Shown here one piece after another: positions 1 to 64,000 of a DNA stretch of 64,000 nt. This DNA comes from Hysterangium stoloniferum (Eukaryota > Basidiomycota > Agaricomycetes > Hysterangiales > Hysterangiaceae). The position numbers and the translations under genes are program-made. Numbering within the stretch: the first letter of the stretch is position 1; each line of letters opens with the position of its first letter. Location of the stretch: positions 124,001 through 188,000 of the forward strand of contig WHVD01000139.1 in the NCBI GenBank assembly GCA_015178975.1, read 5' to 3'. The notes beneath the pieces were generated by a model. That model saw only the letters and a list, made by a program, of their open reading frames with translations, was not told where the DNA came from and made no database searches.

Positions 1-3000
1 CGCGAATCCTTCTGTGGATAGATCTGAAATGGTGGGTTCACAGATTAAGAAATGCGTGAGTTTATCCACGGTGACAAAGATGGCGGAATAACTGCCCTCT
101 GTAGAAGGAGGCAATCCGGTAATCAGGTCCATTGAGACAACCTCAAACGGCCTTAGGGGTACATTCACGGGTCGAAGAGCTCCTTGTCAGGCGGAATGAT
201 CAATTTTAGTTTTCTGGCATATGTCGCAGTGTGAAGAGTGGTAGAAGTTCTAACCGTTCTATATACGAAGAATATCGACCGTTGAAGTACGATACCACTA
301 TGTATTGACTGTCTAAGTCTAATACGGACCGAACGCATATTGACTATGTAGTTCAATACGGTAGAGAGAAATAGCTATCTAAAGTAAGGTAGATAGCTAG
401 AATGAATAAGCAGAATCAACTGGTCAAGTACGATTCTGGATAACTGCTCGAGTGCAAGTAGAGTAGTTAGAGAGTCGAATAATAGAGTAGCGTGGATGTA
501 GTCCACACAAGTTGAGATAGGGATTGACTTTCGACTGATACAGTTCGAAACTCAGTTTGAATGAGTAGCTAAAGCCCGTCTGTGACGGTCGAGACGATAC
601 ACCAATCACAACTTACAGGACACTAACGGGTGTCTGGGTAAGTCGTGGTTGCGGTGTAAAAAGTGTCTGAGTTCTAAACTACCGGCGCTAGAATACATAA
701 GTCTGGTGTGTGTGCGCCCACCAGAGTCAATGTACCGCATACATAGGTCGTCGAACTAATTATAGGTATAATGAAAGAGAGAAAATAGAAATAATAAAGG
801 AAATATAGTAAGAGCACATCCGACTATATTTCCTGAGTGTATTTCGCCATACCTCTCACACGCAGCTGCGAGCGTACACCACGCAGTCCTGCAACATCCT
901 CGGGCAGAAGAAACAGTCTTTCATCAGATTAAAGAGCCTGTGGCCACCTGCATGAGCTCCTTCGAAAGGATTATCGTGTATCAGCTTGAGTATGGTTGTC
1001 GTCATGCTGCTAGGAATGCAGATTCAACTTTTCCAGTCCGAATCTTGAAAGAACAATAGCTTATTCTTGCCGATAAAATAATGCGAAGGAGTGGCTACCA
1101 TGTTTGGAAAAATGGGGTCAGCGGCATAATAATTCCTGAAGGTGGGATCTTTCTGGTATCCATCGCAAAGTTCCTTATCATAATTCTCATCGATCTCTAT
1201 AAGTAATTGTGGATTCGAGAGAGTAAAATCTGCCTCATCAGTCTCATCATTTCTGGGAAGGTTGTGCAAGTCCCATTTCGTTTGGGGGACCTCTTTGACG
1301 GTTCCGACAGGTTCAACTAACTCGTGATGAGTGAGAAAGACTGCCTTTTCTGCTGGTTTGTTCTCCCATAACGTCTCGTTGTCGTTCCGGTTATAAGAAT
1401 CCGCTATGATTGGTAAGAGATCGTCTCTCGCGGGGCTAGCACAGTCAGGTACTCGAGGAAGTCTAGATAATGGGTCAACACTGCTGTGTATCCGTCCTGC
1501 TCTATGTAGGATTTCCAGACCGGGGTATGCAGCGTATACCGCCCCCCATGCGGCCAGTCGACGATTAGTATTCTCGTAAGATCTGGCCCATTGTAATGCT
1601 GCATGGTCAGTGATCAAAAGGATATGTTCGCCCTCGATAAAGGGCTGGAAATGGACCAATCCTTCTTTAGCAGCTAACGCTTCTCACTCTGTGGCTGAGT
1701 AGTTACATTCCGCTTTCTTGAGCGTACGGCTCCAATAGGCGATAACGTGTTCGACTGTGACACTGGTGTCATCAAAATCTGCAGCCCAGGAATCTGTCCA
1801 GGTGAATTCCGGCTCCCTGGCTTTATAATGAGTAACAAAAATGGGGACGTCTCGTGATTGATCGAAAGCTGCCCTTGCTTGGGCATAAATTTTCGTATCC
1901 TTTAGGTCCTTAAGCGTCATTTTTTGTATTTGCTGGAGGCAACATCCCAGCGTGAAGTCCGAAGCGTCTGTGTATAACCTATAAGGCATACCGCTCGCAG
2001 GGTGTCCAAGTACTGGAGCTGAACTCAACGCAACTTTGATGTCTTCAAAAGCTCGGGCGTGTTCTGAATCCCAATGCCAACGAACGCCTTTCTTTAAGAG
2101 GTTGAAAAGTGGAGCAACCGTCCAGGAGTAGAATGGTATGTAAGCAGAGAAGTACAGAACCATTCCGAGAAAACGTTGAAGGTCTGCTATCTTAGAAGGC
2201 ATGGCTAATTCCAATATAGCGGTGACCTTTTCTTGATGGGTCGAAAAGCCGAGTCTAGACACCTTATGTCCTAGTAGTAGAATCGAATTATACCCCACGT
2301 AGCACCTTTTGGGCGAGAGAGTGATTCCCGCTGCAATGATGGCTTGTAGGACCTGGTCCAAATGCTCTAGATGATCGTCCCATGTCTTAGAAAAGATCAC
2401 GGTGTTGTCAATATAAACTAGGCAGAATATCCATTAGTAGGGTGCAAGTACGGTTTGCATAACCCTTTGGAATATAGAAGGTCCATTATGAAGTCCAAAG
2501 GGCATTCTCCTGAATTGCCACAGTCCTCGATGGGATCTGAAGGCTGTCTTTGGCTTATCTTCCTCTAACATTTCAAGTTGGGTAAAACCAGCTAGTGCAT
2601 CGAAAGAAGATAAGATGTTGGATCCCGAGAGCACCTGCATGATTTCCGACTGACACGGCAGCGGAAATTCATCGGGAACCGTTAGGCTGTTCAACTTTCT
2701 ATAGTCAATCACTACTCGTGGTTTCCCATTGCGATAGACAACAAAGGCTGGCGCCCCTCAAGGACTCTTGGATGGTTCAATCATTCCCTGTTGGAACCAA
2801 GTGTCCATTTGTTCATCAATGACTTTCCTATTAGCCGGGGAGGTTGGAAACATTGACATTGAAATAGGTTGTGCGCCATCTTTTAAGGGGACATTGACCT
2901 TGACATCTACTTGTCCTAAACGCCCGTCTACTCCAAAAGCTAGGACGTTCTTAGTTAATACTGACTCCAAGTGGGAGGAGACGTCGGTAGGGATGTCAGG

Positions 3001-4083
3001 ACCTAAATTAACTAGCTTATGCAGATCTTCCATGCGAAACGTTTCCATGGTGGCAACTTCTGACGTTTTGGGGCCTGCCGGGTCGAAATCGTCTGCGAGT
3101 TCCTGTTCCAGGGGCAGCCCGGAAGATTGAGGATTAAGGACACGTTGCTCTTCTATTCTTGATAGACTTTCGACGAGATGGGCAATCTTGGTTGCCGTCG
3201 ACTGCATCGATGCCCTCTCAGTCGAAGATCTAGGAGTCTGGGCCCATTTGTTCGCGTCATGAATTAATCCAACAGTTTCCCCTCATCTGATGATTCTTGG
3301 CATCAGAGAGGGATTAGCGAGAGGTATCGCGGCACATTCCCTAGAGATGGCGGTGGTGGGAGCAGCTAGTATACTCCCATTGTCATTCTGCAAGACAACT
3401 CCCTCGACTATCCATTGGTCACCAATAAGATCTCCTACAAAGATTGGTACTAATCGAGCTGATTCCGGTTCTATAGTACAATCTTGTAAGGCCCGTGCAA
3501 CTCTTTCAGTATGCACTCCTTTGTCTGGTTTGGTAGTCAATTCAGATGGGTCATTGGCTAATTCCTCAAAGGGGATCTTGCTAATCGAAAAGGTTAAAGG
3601 CTGCGGCTCCTTGGAAGAACTGGCTGGGATAGATCCTGCTCTCCTAGGCAAAATCAATCTGGAACCCAGCGGTTGGTCTCGCAGTGTCCCGATCTCATAG
3701 TTCATGTGAAAGTCTCCTCCAAGAAGGATTGGGACGGTCATACCTTGGACAACGTACGTCTCAGCGGTAAATTTGAGGAGTATACCGGTGTCGTCCTCGA
3801 GATAAATGGGGATGTTGACGTATCCTAATACTTTGGCATTACCGGTAAGTTGTACGAGGCGCAGCTTGAGTCCTTGCTTGAGTTTAGGGTGGTCCTCTAG
3901 TTCCTTATAGAAATCCTCCGAGATTAAGGAGAGCTCAGCTCCGGCGTCCAGCCTGATTTTAATAGGATTTGAGGCTTCTGAATTCCCTACGTGTCTGTAG
4001 ATGTGTAATGCTGAAATCCCAATACTGGAATATCCACCTGGAGGGTCCCTTCTGCTATAGATAATAGTCGAATCCTCTTTCAT
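1..4083 (-). pseudogene. pol region of gypsy A (PR, RT, RNase H, IN)
   Basis: Parts in order on the minus strand: aspartic protease around 3283-4083 (DAGAELSLIS), reverse transcriptase around 2400-3207 (VIDYRKLNSL, PFGLHNGPSIFQ), RNase H around 1684-2100 (YTDASDFTLGC), the RNase H tail and integrase zinc-finger side around 1024-1659, and the integrase core from 229 down to base 1. A solo LTR splits the integrase. The region is broken in several places. Confidence 0.9.
230..860 (-). repeat. Solo LTR-A nested in gypsy A integrase
   Basis: 631 bp from TGTGAAGAG to CCTCTCACA, flanked by the 5-bp duplication CGCAG at 225-229 and 861-865. The uninterrupted integrase sequence can be seen in gypsy B near 34170-34185. 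Only a single LTR remains. Confidence 0.95.
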
Positions 4084-4374
4084 AAGTCAACTGGATCGGG
4101 GGTATTGAACTCTAGGTCTTTTGCTTTCTTTTCTTGCAGCCAGTTTGACGTTCCTCCTGATACGTCTACCATTAGGTACCTTGTCGTCCGCTTCAGAGTC
4201 TGACTCATCGCAAGGAATTAAGTCGGGTAATTGCCCTGAGTCGAAGGGGAAGCTCTCCTCCTCCGATCCCTTGGACTCAGAGGGGTCTTCTATAACATAG
4301 GTTTGACTTATTTCCTTAGATCAGTTCGCAAATGCATCCTCGTCGACGATTTCCTCAATGGTGGGAGGTTCAGG

Positions 4375-7071
4375 TCACGATAAAACTCTCGTCTCAGTCA
4401 GACCTTCACGGTTCTGATGATGAGCGTCTAGCCAGTCTCCTTTCTCAAGAAAATCATGGTCTGATATAGAAACATAAACTTGCGATGTCTCGTTCTCATT
4501 CAAGGATGCTTTCACGTCTGAAACGATGTTGTCCTCTGGCTCAGGAAGGTAGACAGCAATGAAAATCGATTCCTCATCAATGTTATGTACTTGTCCCTGT
4601 ACACTTAATCCATAAACCGTTTCATAAGCCCTTTGATCCTCGGCCTCCTCCATTGGGTTCTGCGCGGAGCACTTGTTAATAGAGACATAGTGCGACATCC
4701 TGCCCACATGGGGGCAGTCGATCTTGAAATGCTCTAAACTCCCACAAATCCAACACTCCTTCGGAGGTTTGGCGATGCTTTTCTTGTCACTCCGTTCGAA
4801 AAAGAACTTGCTGTGTTTCTTACCCTGTTTAGCATTCGATCTCCTAGAGGCGGTTTTATCCGCGAGTTTGCCGAGAAGGACGTGGCCTCGATTAGTGGGG
4901 TCGATTTTTCCAGAGTGCTCCTCCTCATGCCAGGGATCTGACTCGTCTTGCTCGGCGATCATGACTCTAGGCTTTTGGAACTGATAACGCTCTCGATGTG
5001 TTTGAACCCAAGCATTAATCAACGCCTCTTGTAAATTGTTCGCGTAAGTCTGTAGGCTCATGATGTCGTCGATAGGTTGTCCCTGTAGAAGATAAAGCCA
5101 TTCCGTGGGCAGTGTCAGGATAGGTCTGTGCGTTTCGTCCTTCCGGTTTTGGTGGAACCCATACAAGAATCGATGAAGCTTGACCCTTTGCTGAATGTAA
5201 TGAACGGGTGTCTCATGATTGTGACTGGCCTGTCGAAATTTCATGGCTTCCCATTCTAGAGCCAAGGATTCACGCCAACAGGTTCCAAGTAATCCTTCTA
5301 TGATGCCCCAAAGAAACGATCCGTGAGATCGAGTAAACTCAGTGCAATGTTCACGGTCTAGGGTGCTCCACCACATCTTAGCACTGCCGGTAAGTCATCT
5401 TGGAAGAGCGACTCCCAACAATGTACTCATGGAGTCAGAGATCTCTGAGAGGCTCATAATATCCATGATGTAATCCAACGCCTTGGATTGAGTCCCATCG
5501 TATTCGGGAAGGTGTGACCATTTGATCTTGATGTCGTTGGTGTTAAGAGCGATCCTTTTATCCTTAGGTAGGTCATCGATAGGTGCACTGGCTCGAGGCT
5601 GCATTGGAGTTTGAAAGGGAGAGTTAGGTACTCTACCGTAATGCCCCCCACATCCCGAATTCCCTCCATAGCTTGAGGCACTAGAACTCCCAGATGAATT
5701 ACTAGGGGGCCCTCCTGCTGGCAGAAAGGGGTTCGAGGAGATCGGCAGGGAATGGCAGGGATCGACTGGATTCAGCGATCCTCGACCAGTAACTTGACCA
5801 GCTATACCCTCAGTGAATGCAGTAGAGAAAGACAGTCGACCCCTGTTGGCGACTGATCGATTCCTAGTCGCAGCTTGTTGATCACCGACATTAGGATTAC
5901 TCGGAATTTGTTTGAACGCGACGGGAGAATGGTGAATTCCCTGATGGGGGGTAGGGCTAGGTTCCGTTGCGATGCCTCTCTCAATTTCGGCTGTATTCAA
6001 AGGTCGACGAGGTTGAGGTTGATAGAGAGGAGTGCAGATTTCCATTCCCTTTTCCTGAAGACGTTCTGCAACTTGTGTCCTCATATCTGACGGGAAGTCT
6101 TGCAAAATAATGGGACGATTGAGCGAACGAAGGAAATGAGTGTTGGGAGACCCATTCAGGATATGAACGAACGAACTGGTTGTGGAGATGGGCGAATTGG
6201 GTACCTGGATGGAATCACTGTAAGGGTAGAGCACTTCCAAAACCATCTTATCATGCCTCCTCTGGTTTCGCCTTAACCAACCCCTTAAAGTAAAATACAC
6301 AAACGAAGAATTCTGAGTGATCCCTTTAAGAGACTCCTCCAACATCCGGATGTATATATACTGGTAGTCAACTTTGGGGATGATGTGATCCCTACCGAGC
6401 AGGATGTGAAGGATTTGCAATGCATCATCGTGTGTGCAGAGTGCTTCTAGAAATGAAGTGAACACTTCTTGCTTAAGAATCGTCCTTCCTTCTTCCATAA
6501 CAGAAGTAACCTCACTCGACCATTTGGGAATCGAGCGGGTCAAGTCCTCAAGGATTCCAGGTCACGTGAATAGATCTTGCGCCGATAAAATGGCCTGATA
6601 ATGATCTAACCAGACTGCTACAGTCGCCGGTAGAAGAGGGTAATCCGAATTATACTCCTCCACAAAGGGAGTAACCTGATCTGCAGGGATTCGATTGGCA
6701 TAGTACACGTCCCATTGTAAGTCGATGGGTTGAGCGTAACTCATGTGACCCCCAAAGAATTGCTTAAGGATGACCTGTCTGGGCGGGAACAAGAGAACAG
6801 GTTCGGAAGCACGGGTAGTCTCGACATTAGCTCCTGGAATGTTCGACTGCTCAGTCGGCGGACATTGTTCTCGTGGACTTGGGGGGGCTTCCGTTGACAG
6901 TCCAGCTGCTGCTCCGGGAGGACTCTCAAGAAGAACTGGTTTTTGAAAAGTCAACGAAGACTTCCTCATGGTGACGTTATGGGGTGGTTCCAGACTTGCA
7001 GGTCTTTGACGAGGTTTTGAATTACTCGGGGTCATCCAAGGTCTCGACGTTTGGTTCTTGCCAGTAGTCAT
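4375..7071 (-). pseudogene. gag region of gypsy A
   Basis: Capsid and nucleocapsid region. The segment nearest the LTR has motifs shared with gypsy B, C's relatives, E and element D (FPPRQVILKQ, SAQDLFT, DHIIPKVDYQ). The segment near 4740 carries a CCHC zinc knuckle, CWICGSLEHFKIDC, which fits CX2CX4HX4C and would bind RNA. Fossil; it reads as more than one open segment. Confidence 0.88.
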
Positions 7072-7130
7072 TTATGTGCTTAGAAGCTTATAGTCCTAAG
7101 ATATCATTTTTTCTTCATAGGGAAAGAGCG

Positions 7131-7148
7131 GTCTGGCCCGGATCACCA
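7131..7148 (-). other. Primer-binding site of gypsy A
   Basis: One base inside the 5' LTR the element-sense strand reads TGGTGATCCGGGC. The same motif, with small changes, follows the 5' LTRs of gypsy B, gypsy E and element D, so all four probably use the same host tRNA primer. The tRNA was not identified. Confidence 0.8.
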
Positions 7149-7149
7149 C

Positions 7150-7779
7150 TGTGAAGAGTGGTAGAAGTTCTAACTGTTCTATATATGAAGAATATCGACC
7201 GTTTAGGTACAATACCACAAGGTATTGACTGTCTAAGTCTAATACAAACTGAACGTGTATTGACTACTTAGTTCAATATGGTAGAGAGAAGTAGCTATCT
7301 AAAGTAAGGTATATAGCTAGAACGAATAAGTAGAATCGACTGTTAAGTGCGATTCTGGACAACTGCTCGAGTGCAAGTAGAGTAGGTAGAGAGTCAAATA
7401 ATAAAGTAGCGTGGATGTAGTCCATGCGGGTTGAGATAAGGATTGAGTTTCGACTGGTACAGTTTGAAACTCAGATTGAGTGAGTAGCTAAAGCCCGTCT
7501 GTGACGGTCGAGATGATACACCAATCACAACTTACAGGACACTTACAGATGTCTGGGTAAGTCGTGGTTGCGGTGTAAAAAGTGTCTGAGTTCTAAACTA
7601 CGGGCACTAGAATACATAAGTCTGGCGTGTGTGCGCCCACAAGAGTCGATGTACCGCATACATAGGTTGTCGAACTAATTATAGATATAATAAAAGAGAG
7701 AAAATAGAAATAATAAAGGAAATATAGTAAGAGCTCATCCCACTATATTTCCTGAGTGTATTTCGCCATACCTCTCACA
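7150..7779 (-). repeat. 5' LTR of gypsy A (LTR-A)
   Basis: 630-bp LTR. On the plus strand it begins TGTGAAGAG and ends CCTCTCACA, so in element sense it runs TGTGAGAGG to CTTCACA. It matches the copies at 230, 21226, 23250, 41114, 50742 and 58020. The primer-binding site lies directly inside it. Confidence 0.95.
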
Positions 7780-8560
7780 AGAGGTGGAATAAACTGCTTG
7801 CTGCAGTGGTACACTTCTAAGACACTATAGAATGTTCTTGGCATAATAGAACATTCTGGAATCTTATAGAATATTCTACAATATTCTATCTACTATTAGT
7901 ACCTATTAATTACTGTTCCATTGGAAGCCACTGGAATATTCCAGGGAGTTTCCGGTTTTTACTGTAGTAGCATATATGATGACATAATGCTCTCGCGCCT
8001 GTGCGCGTATGACACCCTTCATGTGTTGTGACTGTCACACACCTTTGTGACCATTGCGCGCCTCTGTGACCATCGTGTGCCCTTGTGACAACTGTCACCT
8101 GTTGTGATGATCTTCCCATGCGCCGTGTAATAAGCACCAGGTGGCCAGTTTTATATTATTACATAATTATTATATTTTTTTTTAGTTAATTATAAATATT
8201 ATAATATTTTATTATAATAATATATAATATATATTTCGCCTTGATATGCATGATTATTTCACATCACATTTTGTTATTGTCGGAGTTTAAAATCTCATGT
8301 GAATATCACATGATCTCTCACGCATTGTGAATAAGTGCTGAGTTGCTGGCATATTAATGAAAAAAGAATAAAAGGTAGAAATTCGATAACTTGCTCAATT
8401 TATAAGATAAAAATACAAAATAAATTGCATAAATTCAAGATAAATCAAGACAATATTGTACAATTTTATTGTTGCGATCTAATTACATTTAAGTATTCTT
8501 TTTTGCAATTTGTTAGAAGAAATTGTTTAAAAAATGGAAAAGGCTTAGAAATACATAACA
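7780..8560 (+). repeat. L repeat, right part, truncated by gypsy A
   Basis: This stretch follows the gypsy A LTR and aligns by eye with the right third of the full L repeat (about 19790-20835). Shared features are the A/T-rich block near 8160-8240 and the terminal ACATAACA. The left part of L must lie beyond the far end of gypsy A. No gene is visible here. CAATC at 8561-8565 would be its right target duplication, but the left copy is outside the window. Confidence 0.75.
7990..8115 (+). repeat. Short array of GTGAC-N-GTCAC units in L
   Basis: A few degenerate ~19-bp units of the form CTCTGTGACCATCGCGTGC. This is a shorter version of the array at 20026-20375 in the full L copy. Confidence 0.6.
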
Positions 8561-8694
8561 CAATCACAGTTTCGAACTACACTAGTCGAAACTCGAACCA
8601 TTATCTCAATCTGTGCAGACTATATCCACGCTACTCTGTTTATTTGACTCTCTCATTATTTTCTTAAACGCTCGAGCAGTCACTCAGAATTGTA
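8561..8694 (+). repeat. LTR-A copy, left half (split by Tc1)
   Basis: Plus-sense LTR-A sequence that starts in the middle of the LTR, where L inserted, and stops at a TA dinucleotide (8693-8694). The next LTR-A bases are found at 20974, just after another TA. The two pieces are therefore halves of one LTR separated by the 12.3-kb Tc1 transposon. Confidence 0.75.
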
Positions 8695-8907
8695 CAGTGG
8701 GTCAAAAACTGCCCCAATGTTTGTGCATTTTAGAAAGATTGATATTGTGTGAAGGAATGACATCAGCAAAAATTCTGAAAGGTTCACATGATATACTAGA
8801 ACATGTTGGCTATCTACCAACTTAAGAAATCATATGATTCCAATCAAAACTCATTGCTCAATAAATCAAACAAAATAATCACTCATTGGGACAGTTTTTT
8901 GACCCTC
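8695..8907 (+). repeat. Left terminal inverted repeat of Tc1
   Basis: 213 bp beginning CAGTGGGTCAAAA and ending TTTTTTGACCCTC. It is the reverse complement of 17642-17722 plus 20841-20973. The unit has short inverted ends of its own and TA on its inner side, so alone it would look like a MITE. Confidence 0.8.
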
Positions 8908-9994
8908 TATTATTTTCTCTGATTTTCAATGTTACACACCAGTATAAGGTAGGAGTGAGTCATATGAATCATCAACATGTCATGTGACCTTATGTGTATC
9001 AATTTGGCATGTTGAACTTTGTTCATTCATCTCCTTGACTCCTTACCACCACTATGAAATCTGTAATGTATTCAGGGGATTCTCTTAGATAGCTCAATAT
9101 AAGCTATAGTGTCACAGAGCTTCAACAATAAAACAAGCAAAGGTCCAGTAATTTAAATACTGATAGATTAATGAGCTGCGCTATTAAGCTTAAACAACTC
9201 AAATCAATGCTTATTTTGATTATTGAAAGGTTCAATAGAACTGTGTATGACTCTTTTAGCAAATAAAAGAACTATTCCTTGAGAATAGGGGCTGGAAGCT
9301 GAATATATGCGCAGTAACTTGGCAGAGACTTGATATAAGAGCTTCGGATTTTTGAATGCTTATTTGTAACTATTAATAGTTATTTAACAAGGTGTTAAAT
9401 AATTTATTAATAGAGAAAATAATATGTATTGGATTATCTGAGTGCTTGTACTTGATTAATTCAATAAACTTAGAGCTGGGCCTTGAGTAATCTAGTATTG
9501 GCAGGGATTTCAGTAAGGATACTTATGTCGCCAGATTTACTGGCTAGGCGCCTGCAGTGTGGGACCGGGGGTAAGGCGCGCGGCCGGCCGGGCCGAGCGA
9601 GCGAGTGCGAGGTGCCATGTTTGGGTGCTGTCCCATCCATCTTGCGTCTTGCGGCGCGTTGTCTCTTTATAAAAAAAAAAAGAATTTTGAGGCTGAGACT
9701 GAAAGGACTTAGCGTAAAAATTTCACGTCGAAACCGGCTGAGATTTGAAAAGGAATGACCTAAAAAGGGATGGGTATGGGTATGGGTGTTTGGGGGCGGC
9801 CGAGTGGGATACTCCCCGGCTGCGGATAATCCGATCAATCGATCTAAGGCTGGGCTAAGGCTTAAGCTACGTAAGGGGACGAGCACATGTTTTTCCGCGG
9901 TGAGGGGGGGAGCGAGCTGCCCATTCTTTTTGATTTAGCTAGGTGATATCGAATAATGTATGTACAGTGTATATGTGGTTTAGACTATTGCGCT

Positions 9995-12358
9995 TCATTC
10001 CAGAGAGCGGTACTTGCTGTTTCGTGGCTTGGAGAGACCCTTAGCCTTCCGGTCATGTTGAATTGCATTAAATAATGCCGTGAATCCTTCCATGGCTTCA
10101 GGCCAGGCCTGACGAAATGCAGCTTCGTCACCCTTAAACCTGGGGGAAAATATTGTGTTGTTAACATTCGAGCCTCTTTTCCTTTTTTTTGTTTTCTGAA
10201 ACATACCTTTCAAGGAACTCAGTCACGACAAGTTTGCGCTGATAGTACACCTATCCGTACATTTTCTTATATCTGCCTTTTATCCATTTTTGATTCCAGT
10301 CTTTGAGTGGAGGTGAGTTCTTGACACTCGGGTCACCTTTCAACCAGTGATCCACCACTTGTCTCCATCCGGGTGGCACATCCAGATGGTCCTTTCTCGG
10401 CTTTATGATTTTAGGGATGCGCAAAAACACATCTGGCTCATCTGGGCTCTGCAAAGAACTGCCACCATTCACTTCCCACTGTGATCTCGACACCGCCGGT
10501 TGAATGCCAGTGGAAGATGGCATCGTTGAACTGCACATGCGCCGCTCCCCATTGTGTGCTGCCCCGTCACAAGTTGCACTCGGGCATCTATGACTATGAC
10601 ATGTTGTTGCCTGGAAATTTTGGGCAAATTCATCAAGTCCCGCCTTGAGAATCTGTGTCATGGATGCAACAGTGGGCACTTGCAGACTGCCACTCTCATT
10701 GAGGAGGGATGTGCTCCTCTCAGACTTTATAGGACGTAATGCATCCCCGTGACCGTCCTCGTAGTGGTAAAGTTCATCCAGTAAGTATCGAATCAACATA
10801 TCTCGCTGTTGTTATACACATATAATATATGTATAATTTAATAAATAAATAAACCACTGATAAGGAAAGGATACATTGTAAGATACTTACGTGTTCGCCC
10901 TGAGCCCATCCACCCCACCAGCGGATTGTTGTGAGACTCCAGCGTTTGCCAATCGGTGTGTACATGAATCTATACTGTGCGCCACCTCGACGAAAGCAGT
11001 GGGTCGTTAATCGGGTGGTACCCAACTCTATATTGGCACCTTCCGCAAACTCGTCAAGCCACCTTTGGATCATATCGTGAGATATGGGCACCTCAGGCTG
11101 TACAGTGCCCGTTGAAGTTACACTCGGAAATATAAAATCATTTGGCTCCAGTTCGCGACCATATACGAAAGCTTTGAGAAAGTTCATCCAAATATTCATG
11201 TGGAAATGCATGTCTACTGAAGGCATCTCTGGTTGCGGATGAATTTCGTATTTATGGCCTGGATAGAACAACTATGTATGTATCAATTTGATTAGATTAA
11301 TTAAATTATCAAAAAGGACATACTCTCAAGATCACCCTCTCGACTCATTTGATATTGCCAGCCTTTTCGCTACTCAAGGTGACATTCGTCGTATTCCCAC
11401 TGATACTCATCCTGCGTTCGCATGCGCTGCTTATAGTGTTTGGCTCGGAGTTTCGCAAGTTCAAAGTTCCTGCACACTAGTAAGAATGTATGTGTATATA
11501 TAACAATTGGTGGTGCCACCTACCTTGTCCAGAGTGTCCAACCGCTGGAAGCAAAAGCTCGCATCAATAGGTGCTTTGTCACTTTGAGTCACACTTCCAC
11601 AAAATGGTTTAAGGAGGGTATGATTGAAGAAAGCACTTCTTGTGGGCATTCCTGTTCAGACCAAGCCATTATACGGTCCATATATTCCTTTGACATTGCT
11701 GCAGAATGCTGCCGTTCCCCTAGAGCGGCATCTCTAGCAATTACAGCATTGACAATCTCTCTGACCTCAGGGGCATGTGCTGGATTCCCTCTTGCAATTT
11801 TCTTTTCTGGGTCCCAATGCCATTGCCCACGATATAATCCATTTGGATCCCTGCAAATTTATTTCAAATGCTGCGTGATCAACCAATTTCCCAGAAAGAC
11901 AACTCCCAAAGCACTCACGAATTATCCCAGAACTTCTTCCAAGCTGCATGAGTTTGTTCTGCAATCCCCTTCTTTGATTCCTTCCCATTGAAACTCTTTG
12001 TGAAACATCTCGTAGCTATGAACAGCGTCAAGGCTGCAGGTGAAGCTCCGTTTGGTGTCTTTTCAAACGCCCTCCGCAATTCTTCCAGTGTCCAACTTTC
12101 AGAGGGTTCAGCTATATCTAGGCAGCCAGGTGGACACTCGAAAGATGCCTCAGCTTCGAGTTGCCCTTGTAGCCACTTTTGGGCTTGACGGAGAGCTCTT
12201 TCATAGGAGCCGATAGTACTCTGAGCGAACCCATGTTTGTCCTTTGAGGCCTCTGCAGTAGATATGAGGGTCTTTAATGAGAGTTTTTCTGTTGCTGTTT
12301 TTCTGTCACTTGACTTCTTGGAAGTTACAGAGCATTTGTTTCTATGAGCTACAGGCAT
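9995..12358 (-). pseudogene. Crypton tyrosine recombinase with GCR1_C-like domain
   Basis: Integrase-type tyrosine recombinase that would excise and insert the element through a Tyr-DNA bond. Predicted exons on the minus strand: 11920-12358, 11524-11850, 11324-11469, 10891-11258, 10207-10805 and 9995-10139, with GT-AG introns. The start is MPVAHRNKCS at 12358. Catalytic signatures: HCFRRGG (HxxR) before GKRWSLTTIRWWGGW, and the likely nucleophile Tyr in LIRYLLDEL just after the fourth intron. The C-terminus (PPGWRQVVDHW, PPLKDWNQKW, LVVTEFLERF) resembles the GCR1_C DNA-binding domain of Cryptons. Three in-frame stops (near 11590, 11371 and 10252) show decay; the first and third could be C-to-T changes. 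Confidence 0.85.
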
Positions 12359-12359
12359 G

Positions 12360-12710
12360 GTGAAAATTTGCCAGTCGACGGATCCTTTCTAAAGACTAAC
12401 TATACTCAGAGATTGTCTCAGTCATTTTGGTCATTCAGGCATTTTCTATTATTTGATTTATGTATAATACCACATTTGATAGGTACCTGCTCTTCTATGG
12501 TACTATTTGATCCTGCAAACTCGTGAGGACAACATCCTTGAAGAATTCACCCGCCTGAACTCCCTGAGACAACCACAGCAATCTCCTAATCTCTCTCTCA
12601 AATGCCCCCCTTTCGCAAGATTGGTGAAGCCAGCTTCTCTGAAGTCTTCACAATAGGTTAGACGTACTTTCATATGGTCGCCAGAATAACACTCAAGCCA
12701 GCATCGACGT
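12360..12710. other. Spacer between recombinase start and minisatellite
   Basis: About 350 bp upstream of the recombinase start. The minus strand is open for some 70 codons (12503-12710), but I recognise no family, and that frame is the run-out of the minisatellite. It may hold the recombinase promoter or a further 5' exon. Confidence 0.4.
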
Positions 12711-12713
12711 TCA

Positions 12714-13446
12714 CCATTCCAGGTGCGGGTGCATAGGTGCGTAGGTGCGTTGGTGCGGGTGCATTGGTGCGGGTGCGTTGGTGCGGGTGCATTGGTGCGT
12801 AGGTGCGCTGGTGCGGGTGCATAGGTGCGCTGGTGCATTGGTGCGTAGGTGCGGGTGCATAGGTGCATTGGTGTGGGTGCATAGGTACATACGTAGGTGT
12901 GGACATGTGGGTGTGTTGGTGCAGGTGTGTGGGTGTGTTGGTGAGGGTGCATAGGTGTGTGGGTGTGGGTGCAGAGGTGCAGGTGCGTAGGTGTGGGTGC
13001 GTAGGTGCAGGTGCGTAGGTGCGGGTGCGTAGGTGCAGGTGCGTTGGTGCGTTGGTGCGTTGGTGCGGGTGCATTGGGTGTGGGTGCGTTGGGTGCGGGT
13101 GCGTTGGTGCGGGTGTGTAGGTGCGTGGGTGCCAGTGCGTGGGTGTGGGTGCAGAGGTGCAGGTGCATAGGTGCGGGTGCGTTGGTGCGGGTGCGTTGGT
13201 GCAGGTGGGTAGGTGGGTTGGTGGGTTGGTGGGTTGGTGCGGGTGCGTAGGTGCGTTGGTGCGGGTGCGTTGGGTGCGTTGGGTGCGGGTGCGTTGGTGC
13301 ATGGGTGTGTTGGGTGCAGAGGTGCAGGTGCATTGGTGGGTAGGTGCGGGTGGGTAGGTGGGTAGGTGCGTTGGTGCGGGTGCATTGGGTGTGGGTGCAT
13401 TGGGTGCGGGTGCGTTGGGTGCGGGTGTGTAGGTGCGTGTGCGTAG
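12714..13446. repeat. G/T-rich minisatellite with G-quadruplex potential
   Basis: Long array built on 6-bp steps (GGTGCG, GGTGCA, TAGGTGC) in mixed order on the plus strand. It has no stops in any minus frame, so it makes three long spurious His/Thr/Pro-rich frames. At 13207-13233 there are four GGG runs, each separated by five bases, a canonical intramolecular G-quadruplex pattern. Confidence 0.9.
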
Positions 13447-13553
13447 ATGCGCCATCCACCCTCAAATAAACTGTAAGACAAATAATATTTAAATCCGTGC
13501 AGAAATCCGTGCAGAGGTGTAGGTCCATAGTGCGGGTCCATAGGTGCGGGTGC

Positions 13554-14150
13554 AGAGGTGGTTCCTTGCTTTGATAAATGTACGGCAAGTGGCTTCATGG
13601 CAAATTGGCTTGATCTGTAACCTCCAATGCTCTGTGAATTTGCACTTGTCCCGTTACTAATTCCAGTTGTCGACTGCTCCACTGTTCTGCCCAAACCGGT
13701 CCGAACGATAATGAGGGTAAAGGCAATGCCCTGTAACAAGCTTAGCAGAAGATTTATGAGCACGTTGGGTGAACTTACTATGAGTTGCGGTAACTGTAGA
13801 AGTTGCATTCAGCTTGGCTCACCTTGAAGACAGGGGGGATACAACTTACAGCATCAATAATAAAGTACTGAGAAGGGCTCCCACTCAGGTAGTCAGCAAA
13901 TAATGCTGCGAGGGAAAATGAATATATGGCCCCGGATTCAATCACAATCATAACAACAGGTGGTAGATGTCTTCCAGATCGGTACACTGAAAAAGCTTGA
14001 TGTTCTGTGTACCAAATCTTGAACGAGATGAGAACTAGAGCACAGGATTCTCAGTATTACAAAAATAAGTAGAGCATTAGATAACTGACAGGTACAACCG
14101 AGGTTAGTGATCAACAAGAGGGTGAAAAATCCAATATTCCACGGTTTTTG
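13554..14150 (-). pseudogene. Mushroom-type multipass membrane protein, 3' exons
   Basis: Integral membrane protein of unknown role, with motifs I associate with a large Agaricomycete family. Predicted exons on the minus strand: 14090-14150 (WNIGFFTLLLITNLGCT), 13850-14034 (SFKIWYTEHQ, PPVVMIVIESGAIYS, GSPSQYFIIDA), a 15-bp micro-exon at 13779-13793 (LPQLI) and 13554-13730 (GIAFTLIIVRTGLG to MKPLAVHLSKQG). Introns are GT-AG. The hydrophobic runs are transmembrane segments. The C-terminal frame does not stop where the family usually ends but continues into the minisatellite. I could not identify the 5' exons. It lies inside the Crypton-like insert, so it may be captured cargo. Confidence 0.68.
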
Positions 14151-15320
14151 CTGAGGATTAAATATGGGGGTACCCTCCTTTCCTGATCAAGAGACCTGAA
14201 CCAAGGCACCAACATTATTGCCTGTAATATCCGGGATAGGATTCACGATTGGATTGGGAGTGGGAATCGAATCGGTGGACAACTATGTGGGAGCAGAGCA
14301 CTTGGGGGTTCAAGGTAAGCGGTTCCAGAGTATGGTTCTCATGAATGTCGTCAGAAGGGAACGTCTTGACAAACAGATTAAAAGAGTACGGCAATGTCTG
14401 TCCACATTCGCGTAATAAAGGGATGAGGTGTGCGCTAGGTTGAGAAGCCACTGCGACTGCGTTGCATTGCGTGTGCGACTGCGTTGTGTTGCGTGTGCAA
14501 CCGGTGCGCTGCTCTGTGACAATGCTATGTGAGATAAGCAATGAAATTTTAATCATGATCCTATGAGAGCGTACTGTAATAAGACGTCCAGGATGAGTCT
14601 GACCTTGTCAAGGTCGAAGTTGCCATTGTGTGCACGTTAGCCATGCAGTTTCGTCACACAACAACATGTCACAAGTCTCTTTCAAGTCTAAGATTACATA
14701 ATTTACAACCAGCAAGTGCAGTGTGTCTGTCTATGCGAAATAAATAGTAGAATACAATGTAAGATTGTGCACAAATGGGCCGTAAAATCCCTTTAATAAG
14801 ATTATACCAGTAATTGTGATATTCTCCACTCGCACCATGAGTCAGTCCCCACACCACTGGCCAGTTTTGGCCGGTAAAAATATACATGAAATGACATCAA
14901 TTTAGTGGCTGCTCATCCCGTCTCAGAAATACTCACCATATCAGCTACAATATGCGACCCAATCTATATCTAATTTAAAAGTTATCAAATGGGCTCGAGC
15001 ATGAGAATTTACGAGAATTTATGCAATAAGTAAAATAAGTAGCCCATAAGCCTATGTGGGGCTTATATTTACTGCCAGAATTTACCACGTAAATTCTGAT
15101 TAAAGACAAGCTCGGAAGGGGATTTTTTTCGCTGGCATTGTCATAACACTATTATTGATGATTTACATGGCATTACATGAGTGCTCCGATGAGAAGTCAC
15201 GCTGGGACAACTATATTTTGCCCAGCTGCATATCACTGTGGCCAGTTTAAACTCCGCCGCAACTGATTGTGTAGCCGGAAATTCCGGTGCTTTCAGCATA
15301 ACTCTCTGTGGGTGGGATTG
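14151..15320. other. Insert interior without a recognised gene
   Basis: Upstream of the recognised membrane-protein exons. Short open frames occur on both strands but none resembles the expected N-terminal transmembrane exons. Microsatellite-like CGACTGCGTTG repeats occur near 14452-14495. The 5' part of the membrane gene may be here but decayed. Confidence 0.4.
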
Positions 15321-15620
15321 GGCCCCCTTTCAACCTGCCCAAAACAACCCCACAACACACACTCTCTGTCTGGCAGCAAGGATGAGTCGACTAGAGCTGA
15401 AATGAGACGATGATGAGCATATAGCTGTGTCATATAATAATGAAATGTGTGTATACAGTATAGTATATGTATATCGCTGACACTGAATGAAATAAATTTT
15501 ATTCAGACAGAAGAGAGAGACAAGGAGACAAGGATTAGGAAACTCCAATTTTGCATTGGGGAAATGTAAACAACGTTGGGACACTACACTATATTGCTGT
15601 CCCCCACGCAATAATCTCAC

Positions 15621-15794
15621 CTTAGCATCCACCGAAGTATCCCAGACGTGGAAGCAAATGCCATCAGCGGCCGGGCTTGGTTCCGCGTCGGAAGCAAAAA
15701 GGGCGTCGGCGGCTGGTGGCCCTGTGGCCCGGGGCTTTGGGGCTTTTGCTGCCGCATTTACGCGGTTGGACCCAGGATTTACTCGCACGCGCAC
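15621..15794 (-). CDS. Alanine/proline-rich putative first exon, unknown
   Basis: Open from MRVRVNPGSNR with a low-complexity stretch (AAAKAPKPRAT, GPPAADALFAS, DAEPSPAAD). It runs to DTSVDAK at a GTGAGA donor. No domain is recognised. Its codon composition is more G/C-rich than the flanking T repeat. It is close to the right edge of the Crypton-like insert and could be a 5' exon of either gene in the insert, or the first exon of a separate gene. Confidence 0.35.
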
Positions 15795-16282
15795 CCCGCG
15801 GGTGTAAATTTCGACGAATAAAGGGACTTATTAGGTTTATTATACAGTTAATAAGCCTAAGGGTAGCTGTGAGGCTGGGGGAACCTAGATGATTAGCTAA
15901 GTCCAAGAGTTGCTGATAAAGATTCAAGATGCTGCAAGTGTAGGTGCTTGCAGTGAGTGTATCAGACTAAGGCTATTATTGTCCTTAGGATGATTAGATA
16001 AGCTTCTGAGCTGTGCAGTAAAATGTGTGAGAGATAGATGATTTTATTGGAAACTTGGCCCTCCTTATATACGTTTTGATAACTCAATGATTAGCTAACT
16101 ATTTAGTTTATGAGGTCATTAGTTAGATCATAATGACCTCATATTCTATTCATTATTTACCCTTTATTTATCATGTGATTCCCTTCTCTGAGACAAGGGT
16201 TCTAACCTCTTGCTTGAACAGGAAGGTTCAAGGCCGTGGTCCCGGGATGGAAGCAAACGATGAGTTGGTGGAATCTAATAAT

Positions 16283-16375
16283 GACTCGGGTAGTCACATT
16301 CGTGACTTGTGTGACTCGGGTAGTCACATCCATGACTTGTGTGACTCGGGTAGTCACATCCGTGACTTGTGTGAC
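16283..16375 (+). repeat. 30-bp minisatellite in T, three units
   Basis: Three ~30-bp units, each with a GTCAC....GTGAC inverted repeat (loop ATTC or ATCC). The same site in other T copies has four units (32846-32966) or one (near 42250 and 48040). Confidence 0.8.
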
Positions 16376-17641
16376 ATCCCGACACATCTAATAAGTCACA
16401 TGACTCCAAAAATGCGCAAATTAGGGAAGGTGCTGAAAGGTAATAACTAAGTAAATAAAATATAAATACTTAGTTAAAAATTATAATAAATTAACTAAGA
16501 TATAATAGCATAATATGAGTTCATATATGCTATTATTATGCGAAGTTAAAAGGAATAAGGCCTATTTTTCACAATAAACATAATAAAAATACAATAAAAA
16601 TTTGAGAAAATATTAAATAATTCAAAGAAAATTAAGAGAATATTATGAGATGATGCTGATACATCACAAAATCCATCACTCCTGAAAAGCATTCTTCTGT
16701 TCTTTCTCTCCTCAATGAGGGGTATTCCCATTGTCAAATTCAAGCTAGGATTGGTCTGGGGAAGGGTACTATTGGCAGGATCAGTAGGGAGGTAGAGGGG
16801 GATAAGGAAAATCATCCTGGTGGCCATTCTTCCAAGCTTTCCCCTTATGATAAACAGTCAATTATCTGTCAAATCAGCTCTGGGAAGCTTGACAATGCTG
16901 TCCAAGCCACCCAATTCATAAATTCCATCATATCTACCTTTGTCACATCTCAGACTGTTAGGAATGTGTTGAAGGAAGCTGGCTTTAGGTCAGCAACAAA
17001 GAAGAAAGTCCCTTTGCTCAAGGGGTCTCATCATCAGCAATGTCCAAAGTTTGCCCAATACCATGAAAATTGGACTATGGAGGACTGGAAGAGGTTGTTG
17101 TGGACTGATGAGACAAAAATCAATAGGATTGGGTCAGATGGGAAGGCATATGTTTGGAAGCAACAAGGGGAACCAATATCAGACAGGACCACCACACCAA
17201 CTGTCAAACATGGAGGGGGAAATAACTTGATGGTTTGGGGGTGTATAGGCTGGAATGGGGTAGGAAAGCTGATAGAGGTGCAGGAGAACATGGATGCAGT
17301 ACAGTATTGTGAGATTTTGGAGGAGGGAGTGGAGGAGAGCATTGAAAGTTTGGAGATAGCTGAGGATATGTGGTCTGACAATAACATCATTCTCATGAAG
17401 TGGCCTGCCCAATACCCTGATCTAAATCCCATTGAACACCTCTTGCAATACCTCAGGGCCAAACTCCAACAATATGACATACCACCCAAAGGAGTACATG
17501 AATTATGGGACAGGTGGCAAAGGAGTGGACTGAAATACAACCAGAGACATGCCAGAAGCTAATAGAAAGCATGCCTAGGAGGATACAGGCAGTTTTAAAG
17601 GCAAAGGAGGGTCATACAAAGTATTAGATTGTAAAATAATA

Positions 17642-17722
17642 GAGAGTCAAAAAACTGCCCCAATGAGTGATTATTTTGTTTGATTTATTGAACAATGAGT
17701 TTTGATTGGAATCACATGATTT
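17642..17722 (+). repeat. Right Tc1 terminal repeat, inner part
   Basis: First 81 bp of the right 213-bp terminal inverted repeat, starting after TA with GAGAGTCAAAAAACTG. It is cut by the L insertion; the rest continues at 20836-20973. Confidence 0.78.
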
Positions 17723-18345
17723 TGTGATGTATTAGCCTTATTTTAATACTATCTTCTGAAAAAGGAGTCCAATGCTCTATCAAAATGTGCAAATACTCAA
17801 TTCACTGCAAGGTAAAATAATTTAAGTATTTGATATTAATCAGTGGCAGCCTAAATAGACTTAGAACCCCTGAAGTCAAGAGTTTACTTGAATATATGCA
17901 CCCTACTTTGCAAAGAAGGTTTTGAGAGCTGCTTGTGCAAGCTTGTTCTTTTTCTGTAAAAACAACTACTAAAATATGAATAACAATTCACTGATTCCGA
18001 AGCTAGATTTAACTTCAATACTAGCTAGTTTTTATATATTTTATACTATTTATCAAACAGTAAAGATATTTATAAACAGGTCAAAAGATTAGATATAGAA
18101 TAAAACACTATTTGGCTAATATATGCTTTATTTACACTAACCTACAAGGTCTACTGTGATACTAACTTATCAGGATCTTAATGTAGTCTTAGGATCTTGC
18201 AAGGATATTCTCAGTATTTATTTATGTGAATATGCTTTACTGATTCACAATGAATGAACAATGGAACAGGGATTATTTGTAATGTAATAAACAGTCAAAT
18301 TACTCAACTAGAGGTACCTGAAGTCTTAGAGTACAAATAACAATG

Positions 18346-18820
18346 TGTGAAGAGTGGTAGAAGTTCAGACCGTTCTATATACGAAGAAATGAGTAGAAAG
18401 GAAAGATATTGACCTATTCGGTGCAATATAAGGGAAAGTGAGAGAAAGAGCACGAGATGACGAAGGAGTCAACGAGTGCGATGGTTCGAGTGGAGGCCTC
18501 GGCTATTACAGTTCGAGGCCAGAAGTGTTTAGTAGTTCAGATATTGCTACTTATGTAGTAGCTGACACGTTACCCTGATCACCGCTCGTAGTAGACCTAG
18601 TTTGTGTCTTTCGAGTGGTGGTTCTTGGGTTAAAGTGTGTCTGAGTTCTAATTGGTGCTGAGTGCACCCACAAGTATACACAATGCTTCGAACTAATGAA
18701 ATATGCAATATTCGAAGAATATGAAAGATAGAAAATTATGAATAGAATATGTAAAATATAAATAAAATAAAAGGAGTATTTTACCACAATGAATACTGTG
18801 ATAAAAGCATACTCCTCACA
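18346..18820 (-). repeat. Solo LTR-B nested in L
   Basis: 475-bp minus-strand copy of the element D LTR. The 5-bp duplication CAATG is at 18341-18345 and 18821-18825. Confidence 0.95.
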
Positions 18821-18904
18821 CAATGTAAAGAAAACTAATAATCAGTACTCAATTAAGAGATGACTATAGTATAAGATTATTTATATATTATTGGTTGATA
18901 ACCA

Positions 18905-19160
18905 ACAACTCTAACTGAGGTGGAAATAATATATAAAAGCCAACTATTCAATTAAGAAGTGGCAAGGGGGAACAAAAGTCAACAACTCAGATTGAGGTGA
19001 CAGGGAACAACAGATCAGTCAACAGCTCAGATTGAGGTGACAAAGGATCTGATTGGGCGAACAACTCTGATAGAGGTGGCAAGGGTTTCCAACAGCTCTG
19101 ATAGAGGTGGAATTAGATGTCCAACTGCCCAGATAGGGGTGGAGTAGCCTGCTTGCTACA
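18905..19160 (+). repeat. Diverged ~35-bp tandem units in L
   Basis: About seven irregular units sharing CAACTCNGATTGAGGTG or CAACAGCTCTGATAGAGG. Single relatives occur near 46750-46870 in the other L copy. No coding sense is apparent. Confidence 0.65.
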
Positions 19161-19217
19161 GTGACACACAGATGTGGTGAGATGAGATGATATGATTGAT
19201 TTTCAAGGCTGGAGCTG

Positions 19218-19696
19218 TGTCACGAATCAAATTTTACTCAATAAAGTCGAATAAACAATCGAAGAATATTCAACAATATCGAATAAAGATGCCTCATTCG
19301 ATGAAGTATTAATTCGTCCTGTTGATAAAGTATGATGCAAAGATAGGACACAGAGGCTCACAAATAAATAAGTCAAAGAAGGACTCGGAAAAGTTCGACG
19401 ATTATGTAATATAGTAATAATACAATATAATACAGGTTTTCTGACTGACTTTCTTTGTTCCTATCATTGCCCTTATATACTATATATCATTTACCTATGA
19501 TGATAATATGATATCAAAGTGAAATCATCAATGACATCAAACTGAGACAAGTCGAAGATATTCGAGATTGTCAAAGATATGGTCGAAGAATAGTCGAGTC
19601 GGAAGTTGAGTCGGAAATTGAGTCGGAAAGTCGAAGAAATGTTGAAGAAATATTAAATTGAATATTATTGAAATTTGAGTTTGTACGTTCGTGACA
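19218..19696 (-). repeat. Solo LTR-D nested in L
   Basis: 479 bp with mutually complementary ends TGTCACGAA and TTCGTGACA. It is the reverse complement of the copy at 56230-56720. Flanks are AGCTG on the left and CTGAG on the right, so the duplication is imperfect, perhaps after a 2-bp loss. Confidence 0.8.
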
Positions 19697-20025
19697 CTGA
19701 GCTCCTTATATACATTTCTGAGACATTTAGAAGATTCTAGGAGATTGAATGATGTCATTTAGAATTTTCTAGAATTTTCTAGAGCATTGTGGAAAGTTCT
19801 AACTACTTCTAAGACACTATAGAATGTCCTTGGCACAATAGAACATTCTGGAATCTTATAGAATATTCTACAATATTCTATCTATTATTAGTACATATTA
19901 TCTACTATTCCATTGGAAGCCACTGGAATATTCCAGGGAATTTCCGGTTTTTGCTGTAGTAGCATATATGATGACATAATGCTCTTGTGCCTGTGCGCAC
20001 GTATGACACCCTTCACATCTTGTGA

Positions 20026-20375
20026 CTGTCACATGCCTCTGTGACCTCTGTGACTGTCATGCGCCTCTGTGACCATCACACACCTCTGTGACCATTGCAC
20101 GCCTCTGTGACCGTCACGTGCCTCTGTGACTGTCACATACCTCTGTGACCATCACGTGCCTCTGTGACCGTCACGTACCTCTGTGACTGTCACGTACCTC
20201 TGTGACCATCACGTGCCTCTGTGACCATCACGTGCCTCTGTGACCATCACATGTCTCTGTGACCATCGCGTGCCTCTGTGACCGTCATGTGCCTCTGTGA
20301 CTGACCATCGCGCACGTCTGTGACCATCACATGCCTCTGTGACTGTCGTGTGCTCTTGTGACAACTGTCACTTAT
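20026..20375 (+). repeat. 19-bp palindromic array in L
   Basis: About sixteen units of the form CTCTGTGACCGTCACGTGC. Each contains GTGAC-N-GTCAC, so every unit can pair with itself and with its neighbours. Variation is mostly C/T and G/A. Confidence 0.85.
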
Positions 20376-20835
20376 TGTGACGGTTTTCCTGCATGTCATG
20401 TAATAAGCACCGGGTGGCTGGTTTTATATTATTATATAATTATTATATTTACTTTTAGTTAATTATAAATATAATAATTTTATTATAATAATATATAAAT
20501 ATATATTTTACCTTGATAATGCATGATTATTTCACATTGCATTTCTTCGTTGTCGGAGTTTGAAATGTCATGTGAATATCATGTGATCTTTTCATGCATT
20601 GTGAATAAGTGCTGAGTTGCCGGCATATTAATCAAAAAAGAATAAAAGATAGAAATTTCGTAGCTCTCTCAATTTATTAGATAAAAATACAAGATAAATT
20701 GTATAATTTCAAGATAAATCAAGAGAATATTGTACAGTTTTATTGTCACGATATAATTACATTTAAATTCTCTTTTTTGCAATTTATTAGGGGAGATTGG
20801 TTAAAAAATAGGAAAAAATCTAAAAATACATAACA

Positions 20836-20973
20836 GATTTCATAAGTTGGTAGATAGCCAACATGTTCTAGTATATCATGTAAATTTTTCAGAATTTCTG
20901 CTGATGTCATTCCTTCACACAATACCAATCTTTCTAAAATGCACAAACATTGGGGCAGTTTTTTGACCCACTG
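20836..20973 (+). repeat. Right Tc1 terminal repeat, outer part
   Basis: Begins with the GATTT target duplication of L and ends GGGGCAGTTTTTTGACCCACTG in two blocks (GGGGCAGTTTTTT, GACCCACTG), then TA. It completes the right 213-bp terminal repeat. Confidence 0.78.
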
Positions 20974-21143
20974 TACTTCAAAGTTGATTCTCTTTTATTC
21001 ATCTTAGCTATCTATTCTACTTAAGATACATAGCTAATCCTCTCAACCATATTGAACTAGATAGTCAATACATTGTCATGTCGTACCTAAACGGTCAATA
21101 TTCTTCGTATATAGAATGGTTAGAACTTCCACCACTCTTCATA
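20974..21143 (+). repeat. LTR-A copy, right half
   Basis: Continues LTR-A from the TA target site to its 3' end (CCACTCTTCATA). Its left half is 8561-8694. It is followed directly by the tyrosine-recombinase relic, so this LTR-A had inserted into that gene. Confidence 0.75.
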
Positions 21144-21225
21144 CTGATTGATGCCTTGATCAATTTAGCCAAAGTTGTCCCAGCAGGGCTGGACAATCCT
21201 TTGTTTTGCTGGCAGGACTACAAAG

Positions 21226-21855
21226 TGTGAGAGGTATGGCGAAATACACTCAGGAAATATAGTCGGATGAGCTCTTACTATATTTCCTTTATTATTTCTA
21301 TTTTCTCTCTTTTATTATATCTATAATTAGTTCGACGACCTATATATGTGGTACATCGACTCTTGTGGATGCACACATGCCAGACTTATGTATTCTAGCA
21401 CCCGTAGTTTAGAACTCAGACACTTTTTACACCGCAACCACGACTTACCCAGACACCCATTAGTGTCCTGTAAGTTGTGATTGGTGTATCGTCTCGACCG
21501 TCACAGACGGGCTTTAGCTATCTACTCTATCAGAGTTTCGAACTGTACCAGTCGAAACTCAATCCTCATTGCTACTTGCATGGACCACATCCACGCTATT
21601 CTATTATTCGACTCTCTAGTACTCTACCTTACTCTCGAGCAGTCGTTCAGCATCGCACTAGACAGTCGATTCTACTTATTCGTTTTAGCTCTCTACTGTA
21701 TTCTAGATAGCTACTTCCTTCTACCGTATTGAACTGAGTAGTCAATACACGTTCGTTCTGTATTAGACTTTGACAGTCAATACATCTTGGTGTCGTACCT
21801 AAACGGTCGATATTCTTCGTATATAGAACGGTTAGAACTTCCACCACTCTTCACA
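21226..21855 (+). repeat. Solo LTR-A in the recombinase relic
   Basis: 630-bp plus-sense LTR-A, TGTGAGAGG to CTTCACA, with the 5-bp duplication CAAAG at 21221-21225 and 21856-21860. Confidence 0.96.
21533..21560 (+). other. Representative bulged hairpin in LTR-A
   Basis: Arm GAGTTTCGA, unpaired A, CTG, loop TAC, CAG, arm TCGAAACTC: nine plus three base pairs and one bulge. Two more of the same plan are at 21726-21748 and 21760-21783 in this LTR. Confidence 0.85.
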
Positions 21856-22072
21856 CAAAGGGGAGGTCAGACCAATAGTTAAAAAGGATTAATTCAATCC
21901 TCCAGGCTTGTGGATGGGGCACAGCCTTTGGCCACTCATTCCACATTGGTGGCACTTCTTTCTTCTTGGCACAGGGAGTCAACCCTGAGATAGTACAACT
22001 AGCTGGCAGATGGAAATCCTTAGCATATGAAACATACATAAGGGCCTTTGAACAAATCACATCATAGCACAT

Positions 22073-23096
22073 TGTTAAGTTGTGAACAAAGCTCCATGGA
22101 TGGTCTCACAGAGGTTTCTGGTAATTATTCCAAACACACACTTGCTTCTGGGAATTGTCCCATGGAGTCCCCAGGCAATAAGTCCAGGGGAGCTTCTGGG
22201 GATTATTAGTACAAGGGAAGGTGGTATCAGAATAATTACCAGAAAGGTAAGTAACAACTGAGATGAACTTGGCTTCAGCTTATGGGCTGCGCCCTTGTAC
22301 ACTCATTCGGGCATCCATATTTTGAGCTGACAGAATGCATACAGGAAGATATAGATTCCGGAGTTCCCGTGGGAGTTCCAGGAATCAAGTGTGCAGACAG
22401 ACGAGAGGACTAGAGACTGTTCGAGGGTCAAACTTGTTCGAGATTGAAACTGGATTCTAGGTAAGTACGAATGTATATAGACTTTGAAATGTAATAATAC
22501 CAAATCCAGTATTAGTGAGGGGCAGAACTATTAAACATAAAACAAAACAAGTAAATACTAAACTGGGAATTAGGAACGGAATGGAGAACAAATCATGACA
22601 GGTCATTAGACCATAACTGGAGTGGGCTCAGTTAGAGGGGTTCCGGAAATCTGGTTGGAGTCCGGTGACTTGGTGCACAAGATAGTGTTGGGTATAGACA
22701 GGTTTCATGTGCAGGAGGTCGGGTGGAGTCCGGTGGGTTTTCCGATGAGTGGTATATGAGACACAGAGACAGATCATAACAGGAGCGGGGTTTTATGCTC
22801 TGTTACAGAGGTTCCAGGAGTCTGGTCAGAGTCCAGTGGCTGGTACATAAGACACAGAGTGTCGGGTGTATGTAGGGTGGAGTCCGGAGTCCGGTGGAGT
22901 CCAAGGGCTGGTGTATGAGACACAGAGAGTTATGTAGGTACAGACAGGTGGGGTGTGTACAGAGAGTCAGGCATAAACAAGTTGATGTGCGGGCTCCAGC
23001 AGGAACTCCAGTTGTAACTATACAATATAGAGGGTCAGGAGCATGTAGGACAGGGTCCAGGGGCCCGGAGGCCAGCGGGTTTTCCAGTTCCTGACA
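22073..23096 (-). repeat. P repeat (solo LTR-like), copy 3
   Basis: Starts TGTTAAG and ends CTGACA on the plus strand, with the 5-bp duplication CACAT at 22068-22072 and 23097-23101. It shares the CTTGGCTTCAGCTTAT block and GGAGTCCGGTGG-type units with the other P copies. At 1024 bp it is longer than P2 (812 bp) because of internal repetition near 22630-23090. No gene recognised. Confidence 0.8.
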
Positions 23097-23101
23097 CACA
23101 T

Positions 23102-23249
23102 ATCAAACCTGTCTGTCAGAAATGCAGCTGCCTAGGTTGGGTGAGCAGTGTAGTCTCGCTGCAGTAGTAGGCGGGCCTTTGCAGGTGAGTGGTGAGTCTT
23201 CCCATGCACACATGGAGAGCTAAAGCTCTCCCTCTACCCAACCAGTCAG
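23102..23249. other. Short host flank
   Basis: 148 bp between the P repeat and the gypsy B LTR. It contains the near-palindrome GAGAGCTAAAGCTCTC at 23215-23230. Nothing else recognised. Confidence 0.4.
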
Positions 23250-23879
23250 TGTGAAGAGTGGTAAAAGTTCTAACCGTTCTATATACGAAGAATATCGACT
23301 TTTTGGGTACGATACCACAATGTATTGACTGTCTAAGTCTAATACAGACCGAACATGTATTGACTACTTAGTTCAATATGGTAGAGAGAAGTAGCTATCT
23401 AAAGTAAGGTAGATAGCTAGAACAGATAAGTAGAATCTACTGTTAAGTGCGATTCTGAACGACTGCTCGAGTGCAAGTAGAGTAGTTAGAGAGTCGAATA
23501 ATAGAGTAGCGTGGATGTAGTCCACGCGGGTTGAGATAAGGATTGAGTTTCGAATGGTACAGTTCGAAACTCAGATTGAATGAGTAGCTAAAGCCCGTCT
23601 GTGACGGTCGAGACGATACACCAATCACAACTTACAGGACACTAACAGGTATCTGGGTAAGTCGTGGTTGCGGTGTAAAAAGTGTCTGAGTTCTAAACTA
23701 TGGGCGCTAGAATACATAGGTCTGGCGTGTGTGCGCCCACAAGAGTCGATGTACCACATACATAGGTCGTCGAACTAATTATAGATATAATAAAAGAGAG
23801 AAAATAGAAATAATAAAGGAGATATAGTAAGAGCTCATCCAACTATATTTCCTGAGTGTATTTTACCATACCTCTCACA
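23250..23879 (-). repeat. 3' LTR of gypsy B (LTR-A)
   Basis: 630-bp minus-strand LTR-A. Directly outside it at 23880-23891 the minus strand reads CTGGGGGGCAC, a polypurine tract like that before the element D 3' LTR. This identifies it as a 3' LTR of an element lying to its right. Confidence 0.88.
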
Positions 23880-24223
23880 GTGCCCCCCAGGTCGAAGAGC
23901 TATGTCAAAGAAGATGTCGAAGGACACTTGGAATTCCTCCCCATGCGTCCTGCGATGAACCCCCAAGGTGTAGGATAGCGTTGCCCCAGGCAAGACGCTT
24001 GGCACGAAAGGAAAGAGTGATGTCCTCCCACTTCAAAGCGTCATTGGCGGATGTCAACCCATCCAGTTTTTGGATCGACAAGACCCAATGACCGTAGGCC
24101 TTCTGGCGCATTCGAATTATGGCGCGAACACGATCAGTGGAAGTGTCAGTAATACGGGCAATGAGAGGGGGTCGAGGGTGTAGTGATGGCGGGGTAGGAG
24201 TGATGAGCAGTGTGGAGCTCATG

Positions 24224-24697
24224 TGTGAGGAGTATGCTTTTACCACAGTATCATTGTGGTAAAACACTCCTTTTATTTCATTTATATCTTACATATTCTA
24301 TTCATATTTTTCTATCTTTCATATTCTTCGAATATTGCATATTTCATTAGTTCGAAGCATTGTGTATACTTGTGGGTGCACTCAGCACCAATTAGAACTC
24401 AGACACACTTTAACCCAAGAACCACCACTCGAAAGACACAAACTAGGTCTACTACGAGCGGTGATCAGGGTAACGTGTCAGCTACTACATAAGTAGCAAT
24501 ATCTGAACTACTAAACACTTCTGGCCTCGAACTGTAATAGTCGAGGCCTCCACTCGAACCATCGCACTCGTTGACTCCTTCGTCATCTCGTGCTCTTTCT
24601 CTCACTTTCTCTTATATTGCACCGATTAGGTCAATATCCTTCTTTTCTACTCATTTCTTCGTATATAGAACAGTCAGAACTTCCGCCACTCTTCACA
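24224..24697 (+). repeat. 5' LTR of element D (LTR-B)
   Basis: 474 bp, TGTGAGGAGTATGC to CCACTCTTCACA. A perfect 10-bp stem (TTTTACCACA with TGTGGTAAAA) lies close to the start. Confidence 0.97.
24614..24637 (+). other. Representative bulged hairpin in LTR-B
   Basis: Arm ATATTG, unpaired C, ACC, loop GATTA, GGT, arm CAATAT. A second at 24523-24548 has arm GGCCTCGA, unpaired A, CT, loop GTAAT, AG, arm TCGAGGCC. Confidence 0.85.
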
Positions 24698-24698
24698 G

Positions 24699-24716
24699 TG
24701 GTGATCCGGGCTGGAC
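24699..24716 (+). other. Primer-binding site of element D
   Basis: TGGTGATCCGGGC one base after the 5' LTR, identical in its first 13 bases to the gypsy A site. Confidence 0.82.
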
Positions 24717-24782
24717 CGCTCTTTCCCTATGAAGAAAATCTCTTTTATATTCAATACGAAATTCTAACTACACAGCTGCGAA

Positions 24783-26249
24783 GTGTCAACATTCGCAACT
24801 TCGCAAAACACTGTCTGGAACTTCTCGCACGCTGAGCGTTGCGAATCTGGTCAAATGGAAGGTAACTCGAACTTCAAGCAGTCGAGTCCCTTGGAAAGGC
24901 AAAATGCTCGCATCTTCATGAAGGATACACTGGTCTTCCCGCCGAGACAAGTTATGCTCAAGCATCATGGCCAACTACTTTATTCGGAGCCTGTCAATGT
25001 GAAGTGGAGCTCCTACTACACTTCTCGAGTTTCGAGGGAAAAGGTTGTCACCGCCACAAAGGATTACAAGGCAAGGTACCCATCCATGCCTACGAGAATA
25101 GCCATCTGGCTGGGAAGGTACCATGGCATCATATCGGCACAGGACTTATTCACTTGGCCTGGAACTCTCGACGAGGTAACAAAGTTGATTCCAAAGTGGT
25201 CAAACAAAGTGATGTCCTTCCGAGAAAAGGGAATAGTGGGTATCAAGATGGAATTGTTCATTCTGCTCTCCGATTTACTTTGTATGCATGATGATCTGCT
25301 ACAGATTATGCATGTATTGCTTGGAGGGGACCACATCGTGCCAAGGGTCGATACGGATTTCATATATATTCAAACATTGAAGGAATCCATATACGGTAAA
25401 CCCTCGAATGTGTGTTTCGCCTACTTTACTCTCAGGTCAAGATTGATGCACAACCTGGAGAGATGTAACAAGATGAAGGTGGAATTGCTCAGTAGATTTG
25501 ATGAGCCAGAACGAACATCTTCATCCTCCAGCTCTGGTCCCTTTGTCGAAGAATGTCCTGGAATCTATGCCAGATCAACTGCCGAAAAAGGACAGTCGTC
25601 TTTCTCGAATGTGTCTGCAGAAAAGATCACAGTCAAGGTCGTCTCCAGTTCCCCATCATCCTCAGGTCGAGATTCGCAGTGTCCTGACGAATCTCGCCAT
25701 CCATCACCTATCCATCCTATCCCATTTACTTCCCCGAGTGGACCCTCCAACAAGTCGTCCAATAGCTTGAATGATTGGGATTGCAGTAGAGGCCTGGGAA
25801 CTAGGGAGCAGAAATCAGATTATGGTATTGACGATAGAAAAGGCCCGGGACAGGACTCACCAACCAAAAGCTTTCCCATGCAGATACCACTGGGAATTCA
25901 TCGACATAAACCCCTAATCCCAGAATGGGGGGCACTGACAAAGTTTCTGCGAATGGAAGACAATCATGGACATACCACGAAGGATACTCCTCGACAGACC
26001 AAGCCGAGGACAGATACATTTCCATTCGACCCAGGACGCTCCCTTGAAAATTACATCACGTGGGGGACAATCGTTATGTTGCAAGACCATTCTGGAACAA
26101 TGATATTGCAACAGGGGGGCAGTATAGGGGGTATAGCAGAGGGCACATACGGGATCGTCACCTATGGCCAGCAAGAGCATGCTAACATCTGTATCACCAG
26201 TCTCGCCGATGGAACAGTCGAGAGCTGGGTACAGTGCATGAGCATGTAG
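24783..26249 (+). CDS. gag of element D
   Basis: Open frame of about 488 codons; the first in-frame ATG is at 24855. The N-terminal half matches the gag of gypsy A, B and E (FPPRQVMLKHH, ISAQDLFTWPG, LLGGDHIVPRVD). A serine-rich linker follows (SSSSSSGPF, SSSPSSSGR). I see no CCHC zinc knuckle, unlike gypsy A/B. It would form the particle that packages the element RNA. It looks whole. Confidence 0.85.
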   Translation: MSTFATSQNTVWNFSHAERCESGQMEGNSNFKQSSPLERQNARIFMKDTLVFPPRQVMLKHHGQLLYSEPVNVKWSSYYTSRVSREKVVTATKDYKARYPSMPTRIAIWLGRYHGIISAQDLFTWPGTLDEVTKLIPKWSNKVMSFREKGIVGIKMELFILLSDLLCMHDDLLQIMHVLLGGDHIVPRVDTDFIYIQTLKESIYGKPSNVCFAYFTLRSRLMHNLERCNKMKVELLSRFDEPERTSSSSSSGPFVEECPGIYARSTAEKGQSSFSNVSAEKITVKVVSSSPSSSGRDSQCPDESRHPSPIHPIPFTSPSGPSNKSSNSLNDWDCSRGLGTREQKSDYGIDDRKGPGQDSPTKSFPMQIPLGIHRHKPLIPEWGALTKFLRMEDNHGHTTKDTPRQTKPRTDTFPFDPGRSLENYITWGTIVMLQDHSGTMILQQGGSIGGIAEGTYGIVTYGQQEHANICITSLADGTVESWVQCMSM

Positions 26250-26259
26250 CTGCATAGGT

Positions 26260-26960
26260 GTGCTGCGTAGGTGCAAGCATATGGGTGTGGTGTGTGGAGG
26301 TGGGGTGCGGCACATGGATGCAGGTGTGGCAGTGTGCAAACGACTGTGTCACCAGTCTCGCCAAGGAAACGGTCGAGAGACGGTGCAGTGCATGAGCACA
26401 TAGCTGCACAGGTGTGAAAACACACTGTGTGGGCGCACAAACACGTTGCGCAGGCATGCAAACGAGTCGCACGGTGTACAAGCACACTGCGCGGGCGCGC
26501 GAACATGTCGCACGGTGCGCAAGCACGCTGTGCGGGCGCACGAACACACCGTGCGGGTGCGCAAGTACAATGCGCGGGTGTGTGATGGCGTGACTGCATG
26601 ACAGCGCGATGGCGCGACTGCACGAGTGCGTGACGGCGCGACTACGCAAGTGCGCCACGGCACGACTACGCAAACGCGGTCCATGTGCGTGGACGTGGAG
26701 CGTGCGTGCATGGCGCGTGGAGGTGGTGCGTACGTGGTGCGTGAAGGTGGTGTGTGTGCGCAGTGCGCAGAGGTGCGTGTGCGCGGTGCGCAGAGGTGCG
26801 TGCACGCGGTGCGCAGAGGTGGTACGTGCATGCAGTGCGCAGAGGTGGGGCGTGCGTGTGGTGCGCAGAGGTGGTGCGTGTGTGCGGTGCGCAGAGGTGG
26901 CGTGTGGATGTGGATTGGTGCGTACGCATGGTGTGTGGAGGTGGTGCGTACGCGTGGCGT
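26260..26960 (+). repeat. Two G/C-rich minisatellite blocks inside element D
   Basis: Block one (about 26400-26580): ~19-20-bp units of the type GCGCGGGCGCACGAACACAC. Block two (about 26755-26905): 23-26-bp units beginning GTGCGCAGAGGTG followed by variable GTGCGTG tracts. An imperfect 80-bp duplication (CACCAGTCTCGCC..GGTCGAGAG) at about 26198-26275 and 26347-26410 precedes them. Long Cys- or His-rich frames across them are repeat artefacts. Confidence 0.85.
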
Positions 26961-28797
26961 GTGGCTGTGCGTGCGCCACAAGGGTGCGCAAGCGCATCAG
27001 CACGTCACACGACGAGGATGAACTCATGCTTACCGCCGAAATAAGAAAAGCAACGCGAAGACGGATAAGAATAAGGAGTGGGAGGCAGAGCTGGAGAGAC
27101 ATGGAACAGAGAAGATTGATCTGTCGACTATCCCACCCCCTCTGCCCACTGAGCCGCAGCCATCCTCGTCCTCCTTTTGGGCCACTGCGCCGCTGTGCTT
27201 TGTGTTGCCCTTCTCAAAATGGCACCCTTTGTTACTCTTGAGTCAGACGAATTTGAGGGTATGCAGCGTGAGTGTACAAGTGCCGTGCATGGGCGCGGTT
27301 TGAAGGTGTATGGGTGCGGTCCATGGGTGCGGTTCAAAGGCTAAGGGGCTGACCTCCAAATCTTGTGGACACATGTGGACACATGGCCGTGTCACCTCAC
27401 AACGAAGCCTTCATGCCGTCTTCTACTCTTAGCCTTTCCCCTCTGCTGAAGCTTTGCACTGAAATAGTCAAAGCTTTGGTTGGGTGCACACTGTTCAATA
27501 ACGTCCTTCCTCAGGGTTAAAGCTTCGCACTGAAATAGTCGAAGCTTTGCCTTTCTGACCTTCGCAACTTATGGGTTCGGTGCACACTGTTCAACAAGTG
27601 TGGCTAATGGTTCAGTTCGGCTTGGGTTCAGCATGTGACATTTTTCAACAAGGTATCCATGGGTTCAGGTTTGGATTTGGAAGAAGAGAGTCTGCGACGA
27701 TAAATTCACTATCCCAGAAATTCAGCAGATCTTCAATTTCACCTCCACCTGGTGCGCTTAGCATCTTCGATGCCTACAAAATACACTCGTTGCTTGCAGT
27801 CAAATTCGCAATTCACATCAATGTGCTTGTCGCTCCCAGTCAAATTCATGAGCTTCCTTCCCACACATGTCGACACACACAGACTCTTTCCTCTCCACCC
27901 CTCCACTTTACCTTTGTCGGTGGTCGACTAGCTACAAAAGGATTCAATAACTCGCAGGACAACACTTAGATCAAATCCATCTGGACAGAACTATGCGACC
28001 CAACCTCAGTGCCATATTTGGGTCCATCATCACAATTGTACTGAACTCAGTCAATTTCGTGATTTTTTCTTTTTCCTTCAGACTCGCCCACCTACTTGAA
28101 GCATTACTGGACACTTTCTAGACCTGCCATGGGCTAGACCTTTCGGGAACACAGACTGCAACCTAACTGTGCACGATAATGGGTAATTTGCGAGATCGTG
28201 GTGGAATCACAATATCGCAAAGTGGGGGGCGGTATAGGGGGTATAGGGTATACATCCTGGCATGCTGCTAGGTCCCATAGACTAGCAGCATGGAAAGATC
28301 CTAATCCCGAGTCTTACACTATCTTGCCACAGCAAAGCATCATAAACCTCCTCCGGTACTCATTTAAGGAGGAGGAGATTCCGATGGACTCTAATGATAG
28401 CTTACCCTCCTAACCCCAAGATGCACTGCCCAACGAGTTACATGACAGTCTGTCTGCCTACAGGACATCTACTATGAGGAATGCCTCGTGTCCTGGAAGG
28501 AGACAATGTGGCAGTGTCTAGAAGGCTATCAAGTAGTCCATTTGCTGTTCGAGGACTGAAGGAGTGCTCGACTAGGGACTGAAGGAAAAGAATGGATCTA
28601 TTTTTTTTCCCCTTCCCTTCCCTCCCTTTTTCCACATCGACATATCATCCCTCACCACCCCTAAACTCACCAACCTCTCTTCAAATACTGGGGTCTTGGC
28701 ACCTTGCATTTTGGGGGGCTTCACACAAGACACCTGGGGGGCATCCCCAAAGCTTTCCAGAACTTTGTATAGCACACCCCTTCGAACTGGGGGGCAC
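26961..28797 (+). other. 3' interior of element D, unassigned
   Basis: No pol domain. A short open piece near 27035-27180 (EWEAELERHGTEK, PPPLPTEPQPSSS) looks coding-like but is unrecognised. Two bulged hairpins lie at 27449-27476 and 27520-27547. A GGGGGGCNGTATAGGGGG motif occurs at about 28216 and also near 26116. The last bases before the 3' LTR (ACTGGGGGGCAC) are the polypurine tract. Confidence 0.6.
27449..27547 (+). other. Pair of bulged hairpins with a compensatory change
   Basis: First: AAGCTTTG, unpaired C, ACT, GAAAT, AGT, CAAAGCTT. Second (27520-27547): AAGCTTCG, unpaired C, ACT, GAAAT, AGT, CGAAGCTT. The arms differ by one T-A to C-G pair swap; core and bulge are unchanged. Confidence 0.85.
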
Positions 28798-29271
28798 TGT
28801 GAGGAGTATGCTTTTACCACAGTATCATTGTGGTAAAACACTCCTTTTATTTCATTTATATCTTACATATTCTATTCATATTTTTCTATCTTTCATATTC
28901 TTCGAATATTGCATATTTCATTAGTTCGAAGCATTGTGTATACTTGTGGGTGCACTCAGCACCAATTAGAACTCAGACACACTTTAACCCAAGAACCACC
29001 ACTCGTAAGACACAAACTAGGTCTACTACGAGCGGTGATCAGGGTAACGTGTCAGCTACTACATAAGTAGCAATATCTGAACTACTAAACACTTCTGGCC
29101 TCGAACTGTAATAGTCGAGGCCTCCACTCGAACCATCACACTCGTTGACTCCTTCGTCATCTCGTGCTCTTTCTCTCACTTTCTCTTATATTGCACCGAT
29201 TAGGTCAATATCCTTCTTTTCTACTCATTTCTTCGTATATAGAACGGTCAGAACTTCCGCCACTCTTCACA
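28798..29271 (+). repeat. 3' LTR of element D (LTR-B)
   Basis: 474 bp, three mismatches to the 5' LTR by eye, followed by the TCATG duplication. Confidence 0.97.
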
Positions 29272-29276
29272 TCATG

Positions 29277-31445
29277 TCTCCCCCAGGGGGGATTCCTCTC
29301 GAGGTGTCTGAATCCGGCAACAGTTGCTCCAACAAGTCAACGAGGTCCACTGCAGAGTGGGTTGGTGTGTGGTCAGGAAGAACACAAGAAGAGTTGACAA
29401 GTAAGGACCAAAACATGGAGAGTTCCACCCGTTTGATATCCTCTGCTAAACGCAGCTGTTCCTTAGGGCCATTGACGCATAAATAAAACACACTCATGCG
29501 GTCCAACAACGTGAGAGACCCACTATACTCCTGGATATGCCCTTTAAGAAGGGGGTGCTGCAGGGTTGGTCCCAGTCACGTTAATGTGCATCCCACAGTG
29601 AAGATGTCGGAGGGGTAATTAATGGACATGCGCATCCAACTTGACTGGAAGGGACGGGAGGGGCCAGCCGTATCCTCAGAGTGGAGGGGAGAGGACGGCT
29701 GCGGCGGGGGGCTGCGAATGGGGTGGGCCAGGGGGGGTCAATGACAAGGGGCTCGTCAGCCTGAATTTCGGTTCTTCATTTCCCTTTTGCTTTTTTGCTT
29801 AAGGGGGGAGGCTCCTCGAAGACTTCCATTGCCGGGGGGGGGGGGTTCCTTGGAGACGTCTGTGGCTGAGAGAGGCGCCTCAAGGACTTCCTCCATAGGC
29901 ATTGCGAGAACTTCCAGGATAGGGTGATCAATATCCATTAATGTATCGTTAGGATGCTGAATGGGGCTTCCCAGAGAAATGCAAGGGAAGTAGGGAGAGG
30001 CGGGCGGTGGACTCCGTGTTGTCAAGGAAATGAAGGGAGTGTTCGACACCGCAGGGACCAAAGGCGTCGGAGTAGAGTGGGAGGCGACGAGAGGGTCAGG
30101 TGATGTGTGGAGGGGTGAGATTGGCCACGGTGCTGGAGAAGGCTTGGGTACAGATGCGGACGGTGATATAAGGGAATGTCCTGTGAAGGGGAGGGGTAGT
30201 GGTATAGGGGGAAGAGAAGGCAGCTCGGCGGATGGTATGAGACTTCCCGGTAACTCTGAAAAGGGTGTAAAGCGCTGTAATGTGGGTACGGAAGAGACCG
30301 GTGGAGGTGGAGGGAGATGAGAGGAACTGGATGGGGTCGCAGAGTCTGCTGGACAATACCCTCTCCAAACTCTGACGGAAGTCAGTAGCTTTCATCGTTG
30401 GTTAGGATCACTCGTGAAGAAGTGAATGTTGTCAGGGAGTAGGAAACCTTCATGGCAGTCAGCACTGAGGTACTTGCTGTCGTAGGCGGGGTAGTGAGAT
30501 TGGTTGTCCTCCGAGTCAGATGAAAGATCACCGGGGGCCCATCCGGTAGGTCCGTTCCTGAGGTCCACGTTGTGAAGGGGGGGTGGGAGGTAGTGCAACT
30601 CCATCTCCACATCACAATGCAATGCTTTGTAATTTGATCCTTCGTATTTTGTCCCAATCATAGAAGGTGACCCCATCTTTTCCTTTCCTACTTTTTTGTC
30701 CTACACTCCGAACACATGGCGTGCCCCCGTCGCTGCAATCCGTTTCAGCGAAATCTGTCCATTTATGACCTGAAGGGGGAGCGATGATTGAAGGATTATC
30801 ATGCCCTTCCATTCTCCTCCATTCCTGCCATGTCCGCCTTGAAGGGACATTATCCCTAGCCCCCATCCTCCACTGTCCTTCCAAGTACTCCTCTCTCCTC
30901 TTCCGTTTAAGCATTTTCAATTCCTCCTGGACCTGCGCAGAGAAAGCCTCAGACTGCTGTTTCTTTTTGATCTCGTCTTCGGTAGAAGGGAAAATACTAC
31001 GAGAAGGTGGTGGGGTTTCGCTCCATGTTCCCAAGGGAGCCCCCCAAGTATTAGAGGACCATGGTGCAGCTTTTGAAACGGAGTCCATCCACGTAGGATT
31101 CGTGGACGATGAGGTCTCCTCCACGCGCTCAACAGTTTCTGTTTGAGGTGATGGGGAAGAAGGAACTGTAGTTTGAGGTCGAGGTATTCTTTTAAAATTG
31201 GGAAATCGGGGTCTGGGGAGAGGAGCGTATGGAGTAAAGGCAGTTCCGTTCCCCGAGTTGGTGGACATTCCCGTGATGTCACCCTGCACAGCGGAGGGTA
31301 TTGGCAAAGGTGTTCCAGAATTACTCGTGGAGTGCTCGACTTGTTCAGTACGAGACAGCGTGGTAGAGGTATTAATCGGTTGAGGTCACGGTATTCTTTT
31401 GAAGTTGGGGAACTTGGGTTTGGGTTGTTGCTCCTGTGACATAGT
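29277..31445 (-). pseudogene. Extra coding region of gypsy B between chromodomain and 3' LTR
   Basis: Coding-like sequence on the minus strand beyond pol. The part near 31440 reads PKFPNFKRIP. A 231-codon open stretch (30612-31307) has PPPSRSIFPS, basic KKKQQ and KRKRREE tracts, and KSRKGKDGVTFYDWD. Gypsy C has matching pieces at about 45090 (SKFPKFKRIP) and 47590-47705 (SRKGKDGITFYDW). Element D has inserted in its far end; a further piece lies at 23905-24218. I recognise no domain and no signal peptide or transmembrane segment. It occupies the place where env sits in retroviruses, but nothing marks it as an envelope. Broken. Confidence 0.6.
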
Positions 31446-32539
31446 GTACTGATTAGAGAGGTTGACGTGGAAGAGATAGGGGGAATAAAATTTTCTTTAG
31501 CGAATTTACGTATTTTATATTAATTTCAAGCTCCACTCGGTTATTGAAGTGAAAGGCCGAGGGGGATGAAAGTGGGGGGTAGAGCTAGAAGTAGATAAAC
31601 AGTGTTGTCGTCGTAAGGATGTGAAATGATCATTAAATTCGATAAATAGTCTTGTAAGCTCTAAGAAGAGTGGGAGCATTACGATGGTCATTGCCTTTTA
31701 ACCAAGTGTCCTCCTCCGGTCCATATCCTTTCCATCGAACCTGGAAAAGGAGTCAATTTCGAAGCTTTTTGTGCTGTACTATAGCTTCTACTTCATACTC
31801 CTCGTCATTACGATTGAGTTCTCGAGGGTTCTCAAGTAGCTCCTTGGATCCGAATTCCTTAGGGGAGAGGTGGTACTTTTTAAGATGGTCTCGATTAATC
31901 ACTGGATGTAATTGATATTCCGAGGGAATGTGGAGTCGGAAGACTTGAGGATTGATCTTTTCCAAGACCTCAAACGGCCCTATCCGACTTTGTATAAGTT
32001 TCCTTCCGGGTCCCTTGGGTTCGACGAGCTCGAGAGAATGGGGATTAATCAGAACATAATCACCCTCTGAGATATCTTCCACCAATCTCCGTCTCTTGTT
32101 GTAACTGTGAGCTTGGGTTTCTTGTGCTCACGCAATCAAATCCCACGCCACTTGTCGGTGATTTTCCAATTCTAAGATCCATTGGTTGGCTACAGGGCTA
32201 TCCGATAATTCTCTGGGAACCACAGGGTCGTCCCCTCCTAGACAGCTAGACATTCCTCTTGGCAAGTAGCCCATCAGCAAAAAGGCTGGTGCATAGCTTG
32301 TTGAGCTTTGAACCATCAAATTGTAGGTATGAGCCACTACTTGAGTCCATTTAGACCATTCCTCCTTCGAAGAGGTGCAGTATGCTCTGAGCATTTGCTC
32401 CACAATAGCATTAGCGTTCTCCGTTTGACCGTCGGTCTGAGGATGGTGGGACGAGGATACTGCAAAGGCACTTCCGTATACTTTGCAGACTTCTCTCCAG
32501 AACCTACAGGTCCACCTCTTGTCTCGATCACAGATTATC

Positions 32540-33896
32540 TGTGAGGTATCAGCTTTATCTCATAATTTTCTCTTAATTTTCTTTGAATTTATTAATATTT
32601 TCTCGAATTTATTGTATTTTTTATTATATTTTTATTGTGAAATATAGGCTCTATTCCTTTTAACTTCGCATAATAATAGCATATATGAACTCATATTATG
32701 CTATTATATCTTAGTTAATTTATTATAATTTTTAACTAATTATTTATATTTTATTTACTTAGTTATTACCTTTCGGCACCTTGCTACAGCCTAGTTTGCG
32801 CATTTTTGGTGTCATGTGACTTATTAGATAAGCCTCCAGTGTCGGGATGTCACACGAGTCACGAATGTGACTACCCGAGTCACACAAGTCACGAATGTGA
32901 CTACTCGAGTCACACAAGTCACGATTGTGACTACCCGAGTCACACAAGTCACGAATGTGACTACCCGAGTCATTATTAGGTTCCGCCGACTCATCGTTTG
33001 CTTCCGTCCCGGGACCGCGGCCTTGAACCTTCATGTTCAAGCAAGAGGTTAGAACCCTTGTCTCAGAGAAGGGAATCACATGTTAAACAAAGGGTAAATA
33101 ATGAGTAGAATGTGAGGTCATTATGATCTCACTAATGACCTCATAAACTAAATAGTTAGCTAATCATTGAGTTAGCAAAATGTATATAAGGAGGGCCAAG
33201 TTTCCAATAAAACCAATCTATCTCTCACACATTTTATAGTATAGCACAGAAGCTTACCTCATCATCCTAAGGACAATAATAGCCTTAGTCTGATACACTC
33301 ACTGCAAGCACCTACACTTGCAGCATCTTGAATCTTTGTCAGCAACTCTTGGACTTAGCTAATCATCTAAGTTCCCCAGCCTCACAGCTACCCTTTAGGC
33401 TTATTAATTAGATAATAAACCTAATAAGTATCTAAGTATCCTTACTGAAATCCCTGCCAATACTAGATTACTCAAGGCCCAGCCCTAAGTTTATTGAATT
33501 AATCAAGTACAAGCACTCAGATAATCCAATACAATTTATTTTCTCTATTAATAAATTATTTAACACCTTGTTAAATAACTATTAATAGTTACAAATAAGC
33601 ATACAAGAATCTGAAGCTTTTATATCAAGTCTCTGCCAAGTTACTGCGCATATATTCAGCTTCCAACCCCTATTCTCAAGGAATAGTTCTTGTATTTGCT
33701 AAAAGAGTCATACACAGTTCTATTGAACCTTTCAATAATCAAAATAAGCATTGATTTGAGTTGTTTAAGCTTCATAGCGCAGCTCATTAATCTATCAGTA
33801 TTTAAATTACTGGACCTTTGCTTGTTTTATTGTTGAAGCTCTGTGACACTATAGCATATATTGAGCTATCTAAGAGAATCCCCTGAATACATTACA
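32540..33896 (+). repeat. T repeat (solo LTR-like), complete, in gypsy B integrase
   Basis: 1357 bp, TGTGAGGTATC to ATACATTACA, 5-bp duplication TTATC at 32535-32539 and 33897-33901. It gives the cleanest ends for the T family. No gene. Confidence 0.9.
32846..32966 (+). repeat. 30-bp minisatellite in T, four units
   Basis: Four units of CACACAAGTCACGAATGTGA plus CTACCCGAGT, each with GTCAC-GAAT-GTGAC. Confidence 0.9.
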
Positions 33897-35751
33897 TTAT
33901 CCTTGAAGGCAGGCTGAAAGGAGCGGCTACCTTATTCATGAAGATTCGCACGAATCCTTCTGCGGATAGATCTGAAGTGGTGGGTTCACAGATTAAGAAA
34001 CACATGAGTTTATCCATGGCGACGAAGATGGCGGAATACGCACCCTCTGTAGAAGGAGGCAATCCGGTAATCAGGTCCATCGAGAAAACCTCAAACGGCC
34101 TTAGGGGTATATCCGTGGGTCAAAGAGCTCCTTGTCGAGCAGAATGATCAATTTTAGTTTTCTGGCATATGTCGCAGCTGTGAGCATATGCCATGCAGTC
34201 ATGCAACATCCTTGGCCAAAAGAAACGGTCTTTCATCAGCCCAAAGAGTCTGTGGCCGCCTGCATGAGCTCCTTCGAAGGGATTATCATGTATCAACTTG
34301 AGTATGGTTGTCATCATGCTACTAGGAACGCAGATTCGACTTTTCCAGTCTGAATCTCCAAAGAACAATAACTTATTCTTGCCGATGAAATAATGCGAAG
34401 GAGTAGTTACCATGTTTGGAGAAATGGGATTGGTGGCGTAATGATTTCTGAAGGTGGGATCCTTCTGGTATCCATCGCAAAGTTCCTTAGCGTAATTTTC
34501 GTCGATCTCTATAGGCAATTGTGGATTCGAGAGAGTAAAATTCACTTCATCGGTTTCATCGTTTCTGGGGAGGTTGTGCAAGTCCCATTTCATTTTGGGG
34601 ACCTCTTCCATGGTTCCGACTGGTTCGACTAACTCGTGATGAGTGAGAAAGACGGCTTTTTCCGCTGGTTTGTTCTCCCATAACGTCTCATCGTCATTCT
34701 GGTTATAAGAATCTGCTACGATCGGTAAAAGGTCGTCTCTCGCGGGGCTAGCATAGTCCGCTACTCGAGGAAGTCTGGACAGTGGGTCAACATTGCTATG
34801 TATTCGTCCTGCTCTATGTAGGATTTCCAGACCGGGGTATGCAGCGTATACCACCCCCCATGCGGCCAGTCGATGATTAGTATTCTCATAAGATCTGGCC
34901 CATTGTGACACCGCATGGTCAGTGATCAGAAGGATATGTTCACCTTCGATAAAGGGCTGGAAATGGACTAATCCTTCTTTAGCGGCTAACACTTCTCGCT
35001 CTGTGGCTGAATAGTTACATTCTGCTTTCTTGAGCATACGGCTCCAATAGGCGATAACGTGTTCGACCATGACACTGGTGTTGTCAAAATCTGCGGCCCA
35101 GGAATCCGTCCAGGTGAATTCCAGTTCCTTGGTTTTATAATGAGTAACGAAGATGGGCACGCTCGTGATTGATCGAAGGCTGCTCGTGCTTGGGCATAAA
35201 TTTTCGTATCCTTAAGGTCTTTAAGCGTCATTTTCTGTATTTGTTGGAGACAACATCCTAGCGCAAAGTCCGAAGCGTCTGTGTATAACCGATCAGGCAT
35301 ACCGCTCGCGGGGTGTACGAGTACTGGAGCTGAGCTCAACGCAACCTTGATGTCCTCAAAGCTCGGGCGTGTTCAGAATCCCAATTCCAACGAACTCCTT
35401 TCTTCAAGAGGTTGAAAAGTGGAGCGACCGTCCAGGAGTAAAATGGTATGTACGCGGAGAAGTACAGAACCTTTCCTAGAAAACATTGAAGATCTGCTAT
35501 CTTAGAAGGCGTAGCCAATTCTAATATAGCGGCGACCTTTTCTTGATGGGTCAAAAAGCCGAGTCTAGACACCTTATGTCCTAGTAGTAGAATCGAATTA
35601 AACCCCACATAGCATTTTTTGGGTGAGAAAGTGATTCCCGCAGCAATTATGGCTTGTAAAACCTGATCTAAATGTTTTAGATGATTGTCCCATGTCTTAG
35701 AAAAGATCACGATGTCGTCAATATAAACCAGGCAGAATATCCATAAGTAAG

Positions 35752-36397
35752 TGTAAAGGGTGTGCATATATGCATACCTGGACTAAGGAATAGTAGCTGG
35801 ATTATAGTACTTTATTATTTACCTTTTATTTTCTTTCTTTATATTCTTTCTATATTTCGAGCATACCTTGATTTTGTAGTTCGAAGCTTTGTGTATACGT
35901 ATGGGCGCTCTCAGCGCCAAAAGAGACAGACAACTTTTACCCAGCAGACACCACCTCGTAAACGACCCAGACGTCGAATAGCGAGAGGTGTCAAGGGTAA
36001 CGTTTCAACTACCTTTAAAAGGTAGTATTCTCTTGCATACTAACGTACTTCAGACTCGAACCGCAAAGGTCGAGTTCCAATCTAAGGTCTTTGCGCTAGT
36101 CGACATTATAGTCGACTCACGCTATTATTTCTTTACTTTAGATATTCAGCTTCGCGTTGATTATCTATTTTACATCTAGCTACGAGTTGTACCGTGAAGG
36201 TCAACTCTTTCATTCTTTCATTCTAGCCGTCAAGAGCAACTGTACAGTTGCTCTTGTGACACATAGCGTGTCTTCTTACTAGTACAGCTTGTCTAGTAAT
36301 CTACAGTATTGTACTGTACGGTCAATATCTGCTAATAGTAGTTGAATAGACACTATTCTTCGTATATCGAACAGTCAGAATCTATCGACTCTTCACA
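35752..36397 (+). repeat. Solo LTR-C in gypsy B RT
   Basis: 646 bp beginning TGTAAAGGG (TGTGAAGGG in other copies) and ending CGACTCTTCACA. The 5-bp duplication GTAAG is at 35747-35751 and 36398-36402. Contains a bulged hairpin at 36184-36207 and a 26-bp perfect palindrome at 36231-36256 with centre CTGTACAG. Confidence 0.95.
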
Positions 36398-37243
36398 GTA
36401 AGGTGCAAGTATAGTTTGCATAACCCTTTGGAATATAGAAGGTCCATTACGAAGTCCAAAGGGCATTCTCCTGAATTGCCACAGTCCTCGATGGGATCTG
36501 AAGGTGGTCTTCGGCTTGTCTTCCTCTAACATTTCAAGTTGGGTAAAACCGGCTAGTGCATCGAAGGAAGATAAGATGTTGGAGGCCGAAAGTGCTTGCA
36601 TGATTTCCGACTGGTGTGGCAGTGAAAATTCGTCGGGAACTGTTAGACTGTTCAACTTTCTATAGTCGATCACTACTCGTGGTTTCCCATTGCAATAGAC
36701 AACAAAGGCTTGCGCCCCCCAAGGACTCTTAGACGGTTCGATTACTCCCTGTTGGAACCAAGTATCCATTTGTTCATCAATGACTTTCCTATTAGCTGGG
36801 GAGGTTGGGAACATTGACATTGAAATAGGTTGCGCGCCCTCTTTCAATGGGACATTGACCTTGACATCCACTTGTCCCAGTCGCCTGTCTACTCCGAAGG
36901 CTAGGACATTCTTAGTTAATACCGACTCCAAGTGGGAGGAGACATCAGTAGGGATGTCAGGTCCTAAGTTAACCAGCTTATGCAGATCTTCCGCATGAAA
37001 CGTTTCCATGGTGGCAACCTCTGACGTTTTAGGACCTGCCGGGTCGAAATTGTCTGTGAGTTCCCATTCTGGGGGCGGTCTGGAGGATTGAGGATTAAGG
37101 ACACTCTCCTCTTCTATTTTTGATAGACTCTTGATGAGATGGGCGATCTTGGTTGCCGTCGACTGCATCGATGCCCTCTCAGTCGAAGATCTAGGAGTCT
37201 GGGCCCATTTGTTCGCGTCGTGAATTAATCCAACAGTTTCCCC

Positions 37244-40200
37244 TCATCTGATGATTCTTGGCATCAGAGAGGGATTAGCGAGAGGTATCATGGCACATTC
37301 CCTAGAGATGGCGGTGGTGGGAGCAGCTAGTATACTCCCATCGTCGTTCTGCAAGACAACTCCCTCGACTATCCATTGGTCACCAATAAGATCTCCTACA
37401 AAGATTGGTACTAATCGAGCCGATTCTGGTTCTATAGTACAATCTTGTAAGGCCCATGTGACTCTTTCAGTACGCACTCCTTTGTCAATTCAGGCGAGTC
37501 ATTGGCTAATTCCTCAAAGGGGATCTTGCTAATCGAAAAGGTTAAAGGCTGTGGCTCCTTGGAAGAACTGGCTGGGATAGATCCTGCTCTCCCAGGCAAA
37601 ATCAATCTGGAACCCAGCGGTTGGTCTCGCAGTGTCCCGATCTCATAGTTCACGTGAAAGTCTTCTCCAAGAAGGATCGGGACGGTCATACCTCAGACAA
37701 CGTACCTCTTGGCGGTAAATTTGAGGAGTATACCGGTGTCGTCCTCGAGATAAATGGGGATGTTGACGTATCCTAATACTTTGGCATTACCGGTAAGTTG
37801 TACGAGGCGCAGCTTGAGTCCTTGCTTGAGTTTAGGGTGGTCCTCTAGTTCCTTATAGAAATCCTCCGAGATTAAGGAGAGCTCAGCTCCGGCGTCCAGC
37901 CTGATTTTAATAGGATTTGAGGCTTCTGAATTCCCTACGCGTCCGTAGATGTGTAATGCTGAAATCCCAATACTGGAATATCCACCCGGAGGGTCCCTTC
38001 TGCATAGATAATAGTTGAATCCTCTTTCATAAGTCGACTGGATTGGGGGTATTGAACTCTAGGTCTTTTGCTTTCTTTTCTTGCAGCCAGTTTGACGTTC
38101 CTCCTGATACATCTACCGTTAGGTACCTTGGGAGTGGCGTTCGAAATAGAGTCGTCCGCTTCAGAGTCTGACTCATCGCAAGGAATTAAGTCAGGTTATT
38201 GCCCTGGGTCAAAGGGGAAGCTCGCCTCCTCCGATCCCTCTGACTCAGAGGGGTCTTCTATAATGTAGGTCTGACTTATTTGCTTAGATCAGTTCGCAAA
38301 TGCGTCCTCGTCGACGATTTCCTCAATGGTGGGAGGTTCAGGTCGTGATAAAACTCTCGTCTCAGTCAGACCTTCACAGTTCTGACGATGAGCATCTAGC
38401 CAGTCTTCTTTCTCGAGAAAATCATGGTCTGATATAGAAACATAAACCTGTGATGTCTCGTTCTCATTCGAGGATGCTTTCACGTCTGAAACGATGTTGT
38501 CCTCTGACTGAGGAAGGTAGACAGAAATGAAAATCAATTCCTCATCAATGTTATGTACTTGTCCCTGTACACTTAATCCATAAACCGCTTCATAAGCCCT
38601 TTGATCCTCCGCCTCCTCCATTGGGTTCTGCGTGGAGCACTTGTTAATAGAGACATAGTGCGACAACCTGCCCGTGTGGGGGCAGTCGATCTTGAAATGC
38701 TCTAAACTCCCACAAATCCAACACTCCTTTGGAGGTTTGGCGATGCTTTTCTTGTCACTTCGTTCGAAAAAGAACTTGCCGTGTTTCTTAGCCTGCTTAG
38801 CATTCGATCTCCTAGGGACAGTTTTATCCTCGAGTTTGCCGAGGAGGATGTGAGCTTGGTTAGTGGGGTCAATTCCTCCAGAGTGTTCTTCCTCATGCCA
38901 GGGATCCGACTCGTCTTGCTCGGTGATCATGACTCTAGGCTTTTGGAACTGATAACGCTCTCGATGTGTTTGAACCCAAGCATTAATCAACTCCTCTTGT
39001 AAATTGTTCGCATAAGTCTGCAGGCTCATGATGTCGTCAATAGGTTGTCCCTGTAGAAGGTAAAGCCATTCCGTGGGCAGCGTCAGGATGAGTCTGCGCA
39101 TTTCATCCTTCCAGTTTTGGTGGAACCTGTACAAGAATCGATAGAGCTTGACCCTCCGCTGAATGTAATGAATGGGTGCCTCACAATTGTGACCGATTTG
39201 TCGAAATTTCATGGCTTCCCATTCTAGAGCTAAGGATTTGTGCCAATGAGTTCCAAGTAATCCTTCTACGATACCACAAAGAAATGATCCGTGAGATCGA
39301 CTGAATTCAGCACGATGTTCACGGTCTAGGGTGCTCCACCAGATCTTGGCATTGCCGGTAAGTCGTCTTGGCAGAGCGACTCCCAACAGTGTGCTCATGG
39401 AGTCTGAGATCTCCGAGAGACTCATAATATCCATGATGTAATCCAATGCCTTGGACTGAGTTCCATCGTATTCGGGAAGGTCTGACCATTTTATCTTGAT
39501 GTTGTTGATGTTAAGAGCGATCCTTTTACCCTTAGGTAAGTCATCGATAGGCGCGCTGACTCGAGGCTGCATCGGAGTTTGAAAGGGAGAGTTAGGTACT
39601 CTACCGTAATGCCCCCCACATCCCAAATTTCCTCCATAGCTTGAGGCACTACAACTCCTGGATGAATTACTAGGGGTCCTCTTGCTGGCAAAAAGGGGTT
39701 CGAGGAGATCAGCAGGGAATGGCGGGGATCGACTGGATTCAGCGATCCTCGACCAGCAACTTGACCAGCTATACCCTCAGTGAATGCAGTAGAGAAAGAC
39801 GGTCGACCCCTGTTGGTGACTGATCAATTCCTAGTCGCAGCTTGTTGATCGCTGACGTTAGGATTACTCGGAATTTGTTCGAATGCGACGCGAGAGCAGT
39901 GAATTCCCTGATGGGGGGTAGGGCTAGGTTCCGTTGCAATACCTCTCTCGATTTCGGCCATATTCAAAGGTCGACGAGGTTGAGGTTGATAGAGGGGAGT
40001 GCAGATTTCCATTCCCTTTTCCTGAAGACGTTCTGTGACTTGTGTCCTCATATCTGACGGGAAGTCTTGCAAAATAATGGGACGATTGAGCGAACAAAGG
40101 AAATGAGTGTCGGGAGACCCATTCAGGGTACGAACGAACAAACTGGTTGTGGAGATGGGCGAATCGGGTACCTGGATGGAATCACCGTAAGGGTAGAGCA

Positions 40201-41035
40201 CTTCCAAAACCATCTTATCAAGCCTCCTCTGATTTCGCCTTAACCGACCCCTTAAGGTAAAATATGCAAATGAAGAATTCCGAGTGATCCCGTTAAGAGA
40301 CTCCTCCAACATCCAGATGTATATATACTGGTAGTCAACCTTAGGGATGATGTGATCCCCACCGAGCAGGACGTGAAGGATTTGCAACATGTCATCGTGT
40401 GTGCGGAGCGCTTCGAGAAATGAAGAGAACACTTCTTGCTTAAGAATCGTCCTTCTTCTTCCATAACAGAAGTAACCTCACTCGACCATTCGGGAATCGA
40501 GCCGGTCAGATCCTCAAGGGTTCCAGGTCACGTGAATAGATCTTGCACCGATACAATGGCCTGAGAACAACCTAACCAGACTGCTACAGTCGCCGGTAGA
40601 AGAGGGTAATCCGAATTATACTCCTCCACGAAGGGAGTAACCTGATCCACAGGGATTCAATCGGCGTAGTACACATCCCATTGTAAGTCGATGGGTTGAG
40701 CATAAATCATATGACCCCTGAAGAATTGCTTAAGGATGACCTGTCTAGGCGGGAACGAGAGAATGGGTTTGGAAGCACAGATGGTCTCGACGTTAGCTCC
40801 TGGAATGTTCGACTGCTCAGTCGGCGGACGTTCTTCTCGTGCACTTGGGGGGCTTCCGTTGATGGTCTAGCTGCTGCTCCGGGAGGACTCCCAGGAAGAA
40901 CTGGTTTTTGAAAGTCAACGAAGACTTCCTCATGGTGACGTTACGGCGTGGTTCCAGACTTGCAGGTCTTTGACGAGGTTTTGAATTACTCGGGGTCATC
41001 CAAGGTCTCGACGTTTGGTTCTTGCCAGTAGTCAT
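37244..41035 (-). pseudogene. gag and protease of gypsy B
   Basis: Same order and motifs as gypsy A: gag from about 41035 to 38289, with the CCHC knuckle CWICGSLEHFKIDC near 38680-38720, then the protease region down to 37244. It is close to gypsy A along its length. Broken. Confidence 0.87.
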
Positions 41036-41113
41036 TTACGTGCTTAGAAGCTTATAGTCGAAAGATATCGTTTTTTCTTCATAGGGAAAGTATGGTCCAG
41101 CCCAGATCACCAC

Positions 41114-41742
41114 TGTGAAGAGTGGTAGAAGTTCTAACTGTTCTATATACGAAGAATATCGACCGTTTAGGTACGATACCACGATGTATTGACTGTCTAA
41201 GTCTAATACAGACCGAACATGTATTGACTACTTAGTTCAATACGGTAGAGAGAAGTAGCTATCTAAAGTAAGGTATATAGCTAGAACAAATTAGTAGAAT
41301 CGACTGTTAAGTGCAATTCTGGACGACTGCTCGAGTGCAAGTAGAGTAGTTAGAGAGTCGAATAATAGAGTAGCGTGGATGTAGTCCACGCGGGTTGAGA
41401 TAAGGATTGAGTTTCAACTGGTACAGTTTGAAACTCAGATTGAGTGAGTAGCTAAAGCCCATCTGTGACGGTCGAGACGATACACCAATCACAACTTACA
41501 GGACACTAACAGGTGTCTGAGTAAGTCGTGGTTGCGGTGTAAAAGTGTCTGAGTTCTAAACTATGGGTGCTAGAATACATAAGTCTGGTGTGTGTGTGCC
41601 CACAAGAGTCGATGTACCGCATACATAGGTCGTCGAACTAATTATAGATATAATTAAAGAGAGAAAATAGAAATAATAAAGGAGATATAGTAAGAGCTCA
41701 TCCGACTATATTTCCTGAGTGTATTTCACCATACCTCTCACA
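41114..41742 (-). repeat. 5' LTR of gypsy B (LTR-A)
   Basis: 629 bp, followed inward by TGGTGATCTGGGC on the minus strand, the same primer-binding site as gypsy A with two changes. Confidence 0.93.
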
Positions 41743-42580
41743 TCTAGTATTGGCAGGGAATTTCAGTAAGGATACTTAGATACTTATTAAGTTTATTATG
41801 TAATTAATAAGCCTAAAGGGTAGCTGTGAGGCTGGGGGAACTTAGATGATTAGCTAAGTTCAAGATTTGCTGACAAAGATTCAAGATTCTGCAAGTGTAG
41901 GTGCTTGCAGTTAGTGTATCAGACTAAGGCTATTATTGTCCTAAGGATGATTAGATAAGCTTCTGAGCTGTGCACCGAAATATGTGTGTGATAGATTGAT
42001 TTTATTGGAAACTTGGCCCTCCTTATATACATTTTGATATCTAGATATTTAATCATTTATTTACTTTATGAGGTCATTATTTAGGTCATAATGACCTCAT
42101 ATTCTACTTATTTTTTACCCTTTATTTACCATGTGATTCCCCTCTCTGAGACAAGGGTTCCAACCTTTGGCTTGAACATGAAGGTTCAAGGCCACAGTCC
42201 CAGGATGGAAGCAAACGATGAGTCGGTGGAATCAATTAATGACTTGAGTAGTCACATCCATGACTTGTGATATCCCGACACTGGAGGCTTATCTAATAAG
42301 TCACATGACTCCAAAAATGCGCAGGCAAGCCTGCAGCAAGGTGCCGAAAAGTAATAACTAAGTAAATAAAATATAAATAATTAGTTAAAAATTATAATAA
42401 AATAAATAAGATATAATAGCATTATATGAGCTCATATATGCTATTATTATGTGAAGTTAAAAGGAATAAGGCCTCATATTTCACAATAAAAATATAATAA
42501 AAATACAATAAATTCGAAAAAATATTAAATAATCCACAGAAAATTAAGAGAATATTATGAGATGATACTGATACCTCACA
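41743..42580 (-). repeat. T repeat, truncated copy
   Basis: Minus-strand T lacking the ~460 bp expected at its left, where the gypsy B LTR now begins. It ends ATACCTCACA at 42580. The minisatellite site has one unit. No gene. Confidence 0.82.
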
Positions 42581-42805
42581 GCTGAGTCATCGGCATATTA
42601 ATCAAAAAAGAATAAAAGGTAGAAATTCGATAACTTGCTCAATTTATAAGATAAAAATACACAATAAATTGCATAAATTCAAGATAAATCAAGACAATAT
42701 TGTACAATTTTATTGCCGCAATATAATTACATTTAAATATTCTTTTTTGCAATTTGTTAGGGGAAATTGTTTAAAAATGGGAAAAGGCTTAGAAGTACAT
42801 AACAG
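42581..42805 (+). repeat. L repeat, last 225 bp
   Basis: Matches 20610-20835 of the full L, ending GTACATAACA. Its left part is missing next to the T fragment. Confidence 0.82.
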
Positions 42806-43805
42806 CGTGGCGTATGCTCGCAGTTGTGACACCTGTCAGAAGATGAAAATTGATCACTCCACACCGCAGGGAGCCCTCAGACCAGCTGATGTACCTTCTA
42901 AGCCATTCAAAGTAGTCTCCATGGATCTCATAACCGGACTACCAACTTCCAGCAGCAACTCTTACTCAGCCATTTTCGTGGTGGTCGACAAGCTGACACG
43001 CTTTGTTATCTGTGAATGCACCTCTTCTAACTTGTCCGCCAAAGGATTCACACAGATCTTCATAAACTGAGTGGCATCACCCTTCGGACTACCCTCCAGG
43101 ATTATCTGCGATAGAGACAAAAGGTGGACCTGTAGGTTCTGGAGGGAAGTTTGCAAGATATATGGAACCGCTCTAGCCATCTCTTCTTCTCACCACCCTC
43201 AGACAGATGGGCAGACAGAAAATATGAATGCCACCCTCGAACAAATGCTGAGAGCTTACTGCTTATCAGCCAAGGAAGAATGGTCAAAATGGATTGGGAT
43301 AGTAGCCAACACTTACAACTCCACTGTTCGTAGTTCAACTAGCTACGCTCCCGCCTTCCTCTTAATGGGGTACTTACCGAGGGGAATGTCCAGGGTACTA
43401 GGAGGAGATGATCCTATAGTCCCCAGGGAACTGTCTGAAATTCCTATGGTGGACTCATGGATTGTGGAATTGGAAAGTCACAGACAAATGGCGAGGGACT
43501 CAATCGCCCGAGCACAAGAAACCCAAGCTCGATCCTACAACAAGCATCAAAAACCGGTCAAGGAAATCTCGGAGGGGGATCTAGTATTAGTCAACCCCCA
43601 TTCCTTAGAATTGGTAGAAATTAAGGGTAGTGGAAGGAAACTAATCCAAAGACACATCCGGACCATTTCAGGTCCTGGAAAAAATTAATCCCCAAGTCTT
43701 TAGACTCAAAATACCCCCAGAGTACCAAATGCACCCTGTCATTAATCGAGCCCACCTTAAGAAATATCACTCGTCCCCAGAAGTGTTTGGCCCTAGGGAA
43801 CTACT

Positions 43806-44587
43806 TGTAATGTATTATTACTATTTAGCATACTTATAAACTCATTTTACTTGAGTTAAGTAGCGTAGCTTTGAGAAAGGAGATTCAAATTCAAATTAAT
43901 CTGTATATAGGAGTTTTGTCAATTAAATCAGTATCCACTTTTATTCAACTACGTGCCTGTGTCCCTTTTCCGAGGAGAGAGCTCAACTCAAGGAAACAAG
44001 ACGGTCAACAGATTGGCAAGGAGAGTACTCAACTTAAGCACAATGTGTGGACCTAGTAGGCAAGTGTAGCTAAATGAGCAAGTGATGTGATATTGAATGA
44101 TATTCTAAATACATGATTTGAGCCTGTATTTATACTAGTCCAGGATCCTGCTTACTAAGTAATGTAACTAGGAGAATGAGTCAGTATTTCCCATACTTGA
44201 CTCATAAGTGTATTTCAGAGTCATTCAACCAGCTATGGCTATGTATCTGAGTCATAGCTCTGATCATAACTCATTGCATAGTCATATTGATATGACTCAC
44301 CAATGAGTCATCTCTCTCAATATGTAGTCAAGGAGATGGGGTAGATTGCATACTATAAGGGCTAGAGATACCTTACTAGTATGTAATCCATGACTCTGCT
44401 GGTTTCCATGGCAGTGCCACCTAGCTACTTAGAGTTAAGATATGCTAGGAGCTAGCAATAAATCTTATATTATCAGAACAATGACATCTTAAACTCTTGA
44501 GCCAAAGTTAAAGGATCCAGTCCTCTACTATTTGACTAATGTCCCTTAAAGGTTAAACAAAGAAACAAAGTGATAAAATATATGACA
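43806..44587 (+). repeat. Unclassified TG...CA insertion in gypsy C
   Basis: 782 bp from TGTAATGTATTATTAC to ATATGACA, lying between the integrase tail and the chromodomain, which are adjacent in gypsy B. The start resembles L (TGTAATGTATTA) but the body does not. It contains many GAGTCAT/ATGACTC words near 44175-44320. No target duplication was found. Confidence 0.55.
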
Positions 44588-45197
44588 CCAGAGAGCTAAG
44601 TTCAAATGAGGAAGGATACAAAGTTGAAGCCATTACTGGCCATATGAAACTTCGAAATCATCTGCTTTTTCAAATCAGGTGGAAAGGCTATGGACCCGAG
44701 GAAGACTCCTGGCTAAACAGCACTGACCTCCAAAATGCCCCAGCTCTACTCAGAGTGTACAAGATGCTGCATCGGATTTGATGAAGGGTATATGCAGTCT
44801 CACCAAGAACCTGGAACCACTTCCCTCCCAAGGATGCAGTCACTCTACTCGACAATTAACTCTAATTTTAACTTTTATTTCCTTTTTCCAAAATTCCACT
44901 TCGGTCACCTCGCCTTCACTCCATGACCACCAACCTCTAATCTATCACCTCCTCACCTCACACCAATAACCAAGTGGAGTCCTAATCCCTAAGGATAGAA
45001 GAGATGTAAAGTTGCTTAAGAATCTCCGACCTCTCTTTACCTTCAACCACTACCACCACACAACACCTGTGTGACCTGCAATCACAACATGTCCCAACCA
45101 CCTCTCTCAAAGTCCAAATTCCCAAAGTTCAAAAGGATCCCACGAACACCCACCACTGAGCATCTATGGGATCCTGCCACCACCTCCTCGTGACCAC

Positions 45198-45349
45198 CTC
45201 ACACTGAAATAGTCGAGTGCCCTTTCTCTTACCATGAGGCCTCCACCTCTAATTCTTTGAGCTATTCCTCAATACACTGGGGATCAGCAGAGACTACCTC
45301 GAGGGTCATCCACGATTCTCAAAGGTCACCTCACACCGAAATGGTTGAG
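45198..45349 (+). other. Bulged hairpins in the 3' region of gypsy C
   Basis: At 45330-45349: CTCA, unpaired C, ACC, GAAAT, GGT, TGAG. At 45198-45217: CTCA, C, ACT, GAAAT, AGT, CGAG (one arm mismatch). A third near 45462 has ACT opposite GGT. Loop GAAAT and bulge C are those of the element D pair. Confidence 0.75.
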
Positions 45350-45489
45350 ACACCCACTCCTCGTAACCAGGCCCCTTCCTCCAGATGTTGGGACCTAAAG
45401 GACATCCCTTGGGATAGACCCCCCACTCGAACAAGGGCCGTCCACGATTCTCAAGGGTCACCTCACACTGAAATGGTTGAGACACCCAC

Positions 45490-46998
45490 TGTAATGTATT
45501 AGCCTTATTTTAATATTATTTTCTGGAAAAAGGAGTCCAATGCTCTATCAAAGTGTGCAAATACTCAATTCACTACAAGGTAAAATAATTTAAGTATTTG
45601 ATATTAATCAGTGGCAGCCTAAATAGACTTAGAACCCCTGAGGTCAAGAGTTTACTTGAATATATGCACCCTACTTCGCAAAGAAGGTTTTGAGAGCTGC
45701 TTGTGCAAGCTTGTTCTTTTTCTGTGATAACAACTACTAAAATAAGAATAACAATTTACTGATTCCAAAGCTAGATTTAACTTCAATGCTAGCTAGTTTA
45801 TATATATATTATACTATTTATCAAACAGTAAAAATATTTATAAACAGGTCAAAAGATTAGATATTGAATAAAACACTTATTTGGCTAATATATGCTTTAT
45901 TTACACTAACCTACAGGGTCTACTGTGATACTAACTTATCAGGATCTTAATGTAGTCTTAGGATCTTGCAAGGATATTCTCAGTATTTATTTATGTGAAT
46001 ATGCTTTACTGATTCACAATAAATGAGCAAGGGAACAGGGATTATTTGTAATGTAATAAACAGTCAAATTACTCAACAAGAGGTGACTAAAGTTTTAGAT
46101 TACAAATAACAAGAAATGTAACAAAGATTATTTGCAATGTGATAATCAGTCAAATTACTCAACAAGAGGTGACTGTATGTGAGGAGTATGCTTTTACCAC
46201 AGTATCATTGTGGTAAAACACTCCTTTTATTTCATTTATATTTTACATATTTTATTCATATTTTTCTATCTTTCATATTCTTCGAATATTGCATACTTCA
46301 TTAGTTCGAAGCATTGTGTATACTTGTGGGTGCACTCAGCACCAATTAGAACTCAGACAACTTTTACCCAGCAGACACCACCTCGTAACGACTCAGACAT
46401 CGAATAGCGAGAGGTGTCAAGGGTAGTATCTCAGCTACCATAAGGGTAGCATTCTCTAGTCTACTAATAGCCTTTTGAACTCAAACCGCTAAGGTCGAGT
46501 TCCGCTTTCAAGACTTTGCGCTTGTCGACACTGTAGTCGACTCGCGCTACTATTACTCTATCCTAGATACTCAGTCTTTAGCTGAGTATCTTACTTATTT
46601 CTAGCTACTAGTTGTACCGTAAAAGGTCAACTCATTATCTTAGTCTATAGTATTGTACTGACGGTCAATACTCTCTAATAGTAGTTGAATAAACACTATT
46701 CTTCGTATATTGAGCGGTCAGAATCCACCACTCTTCACACTGTAGTACAAAGGATTAATGCCAAATTACTCAACAAGAGGTGGCAGGGAATCCTGATTGG
46801 TAGAATTACTGTCAAATTACTCAACAAGAGGTGACAGGGAATCCTAGGTGCCAGATGCTCAACTAAGAGGTGGCAATAAACTGCTAGCTGCAGTGACACA
46901 CTGATGTGGTGATAAATTGGTTGATAAGATTGGTTATATTTCATGGCTGGAGCAGAGCTCCTTATATACACTGAGATGTGAGACATTTAGAGACATAT
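45490..46998 (+). repeat. L repeat, left part, in gypsy C
   Basis: Starts TGTAATGTATTAGCC and follows the full L closely to about 46170, then again at 46740-46998. A mosaic LTR is nested at 46178-46739. It ends abruptly in an LTR-C fragment. Confidence 0.8.
46178..46739 (+). repeat. Mosaic solo LTR (B-type front, C-type back)
   Basis: 562 bp with the 5-bp duplication CTGTA at 46173-46177 and 46740-46744. The first ~175 bp match LTR-B (TGTGAGGAGTATGC). From AACTCAGACA onward it matches LTR-C (CAGACACCACCTCGTAACG, GAGAGGTGTCAAGGG). Confidence 0.88.
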
Positions 46999-47525
46999 TG
47001 TACTTTATTTGTAGTTCGAAGCTTTGTGTATACGTATGGGCGCCCTCGGCGCCAAACGATAGACAACTTTTACCCAGCAGACACCACCTTGTAACGACTC
47101 AGACGTCGAATAGCGAGAGGTGTCAAGGGTAGTATCTCAGCTACCATAAGGGTAGCATTCTCTAGTCTACTAATAGCCTTTTGGACTCGAACCGCTAAGG
47201 TCGAGTTCCGCTTTCAAGACTTTGCGCTCGTCGACACTGTAGTCGACTCGCACTACTATTACTCTATCCTAGATACTCAGTCTTTAGCTGAGTATCTTAC
47301 TTATTTCTAGCTACTAGTTGTACCGTAAAGGGTCAACTTATTATCTTACCGTTCTAAGCCGTCACGAGCAACTATACAGTTGCTCTTGAGGCGTGCAGTG
47401 CGTTCTTACTAGTACTAACAGTCTAGTAATCTATAGTATTGTACTGACGGTCAATACTCTCTAATAGTAGTTGAATAAACACTATTCTTTGTATATTGAG
47501 CGGTCAGAATCCACCACTCTTCACA
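46999..47525 (+). repeat. LTR-C fragment
   Basis: Lacks the first ~100 bp of LTR-C and runs to CCACTCTTCACA. It carries the hairpin GGCGCC-CTC-GGCGCC near 47040 and the palindrome region near 47366. Confidence 0.82.
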
Positions 47526-47715
47526 GAGAGAGAGCAGGATTCAGGAGGGCTACGCCCCTGTCACACCAATTCTCCCTCCCCCGGGGAAGAAATGGATGGA
47601 TTTCGTAGAGACCAAGGAGAGTGATAACGGGACCCCCTGCATTTGTGCCACTGGAGCTAAAAGCCGGAAAGGGAAGGATGGTATTACCTTTTACGATTGG
47701 GAATTGGTCAGATGG

Positions 47716-48980
47716 TGTGAGGTATCAGCATCATCTCATAATTTTCTCTTAATTTTCTGTGAATTATTTAATATTTTCTCAAATTTATTGTATTTTTATT
47801 ATATTTTTATTGTGAGATATAAGGCTTTATTCCTTTTAACTTCGCATAATAATAGTATATATGAGCTCATATAATGCTATTATATCTTATTTATTTTATT
47901 ATAATTTTTAACTAATTATTTATATTTTATCTACTTAGTTATTGCTTTTCAGCACCTTGCTGCAGCCTTGTTTGCGCATTTTTGAAGTCATGTGACTTAT
48001 TAGATAAGTCTCTGGTGTCCGGATATCACACAAGTCATGGATGTGACTACTCAAGTCATTAATTGATTCCGCCAACTCATCATTTGCTTCCGTCCCAGGA
48101 CCATGGCCTTGAACCTTCATGTTCAAGCAAGAGGTTAGAACCTTGTCACAGAGAGGGGAATCACATGGTAAATAAGGTAAAAAATAAGTAGAATATGAGG
48201 TCATTATGACCTAACTAATGACCTCATAAAATAAATAAATGGTTAAATATTTAGTTATCAAAATGTATAGAAGGAGGGCCAAGTTTCCAATAAAATCATC
48301 TTATCACACACAGATTTTGGTGCACAGCTCAGAAGCTTATCTAATCATCCTAAGGACAATAATAGCCTTAGTCTGATACACTAACTGCAAGCACCTACAC
48401 TTGCAGAATATTGAATCTTTGTCAGCAACTCTTGAACTTAGCTAATCATCTAAGTTCCCCCAGCCTCACAGCTACCCTTTAGGCTTATTAATTACATAAT
48501 AAACCTAATAAATATCTAAGTATCCTTACTGAAATTCCCTGCCAATACTAGATTATTCAAGGCCCAGCCCTAAGTTTATTGAATTAACCAAGTACAAGCA
48601 CTCAAATAATCCAACACACATTATTTTCTCTATTAATAAATTATTTAACACCTTGTTAAATACCTATTAATAGTTACAAATAAGCATACAAGAATCCAAA
48701 GCTTTATATCAAGTCTCTGCTAAGTTACTGCGCATATACTCAGCTTCTAGCCCCTATTCTCAAGGAATAGTTCTTTTATTTGCTAAAAGAGTCATATATT
48801 GTTCTATTGAACCTTTCAATAATTAAAATAAGCATTGATTTGAGTTGTTTAAGCTTAATAGCGCAGCTCATTAATCTATCAGTATTTAAATTACTGGACC
48901 TTTGCTTGTTTTATTGTTGAAGCTCTGTGACACTATAACATATATTGAGCTATCTAAGAGAAACCCCTGAATACATTACA
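47716..48980 (+). repeat. T repeat, near-complete copy
   Basis: TGTGAGGTATCAGC to ATACATTACA, 1265 bp, with one minisatellite unit. Flanks GATGG and ACAGT do not match; the two sides are different gypsy fragments, so a rearrangement is likely. No gene. Confidence 0.85.
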
Positions 48981-51377
48981 ACAGTCTAGAGTGCTCCACC
49001 AGATCTTGGCATTGCCAGTGAGTCGTCTTGGCAGAGCGACTCCTAACAACCTGCTCATGGAGTCTGAGATCTCTGAGAGACTCATGATATCCATGATGTA
49101 GTCCAAGGCTTTGGATTGAGTTCCATTGTATTCGGGAAGGTCAGACCATTTTATCTTGATATCATTGGTGTTAAGAGAGATCTTTTTATCCTTAGGTAAG
49201 TCATCGATAGGCGCAGTGGCTCAAGGCTGTGTCAGAGTTCGAAAGGGAGAGTTAGGTACTCCACCATGACACCCCCCACATCCTGAATTCCCTCCATAGT
49301 CTGAACTACTAGAGCTCCTGGATGAACTGCTAGGGGGTCCTCCTGGTGGCAGAAAGGGATTCGAGGAGATCGGCAGGGAATGGTGGGGATCATCTGTGTT
49401 CAGAGATCCTCAACCAGCAACCTGACCAGCTATGCCCTCAGTGAATGCAGTAGAGAAGGATGGTCAACCCCTGTTGGCGACTGATCTATTTCTAGTTGTG
49501 GGTAGTTCATCACCAAAGTTAGGATTATCTGGAATTCATTTGAATGCGATGCAAGAGCGATGAATCCCCTGGTGGGGTGCCGGGCTGAGTTCCTTCGAGA
49601 TTTCTCTCTCAATTTCAATTGTATTCAAAGGCCGACCCGGCTGAGGTTGGTGGAAGGGAGTGCAGATTTCCATCCCCTTTTCCTGAAGACAGTCTGCAAC
49701 TTGCATCCTCATATCCAATGGGAAGTCTTGCAAAATAACAGGACGATTGAGCGAATGAAGGAAACGAGTGTCGGGAGACCCATTTAGGTTACAAACAAAC
49801 GAACTAGTTGTGGAGATGGGTGAATCGGGCACTTGGATTGAGTTATTATAAGGGTAGAGCACTTTCAAAACCATCTTATCGAGTCTCCTCTGATTTCACC
49901 TCAACCAACCCCTTAGAGTAAAATATGCAAATGATGAATTTTGAGTGACCCTGTTAAGGGATTCCTCCAACATTCGGATGCATATATACTGGTAGTCAAC
50001 CTTGGGCATGATGTGATCCCCACTGAGTAGGACATGAAGGATTTGCAATGCATCATCGTGTGCACAGAGCACTTCGAGCAATAAAGAGAACACTTCCTGC
50101 TTAAAAATCATCCTTCCTCCTTCCATAACAGAAGTAACCTCACTCGACCATTTGGGAATCGAGCGGGTCAGATCCTCAAGGGTTCCTGGTCACATGAATA
50201 AGTCCTGTGCCAATAAGATGGCCTGATAACGACCTAACCAGACTGCTACAGTCACTGGTAAAGAAGGGTAATCCATATTGTACTCCTCCACAAAGGGAGT
50301 ACCCTGATCCACAGAGATTTGATCAGTGTAGTACATATCCCATTGCAAATTGATGGGCTCAGCGTAAACCATATGACCCCCAAAGAATTGCTTGAGGATG
50401 ACCTGCCTAGGTGGGAACGAGAGAACGGGTTCAAGAGCATAGGTAGGCTCGGCTTTAGCTCCAGGAGTGCTCAACTGCCCGGTTGATGGACATTCCTCAT
50501 GTGGACCTGGGGGAGTATCCGTTGATGGTCCAGCTGCTGCTCTGGGGGAACTTCCAGGAGGAACTGGTTTTTGAAAAGTCAATGAAGACTTCCTGGTCTT
50601 TGACGAGGTTTTGAACTACTCGGGGTTGTCAAAGATCTCGGTGTTTGGTTCTTGCCAGTGGTCATTTATGTGCTTAGAAATTAATAGTCGTAGAGTAACG
50701 TTTTCTTCATAGGGAAAGAGCGGTCCAGCTCAGATCACCACTGTGAAGAGTGGTGGAAGTTCTAACCATTCTATATATGAAGAATATCGACTGTTTAGGT
50801 ACGACACATAGATGTATTGACTATCTAAGTCTAATACAGACCAAACAGGTATTGACTACCGAGTTCAATATGACTGAGTGAAGTAGCTATCTAAAGTAAA
50901 GTAGAGAGCTAAAATGAATAAAGGGAATCAACTGTTAAGTGCAATTCCGAATGACTGCTTGAGTGTAGAAAAGAGTAATGAGAGAGTCGAATAATGGAGT
51001 AGCACAGATGTAGTCTGCATGGACTGAGATATAGATGGAGTTTCAACTGGTACAGTTTGAAACTCTGATTGCATGAATAGTCGAAGCCCATCTGTAACGG
51101 TCGAGATGATACCCCAATCACAACTTACAGGACACTAACTGGGTGTCTGGGCAAGTCATGGTTGCGGGGTAAAAAGTGTCTGAGTTTTAACTACGGGCAC
51201 TAGAATACATAAGTCTGGCGTGTATGCACCCATAAGAGTCGATATACCGCATACATAGGTCATTGAACTAATTATAAGTGTATAATAAAATAGAGAGAGA
51301 GTAGAAATAATAAAGGAAATATAGTATGAGCTCATCCAGACTATATTTCCTGAGTATATTTTGCTGTACCTCTCACA
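48981..51377 (-). mobile_element. Gypsy E: 5' LTR and gag of a chromovirus
   Basis: Minus-strand relic: LTR-A at 50742-51377 (636 bp), primer-binding site TGGTGATCTGAGC inside it, then gag from about 50582 to 48981 (FPPRQVILKQ, LAQDLFM, SGDHIMPKVDYQ). It ends abruptly against the T repeat. More diverged than A and B. Broken. Confidence 0.85.
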
Positions 51378-51403
51378 TCTTGAGGCAACCCCAGAGATGT
51401 CCC

Positions 51404-51512
51404 ATAGGATTCAGGTCTGGAGACTGTGCAGGCCAAACCATAGTCCTGAATTCAAGGAGCAAGAATTCAGGACTATGGTTTGGCCTGCACAATCTCCAGA
51501 CCTGAATCCTAT
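51404..51512. repeat. 50-bp inverted duplication of a Tc1 transposase fragment
   Basis: Arms at 51404-51453 and 51463-51512 are reverse complements with one mismatch, separated by AAGGAGCAA. Each arm encodes VWPAQSPDLNP, the DDE Glu region of a Tc1-like transposase. On the minus strand the left arm continues into HLWGCLK. This is a different Tc1 subfamily from 8695-20973. Confidence 0.88.
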
Positions 51513-51630
51513 TGAAGACACCTATTACAGAAATGAACCCACGTGTTTGAGAATGATCCCTCCAAGGCTGTGTGCAATGAAGATTATAAGCCATTTCTGA
51601 GGTACTTCCTATGAGGAAATCATAAGTTTG

Positions 51631-52030
51631 CTACATATGAATTGTACATACTGTAGTATCTGAAATTTGTCTGAAAGAAGCCAAGTGTGCAAGAAAGCTC
51701 TCTGCGTGACCATCCAATGTCTGCGTGGATGATCCAGCCATGCTTTGGATGTAGGTATCATAACCATATGTCAAAATCCTAGCGGAAGGTACACCCCGGG
51801 GTAAGAAATCACAAAGCCAGAGACTGCCATTGCCTGCTGTCCACAATGCCTCACGATGTCCATCCAAGCCGTGGATGGCCACGATGCTGTAAAAGACGTA
51901 GTTGACTCTTGGTGGACAATAGAATTTGATATTTGATTACTTACTCAATCAACAGAGAAATACCTGATGAAAGCTCCTTGATGCCGAAACCCTGAGAGTG
52001 GGTTTGTTTTTGAGGGTTGGATTGAAATGT
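51631..52030 (-). pseudogene. SesB-like / DUF676-type alpha/beta-hydrolase fragment
   Basis: Host-type gene piece. Exon A ends at 51964 with GFGIKELSSG before a GTATTT donor. Exon B (51631 to about 51905) reads YSIVAIHGLDGHRE, LWLCDFLP, ARILTYGYDTYIQ, HAESFLAHL. IHGLxGHxxxTW and ARIxTYGYD are typical of the N-terminal serine-esterase-like domains found on many fungal NLR-type proteins. The catalytic GxSxG region would lie further along and is missing, because Tc1 sequence begins near 51600. No start ATG was found in the part seen. Confidence 0.6.
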
Positions 52031-52216
52031 ATCAGGTACTAGTCTGACTGAAGGTGATAAGGAACCTTCTGACCATAACTGCTGTGGAGGGTTCAGAAAA
52101 GAACCCAGAGGTTCTGACTCTTCAGGGTATAAAAGAAAGGTGTTTCAGATACCTAAAGATAGGAATCATTCCTTGGGCCTTTCCTTGTGGTGAGGGATGC
52201 TGGTGTAAGTTGCCCT

Positions 52217-52726
52217 AACAATGAGTGTGACAAGTCACCTGGCTTTTCCTGCAGTCATGCCTATGACTTCTGTCCATTCATTCATTGTACTCAAAGAAAG
52301 TTCACAGGATTTGTCAAGAATCTGTATCTCAGCACTACTACTGCAGTGTATTCCAGGTCTGAACGGATAGTGCCATGAAATCTGCCGTATGCCCAATCTT
52401 TTCATTGCAGTGTACACACTTCTTTTTAATGTAGTACAATTTCCTCTATGTGACTCTCAGAAGAACAACACGTCCCCTTCAACAACATCTGCACATCATA
52501 TTAGCAGATATTATGGAACTCAATGGTCAGCTGCTGCTGTTGTCAGTGAGCCGAGAAGATTTATTTGCAACAGATTGTGATCAAGTTCCATGTCACAAAA
52601 TCATTGTTGCCTCTGTCTCGTCTTGCAAATTGTCACCCATAGCTGTCAGTTATTCACATCCCCCATACTCTGCTGTGAACTCAATGTGAAGTGGTGTGCT
52701 GATAGAACTTGAGGACCAGTGGCGGA
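52217..52726. repeat. Duplicated segment, CpG-poor copy
   Basis: About 510 bp that aligns by eye with 63372-63889. By hand count it holds about 6 CpG against about 25 in its partner; differences are mostly CG to TG or CA. Short open frames occur on both strands and none is recognised. Confidence 0.8.
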
Positions 52727-52734
52727 GACAATGA

Positions 52735-53069
52735 GATCCCTTGAGCATAAGGACTTTCTTCTTTGTTGCTGACCTAAAGCCAGCTTCCTTCAACACATTC
52801 TTAACAGTCTGAGGAGTGACAGAGGTAGATATGATGGAATTTATGAATTGGGTGGCTTGGATAGCATTGTCAAGCTTCCCAGAGCTGATTTGACAGATAT
52901 TGACTGTTTATGATAAGGGGGAAGCTTGGAAGAATGGCCACCAGGATAATTTTCCTTATCCCCCTCTACCTCCCTACTGATCCTGCCAATATTACCCTTC
53001 CCCAGGCCAGTCCTAGCTTGAATTTGACGATGGGAATACCCCTCATTGAGAAGAGAAACAACAGAAGAA
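52735..53069 (-). pseudogene. Second Tc1 transposase, N-terminal piece
   Basis: Minus-strand relative of the transposase at 16674: SLLNEGYSHRQIQARTGLG, GRISREVEGDKEN, then FINSIIS and NVLKEAGFRSATKKKV. It starts where the Copia LTR begins (53070) and is cut at 52735 by the duplicated segment. The upstream part of this Tc1 is at 61343-61717, beyond the Copia element. Confidence 0.82.
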
Positions 53070-53111
53070 TGTATTGGAATTGGTGATGAAACCACCCTTT
53101 CCTAGGGGCGG

Positions 53112-54357
53112 TGTGAGGAGTATGCTTTTACCACAGTTTCATTATGGTAAAACACTCCTTTTATTTTATTTATATTTTACACATTCTATTCATATTTTTC
53201 TATCTTTTATATTCTTCAAATATTGCATCATTTCATTAGTTCGAAGCATTGTGTATACTTGTGGGTATACTCGGCACCAAATGAAACTCAGACACTTTTT
53301 ACCCCACAACCACGACTTACCCAGACACCCAATTAGTGTCCTGTAAGTTGTGATTGGGGTATCATCTCGACTGTCACAGACTGTGAAGAGTCGATAGATT
53401 CTGACCACTCAATATATGAAGAATAGTACTATTAGAAAGTATTGACCATTCAGTACAATACTATAGATTACTAGACTGATAGTACTAGTATAGGGACGCA
53501 CTACACATCACAAGAGCAACTGTACAGTTGCTCATGACGACTAGAACAAGAGAATAGAAGAGTTGACCCTTACCGTACAACTTGTAGCTATAAGTAAGAG
53601 AGATAATCAGCGAAAGACTGAATATCTAGGGTAGAGAGATAGTAGCGCAAGTCGACTACAGTGTCAACGAGTGCAGAGTCTTGAGAGTGGAACTCGACCT
53701 TTGCGGTTCGAGTCCAAACACTATTAGTATGCAAGAAGACACTACCCTTATGGGTAGCTGAGATATTACCCTTGACACCTCTTGCTATTTGATGTCTGAG
53801 TCGTTACGAGGTGGTGTCTGCTGGGTAAAAGTGTCTGTTCTCTTGGCGCCGAGTGTGCCCACAGGTATACACAATGCTTCGAACTAAGAAATGAAGGTAT
53901 GCTTGAAAAGTAAAAGGAATTAGAGAAAGGAAATAATACTAGATAATAATGTACTATAATATGTCTAATATCTAACAGCCTGATCATGATATATGCATAC
54001 CCTTCACACAGACAGGCTTCAACTACCTACACAATCTGAGTTTCAAACTGTGCCAGTCGAAACTCCACCTATATCTCAATCCATGCAGACCACATCCACA
54101 CTACTCTATTATTCGACTCTTGTTATTCTTTCTACACTCGAGCAGTCATTTGGAATCGCACCTAACGGTCAATTCCCTTTATTCATCTAGCTATCTACTC
54201 TACCTTAGATGGTTACTTTGCTCAAATGTATTGAACTAAGTAGTCAATACTCATTTAGCGTGTATTAGACTTAGACAGTCAATACAACTACATGTCATAC
54301 CTAAATGGTCGATATTCTTCATATATAGAACAGTTAGAACTTCCACCACTCTTCACA
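53112..54357 (+). repeat. Mosaic LTR (B-type front, A-type back) with nested LTR-C
   Basis: Host LTR occupies 53112-53381 and 54014-54357. The first ~175 bp are LTR-B-like. From AACTCAGACAC onward it is LTR-A-like (CCACGACTTACCCAGACACCC). Its outer flanks are Copia LTR on one side and Copia gag on the other and do not match, so it marks a deletion or recombination. Confidence 0.8.
53382..54008 (-). repeat. Solo LTR-C nested in the mosaic LTR
   Basis: 627 bp with the 5-bp duplication CAGAC at 53377-53381 and 54009-54013. Confidence 0.95.
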
Positions 54358-55441
54358 GGCATCTTAGTTTTGACTGTCCAAAGCCAAGGAATAAAGAAAA
54401 GCTACAGCACAACTGGCAGTCATGCAACAGTGCTAACAAGATGGAAGAGGCAAAAATAGAGGAAGTAGAGGAACAGACAGGAAAAGCAAGTGTCTTTTCA
54501 TAACATGATACATGTGCAACCTTGGCTAACATCTATGATTGGAACACAGACACAGGGGCCACATCACATATGACACCCCACTACAACTGGTTCCACACCT
54601 ATACCCCACACAGAACCCCAATCAAACTTGCAGACAATAGGATTGTATACTCTGAAGGTGTTGGGAGTGTTATTTTTAAACCAATCATTGATGGAAGAGT
54701 TGGCTGGGAGGCTGAATTCACAAAAGTATTACATAATAATATTCTTGCTGTTCTATACCTCACACATCATAAAGAATTTGATGTACACATTTCATCCAAA
54801 ACTATAAAATTTAATTGCCATGGGAATCTTTTATTCACTGCATCAATTACCAATCAGAATGTGGGCTACTTGGATGGCAAGACTCTTATAAATAAAATGG
54901 ATAATGTGCACATGTCCTCTACTTTACCTCTAGATTTGTCTCTGTGGCATAGACAATTGGGGCACCACCACTACAAGGGAATAAAAAAATCTAATGAGAA
55001 GAAACATGGTTAAAGGACTGGTACTCAATTCAAAGGCTAAACCAGATCCAATTTGTGAACCATGTCTTGCAGGAAAGATGCATGCCAATCCATTTCCCTC
55101 CTCAGAACATCACTGCAATGAACCTTTGGAGTTGGTACATACAGATGTACACTATATTGGCACAAGATCCTGATCTGGATGCTACTATTGGGTCACATTC
55201 ATTGATGATGCTTCAAGATTCTATTATGTCATCCTATTATGACCAGAATTCCCGCTGGACTCTGGGCACTAACTTATATGCACCTGCACCCTATACGCAC
55301 CAATTGTCAGTTTACCGGAATTCCCACCAGACTCCATATGTCAGACTTGTCTACGTTCAACTTTGTTACGTTGTGTTTCAGTCACCGGAATACCCACTGG
55401 ACTCCATCCCTGTCTATGTCCGACCTCGTCCCACACATCAG

Positions 55442-56083
55442 TGTGAAGGGTATGCCTATATGCATAATTGGACAGTGGATTAATATGCATATTATAGTAC
55501 TTTATTATCTAGTTTCTATTCCTTTTCTTTAATTCTCTATATCCTTCGAGCATACCCATATTTCTTAGTTGGAAGTCTTGTGTATACCTATGGGTGCTCT
55601 CAGCGCCAAAAGACAGACATCTTTTTACCCAACAGACACCACCTCGTAAATGACCCAGACGTCGAATAGCGAGAGGTGTCAAGGGTAACGTCTCAACTAC
55701 CTATAAAGGTAGCATTTTCTCGCATACTAACAGACTTTGGACTCGAACCGCAAAAGTCGAGTTCCACTCTAAGGTCTTTGTGCTCGTCGACACTATAGTC
55801 GACTCGCACTACTATCTCTTTACTTTAGATATTCAGCCTCTCGTGATTATCTATTTTACATCTAGCTACGAGTTGTACCGTAAAGGTCAACTCTTTCATT
55901 CTCTCATTCTAGCCGTCAAGAGCAACTGTACAGTTGCTCTTGTGACGTGTAGCGTGTCTCCTTGCTAGTACTGTCAGTCTAGTAATCTACAGTATTGCAC
56001 TGAACGGTCAATACCTGCTAATAGTAGTTGAATAAACACTACACTTCATACATTGAACGGTCAGAATCTATCGACTCTTCACA
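55442..56083 (+). repeat. Solo LTR-C nested in P
   Basis: 642 bp, 5-bp duplication ATCAG at 55437-55441 and 56084-56088. Bulged hairpin at 55870-55893: GAGTTG, unpaired T, ACC, GTAAA, GGT, CAACTC. Palindrome GAGCAACTGTACAGTTGCTC at about 55920. Confidence 0.96.
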
Positions 56084-56229
56084 ATCAGTCACCAGACCCT
56101 GCTCAGAAAACCCATCATCCCTCTAACAGAGCCCCATTCCCATTTTAGTCAAATGACCTGTCACAATTCAGACTCCGCTCCCACTCCATTTCCCGTTATG
56201 GTTTATGATTTGTCACGATTTGGACTCCG

Positions 56230-56720
56230 TGTCACGAATGTACAAACTCAAATTTCAATAATATTCAATTTAATATTTCTTCAATATTCCTTCGACTTTC
56301 CGACTCAACTTCCAACTCAACTTCCAACTCAACTTCCGATTCGACTATTCTTCGACAATATCTTCAACAATATCGAATATCTTCGACTTGTCTCAGTTTG
56401 ATGTCATTGATGATTTCACTTTGATATCATATTATCATCATAGGTAAATGATATATAGTATATAAGGGCAATGATAGGAACGAAGGAAGTCAGTCAGAAA
56501 ACCTGTATTATATTATATTATTACTGTATTACATAATCGTCGAACTTTTCCGAGTCCTTCTTTGACTTATTTATTCGTGAGCCTTTGTGTCCTATCTTTG
56601 CCTCATGCTTTATCAACAGGACGAATTAATACTTCGTCAAATGAGGCATCTTTATTCGATATTGTTGAATATTCTTCGATTGTTTATTCGACTTTATTGA
56701 GTAAAATTCAATTCGTGACA
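56230..56720 (+). repeat. Solo LTR-D nested in P
   Basis: 491 bp, TGTCACGAA to TTCGTGACA, with the 5-bp duplication CTCCG at 56225-56229 and 56721-56725. Contains three tandem CAACTTCCAACT-type words near 56300. Confidence 0.94.
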
Positions 56721-57145
56721 CTCCGCTCCATTCCATCCCGTTCCTAACACCAAATTTGGTGTTCACTATTCCCATTTTACATTTTGCTAGTTTCATTTCA
56801 TTATTACTGGATTTGGTATGTCATTCATTCCACAGTCTACATAGTCTGGCAGATATTGTACATACAATCCAGTCAGAAAATCAGCTTAGATTCCCCCCAG
56901 TAATCTAATACATTTTCCACTCTAAACTCCTACTTGAATTACACCACTCACGCTAGTCGGAGCCCACAGGCTCCAATGCATCTATCTCTCTTATTTATCT
57001 CGACTCCTGACCTCTCGACCCACAACCTCCAACCTACGACCCCTCGACCCATGAACCCCACCCGGACTCCCCGGGATTCCCCTCCACCTGTCTGAAATTG
57101 GACAACACGATCTCACGAGGGTGCAGCCTATAAGCTGAAGCCAAG

Positions 57146-57789
57146 TGTGAAGAGTCGATAGATTCTGACCATTCAATATACAAAGTATATAGCGTTTATT
57201 CAACTACTACTAGCAGGTATTGACCGTTCAGTATAATACCATAGATTACTAGACTGGCCATACTAGTAAGGAGACACGCAACACGTCACAAGAGCAACTG
57301 TACAGTTGCTCTTGACAGCTAGAATGAAGAATGAAAGAGTTGACCTTCACGGTACAACTCGTAGCTAGACGTAAGATAGATAATCAACGAGAGGTTGAAT
57401 ATCTAAAGTAAAGGGATAATAGCGCGAGTCGACTATAATGTCGACAAGCGCAAAGACCTTAGAGTGGAACTCAACCTTCGCGGTTCGAGTCCAAAGTCTG
57501 TTAGTATGCGAGAGAACACTACCTTTATAGGTAGTTGAGACGTTACCCTTGACACCTCTCGCTATTCGACATCTGGGTCATTTATGAGGTGGTGTCTGTT
57601 GGGTAAAAAGTGTCTATTGTTTGGCGCCGAGAGCGCCCATACGTATACACAAAGCTTTGAACTACAAAATAAGGGTATGCTCGAAATATAGAAAGAATGT
57701 AAATGAAGAAAATAAAAAGTAAATAATAAAGTACTATAATCCAACTATTATTCCTTAGTCCAATTATGCATATATGCATACCCTTCACA
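57146..57789 (-). repeat. Solo LTR-C nested in P, minus strand
   Basis: 644 bp, 5-bp duplication CCAAG at 57141-57145 and 57790-57794. It ends, in plus reading, with the palindrome GCATATATGC and CCCTTCACA. Confidence 0.95.
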
Positions 57790-58019
57790 CCAAGTCTTAC
57801 CGGATATTCCACGGGTTTCTCCGGAAACCTGCTGTGTACGTACCCTAACACATCCCAATCAAGCCCAAAAGTGGTGTTTTTTGGGCATTCAAACAGTACA
57901 AAGCATTTACAGAAAACCTCCTTGGACAAAAAATAAAGAAACTTAGGGATGACAAGGGTGGAGAATAAATGTCAAGGGCATTCATTGAATTCACCAATAA
58001 ACATGGTATCTTGCATCAG

Positions 58020-58647
58020 TGTGAAGAGTGGTAGAAGTTCTAACCGTTCTATATACGAAGAATATCGACCGTTAAAGTACGATACCATGATGTATTGACT
58101 GTCTAAGTCTAATACGGACCGAACGCGTATTGACTACTTAGTTCAATACGGTAGAGAGAAGTAGCTATCTAAAGTAAGGTAGATAGCTAGAACGAATAAG
58201 CAGAATTGACTGGTTAAGTGCGATTCTGGACGACTGCTCGAGTGCAAGTAGAGTAGTTAGAGAGTCAAATAATAGAGTAGCGTGGATGTAGTCCACACGA
58301 GTTGAGATAAGGATTGAGTTTCAACTGATACAGTTCAAAACTCAGTTTGAATGAGTAGCTAAAGCCCGTCTGTGACGGTCGAGACAATACACCAATCACA
58401 ACTTACAGGACACTAACGGGTGTCTGGGTAAGTCGTGGTTGCAGTGTAAAAAGTGTCTGAGTTCTAAACTACAGGCACTAGAATACATAAGTCTGCATGT
58501 GCGCCCACAAGAGTCGATGTACCGCATACATAGGTCGTCGAACTAATTATAGATATAATAAAAGAGAGAAAATAGAAATAATAAAGGAGATATAGTAAGA
58601 GCTCATCCGACTATATTTCCTGAGTGTATTTTGCCATACCTCTCACA
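58020..58647 (-). repeat. Solo LTR-A in Copia integrase
   Basis: 628 bp, 5-bp duplication ATCAG at 58015-58019 and 58648-58652. Confidence 0.96.
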
Positions 58648-59205
58648 ATCAGCATACAGTCCATAATAGATCTCAGCAAAATGGAATGGCAGAGCATGCA
58701 AACAGGACATTATCAGAAGGAATTACAACCATGCTAACAGATTCTGAACTACCCAAGAACTTCTGGGAATACTGCCTGGCTGCATTTGTACACATCTGGA
58801 ACCACTGTCCATCATCTGCCTTAAAGGACAAAACACCATACATGAAATTTGGCACAAAAGGAAACCAGATATCAGTCACATCAGAGTTTGGGGATGCATT
58901 GCATATATGCACATTTAAAAGGACAAACAACCAAGCTTGGGATCTCACATGGAAAAATGCATCTTTATTGGGTATCCTGAAGGATATAAGGGATGGTTAT
59001 TCTATGTATAACCCAGTGACAAGAAGGATAGTGATCACTGAATGAGCTGAATTTGATGAACGATACACATGGAAACACCAACCACCACAAGTTCCAGATA
59101 CTGGTGGGAAGGATGAATCAAGTACTAGGGATTATCCCCCAGGGGCTCCAGTTGTTGAAGAAGAAGATAATCCACCAACTGACTTACCAACTGCCTCTGT
59201 GGAGG

Positions 59206-59410
59206 ATCATGAATTCCCTACACCTGAATCTGAAAACAATGGTGTCACACCATCCCCCCAGATCACAGATAATGAGGAGGAAGAAGATAATAGACCAATT
59301 GCCATTCATCATGAATTCCCTGCACCTGAATCTGAAGACAATGCTGCCACACCATCCCCCCAGATCACAGATAATGAGGAGGAGGAAGATAACAGACCAA
59401 TTGCTATTCA
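59206..59410 (+). repeat. Tandem duplication in the Copia integrase-RT linker
   Basis: Two copies of a ~110-bp unit encoding an acidic stretch (PSPQITDNEEEEDNRPIAI, with EFPTPES or EFPAPES before it). Confidence 0.85.
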
Positions 59411-61131
59411 AATACCTTCACGCATTATAAAACCTCCTAATGAATGGTGGAAAACTTGGGAACCCAATCCTACCACTTCTGACAGTACTGATGAAATGTA
59501 ATTGGAGGAGGCATATGTGTCAATTATTTCTGAACCAAGGGCATTTACAGAGGCAATAAATGGTCCACAGGCAAGACAATGGAGAGAGGCAGCCTTGGAG
59601 GAAATGAACACACATATTAGCAATGGAACCTGGACCTTAATGAAACTACCACCAGGAAAGAAAGCTATAGGATCAAAATGGGTTTTCAAGGTGAAACGAA
59701 AGGCAGATGGATCAATAGAACACTTCAAGTCATGATTGGTTGCTAAAGAATACAACCAGAGACTAGGATTTGACTATACAGAGATTTTTGCCCCAACAAT
59801 GCACCATGCTACTATTTGTCTAGTATTAGCACTGGCTGCAGCAGAAGGCCTCCACCTCCGATCAGTTGACATATCACATGCATTCATCAACAGTGATATT
59901 GATACAGAAATATACATGGTCCAGCTGGAAGGATTTCATCAAGGAGACCCAGATACAGCATATAGACTAGACAAGTCACTCTATGGACTCAAGCAGGCAA
60001 GCAATCTCTGGAGCAAACACCTGCAGAGTGTACTAGAGAAAATGGACTTCAAGCAGATTTATTCTGATCCATCAGTCTATATCTATCAATGAGATGGAAT
60101 CAAAGTCATTGTTCCAATATTTGTAGATGACATCACCCTTGCAGGACTATCCAAAAAAGTCCTGGATGATTTTGTAGCTGAGTTAGCTACACACTTCAAA
60201 CTCAGGGATCTAGGACCTACATCTTTCCTATTAGGCATTGAAATCACACGAGATTGAGAAAAGCGAACTATCTCTCTATCACAACACCAGTACATCTTGA
60301 ACAAATTACAGGAATTTGGAATGTCAAACTGTTATGCAGTGGGTACACCCATGGATCCAGGGGCAAAACTATCATCAGACCAATCACTCAAAACCATGGA
60401 GGAACAGAATGAAATACATGACATTCCCTACATGAATGCAGTTGGGTCCATGATGTATTTAGCCACCACCACCCATCCCGACATTGCATACACTACAGGA
60501 GTATTGGCTCGGTTTAACTCAAACCCTGGTATGGCACACTGGAAGGCTGTCAAACACCTACTGTGATATTTGAAGGGAACTATGGATATGAAACTTACAT
60601 ATGGTCCAGATCCCTCAAATCTTGACCTATTTGTTGGCTTCAGTGATGCTAGTTATGGTGGAGACAAGGACAGTGGGAAATCAATAACAGGCTATATAAT
60701 CAAAGTAGGATCAGGAGCAGTATGTTGGAGTAGCAAGCTACAACCAATTGTAACACTATCAACCACAGAAGCTGAATATGTTGCAGCAGTTGCAGCAGGA
60801 AAGGAGATCTGTTGGATGCAGAATCTATCAAAGGAATTGGGATACAAGGCACCATGTCTATCAAAACTCTTCATTGACAACCAGTCAGCACTAACTATAG
60901 CCAAGAACCCAGAACATCATGGATGAATGAAACATCTGGACTTATGCTACTACTGGTTACATGACATAGTAGAAAAGGAATTAATCAATCCCATCTATCT
61001 ACAAACAGATGAAATGCCAACAGATATCCTAACCAAAGCATTACCAAAACCAAAGGTGGAGAAGTTTAGAGCTATGATGGGATTAGGAAACTGAACAGAT
61101 ATGGGATTAAAAAGGTGTTTCATCAAAGGGG

Positions 61132-61342
61132 TGTATTGGAATTGGTGATGAAACCACCCATTTCTTAGAGGCAGTTCACCCATTTCCTTACTTTTTCATA
61201 GGAGGATGTTAATTGTGGACCATGTTTTCTGAGGTTAATGCATGCCAGAACCAGTGTACACCTAAACTAGCATTCTACCTATCATGTCAGAAGGTGATTC
61301 ACTAACTAACACATTGATTGACAAACAAGTACTATTATTACA
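61132..61342 (+). repeat. 3' LTR of the Copia element
   Basis: About 211 bp from TGTATTGGAATTGG to TATTATTACA, preceded by the polypurine tract AAAGGGG. Its first ~30 bases match the 5' LTR piece at 53070. Confidence 0.75.
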
Positions 61343-61717
61343 AATGGATTTCATAGTGGTGGTAAGGAGTCAAGGAGATGAATGAACAAAGTTCAACATG
61401 CCAAATTGATACAAATAAGGTCATATGACATGTTGATGATTCATATGACCCATTTCTACCTTATACTAGTGTGTAACATTGAAAATCAGAGAAAATAATA
61501 GAGGGTCAAAAAACTACCCCAATGAGTGATTATTTTGTTTGATTTATTGAGCAATGGGTTTTGATTGGAATCACATAATTTCTTAAGTTGGTAGATAGCC
61601 AACATGTTCTAGTATATCATGTGAATTTTTCAGAATTTTTGCTGATATCATTTCTTCACATAATATCAATCTTTTTAAAATGCACAAACATTGGGGCAGT
61701 TTTTTGACCCACTGAAG
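61343..61717 (-). mobile_element. Second Tc1: terminal repeat, leader and first codons
   Basis: Reverse complement of 8695-9061. It runs from the end TTTTTTGACCCACTG at 61717, through the 213-bp terminal repeat (about 61505-61717) and the leader, to ATG AAA TCC AT at the Copia boundary. Transposase coding resumes across the Copia element at 53069. The outer flank lacks the TA expected. Confidence 0.8.
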
Positions 61718-61916
61718 CTGGAAGCACATATCAAAATTGGGAAAAGCATGACTCACCAACACCACAGAACTGCCACCACCTGCCTCAAAACACCATACAC
61801 CATCTACATCCACCTGACCCCTCTTTCAGCAACCTGTTTAATGCCCACAACTGTCACTTCTCAACACACACTGGCCCCCCTGTTTAACAGACCCAAGCTG
61901 CAAAGTGTCCTCTCAT
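61718..61916. other. Flank without recognised gene
   Basis: About 200 bp, C/A-rich, between Tc1 and the P repeat. No open frame of note. Confidence 0.4.
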
Positions 61917-62728
61917 TGTTAAGGTGTATACACAGAAGGTTTCCAGAGAAACCTGCGGGAAAGCCAGTAGGACTTGGCTTCAGCTTATAGGCTGCACCCT
62001 CGCGAGATCGTCTTGTCCAATTTCAAATGGGTGGACGGGAATCCTGGGAAGTCTGGATGGGGTTTGTGGGTTGAGGGGTTGGGGAGTTGAGATACATAGA
62101 TAAGTCAGAGGTCGAGTGATAGATGGGTTGGAGCCTATAGGCTCCAATGAGTAAGAGCGGTGTGTTTCAAAGAGGAATTTAGAGTGGAAAATATACTAAG
62201 ATTACTGGGGAGAATCTAAGCTGATTTTCTGACTGGATTGTATGTACAACATCTGCCAGACTATATAGATTGTGGAATGAATGTCATACCAAACCCAGTA
62301 TAATGAAAACTAAACTAGCAAACATAAAATGAGATAAATAAACACCAAACTTGGTATTAGGAATGGGATGGAACAGAGTGGAGTCCAAATTGTGACAGGT
62401 CATAAAACCATAACGGGAATGGGGCAGGAGTGGAGTCCAAATTGCAGGTCATTTGACTATAACAGGAATGGGGCTCAGTTAGAGGGCTGACAGGTTTTCT
62501 GAGTGGGGTCCAGTGACTGATGCATGGGACAGGGTCAGAGATACATAGACAGGGGCAGAGTCCAGTGGGTATTCCAGTGACTGTTACATGAATTAATAGA
62601 GGTTGAATGTGGACAGGTCTAACATATGGAGTCCAGTGGGAATTCTGGTAAACTGACAATTGGTACATATAGAGTGCAGGTGCATATAAGTTAGTGCCCA
62701 GAGTCTGGCAGGAATTCCAGTTGTAACA
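61917..62728 (-). repeat. P repeat, copy 2, complete
   Basis: 812 bp, TGTTAAGGTG to TTGTAACA on the plus strand, with the 5-bp duplication CTCAT at 61912-61916 and 62729-62733. It gives the reference ends for P. No gene. Confidence 0.92.
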
Positions 62729-62876
62729 CTCATGATCTGTCCATACATATTGATGCTCATCCCACAACTATGACTCACACTGCCCACACTCTCACTCTTA
62801 TCATCATCACAATCCAGTCCCATTTGGTGACCATTGCCATGATTGCTGTGCCACATATTCATACTACTTGCACAAA

Positions 62877-62899
62877 AAAAAAACAAAACAAAACAAACA
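62877..62899 (+). repeat. Short A-run and CAAAA microsatellite
   Basis: A run of A followed by three to four CAAAA units. Confidence 0.8.
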
Positions 62900-63226
62900 G
62901 ACAAGGATGAGACAAAGAAGACATTGAAGAAAAAACACACACTCTAGTTCACAAATACACCTCATGACACCCTAATCCTGCATCTCTGCTCCTTCTCTTC
63001 TCCATCAAGCTCAACAAGATGAAAAGAAGTCAATTAACTTTACATACCTTTGATTTAGTAGCTGTGTACGAGTAGATTATTAATTGCTGGAGAAGTCAAC
63101 ACGGCACATTGTGATTAGCCCAAAAGGAAACCCCTTATAAGGGTGTCACACCACAGCCCATTTGGGAGGTACACCACAACCTGAATCGGACATGGGAAAC
63201 CACAGGTTTTTCACCATTCGATACTG
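62900..63226. other. Unassigned flank
   Basis: No gene recognised. Apparently single-copy in the window; possibly host sequence next to the duplicated segment. Confidence 0.35.
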
Positions 63227-63590
63227 CAGGATTCATCAAGAATGTGTATCCCAGCACTACTACTGCGGAGCATTCCAGGTCTGACCGGATAGAGCCGTGA
63301 AATCTGGCGGTACGCCCAATCTTTTATTGCACTTGAGCACCGTACACTTGACGTTTCTTTCCAACGTGCTGAAGAACGATAAGAGTGACATGTCACCTGG
63401 CTTTTCCTGCCGTCACTTCCCACGCCTGTGACTTTTGTCCGTTCATTCATTGTACTCAAAGAAAGTTCACAGGATTCATCAAGAATGTGTATCTCAGCAC
63501 TACTACTGCGGCCCATTCCAGGTCTGACCGGATAGACCCGTGAAGTCTCGCGGTACGCCCAATCTTTCATTGCACTTGAGCACTGTACAC
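63227..63590. repeat. 243-bp-period tandem duplication
   Basis: The ~120-bp block starting CAGGATTCATCAAGAATG at 63227 recurs at 63470 with a spacing of 243 bp (81 codons). A minus-strand frame of 119 codons (63211-63570) stays open through both copies (KDWAYRETSRVYPVRPG and KDWAYRQISRLYPVRPG). A related frame is seen antisense in the 52217 copy. No family recognised. Confidence 0.6.
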
Positions 63591-63889
63591 GTTAGTTGAC
63601 GTTTCTTTTCAACGTAGTACAATTTCCTTTACGTGACCCTCGGAAGAACAACGCGTTCCCTCCAGCAACCTGCTTACCTTTTATTAGCAGACATTATGGA
63701 ATTCGATGGTCAGCTGCTGTTGGCAGCGGGCCGATAAATTTTTTTTGCAAGTTATTGCATAACATCATCTTTGCCTCCGTCTTGCGACTTATCACCCATA
63801 GCCGTCAGTTATTCACGTACCCCATACTCTGCTATGAGCTCAATGTGAAGTGGTGTGCCAATAGAACTTGAGGACAGTGGCGGAGAGGC
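63372..63889. repeat. Duplicated segment, CpG-rich copy
   Basis: Partner of 52217-52726, with about 25 CpG by hand count, so probably nearer the unmutated state. Confidence 0.8.
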
Positions 63890-64000
63890 TGATATTCTAG
63901 GATGCGACTGATACGCCAAATTGGAGTTGCTCAATCTCCCAAGCTTCCACAACCGCCTCTTTTCAAACGTGCTGACCACGTGCTTAGAAAGGGATTATGA
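63890..64000. other. Window end, nothing recognised
   Basis: About 110 bp with no recognised feature. Confidence 0.4.

Follow-up and report, generated by a model that had tools for sequence, protein, structure and literature searches.

The operator of MS2-type phages is an RNA hairpin with an ANYA tetraloop, a 2-bp upper stem and a bulged A, which is bound by a dimer of the coat protein. Another phage element, the boxB RNA of lambda, which acts in antitermination, has a GNRA-like five-base loop on a short stem. The packaging signals of gammaretroviruses include a pair of GACG hairpins, located in the leader RNA, that serve both dimer formation and packaging.

We analyzed a 64,000-bp region of the genome of Hysterangium stoloniferum (contig WHVD01000139.1; referred to below as the window, with coordinates counted from its first base), in which the long terminal repeats (LTRs) of retrotransposons carry trains of hairpins built on one plan. 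They share with the MS2 operator the short hairpin form, a single unpaired base on the 5′ side, a tolerant lower stem and a small loop. They differ from it in the upper stem (3 bp, ACY/RGT), in the loop, which is often GNRAN (4-5 bases) and not an ANYA tetraloop, in the bulged base (A, T or C, seldom G), and in being carried by a retrotransposon instead of a phage. The five-base GNRA-like loop recalls boxB, which, however, has no one-sided bulge. The gammaretroviral GACG pair also consists of repeated small hairpins, but differs in loop sequence, bulge and copy number.

The distributed packaging signals of RNA phages (PMC4751978, accessible part) likewise come in several degenerate copies per genome, and the accessible part of PMC3601003 speaks of retroviruses whose long R regions contain conserved stem-loops. 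For Ty1 and Ty3, the available text of PMC4974528 states that neither the packaging sequences nor the Gag sites are precisely defined. The fungal hairpins resemble the signals of these two yeast elements in that they belong to LTR retrotransposon RNA, whose cis signals lie near the ends (available parts of PMC4974528 and PMC11381356), and their presence in LTR and pol parallels the dependence of Ty3 packaging on UTRs or POL (same part of PMC4974528); those parts of PMC4974528 and PMC11381356, however, do not describe a train made up of one repeated hairpin. The Conserved Hairpin Site of the GalEa Copia elements is likewise an LTR-adjacent hairpin of fungal LTR retrotransposons that is kept across families, but in the accessible text of PMC5445492 it is a single hairpin with an A/A mismatch, placed directly after the 5′ LTR, where it replaces the primer site. 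In contrast, the gypsy element analyzed here has several hairpins inside the LTR as well as a primer-site-like stretch. Cis-acting RNA structures of retroelements are a known class; no description of such hairpins was found in searches of open PubMed Central papers, and as far as these went the repeated bulged-hairpin form appears to be new.

Bulged hairpins in the LTRs of the window

The window is rich in retroelements. All seven hairpins named in the original prediction were found, at the predicted positions or at most one base away. The LTR-A copy at 21225..21856 (+ strand, which is also the element sense) has the ends TGTGAG...CTCTTCACA and contains the following bulged hairpins, all on the + strand: (i) A-h1 (21533..21560; GAGTTTCG-a-ACTG(TAC)CAGT-CGAAACTC), with a pair probability of 0.95 in the LTR fold and pairs that covary, (ii) A-h2 (21652..21670; ATCG-c-ACT..AGT-CGAT), whose pair probability in this copy is 0.09 and which has 7-bp arms in several other copies, (iii) A-h4 (21726..21748; GTATTG-a-ACT(GAGT)AGT-CAATAC), with a probability of 0.00 in the whole-LTR fold, where it competes with A-h5, (iv) A-h5 (21759..21784 with its full arm, named earlier as 21760-21783; TGTATT-a-GACT(TTGAC)AGTC-AATACA), which is subject to the same competing pairing in that fold, and (v) A-h6 (21791..21812; TGTCG-t-ACC(TAAAC)GGT-CGATA), with one G.U pair. 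Two further LTR-A copies, both on the − strand, form the ends of a gypsy element spanning 230-7779. One lies at 230..860 and the other at 7150..7779, with hairpin cores at 7352, 7276 and 7212. A perfect or near-perfect inverted repeat without a bulge (TAGCTATCTA..TAGATAGCTA) is present among the bulged hairpins of LTR-A at 21686-21713 and is also kept in its homologues.

The 5′ LTR-B (24224..24697, +) of a 5-kb element (24224-29271) contains hairpins B-h1 (24523..24548, +; GGCCTCG-a-ACT(GTAAT)AGT-CGAGGCC) and B-h2 (24614..24637, +; ATATTG-c-ACC(GATTA)GGT-CAATAT), with pair probabilities of 0.94 and 0.97, respectively. The same two hairpins occur at 29097-29122 and 29188-29211 in the 3′ LTR-B (28798..29271, +), and an LTR-B copy on the − strand (18346..18820) carries a bulged hairpin at 18406-18429.

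LTR-C is represented by a copy at 35752..36397 (+), flanked by a 5-bp duplication (GTAAG), and by copies at 55448..56083 (+) and 57146..57783 (−). The first contains, on the + strand, hairpins at 36054..36075 (ACTCG-a-ACC(GCAAA)GGT-CGAGT; pair probability 0.71), 36184..36207 (GAGTTG-t-ACC(GTGAA)GGT-CAACTC; 0.99) and 36276..36299 (TTACTAG-t-ACA(GCT)TGT-CTAGTAA; 0.92). The second has hairpins at 55870..55893 (+; GAGTTG-t-ACC(GTAAA)GGT-CAACTC) and 55992..56014 (+; GTATTG-c-AC(TGAACG)GT-CAATAC, or ACT..GGT if the closing pair is U.G), and the third a bulged hairpin at 57337-57360. Perfect or near-perfect unbulged inverted repeats, which are also kept, lie between the bulged hairpins of LTR-C (36231-36256, 55917-55942 and 57289-57314; CAAGAGCAACT-GTAC-AGTTGCTCTTG). 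The number of bulged hairpins per LTR differs, amounting to 2 in LTR-B and about 4-5 in LTR-A and LTR-C.

Excess over chance and orientation

Six representative LTRs (3,500 nt in element sense) were scanned for hairpins with an arm of at least 5 bp, an inner stem of 2-4 bp and a loop of 3-5 bases, and were compared with 60 dinucleotide shuffles. Hairpins with one 5′-side bulge were found 16 times, as against a shuffle mean of 1.07 (sd 1.08, maximum 4), whereas the mirror type, with one 3′-side bulge, was found once (1.12 expected). Two-base bulges numbered 0 on the 5′ side (0.98 in shuffles) and 3 on the 3′ side (0.88). Hairpins with a 1x1 mismatch (4 vs 0.77) and those with no bulge (6 vs 0.65) were enriched as well. 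The 18 LTR segments of the window together contain 39 hairpins with one 5′ bulge and 2 with one 3′ bulge; because the segments were delimited by sequence similarity and include incomplete ones and near-duplicates, the 39 are not independent events. There was no excess in the remaining 53,651 bases of the window, where the counts on the two strands were 33 and 26 for the 5′ bulge and 26 and 33 for the 3′ bulge. An equal density of such hairpins in shuffled sequence or in non-LTR DNA, which would have spoken against the original prediction, was thus not observed.

The orientation of the hairpins is also one-sided. A slightly looser form of the core, combined with a closing-pair filter, has 43 matches in the window, of which 39 lie in LTRs, all in element sense and none in antisense, and 4 lie outside LTRs; the reversed core, searched without that filter, has 2. 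In the whole genome (111 Mb in 554 contigs) the core TYGNACYN{3,5}RGTCRA has 9,317 matches and the reversed pattern 577. The LTR 3′ end motif, allowing up to 3 mismatches, was found 2,363 times in the genome and its reversed form 0 times.

A conserved core on freely pairing arms

The original prediction held that the arms are unrelated between hairpins, while the bulge position and inner stem are kept. This applies to the outer arms, which are free in sequence, but it understated how alike the hairpins are, because the core, including the loop, has a consensus. The plan can be sharpened to arm-TYG-n-ACY-(often GNRAN)-RGT-CRA-arm.

The consensus was tabulated from 75 distinct hairpins with a 5-base loop and an inner AC, taken from loci outside the window on both strands, which were chosen to pair in their arms with no more than one G.U. 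Above the free arm, the 5′ side reads T (74/75), Y and G (73/75), followed by one unpaired base (A 31, T 21, C 16, G 7). After the bulge come A-C, Y and the loop G (52) N R (71) A (60) N, and the 3′ side continues with R, G-T, C (69), R and A (74).

Pairing beyond the core was measured at 224 distinct sites selected by the core only. Offsets 1-4 outward are paired in 90, 91, 71 and 52% of them, as compared with 34, 40, 54 and 27% for shuffled partners of the same sites; from offset 5 to offset 12 the set as a whole shows little or no excess. At offset 1 each of the four Watson-Crick pair types is represented (AT 107, CG 46, TA 32, GC 17). When 291 sites were merged by their flanks into 22 clusters, offsets 1-4 paired in 77, 50, 59 and 45%, against 30, 31, 32 and 23% in the control (0 of 5,000 shuffles, P 0.038, 0.0016 and 0.016, respectively), a conservative count, since 190 of the 291 sites fall into a single cluster and chance matches make up some of the others.

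Conservation and covariation

We aligned 32 LTRs of family A and its sister family A′ and scored six helices, of which five are bulged and the sixth has a 1x1 mismatch, comprising 58 pairs. Pairing is present in 94.3% of cells, vs 24-37% for slid partners, a comparison that favours the scored structure, which was taken from two of the 32 copies. Changes on both sides of a pair were observed in 44 cells (14.9 in shuffles; 0 of 500 as high) and involve 13 pairs (9.4 in shuffles; 12 of 500 as high), and the number of further pair types in these 32 LTRs was not above that of shuffles (223 of 500). Among pairs formed by at least 30% of copies, to which this test was confined, paired columns are less variable than unpaired ones in all three families (A 0.032 vs 0.067, B 0.009 vs 0.026, C 0.037 vs 0.065). 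In unpaired columns C-to-T and G-to-A changes are nearly equal (0.081/0.084 in A, 0.030/0.030 in B and 0.090/0.081 in C).

The excess over chance, the side of the bulge (39 vs 2), the lower variability of paired columns and the kept arm pairs all argue for a selected structure, as originally proposed, and we consider it very probable that the hairpins are one. The further claim, that the structure arose by selection rather than by repeat descent, stands only in part: the shared core permits a single ancestral hairpin followed by compensating drift of the arms.

Element families carrying the hairpins

Based on the Pfam domains above cut-off in the ORFs of two element copies (RVT_1, RT_RNaseH, RT_RNaseH_2 and Integrase_H2C2, the first of these in the second copy only), LTR-A can be assigned to a Ty3/gypsy-like element. 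A zinc knuckle of this element scored 20.1 bits, just under the cut-off of 20.8. The LTR ends are TGTGA..TTCACA, and LTR-A and LTR-B are both followed by TGGTGATCCGGGC. The primer-binding-site-like stretch (TGGTGATCCGGGC...), located at 24698..24720 (+) after LTR-B, is common to A, A′, B′ and D; with no more than 3 mismatches, TGGTGATCCGGGC follows the LTR at loci L100, L111 and L118. The start of a short upstream reading frame, CCCTATGAAGAAAA, is found just after this stretch (24725-24738), and likewise after LTR-A.

The LTR-B element contains a Gag-like ORF (24783..26249, +), whose product shares 41% identity over 80 aa and 47% over 116 aa with those of the first ORFs of LTR-A elements. Its sole database match is a protein of H. 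stoloniferum (59% identity). The few named matches of pol, among those listed (at least 120, most of them without an organism name), include Rhodofomes, Hypsizygus and Hericium, all Agaricomycetes, so that these matches point to an agaricomycete-like host. In the one copy of the LTR-B element that was searched (24224-29271), the 5 stop-to-stop ORFs of at least 150 aa included no match to any Pfam family and hence no recognizable pol. The genome has at least 40 LTR-B copies with 97-100% identity to this one. LTR-B thus looks like a recent Gag-only, non-autonomous family. LTR-C is placed in the Ty3/gypsy lineage provisionally, by its similar LTR ends and hairpin core only.

A further 35 short stretches at core matches were read. 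Besides A and C copies, the plan was recognized in A′ (L093, L094, L096, L101, L107, L108 and L118, and, with decayed arms, the A′-like L095 and L120), in B′ (L099, L111) and in D (L100, L106, L116, L117). About a dozen of the 35 are coding DNA or chance. Core matches in gag-like coding DNA (L103, L112, L113, L121, L122, and 31353 of the window) were rejected, because RTExVE codons give the same letters; in matches of this type the arms end one pair beyond the core. The − strand of the window contains, at 29756-31385, proline/serine-rich gag-like ORFs with repeated RTExVE, and two window ORFs there have no Pfam match. Loci L089, L091, L092, L098, L105 and L119 are single matches whose arms extend by 0-2 pairs and were attributed to chance, as was the match at 16905 of the window.

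Hairpins in the LTR-B interior and in pol

Two hairpins of the same plan lie inside the LTR-B element but outside its LTRs, where no reading frame reaches 150 aa: 27449..27476 (+; AAGCTTTG-c-ACT(GAAAT)AGT-CAAAGCTT, core match 27454) and 27519..27548 (+; AAAGCTTCG-c-ACT(GAAAT)AGT-CGAAGCTTT, core match 27525), with arms of 8 and 9 bp. A third internal hairpin of this kind (28034..28056, +; AATTG-t-ACTG(AACT)CAGT-CAATT) is known from the window copy. Stretches picked in other LTR-B elements by their offset from the LTRs held the internal-hairpin region in 0 of 20 cases; a similarity search placed the internal stretch at 40 scored places in the genome. Both hairpins are present in 4 of the 4 homologues read, and compensated pairs, changed on both sides, were found at L165 (A-T for G-C) and L166 (G-C for A-T), with one such change in the second hairpin. 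At L164 and L166 this second hairpin contains a single G.U or C.A, and at L110 one hairpin is intact and one decayed.

A hairpin of the same plan is also present in RNase H-integrase coding DNA of pol (34332..34357, −; AGATTC-a-GACT(GGAAA)AGTC-GAATCT). This hairpin of the A element was recognizable in all 20 copies that were read from a list of 150. Only 11 of the 20 have G-C directly below the bulge, and only 12 have C-G as the next pair, a loss that looks like CpG decay. At L126 a G-C pair has been replaced by T-A on both sides, and the related element at L030 has C-G for T-A. Since the letters here are constrained by the amino acids, selection on the pol hairpin is only suggested. The TTGGACTGGAAAAGTC.. 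matches (L114, L115), which had the look of a separate family, belong to the pol coding region of the A element, and that reading was rejected.

RNA or DNA

Folds of 29 LTR copies were more stable than those of their shuffles, with mean z values of -6.8 (A), -3.9 (A′), -7.2 (B) and -5.4 (C) for the sense strand, and -5.9, -1.8, -7.0 and -4.0, respectively, for the antisense strand. The strong folding of the sense RNA relative to shuffled LTRs, which the earlier analysis had pointed to as a test, was thus observed, but it does not by itself show these particular hairpins. In folds of four LTRs (A, A′, B, C), from whose scoring A-h6 and three chance-like small hairpins were left out, 8 of 13 plan hairpins have a mean pair probability above 0.9, one has 0.71 and four are below 0.1; these four, three of them in LTR-A, lose to other pairings.

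The hairpin zone is poor in ATG, with the cut points set by eye: 3.5 per kb after base 175 of LTR-A vs 31 before, 7.7 vs 24 on the two sides of the cut point in A′, 0.97 after base 20 of LTR-B, and 3.7 after base 150 of LTR-C vs 24 before. Depletion relative to shuffles, in one copy each, gave P = 0.15, 0.27, 0.006 and 0.03 (A, A′, B, C). The ATG-poor zone would fit an untranslated leader, and the pyrimidine-rich stretch ahead of it would suit a putative fungal start region. The part of the LTR that carries the hairpins may be transcribed as the 5′ leader.

Wobble tests for the sense strand were mixed overall. At the closing pair, U.G was found 1,346 times (control 150) and C.A 222 times (control 147); at the second arm pair below the bulge the corresponding numbers are nearly even, 851 (control 171) and 726 (control 93). 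In a sample over all pairs, G.U and A.C numbered 72 and 53 where no CpG was involved and 78 and 55 in CpG contexts, and interior pairs gave 18 vs 24 in A, 12 vs 6 in B and 68 vs 23 in C. The closing-pair excess is ambiguous, since the C of ACC-G is often in a CpG; the difference may come from CpG decay, and wobble asymmetry was therefore dropped as proof of RNA. The copies in the element interior and the arms of free sequence speak for RNA, and it is likely that the hairpins are read at the RNA level and not as DNA.

Possible function of the hairpins

We favour the explanation that a single lineage of Ty3/gypsy-type retrotransposons has conserved these hairpins as RNA structures, which would act in the sense RNA, with several sites per molecule: in the LTR, in the LTR-B interior and probably once in pol. 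Each hairpin may be a binding site, whose protein would read the one-base 5′ bulge, the short upper stem (ACY/RGT) and the small loop; of the lower arm, nothing more than pairing would be required. A bulge, upper stem and loop kept on a free stem are what is expected of a protein that reads both sequence and shape, and the sense-oriented copies in LTRs, interior and perhaps pol suggest a site placed in the element RNA. The likeliest reader would be the element's own Gag, and the train of sites would select and condense the genomic RNA for packaging, both in the autonomous A element and in the apparently Gag-only B. Gag is the obvious candidate because LTR-B, seemingly without pol, must nevertheless be packed and shares a related Gag-like protein with LTR-A, and because Ty3 packaging depends on UTR or POL sequences (accessible part of PMC4974528). 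We give the explanation as a whole (sense-RNA hairpins bound, most likely by Gag, for packaging) about an even chance; Gag itself is proposed as the reader tentatively, at somewhat less than that. A bolder version, in which degenerate hairpins across the LTR leader, the non-coding interior and pol form a phage-like packaging code read by one Gag, and the Gag-only LTR-B relatives travel by the same code, is possible but rather doubtful.

The main rival to Gag is a host RNA-binding protein, i.e. an RNA-binding or export/stability factor through which the elements would have their RNA exported from the nucleus, translated or stored. One shared reader of this kind would explain why the same core occurs in several LTR families and in the LTR-B interior. 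However, non-LTR DNA of the window has no hairpin excess, and the four isolated core matches among the few that were read (L091, L092, L098, L119), which resemble no other sequence family retrieved, lack matching arms and thus give no hint that host genes use the hairpin. We regard a host reader as rather unlikely. It is less probable still that the hairpins regulate the leader without any sequence-reading protein, for instance in gag translation (e.g. shunting), reverse transcription or RNA dimer formation. The strong overall folding of the LTR RNA would fit such a role, as would the ATG-poor zone together with the short upstream reading frame start after the primer site, but it accounts neither for the sequence kept in bulge, upper stem and loop nor for the copies in the LTR-B interior.

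A role of the DNA itself, as double-stranded protein sites or promoter cruciforms, appears improbable. The fixed core could be read by a DNA-binding dimer and the wobble asymmetry is weak after correction for CpG; on the other hand, the arms pair without fixed sequence beyond the core, the one-sided bulge makes the half sites unequal, and copies are present in the element interior and in pol. The conserved hairpins of the LTR-B interior, in particular, lower the odds of a role purely as promoter or transcription-factor sites and are in keeping with one in RNA. Finally, quasi-palindromes without any function could be made or repaired by snap-back template switching of reverse transcriptase. Such repair would yield paired changes, and the same LTRs contain unbulged perfect inverted repeats above the level of shuffles (6 vs 0.65); yet it would also remove the bulge, which in 39 of the 41 hairpins with a one-base bulge has stayed on the same side, and would not conserve core and loop, which makes this origin highly improbable.

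These hairpins bear on the question of where Gag takes hold of LTR-retrotransposon RNA. Their thousands of natural copies amount to a mutagenesis that separates the kept parts (bulge, upper stem, loop) from those that merely pair, and natural variants with controls offer a ready plan for a binding assay. If Gag is the partner, this would be the first distributed hairpin code in such an element within the open PubMed Central literature; should a host protein be the partner instead, they would lead to a mushroom RNA-binding protein worth finding.

Other features of the window

No tRNA genes were detected in the window, and Rfam had no matches in it; for one LTR-A and one LTR-C copy the sole Rfam matches with E up to 1 scored 17.8 and 15.2 bits, far below the cut-offs. 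The translations of 10774-11271 (−) and about 21900-22070 (+) resemble the tyrosine-recombinase ends of Crypton-like elements; the ORF at 10774-11271 (−) had no Pfam match. An ORF at 16660-17562 (+) encodes a Tc1/mariner-like transposase, with scores of 29.3 bits for HTH_Tnp_Tc3_2 and 27.0 bits for DDE_3 that each fall slightly short of the Pfam cut-off. The window also contains a GGTGC-type minisatellite (12700-13450) and a tandem array of a 19-bp unit (20006-20339).
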